From IMG/VR virus record IMGVR_UViG_3300022745_000142, positions 1 to 24,170 of that record: a DNA stretch of 24,170 bases. One strand, 5' to 3'. Both the position numbers and the translations under genes were made by a program. A model generated the notes under the pieces. That model was not told where the DNA came from. It did no database searches and saw only the letters and a program-made list of their open reading frames with translations. Below are positions 1 through 24,170 of the stretch, piece after piece (the stretch's first letter is position 1; every line of letters starts with the position of its first letter). The stretch comes from a virus.

Positions 1-218
1 GGAATTTGCTTATCGGTCAGCAGTGGCTGGTCCGAGTTCTGTGCGCTTAGCGCTACTTGCAGCCGTTCCAACTCCGCCCGCAGCCGCTCTAACTCATCCC
101 TCCATGGGATGAATCCGGTCCAGCAAGCTGGGCGGCCCCATTCGCGGCAGCTGCTGCATGGCTCGGCTCCAAACGGTTTATCGCAATGGATGCAGTCGTT
201 GCATGGTTTGGTGCTCAT
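1..218 (-). CDS. Cysteine-rich zinc-ribbon-like phage protein, 3' end cut by window edge
   Basis: The start ATG overlaps the stop of the upstream winged-helix gene by ATGA, and at least 72 codons stay open to the window edge. The N-terminus reads MSTKPCNDCIHCDKPFGAEP followed by CSSC, so it has CxxC-x10-PCSxC, a probable zinc knuckle, then RPACW. Residues from about 46 onward (ELERLRAELERLQVAL) form a coiled coil. The Cys module has exactly the spacing found in the 97-residue protein at 1743-2036, suggesting the two are paralogues. Function unknown; a DNA- or protein-binding accessory role is only an inference. It is the last gene visible in the leftward operon. Confidence 0.7.
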   Translation of the reverse strand, partial: MSTKPCNDCIHCDKPFGAEPCSSCREWGRPACWTGFIPWRDELERLRAELERLQVALSAQNSDQPLLTDKQI

Positions 219-490
219 ATATCCCCCATCAATTTATCCACCCGAAGCCGATACGCTCTCGGGTCACTGCCGCGCCGCTCTCGCGTGACCTCCAGTATCC
301 CGGCCGAGACAAAATGCCGCACGGCGTGGCTTGCCGTCAGCTGATCGCAGCCAGCGCGTGCGCCGAGTTCGGCCAGGCCGGCCGCGAATTCGAGCCGCTG
401 GCGCTGGCAGATTGCGAACAGGACCAGGCGCCATTCGATCGGGATCGGCATCGCGGCGATGACGTTGTGCGCGTCATGTGCGAGGCTCAT
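215..490 (-). CDS. Small winged-helix-like DNA-binding protein
   Basis: 91 residues, starting MSLAHDAHNVIAAMPIPIEW. The ATG overlaps the stop of the zinc-ribbon gene upstream (ATGA), and its own stop overlaps the next ATG in the same way. Residues about 15-85 read as helix (EWRLVLFAICQRQ), helix (EFAAGLAELGARAG), recognition helix (CDQLTASHAVRHFVSAG) and wing (ILEVTRERRGSDPRAYRLR), a MarR/winged-helix type layout. The ILEVTRERRG segment followed by a YRL strand is typical of wings. It may be an operon-internal regulator. The target is unknown and I assign no specific family. Confidence 0.72.
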   Translation of the reverse strand: MSLAHDAHNVIAAMPIPIEWRLVLFAICQRQRLEFAAGLAELGARAGCDQLTASHAVRHFVSAGILEVTRERRGSDPRAYRLRVDKLMGDI

Positions 491-747
491 TTCTGGTCCT
501 TTTCTGCAAGCTTCCGAAGCCGCGCCAGCGCGCAGCCAGCGCAGTACCAAGCCGGCCTGGCCTTGGCTTGCCCCGGCTGGCGCGGCCGCACGACGTACGT
601 GCCGAGCGCCTGGACGTGGTGCCGGCCGCACCGGTCGCAGCTGCGGGTGATGCCCGGGCCGGCGACGGCGCCAAAGCCCCGGAACTGGTCGTTGCCGCTC
701 GGCGTCGGCGCATCTGGGTTGCTGTGGGGGTGGCGCAGCGTGGTCAT
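487..747 (-). CDS. Small zinc-ribbon protein
   Basis: 86 residues from MTTLRHPHSN, starting in an ATGA overlap with the gene upstream. The central part holds CDRCGRHH and, about 25 residues later, WYCAGC, two CxxC knuckles that probably bind one zinc. The N-terminal 30 residues are Pro/Asn-rich and probably disordered, and the C-terminus (ALARLRKLAEKDQK) is a basic helix. No enzymatic motif is present. Such small ribbons are frequent in phage accessory operons and usually bind nucleic acid or protein. The function here is unknown. Confidence 0.68.
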   Translation of the reverse strand: MTTLRHPHSNPDAPTPSGNDQFRGFGAVAGPGITRSCDRCGRHHVQALGTYVVRPRQPGQAKARPAWYCAGCALARLRKLAEKDQK

Positions 748-1067
748 TTTGCGGCCCTCCGGCGGGCATGCGCCGCGAGCTGAGCCCTCGACCTGCCCGA
801 CGTCCATCCAAACCAACCCGACTCCTCGGCGTCAGCTCTGCGCTGCGCCACCAGCAGCGCCCACGTCATGCGGCTTTCGATACCAAGCGACGAAACTGTG
901 CCTGGATTTGCGATCAGCTCGGCGTAGCGTGTGGGGTCGAACGGTGGGTGGCGACAGCCAGTCTCTTTGGCGCGCCCCTTGGCGGCCCTGGCTTGATTGA
1001 TGAGATACTTCTCTTCCGGGCTCATACTGGCTCCTTGTTGCTTTTGATGCGCTTGATGCGCGGTCAT
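744..1067 (-). CDS. Hypothetical phage protein, 107 aa
   Basis: The ATG at 1067 overlaps the stop of the 40-residue membrane peptide (ATGA) and has GGAGG eight bases upstream. A second ATG at 1025 (MSPEEKYLINQARAAKG) has its own AAGGAG five bases before it, so the mature start could be 14 residues shorter. The protein is basic and partly helical (EEKYLINQARAAKGRAKETG; SRMTWALLVAQRRADAEESG) with a basic tail (AQLAAHARRRAAK). No recognised domain. It lies between two genes coupled by ATGA overlaps, so it is translated with them. Confidence 0.6.
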   Translation of the reverse strand: MTAHQAHQKQQGASMSPEEKYLINQARAAKGRAKETGCRHPPFDPTRYAELIANPGTVSSLGIESRMTWALLVAQRRADAEESGWFGWTSGRSRAQLAAHARRRAAK

Positions 1068-1186
1068 TGCTTACCCCTCCACGCCGCCAGCGTATCCATG
1101 ACGTCAAGCACCAGCCACAGCAGCATTGCGGCCGCATAGCCGGCGAGTAGCGCAATGCCGAGGGCGATTTGTCGGATGACTGTCAT
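1064..1186 (-). CDS. 40-residue single-pass membrane peptide
   Basis: Reads MTVIRQIALGIALLAGYAAA, then a hydrophobic MLLWLVLDVM stretch and a DTLAAWRGKQ tail. The ATG overlaps the stop of the HNH gene (ATGA) and the stop overlaps the next start (ATGA), so it fits exactly into the coupled operon. One transmembrane helix spans roughly residues 5-30 with a short basic C-terminus. Its function is unknown; small phage membrane peptides can act in superinfection exclusion or membrane-associated regulation. Reading frame and coupling make it credible despite its size. Confidence 0.62.
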   Translation of the reverse strand: MTVIRQIALGIALLAGYAAAMLLWLVLDVMDTLAAWRGKQ

Positions 1187-1746
1187 TTGCAATCCTCAAC
1201 TTTTATGTGCCTGTAGGTTTCGCCTCTGCGTATCCTGCTGACAACACTCTCTGGTATACCGAAAGATTGGGAAATATATCTTCCGGTAACTTCTGGACCA
1301 AGAAGCCTTATTGCGAGGACTGTTTTTTCATCGACAAGCTTGACCCCTCTTTCTTTCATCGACGAATAAACATTCGACATGTCTGAATTTTTATGCCTAC
1401 CGACAAGTTTGCCAGCCCTAACAACGGCTCTGTATGATTCTTTTTTTGTGAGCCCTGCTCTCATGTGCGCAGGGTTTACACAATCATTACAGCAGCACGA
1501 TCTATATATAATCCTTCCTCTTGCACCCTCGTTATGCGCTATATTCCATACCGCCAGCGTTGCGGTCATTGTCCTTTTTTCTATTCTGTCATGATCAAGC
1601 GCATGCATCATCGGGTATGGCTCGCCATTCGTACCCTTTCCAAACCCGCCCATCCAATGCCAGCAATGTGTAATCGGATCAACCACGCTGCGAGCTTTAA
1701 TATCTGCAACAGTTGATATCCCTCGGCGCAATACATTTTTACTCAT
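1183..1746 (-). CDS. HNH endonuclease-like protein with C-terminal helix-turn-helix
   Basis: 187 residues from MSKNVLRRGISTVADIKARS, starting in an ATGA overlap with the gene upstream. Residues 24-33 (PITHCWHWMG) and 68-95 (NIAHNEGARG to CCCNDCVNPAHM) match the HNH layout CWxWxG...C-x4-C-V-N-P-x-H seen in phage HNH nucleases. In the usual pattern a His sits two residues before the first Cys (HxC), and here that place appears to be Arg82, so activity is uncertain. Residues 140-180 (KTVLAIRLLG, then SQSFGIPESVVSRIRRGETY) form a helix-turn-helix that could give target recognition. The gene is clearly AT-richer than its neighbours, suggesting it was acquired separately, as homing-type HNH genes often are. 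Confidence 0.78.
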   Translation of the reverse strand: MSKNVLRRGISTVADIKARSVVDPITHCWHWMGGFGKGTNGEPYPMMHALDHDRIEKRTMTATLAVWNIAHNEGARGRIIYRSCCCNDCVNPAHMRAGLTKKESYRAVVRAGKLVGRHKNSDMSNVYSSMKERGVKLVDEKTVLAIRLLGPEVTGRYISQSFGIPESVVSRIRRGETYRHIKVEDCK

Positions 1747-2036
1747 GGCCGCGCCCCTCGTGCTGCCGGCCACCAGTTCGGGCGGTCTGGGAACGTGCAG
1801 CGACTGCATGGATACGACGCCATCGAACGCTTGACATCGATGCAACTTGCGCACGCTGGCGTGGCCGCAGCCGGCGGCGCGATGTCGGTACTCAGGCGGC
1901 CGTCTGTGCCCTGGATGATGCCGGGGCGGATGATCTTCGGCGCGGTGGGCGCCGGGGCGGGGGCAGGCCGGGTCGGCGCTCCGAGGGGTTGTTGCTGCGG
2001 CGCGAGGTCGCCGCGTTCACCGGTGTTGAGGCTCAT
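1743..2036 (-). CDS. Proline-rich protein with C-terminal zinc knuckle
   Basis: 97 residues from MSLNTGERGDLAPQQQ, with GGTGAAG just before the ATG. The first half is a Pro/Ala-rich linker (GAPTRPAPAPAPTAP). The C-terminal part has CASC-x10-PCSRC followed by RPNWW. This is the same C-x2-C-x10-P-C-S-x-C-x4-R-P-x2-W spacing as in the partial protein at the left edge. It is probably zinc-binding; function unknown. Its stop overlaps the HNH start. Upstream, a 77-bp gap with a hairpin separates it from the cassette-like block. Confidence 0.6.
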   Translation of the reverse strand: MSLNTGERGDLAPQQQPLGAPTRPAPAPAPTAPKIIRPGIIQGTDGRLSTDIAPPAAATPACASCIDVKRSMASYPCSRCTFPDRPNWWPAARGARP

Positions 2037-2055
2037 TTCTTCACCTTCCGTTGTT

Positions 2056-2080
2056 GCGGGGTTTGTCGTGGAAACCCTGC
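2056..2080. repeat. Hairpin next to the cassette boundary
   Basis: GCGGGGTTT and AAACCCTGC can pair over nine positions (one G-T) around a seven-base loop. It lies between the 97-residue gene and the first GTTAGCC core. There is no T-run on either strand, so it is not a clear terminator. No partner for the GTTAGCC core lies nearby, so it is not an attC site. Confidence 0.45.
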
Positions 2081-2098
2081 GAGTGAGGTCTAAATTGC

Positions 2099-2105
2099 GT
2101 TAGCC
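2099..2105 (+). other. GTTAGCC core, left boundary of the cassette-like block
   Basis: First of two GTTAGCC copies on the plus strand (2099, 2498), with GTTATCT at the matching place in the third junction (3026). In integron insertion chemistry, G^TTRRRY is cut after the G. At a left boundary the G would come from the target and TTAGCC from the cassette. No complementary GGCTAAC lies upstream, as expected if this is a target junction and not a complete attC. Confidence 0.5.
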
Positions 2106-2113
2106 GGCCCGCG

Positions 2114-2335
2114 TCACTTCGACGCAGCAGCCTTTGATGCGGCCCGCAGTTCGCAATAGCGCTCTGTGCCGTCGCCGATAGCGCACGGAATGTCCAGCGG
2201 ATCGGCGCCGTTCTTCTGCATCTGTTTGGCGGCCTCGGACCTGGTGTAAACGTTGGTGGCCGTGCAGCCGGCCATCGCTGAAAAGATCAGACCGGCGGTC
2301 ACGCACATGGTGCGGCAGTAATTGGTGTCTTCCAT
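2114..2335 (-). CDS. Small putative lipoprotein
   Basis: 73 residues starting MEDTNYCRTMCVTAGLIFSA and continuing MAGC, with a clear AGGAG before the ATG. A hydrophobic segment (CVTAGLIFSAMAG) ends at Cys19 in a context near the lipobox consensus (A-M-A-G-C), so the product is probably lipidated at the membrane. The mature part has two further Cys (IPCAIGDGTERYCELRAAS) that could form a disulphide, and an Ala/Lys-rich tail. Phage lipoproteins are sometimes superinfection-exclusion factors; that role is a guess. It lies inside putative cassette 1 with long spacers on both sides, unlike the overlapping neighbours. Confidence 0.65.
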   Translation of the reverse strand: MEDTNYCRTMCVTAGLIFSAMAGCTATNVYTRSEAAKQMQKNGADPLDIPCAIGDGTERYCELRAASKAAASK

Positions 2336-2355
2336 CTTGCTTCTCCTAGTCCGCC

Positions 2356-2402
2356 CTCGCTGCGCGAAGGCTTGTTGAATACATACGCGACTCGCTGCGC
2401 GA
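2356..2402. repeat. Pair of 12-bp direct repeats CTCGCTGCGCGA upstream of the lipoprotein gene
   Basis: CTCGCTGCGCGA occurs at 2356-2367 and 2391-2402, 35 bp apart, each followed a few bases later by CTTG. Each copy is itself nearly palindromic (TCGC-TGC-GCGA). They lie 20-70 bp upstream of the leftward lipoprotein start, where a regulator could bind. No matching promoter is clear. Confidence 0.5.
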
Positions 2403-2446
2403 GACGCTTGCGGTACGCTGGCCTGTGTCACTGCGTGGCACCAGCC

Positions 2447-2504
2447 GGCTAACCCCTCGCACCATCCCGAGGCCTAACGGCCCGGGTGTGCTCGGCCGTT
2501 AGCC
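2447..2504 (+). repeat. attC-like (59-base-element-like) site A
   Basis: The outer cores GGCTAAC (2447-2453) and GTTAGCC (2498-2504) are perfectly complementary. Inside follow unpaired spacers CCCTC and TCGGCC. The stem then has GCAC/GTGC, A/T, CCCG/CGGG and GGCC/GGCC around a TAAC loop. All unpaired stem bases (C2463, T2465, A2470) lie on the left arm. A 58-bp site with complementary R''/R' cores, an unpaired central spacer and one-sided extrahelical bases is the attC architecture. A competing hairpin (2471-2482 with 2494-2504) is also possible and might end leftward transcripts. Confidence 0.6.
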
Positions 2505-3026
2505 AGCACCAATACATGCGCGCCAGCGTCCCCGCGTCAAACGGTGTGAGTGCCTTCCACGCCGCGCGCCATCCGCGCCTTTGTGCGGCGCTGAAGCGCG
2601 GTTTGAGCCTGCTCCATGCAGGCAAGCGCTTCAGCGTTGTCGGCGCTGTGGTACGGGCCGGCCTGGAAGCAGCGCATGCGGTCGCACAAGATCGCCAGCA
2701 GCGCCTCGTGCGTCAGGCCATTCACGCCAACCTCGCTGATAGGGCCGTTCTGGAAAAGAATCGTGGTCCTGCTTTTCGGCGGCACGCCATCGCTCGGCAG
2801 CGAAGGGTTAGTGCCCGTCTCGAAGCCGGAAATCTCGTACAGGTGGCAAGCGCCGCCGCTCCCCGGCTCGTCCAGCACGCTCACGGTCAGCGTGTCGTTC
2901 GCGGGGTTCACTTTGTGGTCATTCAGTTCACGCATTTCAGTTCCTCAGTCGGTGCCAGCGTTTGCATCCAGTGCTGGCTAACTGGCGGTTCAAGCGGACC
3001 GGAGTACCGGCCGCTTAACCTATACG
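2499..3026 (+). mobile_element. Putative integron-type gene cassette 2 (Acb2/Tad1-like gene plus attC-like site)
   Basis: The unit runs from TTAGCC after the G at 2498 to the G at 3026, 528 bp. It carries one gene on the minus strand (2537-2935) and attC-like site B at its right end. Site B has left core GGCTAAC, complementary to the TTAGCC that begins this unit and cassette 1, as expected if its original right core was GTTAGCC. The right core now reads GTTATCT, as expected when the last six bases come from the insertion target. Confidence 0.5.
2537..2935 (-). CDS. Conserved phage protein with C-terminal helical hairpin; possible Acb2/Tad1-type counter-defence protein
   Basis: 132 residues from MRELNDHKVNPANDTLTVSV, with GAGGAAC before the ATG. 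The N-terminal half is beta-rich (TLTVSVLDEPGSGGACHLYEI, TTILFQNGPI). The C-terminal half is two helices: VNGLTHEALLAILCDRMRCFQ (71-91) and NAEALACMEQAQTALQRRT (100-118), ending RMARGVEGTH. I recognise the FQNGPI/GVNGLTxEALL/RGVEGTH signature as a widespread phage family. From memory, hairpin proteins of this kind have been grouped with Acb2/Tad1, which sequester cyclic nucleotide signals of CBASS or Thoeris immunity. I could not verify that membership. The gene lies within putative cassette 2, bounded by long spacers, and reads with the phage operon. Confidence 0.7.
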   Translation of the reverse strand: MRELNDHKVNPANDTLTVSVLDEPGSGGACHLYEISGFETGTNPSLPSDGVPPKSRTTILFQNGPISEVGVNGLTHEALLAILCDRMRCFQAGPYHSADNAEALACMEQAQTALQRRTKARMARGVEGTHTV

Positions 3027-3032
3027 TTATCT
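2976..3032 (+). repeat. attC-like (59-base-element-like) site B
   Basis: Left core GGCTAAC (2976-2982), right core GTTATCT (3026-3032). The inner stem is GGTT[C]AAGCGG[A]CCGG at 2987-3002, loop AGTA, then CCGGCCGCTTAACC at 3007-3020. Pairing is perfect except for extrahelical C2991 and A2998, both on the left arm. Classical attC sites read TTCAAGC..A on the left and GCTTAA on the right with the same C and A extrahelical. The 57-bp length also fits. The right core is not complementary to the left one, which fits a junction with foreign target DNA. Confidence 0.65.
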
Positions 3033-3380
3033 GACATTTGCGCGTGAAACTGGGGTGCGCCGCTGCTGTAGTATCAGCCGCGCGCACCGTTCGCGCTCGG
3101 TGTGCAGCTCGCCAGCCAGGCGGGCGATGGTCAGCTCTTGGCAGTCGCACAGCTTGCGCAAGTCGCTGCGGTCCTGCGCGGTCTCGTGCTGCAGCACTAC
3201 AAGTTCAGCGACGCGGTGCTGCAGCGCACGCAGCCCTGCATCAGACTGCTGCAGCCGGTCGGACAGATCCGACAGCAGCCGGGCGACTTGACTGACACGG
3301 CCGGTGCGCAGGGGCCACCAGAGCCGGCCCAGGCTGTTGCTGACCGATCGGGCCAGGGTGATGGTGTCGGCGTTGCTCAT
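3027..3380 (-). CDS. Coiled-coil phage protein, 117 aa
   Basis: Starts MSNADTITLARSVSNSLGRL in an ATGA overlap with the gene upstream. Residues about 30-105 are a continuous heptad-rich helix (VARLLSDLSDRLQQSDAGLR, LQHRVAELVVLQHETAQDRS, LTIARLAGELHTERERCARL). It is probably an oligomeric structural or scaffolding accessory; function unknown. The stop codon TAA (3029-3027) lies inside the GTTATCT core of attC-like site B, so the proposed cassette insertion lies exactly at the 3' end of this gene and leaves its product unchanged. Confidence 0.65.
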   Translation of the reverse strand: MSNADTITLARSVSNSLGRLWWPLRTGRVSQVARLLSDLSDRLQQSDAGLRALQHRVAELVVLQHETAQDRSDLRKLCDCQELTIARLAGELHTERERCARLILQQRRTPVSRANVR

Positions 3381-3715
3381 GACTTCCCCAGCGCAGCCAC
3401 GAGGGCTGTGAATCCGATTCCGGAACGACCGGACGCCGCGAAGCGCCACTTCCCTGCGCCGACAGTCGGCCAGATATCGACGGTGCCCTGCCCGACCTTG
3501 ATCTGCAGATGCAAACCGCCGTTTCTGATGATGACTTCGTGCCCAGCCTCTTCAAGTCGCGCCGCAAAAGAGGCGGCGGCGTTTTCCTTGGCGATGCTGA
3601 TCGGCGGCGTTCCGGGGCTGCGTGTTGCGTGCAGGATGCGGCGGTCTGCCGCCTGTTCGCCCGGGCTAGTGCGGTCATTGATGCGGCGGATCGCCTCGGC
3701 TGTGTGCCTGTTCAT
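3377..3715 (-). CDS. Hypothetical phage protein, 112 aa
   Basis: MNRHTAEAIRRINDRTSPGE starts in an ATGA overlap with the coiled-coil DNA-binding gene and ends in an ATGA overlap with the next gene. Residues 42-60 form a helix (AKENAAASFAARLEEAG). The rest alternates beta strands (HEVIIRNGGLHLQIKVG, TVDIWPTVGAGKWRF), suggesting a small alpha/beta fold. No domain recognised. Conserved coupling on both sides supports it being real. Confidence 0.65.
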   Translation of the reverse strand: MNRHTAEAIRRINDRTSPGEQAADRRILHATRSPGTPPISIAKENAAASFAARLEEAGHEVIIRNGGLHLQIKVGQGTVDIWPTVGAGKWRFAASGRSGIGFTALVAALGKS

Positions 3716-4545
3716 GCTGCACCGCCTTCCGAGCGCACGCCGATCGCATCAAGCCGCGCCAGCGCCCGGGCCGTGATATCTGTCATGCACTCATCACCCG
3801 CCCAGTCATCCGGGTCCAGGGCCATGTCGAGCATCTCGATGTCGGCACATATCAGTGGTAACTGCAGGCGCAGCCGCTCGACCTCGGCGCGCAGCTGGTT
3901 GCACTCTCGTGTCAGGTCTGACACGGCGCAGTGCAGGTCTTCGCGCTGATCGGGTGGAGTTGACTTCAGCTGCTCGACCTCGGCGCGCAACTGCCGGATG
4001 TCAACTGCGTTTGCGCCGCACACCGCCTCGGCCTCAACCAAAAAGCTGGCCGATGCCTCAGCGCGCCGTTTGTAGTCAGCCAGCTCAGCGCGCAGCCTGG
4101 TCAGCTCCGGGTGAGCATCGCGCCATGCATCCATCATCGCGCCGATGTGCCCCCATCCGTCGCCACTGCGGTCGATCAGATGCCAGGCCACGGCGCCATC
4201 GACAGCGCTCCAGTCCGGCTCTGCGCCGATGTCCGGCACAAAGAGCCGAGCCCGCAGTGTTGCGATCAGCTCGTCCCGCTCGGCAATCTGCCGGCGTGTG
4301 TCGTCGAGCTGGGTCTGCAGCGGGTTCGCTGCCGGCTCGGCCGTCTTGATGCCCATCTTCTGGGCCAGCGTGTGCACGTCGGATGTGCGGATGCGACGGT
4401 GACCGCCCGGGGTGCGCCCGGCGTGCAAATCGCCGCGCTCGACGTAGTTCTGCACGCTGCGCAGCGTCACGCCGAGCAGCAGCGCTGCCTCGCGGGTGGT
4501 CAGGAACGGATCGGCCGGGTCGTGCGGCGTTTGTGATCTTGTCAT
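3712..4545 (-). CDS. MerR/excisionase-type helix-turn-helix protein with coiled coil
   Basis: 277 residues from MTRSQTPHDPADPFLTTREA. AAAGGAAAG precedes the ATG, which overlaps the stop of the small regulator (ATGA). Residues 14-65 (FLTTREAALLLGVTLRSVQN, YVERGDLHAG..GGHRRI) are the classic MerR/BldC-type HTH where the wing reads GGHRR. Residues 80-110 and 150-245 are coiled coil with three LRAE(L/V) repeats (LRAELADYKRRAEA, LRAEVEQLKS, LRAEVERLRLQL). The acidic C-terminus is LDPDDWAGDECM. It is probably a DNA-binding oligomer co-made with the upstream regulator. Target and role (regulation, segregation or nucleoid binding) are unknown. Confidence 0.78.
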   Translation of the reverse strand: MTRSQTPHDPADPFLTTREAALLLGVTLRSVQNYVERGDLHAGRTPGGHRRIRTSDVHTLAQKMGIKTAEPAANPLQTQLDDTRRQIAERDELIATLRARLFVPDIGAEPDWSAVDGAVAWHLIDRSGDGWGHIGAMMDAWRDAHPELTRLRAELADYKRRAEASASFLVEAEAVCGANAVDIRQLRAEVEQLKSTPPDQREDLHCAVSDLTRECNQLRAEVERLRLQLPLICADIEMLDMALDPDDWAGDECMTDITARALARLDAIGVRSEGGAA

Positions 4546-4730
4546 GATCTTTCCTTTACCGGCGGCTTGCCGGACACCCTCATGATTGCCAGTAGTGTGC
4601 TGGCTTTGAGTTCGGCCCCGGGCCGCAGCGAGCGGATCAGGGTGCTTCGGTCGATGCCTGCTGCAGCGGCAATCTGGCCCTGAGTCCAGCCGCGTCGCTG
4701 CAGGCGCTTGATGTGTTTGATGTGGTCCAT
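4542..4730 (-). CDS. Small Cro-like helix-turn-helix regulator
   Basis: 62 residues: MDHIKHIKRLQRRGWTQGQI, AAAAGIDRSTLIRSLRPG, then an ELKASTLLAIMRVSG helix. Residues 15-36 are a typical XRE/Cro-type HTH. The ATG at 4730 is preferred over one at 4778, because 4778 lies directly next to the TATAAT box (4784-4779) and would fall upstream of the transcript start. No Shine-Dalgarno is visible. A palindrome 8 bases before the start occupies that position. It is the first gene of the leftward operon next to two matching operators, so it probably represses its own and the rightward promoter, as Cro does. It is too short to carry a CI-type cleavage domain. Confidence 0.75.
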   Translation of the reverse strand: MDHIKHIKRLQRRGWTQGQIAAAAGIDRSTLIRSLRPGAELKASTLLAIMRVSGKPPVKERS

Positions 4731-4737
4731 GTAGCAA

Positions 4738-4755
4738 TGATGCAAGCATGCATCA
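4738..4755. promoter_or_regulatory. Palindromic operator O2
   Basis: TGATGCAAGCATGCATCA has perfect 7-bp arms (TGATGCA/TGCATCA) around AGCA and matches operator O1 at 16 of 18 positions. It lies between the predicted leftward transcript start and the regulator ATG. Bound protein there would block the leader; in RNA it can form a hairpin that replaces the ribosome-binding region. It is probably autoregulatory. Confidence 0.65.
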
Positions 4756-4778
4756 CGCAATGCAAGCGTTTTGCGCAA

Positions 4779-4784
4779 ATTATA
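4779..4784 (-). promoter_or_regulatory. -10 box of the leftward early promoter
   Basis: A perfect TATAAT on the minus strand lies about 50 bases before the regulator start. Seventeen bases upstream the -35 position reads GTGCAC, a poor match to TTGACA, so the promoter may be weak or need an activator. A degenerate operator-like AGATGCGTGCACGC (4796-4809) covers that position. Confidence 0.55.
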
Positions 4785-4812
4785 GCGCTGACCCTAGATG
4801 CGTGCACGCCAC

Positions 4813-4841
4813 TTGACGTGATGCACGCATGCATCTACATT
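4813..4841 (+). promoter_or_regulatory. Sigma-70-type rightward early promoter
   Basis: TTGACG (4813-4818), a 17-bp spacer, and TACATT (4836-4841) make a good consensus promoter about 55 bases before the first rightward gene. Operator O1 fills the spacer and touches the -10 box, so a bound repressor would block RNA polymerase directly. Confidence 0.65.
4819..4836. promoter_or_regulatory. Palindromic operator O1
   Basis: TGATGCACGCATGCATCT has arms TGATGCA/TGCATCT and matches O2 at 16 of 18 positions. It lies exactly between the -35 and -10 boxes of the rightward promoter. Two near-identical palindromes at a divergent promoter next to an HTH gene point to a lambda-like switch. Confidence 0.65.
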
Positions 4842-4895
4842 TGAGCCACGCCGCAACGACAGGCCCGCCGAGCCGGGAGCGGGAAGGGGTGAAAA

Positions 4896-5276
4896 ATGCA
4901 AGACGACATCGATAGAATCGCAAACGAGGTCGCGGATCAGATCCGCGCCGACATCAAGGCAGGCAACCTGGCCGCACGAGCCAGCACTGCCGACCGTAGC
5001 TGCGAGAGAACGCACGCCGACGTGAAGTCGCTGCTGCTGGAGTGGCTCGGCGACAAGCCGCACCGAGAGGGGTGGTTGATGCTTCTGCTGTCGCACGCAA
5101 TCTGTTCGGGCATGGGCTTGGCCGAACAGATTGCAGACGAGTTCGCGGCCGATCACGGAAACGCCGTTGCGCCGATGCTGGCGCAGCTGGAGGGCGAAGA
5201 ACTGCGTCAGCTCATCACAGAAGATCAAGCGGCCGACGCCGAGGCACGGCGTAATGAAGCACTTAGGAGCATGTGA
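4896..5276 (+). CDS. First gene of the rightward early operon, hypothetical
   Basis: 126 residues from MQDDIDRIANEVADQIRADI, with GGAAGGGGTG before the ATG. It is wholly helical and acidic: an N-terminal helix, a central segment (SLLLEWLGDKPHREGWLMLL, LSHAICSGMGLAEQIADEFA) and a C-terminal coiled coil (MLAQLEGEELRQLITEDQAA). There is no catalytic motif. As the first product of the early operon it could be regulatory or host-acting; function unknown. Its stop overlaps the next start. Confidence 0.7.
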   Translation: MQDDIDRIANEVADQIRADIKAGNLAARASTADRSCERTHADVKSLLLEWLGDKPHREGWLMLLLSHAICSGMGLAEQIADEFAADHGNAVAPMLAQLEGEELRQLITEDQAADAEARRNEALRSM

Positions 5277-5518
5277 TGAGCACGATCAAAATCGAGACGC
5301 TCGGCGCCGAGTCGGCGCTGTTCATCGGCGGCACTCCGGTGGCGATGTTGACAGACGATCAGCTGATCGAGCTGACGAAGGCCGCAGGGCAGGCGCTGCA
5401 CGCAATGCGAGACCGGCGCGCTGCCGAGTCTGCATCCCACGCCATGCACGCGATGCGCTTGGCAGCAAACACAACCCGGGCCGCCGATCTGACTGGCCCT
5501 GTCGATCTGGAGCTGTGA
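5276..5518 (+). CDS. Small early protein, 80 aa
   Basis: MSTIKIETLGAESALFIGGT starts in a TGATG overlap with the preceding stop, with AGGAG seven bases upstream. A short beta hairpin (IKIETLGAESALFIGGTPVA) is followed by a helix (LTDDQLIELTKAAGQALHAM, RDRRAAES). No domain recognised. Tight coupling to the first gene suggests joint expression. Confidence 0.65.
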   Translation: MSTIKIETLGAESALFIGGTPVAMLTDDQLIELTKAAGQALHAMRDRRAAESASHAMHAMRLAANTTRAADLTGPVDLEL

Positions 5519-5520
5519 AC

Positions 5521-5862
5521 ATGATCAACCCGACACAACTGCACCGCCTGCCCTGCGGTCTGGACCAGCAGGGCCGCCACGAGACCCGCGACCAGGCCGT
5601 GCGCCTGACGCTCACGCCTGACAAGCAGGGCAAACTGACCAGGGCCGCCAGCTGGTTCAAGTTCGCCGGCCATGCCGCGAATGATGAGGCCAAAACCACC
5701 GAGGGCATGGGCTTCGAGGCAGCTGATGTGCTGCGCCGCGCCGATGTCCGCGAGGCGCTCGACGACATCAGGTTCGGCGACGACCTGACCAATACGGCGT
5801 GCTGGATTGCGGCAGGAATCGCCGCCATCGGTGTCGTGTCGTTTGTGTTGAGGCTGCTGTGA
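5521..5862 (+). CDS. Hypothetical protein with C-terminal transmembrane helix
   Basis: 113 residues from MINPTQLHRLPCGLDQQGRH, two bases after the preceding stop. A soluble region of about 88 residues (ETRDQAVRLTLTPDKQGKL, TRAASWFKFAGHAANDEAKT, DVLRRADVREALDDIRFGDD) is followed by one membrane helix (WIAAGIAAIGVVSFVLRLL) at the extreme C-terminus, a tail-anchored layout. The stop overlaps the next GTG start. Function unknown; it pairs with a second small membrane protein directly downstream. Confidence 0.65.
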   Translation: MINPTQLHRLPCGLDQQGRHETRDQAVRLTLTPDKQGKLTRAASWFKFAGHAANDEAKTTEGMGFEAADVLRRADVREALDDIRFGDDLTNTACWIAAGIAAIGVVSFVLRLL

Positions 5863-6017
5863 TCCGCGCTGCACTCTGGCTCACCGCTGCCCGGCTGCTG
5901 ATCTCGCTGCGGGTTGCGATCTGGTGCGGCAGCGCAGTGTGGCGTGTCGTGCTGGCCTGGTTGATCGCGGCTGCTGTCGCGGCGCTGCTGGCGGTGCTGC
6001 CTGTTTACTGGGATTGA
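5859..6017 (+). CDS. Small membrane protein, 52 aa
   Basis: Starts at GTG in a GTGA overlap with the preceding gene and reads VIRAALWLTAARLLISLRVA, IWCGSAVWRVV, then a strong hydrophobic LAWLIAAAVAALLAVLPVYW stretch. Probably one or two membrane helices with basic residues between. No family recognised. It is likely a partner of the tail-anchored protein encoded just before it. Confidence 0.55.
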   Translation: MIRAALWLTAARLLISLRVAIWCGSAVWRVVLAWLIAAAVAALLAVLPVYWD

Positions 6018-6028
6018 TGAGGCGAAAA

Positions 6029-7033
6029 ATGAACGAGTCAACGAATGCAATCGCGCTGATCGGCGCACAGCTGGCCGAGTTTGATGCCGTCGAAGCCGGT
6101 CTGAGTGATCTGGAGCAGAAATTCAGCGGCGTCGCCTTCGCGGTGACGACCACCAAGGGCTTGGCAGAGGCCATCGCCGCACGGGCCGCCTGCCGCGCGC
6201 CTCGCGTCAAAGTCGAGCGGGTGCGCAAAGGCGCCAAGGCCCCGGTACTGGCCCTTGGTCGCAGTATCGACAGCCGCGCCGCCGAGATCACCGCCCGGCT
6301 GGTGGCGCTGGAAGATCCGATCGATGATCAGATTAAGGCCGAGGAGGCGCGGAAAGAAGCCGCGCGCGCCGAGAAAGAACGGGTCGAGCGTGAACGGCTA
6401 GCCGCCATCGCCGCTGCCGAGCTGGCCGAGCGCGAGCGCGTCGCCGCCGAAGCGCGGCGCGTCGAGGAAGAGCGCCTGGCCGCCGAGCGCGCCGAACTGG
6501 CCCGCCAGCGCGAGGAACAAGAGCGCGCCGCCGCCGCCGAGCGTGAGCGCATGGCAGCCGAGCGCAGAGCGGCAGAGGCAAAGATGGCGGAAGAGCGCCG
6601 CATTGCCGCCGAAGCATTGGCGGCCGAGCGCGCGGAAGCTGAGCGGCTGGCGCAGATCGAGCGCGACCAGCTCGCCGCTGAGCGCGCCGAGTTCGAGCGC
6701 CAGCGAGCTGCAGAACGCGCGGCTGCGGAGGCGGCGCGACTGGCGCGTGAAGTGGAGGCCCGCCGCGCCGCCGAAGAGGCTGCCCGAGTCCAGCGCGAGC
6801 ACCTGGCCGCAGTGCGCGCAGCCGAAGCCGAGGCGGCACGCCTGGCGCAGATCGAGGCCGATCGCGTTGCTGCCGAACGCGCCGCCGCTGATGCTGCAGC
6901 GGAGAAGGTGCGCGCCGCTGCGCCGCTGATGCTGGAGGCGCTGATTGCGCTTGTCGAGGCCGACGACGCGCAAGAGCTGCACAGCGGCCTATTCGAGGAT
7001 GCGCGCAAGGCTATTGACGCCGCCCTGAATTGA
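6029..7033 (+). CDS. Long Ala/Glu/Arg-rich coiled-coil protein
   Basis: 334 residues from MNESTNAIALIGAQLAEFDA. GAGG lies six bases before this ATG; an in-frame ATG at 6017 is an alternative. Residues 1-105 form a separate domain (LSDLEQKFSGVAFAVTTTKG, RAPRVKVERVRKGAKAPVLA). Residues 106-285 are an uninterrupted charged coiled coil with recurrent ERLAAERAE-like repeats. The C-terminus (APLMLEALIALVEADDAQEL..ARKAIDAAL) is a small helical cap. Phage proteins with this plan often lie just before single-strand-annealing genes. The coiled coil gives TolA-like similarity that should not be over-read. A bridging or nucleoprotein role is possible. Confidence 0.7.
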   Translation: MNESTNAIALIGAQLAEFDAVEAGLSDLEQKFSGVAFAVTTTKGLAEAIAARAACRAPRVKVERVRKGAKAPVLALGRSIDSRAAEITARLVALEDPIDDQIKAEEARKEAARAEKERVERERLAAIAAAELAERERVAAEARRVEEERLAAERAELARQREEQERAAAAERERMAAERRAAEAKMAEERRIAAEALAAERAEAERLAQIERDQLAAERAEFERQRAAERAAAEAARLAREVEARRAAEEAARVQREHLAAVRAAEAEAARLAQIEADRVAAERAAADAAAEKVRAAAPLMLEALIALVEADDAQELHSGLFEDARKAIDAALN

Positions 7034-7062
7034 TTCGCAAACAGAAACTCTGAAGGCATAAC

Positions 7063-7173
7063 ATGAAGCACAGAAAACTCTACCGAGCCGTTTACGCCGA
7101 ATACATCCAGCATGGCGCAGAATATGCGCGCCAGATGGCTCGTGATATCGCGTTTCACGGCACGCCGTTTTGA
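7063..7173 (+). CDS. Tiny protein, 36 aa
   Basis: MKHRKLYRAVYAEYIQHGAE then YARQMARDIAFHGTPF, with GAAGG seven bases before the ATG. It is basic, helical and Tyr-rich. It occupies the gap between the coiled-coil gene and the ATPase gene. No family recognised; the Shine-Dalgarno and position support it being real. Confidence 0.5.
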   Translation: MKHRKLYRAVYAEYIQHGAEYARQMARDIAFHGTPF

Positions 7174-7207
7174 GGCGCTACACAGTTGCAATGTTGGAGC
7201 AGTTGAA

Positions 7208-7864
7208 ATGAGTACAGCAGTCTTAATTCTTGGTGAATCAGGTTCCGGGAAATCTACCAGTCTTCGATTTCTCGAACCCGAGAAAGTCATGCTCATCCAA
7301 GCGGTTAGAAAGCCACTGCCGTTCCGGTCGGCAGACTGGCAAATCGCGAGCAAAGAAAACCCTGAAGGCTCAGTGATTGTTACCGATAACAGCCAGAAAA
7401 TCTGCGCAATCATGCAGCGCACAAAGCGTGACATCATCGTGATCGACGATTTTCAGTATGTCATGGCGAACGAGTTCATGAGGCGCGTGACGGACCAGGC
7501 CAAGGGAAATGAAGCGTTCCAAAAATACAACGAAATCGGCCGAGCCGCTTGGGACATATTCAACACGGCCGGGCACTTGCCAGAAAACAAACGAGTATAT
7601 ATACTCTCGCACAGCAGTACCGATGAGCTTGGAAACACAAAGCTCAAGACAATCGGCAGGCTGCTGGATGAAAAGATAGTCCTTGAAGGAATGCTGACAA
7701 TAGTCCTTAGGGCAATACGAAAGGATGGCGAAAACTACTTCAAAACTCAAAACAGCGGAAATGACACAGTGAAGTCGCCGATTGGAATGTTTGCTGAAGA
7801 CCAAATACCGAACGATCTAGCAGCCGTAGACGCTGGAATCTGTGAATACTACGGAATCAAATAA
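7208..7864 (+). CDS. Sak4-like AAA ATPase (AAA_24 type), phage recombination
   Basis: 218 residues from MSTAVLILGESGSGKSTSLR, with GGAG before the ATG. Walker A GESGSGKST is at residues 9-17 and Walker B IIVIDDFQY at 76-84. ILSHSS further on fits the sensor/His region, and KTIGRLLDEKIVLEG and FKTQNSGNDTVKSPIGMF are typical of phage AAA_24/Sak4 proteins. These are RecA/Rad51-core ATPases that act with a phage single-strand-binding protein in homologous recombination. The next gene encodes such a protein, which supports the call. The region is visibly AT-richer than the flanking operon, suggesting it was exchanged as a module. Confidence 0.82.
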   Translation: MSTAVLILGESGSGKSTSLRFLEPEKVMLIQAVRKPLPFRSADWQIASKENPEGSVIVTDNSQKICAIMQRTKRDIIVIDDFQYVMANEFMRRVTDQAKGNEAFQKYNEIGRAAWDIFNTAGHLPENKRVYILSHSSTDELGNTKLKTIGRLLDEKIVLEGMLTIVLRAIRKDGENYFKTQNSGNDTVKSPIGMFAEDQIPNDLAAVDAGICEYYGIK

Positions 7865-7879
7865 CCTGAAAGGTTGGAA

Positions 7880-8545
7880 ATGCTGAAACTTAATACGCAG
7901 TTGGCACAAGACGCCGATAATATTGCCAGCTCTATAAGCGAGCTTGGCAAGTACATCGGAACAATTACCCGCGCTGAAAAACTCGTGAGCAAGCAGAAGG
8001 GAACGCAAGGCCTGGGATTGTCGTTCAAGGCCGACAACGGCCAGTCAGCCGACTATCTCGACCTGTACCACACCAAGGGCGATGGAACGCAGCTGAGCGC
8101 GGCAAAAACGGTCAACGCTATCCTGTGCTGCGCCCGCGTCAAGCAGGCCGAAGATGGCGTGATCGATGTCGAGAAGTGGGACAAGGCCGCAGGCCAGCGC
8201 CGCAAGATGAGGGTCAACGGCTACCCTGCGCTGATGGGTAAACGGATCGGCTTGCTGTTGACGCAGATCATGGAGACCGGCACCGATGGTAAGGATCGCA
8301 CTAAGCTGGAGATTTTCGGCGTGTTCGACCCGGAAACCGAGCTGACCGCATCCGAGATTCTGCAGCGCAAGACGACGCCCGAGCGACTGTCATCCATGCT
8401 GGACGCGATGATCAAGCGCGGTGTGCAGGACAAGCGCAAGAAGCCCGCGCACCGCAGCGCCAGCGCCGGGCAAGATCGGTTCGACGACATCCCAATTGGC
8501 GATGTGCCGGCCGACGCCAGCATGGATGACGACATCCCATTTTAG
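7880..8545 (+). CDS. Phage single-stranded-DNA-binding-like protein with SSB acidic tail
   Basis: 221 residues from MLKLNTQLAQDADNIASSIS (AAAGG before the ATG). A central beta-rich region (GLGLSFKADNGQSADYLDLY, MRVNGYPALMGKRIGLLLTQ, TKLEIFGVFDPETELTA) is compatible with an OB-type fold. After a basic low-complexity linker (KRKKPAHRSASAG) it ends ASMDDDIPF. That DDIPF tip is the hallmark of bacterial SSB proteins, which recruit partners through it. Placed after a Sak4-like ATPase, it is probably the ssDNA-binding partner of the recombination system. The fold is inferred; the tail is seen directly. Confidence 0.75.
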   Translation: MLKLNTQLAQDADNIASSISELGKYIGTITRAEKLVSKQKGTQGLGLSFKADNGQSADYLDLYHTKGDGTQLSAAKTVNAILCCARVKQAEDGVIDVEKWDKAAGQRRKMRVNGYPALMGKRIGLLLTQIMETGTDGKDRTKLEIFGVFDPETELTASEILQRKTTPERLSSMLDAMIKRGVQDKRKKPAHRSASAGQDRFDDIPIGDVPADASMDDDIPF

Positions 8546-8560
8546 AAATTAAATAGTAAA

Positions 8561-8579
8561 GCCCGGCCACGCGCCGGGC
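8561..8579. terminator. GC-rich hairpin between the SSB-like and Gp157-like genes
   Basis: GCCCGGC and GCCGGGC pair perfectly around CACGC. On the minus strand the stem is followed by TTTACTATTTAATTT, so it resembles a terminator for leftward transcripts, yet there is no leftward gene here. On the plus strand no T-run follows. It could stop antisense transcription or protect mRNA ends. Confidence 0.4.
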
Positions 8580-8592
8580 GCAAGGAACAATC

Positions 8593-9087
8593 ATGAGCCT
8601 CTACCTGATCGCCACCGAATACCGCCAGGCACTCGACACGCTGGCCGAATCCGACCTTGATCCTCAGACGCTGGCCGACACCTTGGAAGGGCTGGATGGC
8701 GAGCTGCAGCCGAAGTCAATCGCAGTCGCCATGTGGGTGCGCAACCTCGACGCCGAGGCCGACGCCATCGAGGCGGCCGCCAAGGCCATGCAGGATCGCG
8801 CCAAGGCTGCGCGCACCAAGGCCGAGCGCACGCGGGCCTACTTGCTGCAGTGCATGCAACTGGCGGGCGTGGAGCGCATCAGCTCGCCGCATGTCGTGCT
8901 ATCGGTGCGAGCCAACCCGGCCGGCGTCGAGATCGAAGACGAAAGCCAAATCCCGGCCTCCTACATGACCGAGCCGAAGCCGGTGCCGCCGAAGCCGGAC
9001 AAGACGTTGATCAAGCGGGCGCTGCAAGATGGATTCGAGGTGCCGGGCTGCAAGCTGGTGCGGGGCGCATCCCTGCGGATCAAGTGA
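8593..9087 (+). CDS. Siphovirus Gp157-like protein
   Basis: 164 residues from MSLYLIATEYRQALDTLAES, length typical of the Gp157 family. The N-terminal half is helical (QTLADTLEGLDGELQPKSIA, VAMWVRNLDAEADAIEAAAK, AMQDRAKAARTKAERTRAYL). The C-terminal half has the family signature: a beta segment (VVLSVRANPAGVEIEDESQI), then IPASYMTEPKPVPPKPDKTL and IKRALQDGFEVPGCKLVRG. Members lie near phage recombination/replication genes; one was linked with resistance to phage, but biochemical function is not settled. Confidence 0.82.
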   Translation: MSLYLIATEYRQALDTLAESDLDPQTLADTLEGLDGELQPKSIAVAMWVRNLDAEADAIEAAAKAMQDRAKAARTKAERTRAYLLQCMQLAGVERISSPHVVLSVRANPAGVEIEDESQIPASYMTEPKPVPPKPDKTLIKRALQDGFEVPGCKLVRGASLRIK

Positions 9088-9095
9088 ACAGCAAG

Positions 9096-9338
9096 ATGAG
9101 CACCCGCGAGCGCGCGCACGTCAGCCGGGTCAAGGAACTGCCGTGCTCGGTCTGCGACGCGCCAGGGCCGAGCGAGGCGCATCACGTCGAACAGGGGTTG
9201 CACTTCACGGTCGTGGCGGTCTGCGTTGAGTGCCATCGTTGTCCGGTCCTTGGCCTCCATGGGCAGCGCCGGGCTTGGGCCATCCGCAAGATGACAGAAC
9301 TCGATGCGCTGAACGTGACGATCGGGCGGCTGGCGTGA
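9096..9338 (+). CDS. Ref-like HNH nuclease (RecA-dependent nuclease family)
   Basis: 80 residues from MSTRERAHVSRVKELPCSVC. A GTG at 9084, overlapping the preceding stop (GTGA), would add VNSK and is an equally good start. Cys17/Cys20, HH at 29-30 (EAHHVEQG), Cys43/Cys46-His47 (CVECHR) and GLHGQRRAW (53-61) give the layout C-x2-C...HH...C-x2-CH...GxHG of the Ref family, small HNH nucleases related to P1 Ref that nick DNA bound by RecA. It is shorter than P1 Ref and holds only the nuclease domain. Context (Sak4, SSB, NinB) supports a recombination role. Confidence 0.72.
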   Translation: MSTRERAHVSRVKELPCSVCDAPGPSEAHHVEQGLHFTVVAVCVECHRCPVLGLHGQRRAWAIRKMTELDALNVTIGRLA

Positions 9339-9344
9339 TATGAT
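9315..9344 (+). promoter_or_regulatory. Extended -10 promoter for the candidate small RNA
   Basis: TGATATGAT (TGn plus TATGAT, 9336-9344) is an extended -10 element with one mismatch to TATAAT. GTGACG, 18 bp upstream, is a partial -35. A start near 9351 is expected. The promoter overlaps the 3' end of the Ref-like gene. Confidence 0.5.
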
Positions 9345-9350
9345 GCGGGC

Positions 9351-9465
9351 ATCTGATCTGGGTGGGACCGGTGATGATGCACAAATCGAGCCCCTTGGCT
9401 CTTGCGTTCGGCCGCCCAGCGGCATCCGGTCCCACACGGAGAGCGCAAGGACCAAGGGGCTTTTT
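9351..9465 (+). ncRNA. Candidate structured small RNA with pseudoknot
   Basis: Between the Ref-like and T5orf172 genes, a promoter and a terminator frame about 115 nt with no convincing ORF. Arm A GTGGGACCGG (9362-9371) pairs perfectly with A' CCGGTCCCAC (9426-9435). Arm B AGCCCCTTGG (9389-9398) pairs perfectly with B' CCAAGGGGCT (9452-9461), extended by CTTGCG/CGCAAG (9401-9406/9444-9449). The order A-B-A'-B' makes a pseudoknot. GCCGC/GCGGC (9411-9423) adds a small hairpin in the loop. Linkers of 17, 19 and 8 nt make it sterically possible. Not matched to any RNA family I know. It could equally be a DNA structure such as an origin. Confidence 0.5.
9389..9465 (+). terminator. Rho-independent-like terminator with long loop
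   Basis: AGCCCCTTGG-ct-CTTGCG pairs with CGCAAG-ga-CCAAGGGGCT and is followed directly by TTTT, giving the usual stem plus U-run. The loop is 37 nt, unusually long, and contains A' of the pseudoknot. It may end both the candidate small RNA and part of the early operon transcript, so it could also be an attenuation point before the T5orf172 and NinB genes. Confidence 0.55.
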
Positions 9466-9492
9466 GCGTTCTGGGATGCGTAGTGGACGACG

Positions 9493-9609
9493 GTGACGCA
9501 TCCGACAAAGTGGCAGCCGGGCACCAAGCCACCAGACGAGTTTCAGCGTGATCGAATCGCTCGGGCCGGATGGCGTGCAGTGCCGTCGAAGGATTCGAAG
9601 CCGTGGTGA
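9493..9609 (+). CDS. Possible 38-residue peptide
   Basis: From GTG at 9493: VTHPTKWQPGTKPPDEFQRD, RIARAGWRAVPSKDSKPW, then TGA. The composition (Trp, Pro, charged) looks protein-like, but there is no convincing Shine-Dalgarno and the start is GTG. Apart from this possible gene, 9466-9723 holds only the palindrome at 9605-9617 and nothing else recognised. Confidence 0.3.
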   Translation: MTHPTKWQPGTKPPDEFQRDRIARAGWRAVPSKDSKPW

Positions 9610-9617
9610 CTGTCACC
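9605..9617. repeat. Perfect 6+1+6 palindrome
   Basis: GGTGACTGTCACC is a perfect inverted repeat, followed closely by CTCGGCCGAG (9619-9628), also palindromic. It lies about 110 bases before the T5orf172 gene. It may be a protein-binding site. No promoter elements are clear. Confidence 0.4.
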
Positions 9618-9723
9618 AACCTCGGCCGAGCAAACCGATGCCACAGGCTCCGGAGAGCAGACGCAGGCAGGCCGATCAACCGGTCAGCTTGCTCGCACCT
9701 CAACCAACCCACCAGAGAGCAGC

Positions 9724-10563
9724 ATGAGTAACGTCACGAACTTCAGCTTCAACGGCGCCGATGTGCGCCAACCAACGCACCGTGACATCGGGTTTGTTTA
9801 CGTGGTCGAGGACGCCGCCACGGGCCGCGTGAAGATCGGAATGAGTCGCACGCCAGACCGCAGAGTAAAATCCGTTCGATCGTCAGCGGGGATTGCGAGC
9901 GGAAGGGATCACATCTCGGTCCGCGTGAAGAACGCGAGGGCCGTTGAGGCCGCGGTACATCTGGCGCTTTCAGGATCTCGCTTGCAAGGCGAGTTCTTCG
10001 GGTGCGGGTTTGATGAGGCTGTGTCAGCAGTGCAGGCCGTGGCAGGATCAGACGCGGCCGATGACGACTACGCGGCCGCTCGCAAGCTTGAGCAGCAGGA
10101 GCGCGGCCGCTCTATTTGCGATGGCGTCAAGCGACTTGTCTGCGAATGGTCGCCGCCAAGCTCCATCAGCGATGAGCAAAAGTCAAGGCTTGTCCACGCC
10201 AGAAACTTCGCAGCCGTTACGAACTCGACTTTGGGCGATCTTTTGGCGGTTGCCGAGTGGGCGACAGGGGGCGACATGGCGGTACTCAGTAGGTCGGCTG
10301 ACGATGAGAGCTTCTTCTGTTTTGACGGGCTTGTCGGAGCGGTTGAGCCTGTCACGGTGGCAGCGATTTACCGGGCGATTGCCTACGCTGGGCAGATTGG
10401 GGTGACGTACGGCGGCGGGAGGGATTGCGCTGACGACGAAGCCGAAGACTCAGAAGAGGAGTTCACGGCAGATCGGAGCGGCGCAATCCGCAAGTCCAGC
10501 GCCTACGCCGACCACGCAGCCGTCGCAGCTGCGCTGCGCGAGTATCTGGGCAAGCGGGCCTGA
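9724..10563 (+). CDS. T5orf172 / GIY-YIG domain protein with Bro-N-like N-terminal stub
   Basis: 279 residues, starting MSNVTNFSFNGADVRQPTHR. Residues 23-45 (GFVYVVEDAATGRVKIGMSR) carry the GIY-YIG-type beta strands. They are followed by TPDRRVKSVRSSAG, VEAAVHLALSGSRLQGEFF and a helix, the T5orf172 layout with conserved H and E of the nuclease core. The first 15 residues (NFSFNGADVR) resemble the start of phage Bro-N/antirepressor proteins, as if a Bro-N domain had been lost. Residues 120-279 are unassigned, with an acidic stretch (DDEAEDSEEEF) and a helical end. Possibly a regulator or nuclease; activity not certain. Confidence 0.68.
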   Translation: MSNVTNFSFNGADVRQPTHRDIGFVYVVEDAATGRVKIGMSRTPDRRVKSVRSSAGIASGRDHISVRVKNARAVEAAVHLALSGSRLQGEFFGCGFDEAVSAVQAVAGSDAADDDYAAARKLEQQERGRSICDGVKRLVCEWSPPSSISDEQKSRLVHARNFAAVTNSTLGDLLAVAEWATGGDMAVLSRSADDESFFCFDGLVGAVEPVTVAAIYRAIAYAGQIGVTYGGGRDCADDEAEDSEEEFTADRSGAIRKSSAYADHAAVAAALREYLGKRA

Positions 10564-10565
10564 TC

Positions 10566-10997
10566 GTGGACCGCGTATCCCTCAAGCTCATCAACCCGGT
10601 GCAGGCCGCGCCGCTACTGGCCGACCTGTGGCGGCACATCAAGGCCGCGCTGATCGCCGGGCACACGCTGTGCCTTGAGCTGAGGGCAGAGACGCGGACG
10701 ACGGCACAGAACAGGCTGATGTGGTCATGCCTGGCCGACGTGGCCCGCCAGGTCGAGTGGCACGGTCAGAGGCTCGACGCCGAAGCATGGAAGGACATGG
10801 CGACGGCGGCACTCAAGCGGCAGCGCGTCGTGCCGGGTATCGATGGCGGCTTTGTGGTTCTCGGCCAGCGCACCAGCAAGATGACTAAAGCCGAAATGTC
10901 AGAGCTGGTCGATTTTCTTAGGGCTTTCGGCGATCAACACGCCGTGAAGTGGTCGAAGACGTCACTTGGCCGCGAATGGCCGGAAGGGGATTTATGA
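10566..10997 (+). CDS. ninB: NinB-family recombination protein
   Basis: 143 residues from a GTG start (VDRVSLKLINPVQAAPLLAD), close to the usual NinB length. Recognisable parts: LCLELRAETRTTAQNRLMWS (QNRLMW motif), LADVARQVEWHGQRLDAEAW, RVVPGIDGGFVVLGQRTSKM (G-x-RTSKM motif) and MTKAEMSELVDFLRAFGDQH. Lambda NinB (Orf) binds single-stranded DNA and helps RecA-type or Red recombination load past SSB. It is the last gene of the rightward operon and ends one base before the convergent small membrane gene. GTG start without a strong Shine-Dalgarno. Confidence 0.85.
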   Translation: MDRVSLKLINPVQAAPLLADLWRHIKAALIAGHTLCLELRAETRTTAQNRLMWSCLADVARQVEWHGQRLDAEAWKDMATAALKRQRVVPGIDGGFVVLGQRTSKMTKAEMSELVDFLRAFGDQHAVKWSKTSLGREWPEGDL

Positions 10998-10998
10998 G

Positions 10999-11112
10999 TC
11001 ATACACCCGGAGGCCACGCCCACATGATGAGCAAATGCACCAGCCACTCGCCCAACAGCTCGGCCACCAGAGCGAACGCCCACGCTGCCAGGATGTCACG
11101 CTTTCGGAACAC
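10999..11112 (-). CDS. 37-residue membrane peptide
   Basis: From GTG at 11112: VFRKRDILAAWAFALVAELL, GEWLVHLLIMWAWPPGV. AAGGGG lies seven bases upstream, a strong Shine-Dalgarno inside the end of the preceding gene, with a 17-base overlap. Basic N-terminus, then one long hydrophobic, Trp-rich helix to the C-terminus. It converges with ninB with a single base between them. Function unknown; the format fits a small membrane effector or a holin-type peptide. Confidence 0.55.
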   Translation of the reverse strand: MFRKRDILAAWAFALVAELLGEWLVHLLIMWAWPPGV

Positions 11113-11386
11113 GCTGCGCCCCCTTAGTCACATCGATATCCAACGGGATCATGCCGGGGTCGATCACGGGGTATTGCAGTTGCCGGCGCGGTGGCCGCAT
11201 AGCCGCAGGAGACAAGCGGCGACGCGCGAAACCGAAGCTCGACGTCGGCAAGCTGGTGTCGAGCGGCCGGGGCGCGATGCGATCAGCGGCCCACCCCCAA
11301 GCTGCAGGGATGCAAAATCCGATCGGGATGCCGGCGCACATGCCGGCGGCGCCCATCAGCCAGAGTGCAGGCTCTGAGTAGTACAC
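11096..11386 (-). CDS. Small membrane protein with soluble basic tail
   Basis: 96 residues from GTG at 11386 (VYYSEPALWLMGAAGMCAGI, PIGFCIPAAWGWAADRI). GGAGG is seven bases before this GTG but only one base before the ATG at 11392, so GTG is preferred. Residues 7-32 form one hydrophobic segment rich in Gly and Pro. The remaining residues are basic (FARRRLSPAAMRPPRRQ) and probably cytoplasmic. Read from its own leader at 11387-11502, divergent from the gene at 11503. Function unknown. Confidence 0.6.
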   Translation of the reverse strand: MYYSEPALWLMGAAGMCAGIPIGFCIPAAWGWAADRIAPRPLDTSLPTSSFGFARRRLSPAAMRPPRRQLQYPVIDPGMIPLDIDVTKGAQRVPKA

Positions 11387-11436
11387 GCGCATTCCTCCAA
11401 AACTATCATTTTGAGAGTGTGCACCAACTTCGTGAA

Positions 11437-11453
11437 CCCCCTCTTTCTGGGGG
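11437..11453. repeat. CCCCC/GGGGG hairpin in divergent leader
   Basis: A five-pair G:C stem around TCTTTCT, in the leader of the leftward membrane gene. No T-run on either strand. It may be a regulatory hairpin or part of an operator region. Confidence 0.4.
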
Positions 11454-11462
11454 CGGTTGCCA

Positions 11463-11483
11463 GTGAGCAAAAAGAGTGCTCAC
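11463..11483 (+). terminator. GTGAGCA/TGCTCAC hairpin followed by a T-rich stretch
   Basis: GTGAGCA and TGCTCAC pair perfectly around AAAAGAG, and ATTTTATT follows. On the plus strand this resembles a weak terminator, but it lies just before the start of the rightward gene at 11503, so it may be an operator or attenuator for that gene instead. Confidence 0.4.
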
Positions 11484-11502
11484 ATTTTATTAAGGATTGG
11501 TC

Positions 11503-12006
11503 ATGAAAGAAGCGCTGAAGCTATGTGTCGCTGAATTGCGCGAGGCGCGCGGCGAAGTCGAGGAGGTCATGCACAACTGCGCCGCAGCGCTGGCCGGCAC
11601 CGAGATGGGGAAACGGTACGCCGCTCAATATCGGCGACAGCTCGCGCGGATTGATGCGGCCGTTACTGCTGCAGAGGCTGCATTAGCGCGGCCCGAGCGT
11701 GTGGCGTGGATGCATGAAGACGGCCGAGTGGTGCCTGCCGCGACAATGGCGACGGCGCGCAAAGATGGTGGCGCTACGCTGTCAAGCTTGCGCGGCTACA
11801 CGATACCGCTCTACGCCGGCTGCGCCACGGCGGCCAGCTCGGAGGCTTGCTCCGGTGCTCTGCCGGCCGCTGATTTTTATAGCGTCGGCATGGATTATGC
11901 ATACACTGAGGCGACAGACCCTAGCGCAAGAGACGATTGGACTACCGAAGACATCGTCAAGGCTTTTGAGGCCGGCGCCAGGTTCGCTTTGCGCCAGTCT
12001 CGCTGA
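11503..12006 (+). CDS. Phage hypothetical protein, 167 aa, isolated on the plus strand
   Basis: MKEALKLCVAELREARGEVE, with AAGGA seven bases before the ATG. An N-terminal coiled coil (residues 1-60) is followed by VAWMHEDGRVVPAATMATAR, then SLRGYTIPLYAG, a motif often seen in short phage proteins (W-x-H-x-DGRV...YTIPLYA). The C-terminus DDWTTEDIVKAFEAGARFAL is a helix. Function unknown. It lies alone and antisense between leftward lysis-region genes and leftward membrane genes, with its own leader, so it is probably separately controlled. Confidence 0.7.
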   Translation: MKEALKLCVAELREARGEVEEVMHNCAAALAGTEMGKRYAAQYRRQLARIDAAVTAAEAALARPERVAWMHEDGRVVPAATMATARKDGGATLSSLRGYTIPLYAGCATAASSEACSGALPAADFYSVGMDYAYTEATDPSARDDWTTEDIVKAFEAGARFALRQSR

Positions 12007-12211
12007 CGCGCTTACAGCCCACCCCACCCCGTAATCGACTTGACCGGCCCGGGTGCGCACGGCTGGCGCGACCAGATCACCAGCCCGGGTCCTACGATTG
12101 ACGGAGCGAGTAGCCACACCACGCTGGGCTGGATCGGGGCTGACGCGGCAGCTATGTGCCAGCCAGGTCGTGCGTGGCGTTGTCACGGCCGGCCAGGAGC
12201 TGGGTGATGTG
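12007..12211. other. 205-bp stretch without a convincing gene
   Basis: Between the end of the rightward 167-residue gene and the end of the leftward membrane gene. Both strands are open in some frames, but none has a start with a ribosome site or a recognisable product. Contains repeated CCCGGGT words. No T-run terminator seen. Confidence 0.4.
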
Positions 12212-12478
12212 CTATGACTCGCCCAGGTCACCAGGGCCAGTGATGCGCTCCCACAGCTTGCGCAGCGCCCCTGGCTGCGTCAACGCAAAGCCGTCGATGG
12301 CGCGCCGCTTGGCGCGCTCAGTGCGAGCCTTTTCGACCGTCCACCAAAGTGTCGCGAGGGCGACCAGCACGGCCAGCGGAGACATGCCATCGGTCAGCCA
12401 CAAAGCGATGTTGACAGCCCAGCCGATGGCAGGATGGTCGGCTATCCAGCTGGCTGCGGGGTGGTCATGTTGGTTCAT
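12212..12478 (-). CDS. Small membrane protein, possible lysis-region gene
   Basis: 88 residues from MNQHDHPAASWIADHPAIGW. Residues about 16-46 hold one long or two short hydrophobic segments (AIGWAVNIALWL, SPLAVLVALATLWWTV), followed by a basic helix (EKARTERAKRRAIDGFALTQ). A membrane segment with a charged tail, directly downstream of another small membrane gene at the end of the virion operon, fits a holin or spanin-like component. This is inference from format and place. No endolysin could be recognised next to it. Confidence 0.62.
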   Translation of the reverse strand: MNQHDHPAASWIADHPAIGWAVNIALWLTDGMSPLAVLVALATLWWTVEKARTERAKRRAIDGFALTQPGALRKLWERITGPGDLGES

Positions 12479-12502
12479 GGTCTCGGCGTTTTGTCCTGTG
12501 TT

Positions 12503-12721
12503 CTATTTATCATTGAGCGATTTTGTCGTCAGCGACCTAAGCAGTATGTTGGCAATGTTTATTGCAATCAAAGCTGTTCCAGGAGGTACCACCGAAGTAA
12601 GATAGCCGCTAATTTCAAGCAAGATGGAGGCAAAGTTGAACCAAAAGGTCCGGGATTTCAGGAGTCCGAGGAAGTGTTTCATATAAAACATTTGCAGATA
12701 AGGGCTTGGTTTACCGGCCAT
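12503..12721 (-). CDS. Small holin-like membrane protein
   Basis: 72 residues if read from ATG at 12721 (MAGKPSPYLQMFYMKHFLGL). Starts at 12733, 12682 or a TTG at 12778 are also possible, and none has a clear Shine-Dalgarno. The core LKSRTFWFNFASILLEISGY, LTSVVPPGTALIAINIANIL, LRSLTTKSLNDK matches a common phage membrane-protein pattern (K-S-x-T-x-W-F-N ... PP ... N-I-x-L-R-x-x-T-x-K). One to two membrane helices. AT-rich like the tailspike gene upstream, so the two may have been acquired together. A lysis role is likely but unproven. Confidence 0.62.
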   Translation of the reverse strand: MAGKPSPYLQMFYMKHFLGLLKSRTFWFNFASILLEISGYLTSVVPPGTALIAINIANILLRSLTTKSLNDK

Positions 12722-12808
12722 TTTGAAATTCATTGAATAACACGTATTACTTAGTATTTGTTCATTGATGCGGAACAAGCATCCCTGCTTTTGGTTGGGA
12801 CTGTTTTA

Positions 12809-14614
12809 TCAAACAGTGTATGCACCAGTTACAAAAAGAGAACCAGCCGCATCAATTGCCAGCAATGCTAATGCTCCACCTGCCACATCCAGTGAGTATA
12901 AAGACACTTGCGTTGCGCCAGATACAATCCCTGCTCCTAATTGCTTTCCAGCACCAATGACTAAGCCGTCAAACACAACAGAAGCAGGCTGTGTTTGACC
13001 GGTAACATTTTTAGCAGCAAAAGGTAAACCAGCTGCTTTCATAGACCCGGTCCCAGTGTGCCCACTCCAAATAAGTGAAATTGAATAGTTAACTTGATTA
13101 CCGATACGGGTATAAGTACCGACCTGAGTTGTATAAGTAGCTGCTCCAGCCGTAATTGTTCCGGTGATAGTCGGGACAAAAGTCCCTTCTTCGTAGTTAT
13201 TCAAAATAGTATTTACAACAGTTCCGGTGCTTGCAGATCCTGTGTTTCCAAATTTCTCTCCGGCACTAGTGATAGGAACCCCGTTCAATGAAGAATCGTT
13301 ATTCCACATAAACGACGCCGAGCCGCTTATTGCAGCACCTGCTCTGTCTCCCAATCCCTTGAAGTGAAACAAAGTCCCAATGTGGATGCATGGTGCCGAA
13401 CTGAAAACAGAGCCATAGCTGTTATTCATACTAACAATTGATGCCGCTTGAAGTACATCAACTGAATATTGCCCAGCTGTAGGTAGAAAAGTATTTGAAG
13501 AAATTTCGACTGCTTGGCAATTTATAGTTGCTGTACCTGCAAGAGTTGTCGTTTGAAATGAAATACACGGTCCCGTTGCTACTTCGCACTCATTTCTCGA
13601 AAATACTACAGGCTGAGCACCAGCGAATCTTACAGCTTGAATACCGCCGTTGAAGTTGTTATCGATAATGCTGTGAATTATGCCGCCATCATCTACAATA
13701 CAATACCCGGTTGTTTGGTTGAATTGGTTATTGTCGATTGTAATACGATTTGTGAAATATGGCTGAGCGGAAGGAGTATGGTCAGCAAAATTACACAACC
13801 AAATTGCTGCCGAAATTTGCGGGTTGAACACGCATCGTGAAATTGCTGCAATTTCAGTTTGGTCGAAAATAACACCGTATTTGAAGCCCTGAAAATAGCA
13901 GTGTTCGACAAACACCATCGACCCACCAACATCAACGTATGCCCCACCAACGTTTGACAAATTAGTGCAAACCAACCCGACGTCAACTATTTTTGTATTT
14001 ACTGGTGTACTTGAGTTGATAGGCGAAGACATCTTTATACCATCACCGGTCCCAGTGAAAAGCATAGTAGAAGTACGTTTCCCAGCCCCGCGTAGTGTCG
14101 TGTTGATTTTCATTGCCAGCGTTGACGATACTTTGTACAGGCCTGCCGGGAAATATATGTCGCCGCCAATGTTGATCGCCGCTTGAATAGCAACAGTATC
14201 ATCTGTGCTGCCATTCCCGACCGCTCCAAAGTCCTTGACACTGACAAAATCATCAAGCCTTTGCTGAACGTTGCGTCCGGATGTTGTGCCCAACAGGCTG
14301 GCGCCCTGGCCCGAGCCTGTGCTGGCGTACAACCCCTCCGGGGGCTGAATGTCGTCCACATCATAGCCGACCGTGGCGCCAGCGCTTGTGGTCAGGTGGA
14401 AGGTGTAGACCTTGGTCGGATCAAGCCATATCTCGGCCTCGCCCCGTGCGTTGAGCTGAACAGGGTTCGTCCTCGGAGTCGTCAGCGCTGCGTCGGAATA
14501 GACCGGCTGCGGCGTGGTGGTCCCGCTGACGTATGTATACAGCAGCCCTCCGACGAGCGGGGCGCCATCGTCTGTGAAACCGCGAAATGTGGTGCCGGTG
14601 AGTAGGTGTGCCAT
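12809..14614 (-). CDS. Beta-helix tailspike (pectate-lyase-like), receptor-binding protein
   Basis: 601 residues from MAHLLTGTTFRGFTDDGAPL. Residues 1-90 are a conserved phage tail-attachment head (GGLLYTYVSGTTTPQPVYSD, NARGEAEIWLDPTKVYTFHL, DVDDI). Residues 123-165 (FVSVKDFGAVGNGSTDDTVA, then GGDIYFPAGLYKVSS) are the signature of the Pectate_lyase_3 right-handed beta-helix, continuing to about residue 420. The C-terminus (GTFVPTITGTITAGAATYTT, YTRIGNQVNYSISLIWSGHT) is a beta-rich trimerisation module. It probably binds and may cut host surface polysaccharide. Composition changes abruptly from GC-rich to AT-rich near residues 112-125, marking a receptor-domain swap. Confidence 0.85.
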   Translation of the reverse strand: MAHLLTGTTFRGFTDDGAPLVGGLLYTYVSGTTTPQPVYSDAALTTPRTNPVQLNARGEAEIWLDPTKVYTFHLTTSAGATVGYDVDDIQPPEGLYASTGSGQGASLLGTTSGRNVQQRLDDFVSVKDFGAVGNGSTDDTVAIQAAINIGGDIYFPAGLYKVSSTLAMKINTTLRGAGKRTSTMLFTGTGDGIKMSSPINSSTPVNTKIVDVGLVCTNLSNVGGAYVDVGGSMVFVEHCYFQGFKYGVIFDQTEIAAISRCVFNPQISAAIWLCNFADHTPSAQPYFTNRITIDNNQFNQTTGYCIVDDGGIIHSIIDNNFNGGIQAVRFAGAQPVVFSRNECEVATGPCISFQTTTLAGTATINCQAVEISSNTFLPTAGQYSVDVLQAASIVSMNNSYGSVFSSAPCIHIGTLFHFKGLGDRAGAAISGSASFMWNNDSSLNGVPITSAGEKFGNTGSASTGTVVNTILNNYEEGTFVPTITGTITAGAATYTTQVGTYTRIGNQVNYSISLIWSGHTGTGSMKAAGLPFAAKNVTGQTQPASVVFDGLVIGAGKQLGAGIVSGATQVSLYSLDVAGGALALLAIDAAGSLFVTGAYTV

Positions 14615-14623
14615 GTGGTACTT

Positions 14624-16858
14624 TCAGCGAGCCAGTGCATTCTGGCGCCGCCGTGAGCTGGTTGGTTCGGTCTGGCCGGCAAGCGGCCCGGTCAGCACTG
14701 CGGCGCGCGGCGCCAGGGCATTGATGGCTCGTTGTGCGGCAATGGTAGCCTCTGGGCTTGTGGCGATTGGAGCTGATGGCGTCGAGCCGGCGAGGGCATG
14801 GCGAACCACCCCACGATTGGCCGACTCTTGCAGCAACTCGCGGCCCTTCTGCAATACCAGGCCTGGCACGCCTCCGCCCGGGATGCGCTGCAGCAGGTTC
14901 GCCACGGCGCCAGCCGTGTTGCTGGAGTTCACGGCAGCACCAGGGGGGGCTTTTTGCAGCCACTCCGCGACCTGTTGCACGGTTGCAAGCTTGCCGGCCT
15001 CATCTGCGCCCATGATCGCCGCCAGCTTGCGGGGCCCGATCTGATCAATGGCGCGGCGCAGCGCGGCCTGCGAAATCGTCGCCGTTTCGCGGCCGTACTC
15101 GGCGCCAGGCGCTGCAGCAGACAAGAGCTGCCGACGCACCGCGCCACGCACCGCTTCGGCGCTGGATGGGTCGAGCAGGCTCATCATCTTGCCGACCGAA
15201 TCAACTGACGCGCCTGGCCCTGTCACATACTCGCGCAAAAACCGCTCTTGCGCCGGCATCGAATCAACTGCCGCGTCTTTCAAGGCCGGCACGGCATCGT
15301 GCAGCGCAAAACGCTCGCGCGCCTTGCTGATGGCGGCTTGCAGCAAGTCTCCGCCCTCGCCAGTGTCGGCCGCATCGATTGACTGGCGCAGCGCATCCTT
15401 GATGCGGCCAAGCGCAGCTTGCTGGGCCGGCTTGGTCGGGTCGTAATGGGCGTTGATCTGTGTCAACAACTGGTTGGCCGCGTCGAGGTCAAAGACCTTG
15501 GTTTGTCGGCTCAGGTTGCGCGAAAGGTGCGACTCGATACGGCCTCTGACAGCGCTCGGGATATTCTCGGCGCCGAATTCGGCCAGCGTCTTGCCGTACT
15601 GGTCAACGAGGGCCGGCATCGGGATGTCAACCGCCCCGCCTCCGCTGTCGCGGAAGGCGCGATAGGCCCGAGACACCTCGGCCGCCTTGGATTGATCCAG
15701 CTTGCGCAGCGCAGGGATGGCGATAGACCCGGCTTCGTAGGCGTCCGGCAGCGGGCCCGAGCCGCGCACTGCGCTGATGAGGTCGGCATTCTGGGCCGCC
15801 ATGCGAGCCTGCATTGGCTCACCAACGCCTTGGATTCCGCGCAGGTTGAGCTCCTGCGCGAACTGCATCGGCTCGCGCGTAGCCTGCCCGACAGTCATGC
15901 GGCCGGGGTCGCTTAGCACTGTGCCCGCCACGGCCCGGCGCGCAAGCGCAACCGTGTCAAGCTCGCGACCAGAGGCCAGCGCCGTCGTGATTTCATTGCG
16001 CAGGCTGTCGAGCGCATCGCCAGACAATACAGGCCTGCTGCCGGTCTCGGCGTGCAGCTTCTGCAGCGCCCGGGAAATGCGCTCATCTACTGCTGCGCTT
16101 GGCGCCCCGCCCGCTTCAAGAGCAGCTCGCGCCTCCTGTTGCAATGCTCCGGCAGATCCCGGCATCGGCCGACCAGCAGCGCTGCGCACAGCCTCGTAGC
16201 CGCGCGCAGCTATGGGCGCAAACTTTCGCGCCACCGCACCGATCAGTGGCCCGCCAATCCCGCCACCGATCGCGCCGCCGGCCGCCGACTCAGGGTCAAC
16301 GGCGGCAGCCTGAGCGCCGCCAGCGAGCGCGCCACCCGCAACCCGCGTCGGGATGCTCCCGCCTGCTGCGCCGCCGGTCTCGACGGCGCGCAGAAGGTTT
16401 GCCACCTTTGGCGCAGCAGACAACACGGGAGCGACAGCGCGCAGCCGGGCCACCGCTGCACCAGGAAGTCCGGCCGTGCCCGCAACCTCGCCGCCGATCT
16501 GGCCGACCTTGAAGGCAGAGCTGTCGGTGTCGGCGCCCATGCCCGACAGGGCGCCCGTCATGGCTTGCCTGCGATCAGTGCGACCGATGAAATCGTTCTG
16601 GATGCCGACTGCGCGCGCTGCCGCGTCAATCGGGGTCAGCAGCGTAGCCCCGATTGAGCCTGCACCGCGCACTGCGCCGGCCAGCAGATCGCCAGCCATG
16701 CCGCTGACGCCGCGCGACGGCTTTTCAACCGGACCAGCGCCGAGCCACTCGGCGGGGACTGCCATGCCCTTGCTCTGCAGCTTGGCAACTAGATCGGCCT
16801 TCGTGGTGCCGTCGGGCACGCCTTGGATGATGGTACCGTCAGGCAATCTCACATCCAT
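14624..16858 (-). CDS. Large internal virion / DNA-ejection protein
   Basis: 744 residues from MDVRLPDGTIIQGVPDGTTK. The start overlaps the preceding stop by TGATG, with GAGG seven bases upstream. Residues 1-40 are a short GxIxGVPDGTTKADL domain common at the N-terminus of phage ejection proteins. Residues 50-230 are Gly/Ala-rich with membrane-active character (GVSGMAGDLLAGAVRGAGSI, GGAIGGGIGGPLIGAVARKF). The rest is a long alpha-helical region. Third of three ejection-type genes in a row, as with P22 gp7, gp20 and gp16; P22 gp16 is the nearest functional analogue. Ejected into the host envelope to help DNA cross it. Confidence 0.72.
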   Translation of the reverse strand: MDVRLPDGTIIQGVPDGTTKADLVAKLQSKGMAVPAEWLGAGPVEKPSRGVSGMAGDLLAGAVRGAGSIGATLLTPIDAAARAVGIQNDFIGRTDRRQAMTGALSGMGADTDSSAFKVGQIGGEVAGTAGLPGAAVARLRAVAPVLSAAPKVANLLRAVETGGAAGGSIPTRVAGGALAGGAQAAAVDPESAAGGAIGGGIGGPLIGAVARKFAPIAARGYEAVRSAAGRPMPGSAGALQQEARAALEAGGAPSAAVDERISRALQKLHAETGSRPVLSGDALDSLRNEITTALASGRELDTVALARRAVAGTVLSDPGRMTVGQATREPMQFAQELNLRGIQGVGEPMQARMAAQNADLISAVRGSGPLPDAYEAGSIAIPALRKLDQSKAAEVSRAYRAFRDSGGGAVDIPMPALVDQYGKTLAEFGAENIPSAVRGRIESHLSRNLSRQTKVFDLDAANQLLTQINAHYDPTKPAQQAALGRIKDALRQSIDAADTGEGGDLLQAAISKARERFALHDAVPALKDAAVDSMPAQERFLREYVTGPGASVDSVGKMMSLLDPSSAEAVRGAVRRQLLSAAAPGAEYGRETATISQAALRRAIDQIGPRKLAAIMGADEAGKLATVQQVAEWLQKAPPGAAVNSSNTAGAVANLLQRIPGGGVPGLVLQKGRELLQESANRGVVRHALAGSTPSAPIATSPEATIAAQRAINALAPRAAVLTGPLAGQTEPTSSRRRQNALAR

Positions 16859-18312
16859 CACAGATCCTCGAAGTTGATGATCTTGCTGGCGCCAGACGCG
16901 GCGGGGGTGGTCGCTCTCGGAAGGGTGCCGGTGCGCCGGCCGGGGGCCTGAGCCGGTGCGGCTACCCCGGACGCATCAAGCGCCTGACCCGCAGCCTTCG
17001 TGCCAGCCCTGCCGGCTCGTGCCTTGAGTGATTCGATGTACAGCGGGATGGCATCAAGCTTTTGCTGGGTCGTCCCAGGCTTTTCGCCCCATACCGGCGT
17101 CAGCTCCTGGATTTTCTGCGCCGCCTCGTCTCGGTTCACACCTGCACCGGTTGCCGCTCGCAACAGCGCCTCGCTGAGTGAGCTGGCCGACTGGTTGAAT
17201 TTCTGCCGGCCCTCGCTGCGCATCGCATTGCCAACGCCGGAAAGGCCTGGGATGCCTGCAACTACATCGGCTGCACCGGGCGCCATCGCCGACGGATCGG
17301 CCTTGATGACGTTGGACATGTTGGCAAAGGCGTTCGTCGCCTGCACCAGCCAGCCGGCTGCCTTACCCTGATCCTCGGTCATGCTGCCATCCTTGCCCGG
17401 CAGCGGCGCCCTGTTGGCGTCTGTCACCACGTTGGCGACCACCGTCCTTCCGAGCGGTGCCTTTGTCGGGAGGCCGACGATGTTGCCTGACGAGTCGGTC
17501 ATGTAGGTCATGCCGGGCACTTGTGTTGCGCCGGCCTGCGCGATCTGCTTCTTGGCTTCGATGAGCGGCGCGTTCGGCACAAACTGCCCAGGTGCTGCGC
17601 CGGGGATCAGGTTCCGGTTTGCCACCTCGCTCACCTGGTTGTCGCGCCTTAGCTGGTATTCAAGCCGCTTCAGCTGCAATTCGGCTTTGCCTTTGGCATC
17701 CTGCAGCTTGTACAGCGTCTGATCTTGCCACTGCTGCCACTGTTCTGGCGTTGACAGGCTCATCAGTTGCCGAGATATGCCTTGCGCTTCCTGCTGTCCG
17801 ATTGATCCTTCTGCAGCGGCTTTGCGCAGGCTTTCCAGCGCTTCAGCCGGGGAGCCAAGCGACATTATTTCGCCGATGGCCTTGTCATGCTTTTCGGTTT
17901 CAGCCTTGAGCTGTAGTGCTTGAGTTTCTGCCGCATTCTTGCCGGCAATGGCGGCTTGCGCGGTTGTTTGCGCTCCCAGGTGGCCTATTTCTGCCGTCGT
18001 TTTGGTGGACTCAAGTCGCGCCTTTCGCAATGCCTGCGCCTGCGCCATGGCATAGGGGTTGCCACTGCTCTCGGCCGCCGCGATTTGTTCATCCTGCGTC
18101 ATGCCGGGTCGCAGCATGCTTCGGTATGCCGCCTGATCGGCCCGCGCCTGCGACTCGTCTTGCAACTTGCCTTGCGTGCTCTGCAGCTGCAGCGCGTTCA
18201 TCTGCCGCGCCTGCCTGGCGTCGTCCTGCGCTGCGTAGGCGTTTTGCCAGTCGAGCGCCGACTTTGCCGGCTGCAGCAGGGCGTTATAGATCGATGTGTC
18301 AGCTTGTGCCAT
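16858..18312 (-). CDS. Internal virion / DNA-ejection protein (gp20-like position)
   Basis: 484 residues from MAQADTSIYNALLQPAKSAL, with GGGGTG just before the ATG; a GTG at 18318 is an alternative start overlapping the preceding stop. Residues 25-240 are Gln/Ala-rich helix (DDARQARQMNALQLQSTQGK, LQDESQARADQAAYRSML, ETQALQLKAETEKHDKAIGE). Residues 290-430 are more compact, and the tail (APAQAPGRRTGTLPRATTPA) is low-complexity, ending SKIINFEDL. Helical, Gln/Ala-rich proteins in this place are ejected with the genome in P22-like phages. The family was not identified from sequence alone. Confidence 0.68.
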   Translation of the reverse strand: MAQADTSIYNALLQPAKSALDWQNAYAAQDDARQARQMNALQLQSTQGKLQDESQARADQAAYRSMLRPGMTQDEQIAAAESSGNPYAMAQAQALRKARLESTKTTAEIGHLGAQTTAQAAIAGKNAAETQALQLKAETEKHDKAIGEIMSLGSPAEALESLRKAAAEGSIGQQEAQGISRQLMSLSTPEQWQQWQDQTLYKLQDAKGKAELQLKRLEYQLRRDNQVSEVANRNLIPGAAPGQFVPNAPLIEAKKQIAQAGATQVPGMTYMTDSSGNIVGLPTKAPLGRTVVANVVTDANRAPLPGKDGSMTEDQGKAAGWLVQATNAFANMSNVIKADPSAMAPGAADVVAGIPGLSGVGNAMRSEGRQKFNQSASSLSEALLRAATGAGVNRDEAAQKIQELTPVWGEKPGTTQQKLDAIPLYIESLKARAGRAGTKAAGQALDASGVAAPAQAPGRRTGTLPRATTPAASGASKIINFEDL

Positions 18313-18314
18313 GA

Positions 18315-19043
18315 TCACCCCGGGTATATGTTGGTAACCGGCGCAGGGGCTTGCGCCCCGGAATAGTTGCCGGGCTGCACGGTGCCATAGCCTCTATTGG
18401 TATTTTGGTTTGCATACCACCCAGCCAACTGATTCCCGGTGTTCGCCCAGATATTGCCCTGAGACAGCGAGTTAGCCGCCCCGACGTTGCCGGCGCTGAT
18501 GAGGTTGTTGCCGACCGTCGTTGCATTGTTTTGCCCGGCCTGGTTGATGCTGTTCGCGCCGACCTGGCCGAGTTGCGCTACGCTTGCCAGTCGGTTAAAT
18601 GAGTTATCAAACTTTGTTGTGGCGTAGTCGTTTCCGTACCGCTGCGCCTCCATAAGTGCGGCGCCGCTGTTGCGCATGCCGCGAGCGTTTAAGCGGTTAT
18701 TCAGGGCTCGATTGCCTTCGTCCAGGCCAAACTGATAACCAGGGTCATTTCTGATCACGGCAGTCGGCGAGCCGGCACTGGTATCCAGCCCGAGCAGCTG
18801 CTTCATTTTTGCCAGTGACTGATTTCGCGCATCGACCAGCGGCTGGTCGCGCTTCTGTATTGCATCAAACTGCGCATTGCTGGTCGCGCTCGCCTGATTT
18901 AGCGCATCTCTCTGGGTGTTAGCAGCATCTTTGGTTGCGTTGCTTTGGTCAATCGATCCGCCAATACTAGCGCCAATCGCTGCGCCGGCTGGACCGCCAA
19001 CAACAAACCCGGCAGCAGCTCCAACTAATGCCCATGCGCTCAT
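18315..19043 (-). CDS. P22 gp7-like DNA-transfer (ejection) protein
   Basis: 242 residues from MSAWALVGAAAGFVVGGPAG. Starts with a Gly/Ala-rich hydrophobic segment (AAIGASIGGSI), then a helical Gln/Asn-rich part (NQASATSNAQFDAIQKRDQP) and LNNRLNARGMRNSGAALMEA, typical of phage DNA-transfer proteins. It ends with a Tyr/Gly/Asn-rich tail (NQNTNRGYGTVQPGNYSG). Length is close to P22 gp7. ATGA overlap with the small gene upstream, and GTGA/near overlap with the next ejection gene, so the three are made together. Confidence 0.75.
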   Translation of the reverse strand: MSAWALVGAAAGFVVGGPAGAAIGASIGGSIDQSNATKDAANTQRDALNQASATSNAQFDAIQKRDQPLVDARNQSLAKMKQLLGLDTSAGSPTAVIRNDPGYQFGLDEGNRALNNRLNARGMRNSGAALMEAQRYGNDYATTKFDNSFNRLASVAQLGQVGANSINQAGQNNATTVGNNLISAGNVGAANSLSQGNIWANTGNQLAGWYANQNTNRGYGTVQPGNYSGAQAPAPVTNIYPG

Positions 19044-19144
19044 AATATGACACCATGCCGTGAAAATTTCGCATCAACCATCGTCAAACGCTTGGACGGT
19101 TCGGCGATCTGCTTGCGCCACTTGTACACCACCGGATAGCTCAT
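19040..19144 (-). CDS. 34-residue peptide in the late operon
   Basis: MSYPVVYKWRKQIAEPSKRL, TMVDAKFSRHGVIL. It starts two bases after the preceding stop, and its own stop overlaps the gp7-like start by ATGA. Basic with amphipathic strands. No family recognised. Its place between coupled genes suggests it is translated and may aid coupling or be a minor virion part. Confidence 0.5.
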   Translation of the reverse strand: MSYPVVYKWRKQIAEPSKRLTMVDAKFSRHGVIL

Positions 19145-19146
19145 GG

Positions 19147-19479
19147 TTATACCGTCGTCACCGCGCCGGACACGTCGAACGAGAGATTCAGGCCCATCGC
19201 CTGGATCGTGTCGCCAGCGTGCAACACCTTGTTGACCAGCTCGGGGCAGTTGTAGGTTTCGCCGACCGCGATAGATCGTGCGCTGATGACCGTATTCGAT
19301 GCGCCGGCAGTTCCGCCGCTCGGGACGCGGTACACCGTGAGCGCCACCACGCCGGCCGTGGTGTTCGTCACCGATGCGCTCTTGATCGTGGTCCGGTTGC
19401 CGGCGCTGCCGGTGGCATAGGGTACCGCAGCGCCAGTAAGTTGGACGCCTGCAACAAGGACGGTAGGGACAGTGCTCAT
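19147..19479 (-). CDS. Small beta-rich virion-associated protein
   Basis: 110 residues from MSTVPTVLVAGVQLTGAAVP, starting in an ATGA overlap with the gene upstream. Alternating strands (TTIKSASVTNTTAGVVALTV, YRVPSGGTAG, RSIAVGETYNCPELVNKVLH, GDTIQAMGLNLSFDVSGAVT) suggest a beta sandwich, as in head-decoration or tail-adaptor proteins. Present between the gp10-like and ejection genes. The exact role is not known. Confidence 0.65.
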   Translation of the reverse strand: MSTVPTVLVAGVQLTGAAVPYATGSAGNRTTIKSASVTNTTAGVVALTVYRVPSGGTAGASNTVISARSIAVGETYNCPELVNKVLHAGDTIQAMGLNLSFDVSGAVTTV

Positions 19480-19937
19480 GTGAAGGCCGTTTCAGTCTGT
19501 AGGTCTCTGATCTGCGTCGCAAGCTGTGCAACCTGTGCATGCAGGCTCGCCGATGCGGCCAGCTCGGTTTCTAGGTCGGCGACGCGCTTGGAAAGCTCGG
19601 CGATCTGCGCAAGCAGGTGCATAGGCTCATCTCTGGCTAGATTATCCACCCTGGCCGCTACCTGCGCCACCTCGGCAGGGCTTGCACCCACCCACTGGTC
19701 GCGCTCCAGGTCAATTACCCGCTTTGCAAGCTCGGCCCAGTCGGCTTCGCGCACGTCGTATTGCAGGCCCGCATCCAGGTCGGGCACGGATGCAGACGCG
19801 GACATGCCGCCGAGCGCGAGGAAAAAGCTGTTCAGAACCTTGTACCACGCCGTACTAATCGTCGCCTCGTGCTCAACGCCGTTGATTACCACGGAGCAGA
19901 GGGGGATTCGCTGCTGGGGTTTGTCGAGGCCAGCCAT
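19476..19937 (-). CDS. Coiled-coil late protein, 153 aa
   Basis: MAGLDKPQQRIPLCSVVING starts one base after the gp10-like stop. Residues 1-45 are a small folded part (VVINGVEHEATISTAWYKVL), and residues 65-150 a coiled coil with repeats (LAKRVIDLERDQWVG, AQVAARVDNLARDE, AQIAELSKRVADLETELAAS). It could be a trimeric fibre or tail-needle-like element: P22 needle gp26 lies next to gp10 and is a coiled coil, but it is longer, so this is only a suggestion. Confidence 0.6.
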   Translation of the reverse strand: MAGLDKPQQRIPLCSVVINGVEHEATISTAWYKVLNSFFLALGGMSASASVPDLDAGLQYDVREADWAELAKRVIDLERDQWVGASPAEVAQVAARVDNLARDEPMHLLAQIAELSKRVADLETELAASASLHAQVAQLATQIRDLQTETAFT

Positions 19938-19938
19938 G

Positions 19939-21351
19939 TCAAGTCTCGTTCACCAACATCGAAATCAGCTCGCAGCGCACAGGATCAGTGACGCGCAAGG
20001 ACCAAACTCTGTCACGCCCGCTGCCAAGCATTGTTGCTCTGGCTCTCGATTTGTATTCACCAATTGCCCCCAAAGACAAGTAACGCCAGTTTCCCCATGT
20101 CGTGCCGCCATCATTCGACGCCCTGAGCATGATCTGCGCCGCCGAGCCGTCCGACTTGCCGGAGCCCACATTGCAGTCGATCTGCAACGAGCCAAACCGC
20201 ACCCTGGCGCCATTGGCCTGCGCGTTGTGCGGGCTGATGAGTTCGCGCACCAGCTCGCCTAGCGCTCCTTGGCAATAGGTCTGGTCCAGATGGTACAGCA
20301 CACCATTCGATCCACCCACGACGTGTTTACCGTAGGCGTAGGCATGGCACGTTGCAATGTCCTGTTGCCACGCCCCGCCGACATACTCGCCGCGCTCGTG
20401 CCACATGCGCGTAGACAGTTCGTAGACCCAGGTTGTAGGCAGACCCGGCACGCTGAGGCAGTAAAACGTCTGCCCATCTTGATGGTAGGTGTAGGCAGTT
20501 GCCGCGTAAATCTGCGCATCGGTCAAAACGCCCAGTTGTTCTTCAAGTGCAAAATTGCTGATGCGCTCCGGCATATAGCCCTGCATCGCAAACACGATGC
20601 CAGCGCCAGCCTCATCACGCCCCAGCCACACGGCAACACCGGCCATTTTGACGAGCGAGTAAGGTGCGGCGCAACCTACCTCGATTGCCGCGCCATCATT
20701 GCGCGCGAACGTGAAATCAGCGCCGCCCGAGTTGTACCAAACCTCACTGGTGCGGGTCTGCATCAATATCAGTTCGCGGTGTTTGACAATGAACGCAACG
20801 ATATCCCCTGGCGCGCCTTCGGCCGAAGCGAATTGCAGAGAATTGAGAGTCAGAAAATCCTGATTCGCCGAGATATACCACTGGTTTGTGTCTGGGTCTG
20901 AAAATATGCCGTAGCCATCCAGAGTATCAACGCCGTTTGAACCTAGCCACGCACCGGACGTGATCGTCGTGAAGGTCAGCGCCTCGAAATCCCACACATA
21001 CCCGTTCGGGCCGTCGGTCACGCACAGCTGCGAGGTGTTTTCCTTCATGCGCACCGGGCCGGTCCCGGTTGCCAGCGTACCCAGCTCGGTTGCAGCCCAT
21101 GTGCTGCTAATCTGAAGTAGCTTGTTATCCACCACCGCATACAGCGAGTCATTTGCCTCCTTCAGCCCACGAAACACGCTTCCGCAGTCCACAAGCTGGC
21201 GCTTGCCTGGTACTTGCTTGAGGTATGCCGCAGCGCCGCCCTTGCCAGTGCCCGACTCAATGCCGCACGAAAACCAGTTGATACGGCGCTGGCAATCGGC
21301 CTTGCGGTTGCGCAGGCTGTAGCTCGGGCCAGCCAGGAGTAGGGTAGTCAT
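19939..21351 (-). CDS. P22 gp10-like packaged-DNA stabilisation protein (tail hub)
   Basis: 470 residues from MTTLLLAGPSYSLRNRKADC, the same length class as P22 gp10. Family signs: CQRRINWFSCGIESGTGKGG near the start, repeating beta-propeller blades (LYAVVDNKLLQISSTWAATE, QLCVTDGPNGYVWDFEALTF, LDGYGIFSDPDTNQWYISAN), HRELILMQTRTSEVWYNSGG, and a C-terminal sandwich (LRASNDGGTTWGNWRYLSLG). In P22 gp10 forms the hexameric plug after gp4 and binds the needle and tailspikes. The gp4-like gene lies upstream, with two genes between. Confidence 0.83.
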   Translation of the reverse strand: MTTLLLAGPSYSLRNRKADCQRRINWFSCGIESGTGKGGAAAYLKQVPGKRQLVDCGSVFRGLKEANDSLYAVVDNKLLQISSTWAATELGTLATGTGPVRMKENTSQLCVTDGPNGYVWDFEALTFTTITSGAWLGSNGVDTLDGYGIFSDPDTNQWYISANQDFLTLNSLQFASAEGAPGDIVAFIVKHRELILMQTRTSEVWYNSGGADFTFARNDGAAIEVGCAAPYSLVKMAGVAVWLGRDEAGAGIVFAMQGYMPERISNFALEEQLGVLTDAQIYAATAYTYHQDGQTFYCLSVPGLPTTWVYELSTRMWHERGEYVGGAWQQDIATCHAYAYGKHVVGGSNGVLYHLDQTYCQGALGELVRELISPHNAQANGARVRFGSLQIDCNVGSGKSDGSAAQIMLRASNDGGTTWGNWRYLSLGAIGEYKSRARATMLGSGRDRVWSLRVTDPVRCELISMLVNET

Positions 21352-21382
21352 GCGAGGTCAATCATTACCGGCAGGGGATGGA

Positions 21383-22852
21383 TTACCAGGGGATGCGGCG
21401 CAGTACCGCGCTACCGTAGGTAGTCCCAATGTATTGCAGGATAAGTGAATAAATCTTGGCGTGTCCTGCAGCAGAAAAATGCACGTAATCGGCTTGGAAA
21501 TCAGCCGCGACAAACGTGCTCTTGCTGGCGTTGTAAAGATCGAAATAGCCTATGTTGTATTTCTTTGCCAACCCGGCAACGGCAGCCACTTGCGCCTCTT
21601 GCCTTGATGGTGTCGATGCCGCGTCAGTGGTGTAGGGCTGCGACAGTAGCAGGATTTGATCCGTCGATGTTCCGGCCGTGAGCTGATAGTTCAGCCACGT
21701 TTCATAGTCGGCGGCATAGTCTGCAATCGGCACGCCGCACCGATCGTCATTTGTGCCAAGACATACAGCCAGCAATAACCCAGCACGATAGATTGTCTGA
21801 TCGATCTTGCGCGATGTGACCCAATTACCAGCACTAACTATTGGTACATTTGTTGGGTTGTCAGACATACATGTGCCGCTTACGGCTCTATTATCGTCAG
21901 TCAGGCCAAGAGAGCCAGCCAATAACGCTGACCAGCGCTCTGTAGTTGGAGAGCCAAGCCCAAACCCAACGGTGTTAGAATCTCCAACGGCAACAAGTGA
22001 TGGCTGATATGAATTGCGCATCAGCGCAGTGTTTATGGCGTCAAAAAACGTGACCAATACCACCATTTCGGCTTGTGTAAGCGCTGATTTCCAGACTGCG
22101 AATCCCGCAGCTGTCTGCGTACTGAAATAGGGTGATGTAGGACTTAAAACAGTGAGACTGGAGTTCGGGATAGCCCCCGAACCTGCAACAGTCGCTGTTT
22201 TATAACCGGATACGTAGAATTCCGCGTTCGCGCCGTTTACCTGCGCCGAACAGAGGCGCGGGCTTTGCGGCCCACCATTTGCACCGGACGATATGCCATT
22301 GATTGATGAAACCTGCCCAACCCCTGATGCCCCGATGAATGTATTAAGACCTGATGCTGTCCCGGCAACAATCCCATTTAAAGTAATTTTTGTCACGTAT
22401 ACGCCGAGCCCGTAATTTGTGGCGGACAGTCCGGCTGTGTTTGGATTGTAGTTTGTATTTATATATCCTGTTGTGCCGTCGCCTGTTACTCCTGTTGTTT
22501 GGGTGTACGTGACAGTACCACCTACCGTGAAATTATTCCCTATAATTGGCACCAAGGACGCGGCAAGTTGATCTCCCATTGGCACCCACAATACAGCCAG
22601 CTTGGCCCATACGGATGACCTGATGAGTGCCTCAAGTGGCTCTTGCAATCTGTCCAGGTCGTTGAGAGAAATAGTCCCGCCCGCGCTCGCAATGCGAGCG
22701 TTGAATCCCGACACGATGCCACGAGCCAAGTACGGCCGGTACGCCACGCCTATCCTGCGGGCGTCTATTGTAGCGTCGCCTGCCGTGCCAATCACGCTAT
22801 TCGCCCCGACTGATTTTTGTCGCGCTGTTAATATTGCATTTGCGAGCCCCAT
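21383..22852 (-). CDS. SGNH-family hydrolase, probable tail esterase / receptor-binding protein
   Basis: 489 residues from MGLANAILTARQKSVGANSV, with GAGGAG eight bases before the ATG. Residues 85-275 look like a LamG/concanavalin-type beta sandwich (VTGDGTTGYINTNYNP, AEFYVSGYKTATVAGSG). Residues 285-480 are an SGNH/GDSL domain: block I VAVGDSNTVGFG (nucleophile Ser292), block III LGTNDDR (Asn368), block V DYVHFSAAGH (Asp455, His458). All catalytic residues are present, so an active esterase is expected, probably deacetylating host polysaccharide. Inserted between the gp10-like and a small virion gene, and AT-richer in its middle, it seems a second adsorption protein. Confidence 0.8.
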   Translation of the reverse strand: MGLANAILTARQKSVGANSVIGTAGDATIDARRIGVAYRPYLARGIVSGFNARIASAGGTISLNDLDRLQEPLEALIRSSVWAKLAVLWVPMGDQLAASLVPIIGNNFTVGGTVTYTQTTGVTGDGTTGYINTNYNPNTAGLSATNYGLGVYVTKITLNGIVAGTASGLNTFIGASGVGQVSSINGISSGANGGPQSPRLCSAQVNGANAEFYVSGYKTATVAGSGAIPNSSLTVLSPTSPYFSTQTAAGFAVWKSALTQAEMVVLVTFFDAINTALMRNSYQPSLVAVGDSNTVGFGLGSPTTERWSALLAGSLGLTDDNRAVSGTCMSDNPTNVPIVSAGNWVTSRKIDQTIYRAGLLLAVCLGTNDDRCGVPIADYAADYETWLNYQLTAGTSTDQILLLSQPYTTDAASTPSRQEAQVAAVAGLAKKYNIGYFDLYNASKSTFVAADFQADYVHFSAAGHAKIYSLILQYIGTTYGSAVLRRIPW

Positions 22853-22862
22853 GATTTACTCC

Positions 22863-23366
22863 TCAAACGACAGTGGCAGACGGATAGAACGCAAACCGCC
22901 AACCCCTTGATGCCGGCAGCGTTGCGTGCCCGGTCGGAATCCAGACCACTTGCGTGCCAATATCAACACCAGCCGCTGCGCTGGATACATAGTATATTGT
23001 GGGGCCAGGCCACGCGCCGGGGTTTGCTGGCGCGGTATCGGCGAGCACATCGGCACCGGTCACCGGAGTCCCACCCCCTGACACCGATGATTGAACCCAG
23101 GCGACTTGCGAGGGAGTTAGGCCGCCAGATGCGTCGCCGCTGAAGTCTACCGTAGCCGTGCCAGCCGCGAGCGTAACGACAACCTCGCGCTGTACGGCGT
23201 ATGGCCCGAACGAGTAAGCACCGCCCGCTGTCATGCTCGTTGAAACCGACTGGCCGGGCACCGCCGCGCTCCCACTCGAATTCGTGGCGAGCGTTATCAC
23301 CAGCGTTTCGCCGGCCTGCAGGATCAGCGGGACCGGGTTACCAGCAAGAATAGTTGTCAGCGCCAT
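22863..23366 (-). CDS. Small virion-associated protein, beta-rich
   Basis: 167 residues from MALTTILAGNPVPLILQAGE. GAGGA six bases before this ATG favours it over a GTG at 23378. N-terminal beta strands (TLVITLATNSSGSAAVPGQS, GPYAVQREVVVTLAAGTATV) are followed by DASGGLTPSQVAWVQSSVSG, and the C-terminus (IYYVSSAAAGVDIGTQVVWI..GWRFAFYPS) is beta-rich. It may be a tail/adaptor decoration. It lies between the gp4-like and SGNH genes. Role unknown. Confidence 0.65.
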   Translation of the reverse strand: MALTTILAGNPVPLILQAGETLVITLATNSSGSAAVPGQSVSTSMTAGGAYSFGPYAVQREVVVTLAAGTATVDFSGDASGGLTPSQVAWVQSSVSGGGTPVTGADVLADTAPANPGAWPGPTIYYVSSAAAGVDIGTQVVWIPTGHATLPASRGWRFAFYPSATVV

Positions 23367-23374
23367 TTGAATCC

Positions 23375-24070
23375 TCACATGCCGCCGCTCAGGAACTGCC
23401 CGAGTCGCGAAGTTCTACGGCCGGCCGATTCCATCTGCGGCACGGATGAGTTTGCGCGCTTGATGGCCTTGTAAGCCAGCCCAGCACGTCTTGACAGATC
23501 AGCGGACACCGGCAGCTGCAGGCCGGGCGCCATTTCCACCGCAAGATTGAGCGTCAGGGCGCGCCTGTAGCCCTTGGCGAGTGTCTGGCTTGTGCTGACC
23601 GCAGCGAACTCGCCGACGTAGTTCAGTGCCGTCAGATGCAGTTCCACGGACGCAGACGCCAGCGGCCACACGTAGATATTCCCAGTCGGCAATCCGCCGT
23701 CATACCACAGGATATCCGGCCACGCCGTGCCCAAGCCCTTTATCAGCACGTTGTCGTATTCCTGTTTCTCGACAATCTCCATCGGGCGATCGAGATTGTT
23801 TAGGCGCACAAATGCTGATTCGATGCGGATCGGTCGCTCAATGTCGATAGTCTGGCCCGGGCCGATCGTCAGGCTGCGCGTTGTGCTGGGCAGCGTGACC
23901 ACCACCTCGTGGTTGTTGTAAGCTGCCGTCGGCTCGGTCGCCCAGGTGTCAAGCAGGTCATTCAGCTTGGTCAGGCCGAAATCGCAAAGGTTCGCGTCGG
24001 GCGTATCGTTGACATCGACGCCGCCGATTTCGAGTAGCGCAGTTTTGATGATCGCAAGCGCGGTGGTCAT
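23375..24070 (-). CDS. P22 gp4-like tail accessory factor (head completion)
   Basis: 231 residues, starting MTTALAIIKTALLEIGGVDV. The N-terminal helices (DANLCDFGLTKLNDLLDTWA), the beta segment (EVVVTLPSTTRSLTIGPGQT, DIERPIRIESAFVRLNN), the VEKQEYDNVLIKGLGTAWPD loop and the C-terminal helices (KGYRRALTLNLAVEMAPGLQ, YKAIKRANS) match the P22 gp4 family. In P22, gp4 docks on the portal and gp10 follows. P22 gp4 also has peptidoglycan-degrading activity, which may explain why no separate endolysin is seen, though this was not shown here. ATGA overlap with the upstream gene. Confidence 0.8.
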   Translation of the reverse strand: MTTALAIIKTALLEIGGVDVNDTPDANLCDFGLTKLNDLLDTWATEPTAAYNNHEVVVTLPSTTRSLTIGPGQTIDIERPIRIESAFVRLNNLDRPMEIVEKQEYDNVLIKGLGTAWPDILWYDGGLPTGNIYVWPLASASVELHLTALNYVGEFAAVSTSQTLAKGYRRALTLNLAVEMAPGLQLPVSADLSRRAGLAYKAIKRANSSVPQMESAGRRTSRLGQFLSGGM

Positions 24071-24170
24071 TGCTGCGCCTTTTCGATTTCAGTGCGAAGC
24101 CGGTCGGCGCCCCAGCGCTTGTCAACCTTGATGCCGAGCTTTTCGGCCTCGACGCGCAGCGCATCGGCAT
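24067..24170 (-). CDS. C-terminal end of a virion-operon protein, cut by window edge
   Basis: The visible end reads ADALRVEAEKLGIKVDKRWG, ADRLRTEIEKAQQ and stops in an ATGA overlap with the gp4-like start. The AEKLGIKVDKRWGADRLRTE helix-extended-helix pattern resembles the short HeH/LEM-like module found at the C-terminus of some phage head proteins. Only about 33 residues are visible, so the gene itself cannot be named. By position it lies between the coat and tail-adaptor genes. Confidence 0.6.
   Translation of the reverse strand, partial: ADALRVEAEKLGIKVDKRWGADRLRTEIEKAQQ

Follow-up and report, generated by a model that had tools for sequence, protein, structure and literature searches.

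Integrons are usually viewed as tools of bacterial resistance and, recently, also as stores of antiphage defenses. The 24-kb IMG/VR virus record analyzed here, whose whole stretch of 24,170 nt we call the window, carries phage recombination and structural genes (PHROG matches), and an earlier note made from its letters had read two genes of the early operon as integron-type gene cassettes. The locus raises the question of whether a phage can hold genuine integron cassettes at such a place and by what means they would be exchanged. We found that positions 2099 to 3032 do comprise two cassettes, 399 and 528 bp long and bounded by attCs, in the phage early operon, as had been proposed. With two attCs and no integrase in the record, which may be a fragment, the array is a CALIN. 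We assign a probability of roughly 78% to the full reading, in which this integrase-less two-cassette array belongs to a class with inverse polarity and is served by the IntI of a host.

Sites were sought with two covariance models. R1 was built on ten class 1 integron attCs, and R2 on class 1 attCs together with those of G001 (IMGVR_UViG_3300043393_000053), a 41-kb phage contig otherwise unrelated to the window; the window sequence was absent from the training of R2. The features of the record are as follows.

1183–2036, minus strand: genes past the array in the same direction, namely 1743–2036 and an HNH endonuclease-like gene at 1183–1854 (PHROG endonuclease match for the latter)
2099–2105, plus strand: core GTTAGCC, left boundary of the array, crossover G/TTAGCC (exact match; pairs with the cassette 1 R″ box GGCTAAC at 2447)
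2100–2498, plus strand: cassette 1, 399 bp, core to core, its two ends complementary across and past the core
2114–2335, minus strand: cassette 1 gene, an ORF on the strand opposite attC for a small protein of 73 aa with a lipobox-like MAGC motif (by eye)
2447–2504, plus strand: attC site A, cassette 1 (R2 31.3 bits, E 2.9e-6; hairpin z −4.0)
2499–3026, plus strand: cassette 2, 528 bp, 74% homologous between core and R″ box to a cassette of G001
2537–2935, minus strand: cassette 2 gene, homolog of Tad1 (Thoeris anti-defense 1), 132 aa (profile, phmmer, Foldseek)
2976–3032, plus strand: attC site B, cassette 2 (R2 30.6 bits, E 4.5e-6; R1 21.4 bits; hairpin z −3.8)
3026–3032, plus strand: right boundary core GTTATCT (from the sequence; AGATAAC on the gene strand)
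3027–3380, minus strand: early-operon gene that immediately precedes the array when read in gene direction (ORF)
3377–4727, minus strand: further leftward early genes, 3377–3715, an HTH_17 protein at 3712–4542, and an HTH protein at 4542–4727 (Pfam HTH_17, HTH_3)
7112–10997, plus strand: phage recombination genes Sak4 (7112–7864), SSB (7874–8545), Gam-like (8593–9087), and NinB (10566–10997), from PHROG
12809–24070, minus strand: structural genes for tail spike, DNA ejection, head closure, and head–tail adaptor, from PHROG

The array lies inside the leftward early block, bracketed by genes 3027–3380 and 1743–2036. Gene 3027–3380 has no family match in Pfam or PHROG, and its TAA stop falls inside the right-hand core. 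Elsewhere in the record, the interval between the divergent early genes (4730–4840) contains repeated GATGCA..GCATGCATC-type palindromes that look operator-like by eye only, and a long plus-strand ORF just before Sak4 (5924–7033) is very rich in Ala, Glu, and Arg and coiled-coil-like.

Exact matches to GTTAGCC occur at 2099, 2498, and also 18471, to GGCTAAC at 2447 and 2976, and to GTTATCT at 3026, so that the cores and both sites are where the earlier note had put them. The R″ and R′ cores of an attC are present, and GTTAGCC departs from the GTTRRRY consensus at one position. Because of this core, a strict search for canonical R boxes missed the window sites; an Rfam search gave no match. When the bottom strands were folded, sites A and B each formed a single hairpin (−17.9 and −14.3 kcal/mol) with unpaired spacers and with bulged bases on the L″ arm only, and site B carries the L boxes TTCAAGC/GCTTAA; the attC-type structure proposed earlier is thereby borne out. 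In a circularized cassette, pairing between the two ends extends past the core, and the outer stem reaches 12 bp in cassette 2 and 11 bp in cassette 1.

Scanning the window with R1 found site B alone (21.4 bits, E 0.0011) and missed site A. With R2, sites A and B ranked first and second, both on the plus strand, and the runner-up scored 12.5 bits; on the minus strand, site A scored 8.2 bits. R2 gave few matches when run on other phage loci totaling about 1.6 Mb, and the strong ones resemble real attCs. The model recovered the published attCs of Vibrio phage Va_90-11-286_p16 and Tetrasphaera phage TJE1 and gave a marginal match in Caulobacter phage Jess A (14.9 bits), whereas it returned no attC match in Polaromonas phage Tiera, Pseudomonas phage Persinger, or Polaribacter phage P12002L. 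P12002L has published attCs, and R2 therefore does not find every kind of attC. These results establish that sites A and B are attC sites.

The product of cassette 2 is a homolog of Tad1. A profile search matched it to the Tad1 chains in the PDB at about E 1e-24, phmmer did so at 1.6e-11, and Foldseek returned 7uaw as the top match (E 5.8e-10). Similarity to cbTad1 (PDB 7uav/7uaw) extends over the full-length fold as well as the sequence, with 35% identity; the difference is that the predicted Tad1 of the window is the payload of an integron-type cassette. Acb2 was also considered for this protein and was rejected, the sequence and fold tests both giving Tad1. A GAGGA motif lies a few bases ahead of the Tad1 start, and translation would therefore need no cassette promoter. 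For the cassette 1 protein, we found no Pfam or PHROG match and no viral relative. Between the attC and the gene of this cassette lies a 12-bp direct repeat, CTCGCTGCGCGA, at 2356–2367 and 2391–2402.

Cassette 2 has a counterpart in G001, with 74% identity from the core to the R″ box and zero homology outside it. Judged from this alignment, cassette 2 is a core-bounded unit common to unlike genomes. G001 contains 12 to 13 attCs on one strand, in an array flanked by lysis-type and RecT-type genes, and a terminase-like gene is present (by eye from the translations). Two of its attCs have long exact boxes in common with the aacA4 attC of class 1 integrons. Acb2_Tad1_hairpin proteins are carried in cassettes of G001 and G010, and the payloads of further phage arrays include Dam methylase, other DNA methyltransferases, RNA ligase, Lar, MazG, Band_7, and DHHA1 proteins. 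Many cassette proteins are without a family match; those with an assignable function are mostly of phage type. A DHH/DHHA1 phosphoesterase gene recurs in cassettes of several unrelated phages (L243, L245, L238, around 4001–4850), and its product may degrade cyclic nucleotides or oligonucleotides.

In classical arrays, the gene lies on the attC top strand and the attC follows the gene. Both window genes lie opposite the attC strand, departing from this usual, though not strictly required, plan, and the genes of G001 are arranged in the same reversed way. Of the cassette plan put forward in the earlier note, the attC-bounded units stand, but the arrangement is not the classical one, a point which that note had missed. 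Further phage arrays were gathered by motif search and through relatives of the gene beside one array, and polarity was scored with a home-made measure, the better coding strand of each cassette, with which all homology-supported cassette genes agree. Genes were opposite the attC in 60 of 65 cassettes (35/38 plus 25/27) from 14 phage contigs, compared, under the same scoring, with 0/10 in class 1 integrons and 3/37 in the betaproteobacterial chromosomal integron of Piscinibacter defluvii, a control of one genome (Fisher's exact test, 8e-22, although the cassettes of an array are not independent of each other). Counted by contig, each of the 14 scored leaned to the opposite strand. Inverse polarity also appears under independent annotation in MW202573, where R2 places the attCs on the minus strand and every deposited gene of the stretch is on the plus strand. 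In Vibrio prophage p16, which captured host cassettes, the genes are mostly on the same strand as the attC, and the TJE1 array is classical in polarity, so phages hold both kinds. The attC hairpin precedes each gene in the phage arrays, and some gene starts fall within the attC. The recurrence of inverse polarity, seen in the window plus about fourteen further viral genomes, suggests that phages have a swappable cassette pool of their own.

If circular cassettes matter, the two ends of one cassette should be more complementary than the ends of neighbors, and this is what we observed. Of the 4 variable positions, 3.58 paired between the start core of a cassette and its own R″ box (62 phage cassettes), compared with 2.68 ± 0.07 after permutation (largest of 2000, 2.94) and 2.78 for neighbors, which form the integrated site. 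The six bases past the core show a like pattern (3.08 versus 1.93). Over 12.9 kb, the phage contigs G006 and G021 have 99.85% identity, after which they differ by one cassette. Identity runs up to the core G/TTAGGC; beyond it, the attC body and the gene differ, with similarity confined to some 28 bases beside R″. Thus, a cassette was replaced between near-identical phages of another lineage. In a wider comparison, G021 and its relative L235 have flanks that are 86% and 77% alike around an array that differs. The DHH-type cassettes of L243 and L245 are 87% identical, and their homology stops at the core; L242 and L245 have one gene in common within 8.8 kb, of the DHH type (93%). Phage cassette arrays look mobile on this evidence, which comes from phages other than that of the window. 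The array region itself had no relative in a DNA search of 50,697 phage records, and searches baited with Sak4, the HTH_17 protein, and the cassette 1 protein returned no close synteny or no relatives. The earlier suggestion that both cassettes were inserted together gains no support here: no empty-site relative was found, and the end sequences of the two cassettes differ.

PF00589, the tyrosine recombinase family, had no match above the cut-off in the window, G001, G002, G006, G009, G010, G011, G013, or G021, and accordingly no intI match in the 24-kb record as a complete integron would have. G003 has one PF00589 match, and a gene beside the G021 array scores below the cut-off and is prophage integrase-like by eye. 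Since PF00589 was not found in most phages with arrays, the recombinase is probably a host IntI acting in trans. In phage arrays of this class, the attC sits at the 5′ end of each gene, with the gene on the attC bottom strand. In the mechanism that we propose, cassettes would be circularized and reinserted by the IntI of a host integron, which would recombine a folded attC bottom strand either with another such strand or with a secondary site of the GTT type. Read along the gene strand, the core is RYYTAAC and can thus hold a TAA stop, and insertion at an early-operon stop (TAA/C) would place the cassette after the upstream gene and leave that gene intact. A cassette of the classical plan placed this way would run antisense to the operon, and only an inverse one would be read with it, which could be why phages keep inverse cassettes. 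Of the 63 cassettes in which a gene was called, 17 have its stop exactly in the core, no more than the chance of one frame in three; this frequency is compatible with the TAA/C argument, which is mechanistic. From cassette 2, a predicted Tad1 sponge would be made early in infection and bind Thoeris signals, and from cassette 1, a small lipoprotein-like protein would be expressed. Cassettes are reportedly able to enter genomes outside attI at GTT-type sites by attG secondary-site insertion (Richard et al., 2024). The phage arrays are alike in the use of GTT-type sites outside attI and differ in that the presumed targets are operon stop codons and that many insertions are stacked as arrays.

Three other readings of the locus were weighed. 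The view that the palindromes arose by chance or are hairpins of an ordinary phage kind rather than attCs could appeal to the failure of the class 1-only R1 at site A and to a core slightly off consensus, but it is hardly credible given the R2 scores, the strand preference, the low background, and the core-to-core homology with G001. It is conceivable, if improbable, that the hairpins derive from attCs, are now immobile, and are kept by phages as regulatory elements, either as terminators or for control of translation. The placement of one before each gene, some gene starts inside the attC, and the lack of an integrase in these phages would suit such a role. Against it stand the complementarity kept between a cassette's own ends over that with neighbors, the replacement at a core between phages of 99.85% identity, and the fact that homology of common cassettes stops at cores.

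Ordinary capture would make the phage a recipient of classical cassettes from a host chromosomal integron, as happened in Vibrio anguillarum phage p16. This precedent and the similarity in sequence of phage attCs to class 1 and betaproteobacterial attCs favor it, yet we hold it unlikely as well: nearly all phage cassettes are inverse, whereas those of the Piscinibacter integron, class 1 arrays, and p16 are not; the assignable payloads are mostly phage-type genes; and Tad1 genes in bacterial genomes have no clear attC nearby. We favor an inverse-polarity phage array worked by a host IntI. The broader proposal, for which we see about even odds, is that phages of betaproteobacteria-like hosts draw on a common pool of inverse-polarity cassettes, including counter-defense genes, that are swapped singly at operon stops by borrowed host integrases, a viral counterpart of the bacterial integron defense library.

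Compared with classical cassettes of class 1 and chromosomal integrons, those of the window share the attC architecture, the crossover at the core, complementary ends, and a single main gene for each attC; they differ in having the gene on the opposite strand, the attC at the 5′ end of the gene, no intI found, and a phage operon as their setting. The earlier note knew of no described phage with integron cassettes, but such phages had already been reported: in 10,705 phage genomes, the available text of Qi et al. (2023; PMC9892861) counts 3 complete integrons, one In0, and 17 CALINs, including MW202573, with TJE1 also from that study, and IntI1 recombined five of the six phage attCs tested. Both the existence of CALINs in phages and the action of IntI1 on phage attC sites are, therefore, already published. 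Those CALINs are likewise clusters of attCs and cassettes without an integrase in phage genomes; the available text has no remark on inverse polarity and reports neither Tad1/Acb2-type payloads nor near-identical phages that differ by a cassette (Qi et al., 2023; PMC9892861). A literature search that covered few subscription papers and left aside bioRxiv did not find systematic inverse polarity, sponge-type anti-defense cassettes, or a core-exact difference between near-identical phages, and the novelty of these three is provisional. If phages do keep polarity-matched cassettes of their own and swap counter-defense genes (Tad1, the Acb2/Tad1 hairpin, Lar, methyltransferases, and RNA ligase) through host integrases, phage and bacterium rely on one recombination system in their arms race. 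The movement of single anti-defense genes between otherwise unrelated phages would then also be explained. The matter bears on how cassettes are made, because the phage attC sits at the other end of the gene.

Several minor observations came from the same searches. Piscinibacter defluvii (G029; L318–L323) gave at least 126 attC matches with R2, which make up a very large chromosomal integron distributed across many contigs; L323, one end of it, had no match in an IntI1 search. The G002 contig (L205) holds two separate arrays in opposite orientations, 8521–10246 (plus) and 15064–15815 (minus), both of inverse polarity. Further phages have lone attC-like sites with R2 scores of 30 to 37 bits (L154, 11212–11271; L104, 13585–13641; L097, 14494–14546; L015, 312–424), and on the L015 contig a Tad1 gene lies about 1.4 kb from the attC-like site.
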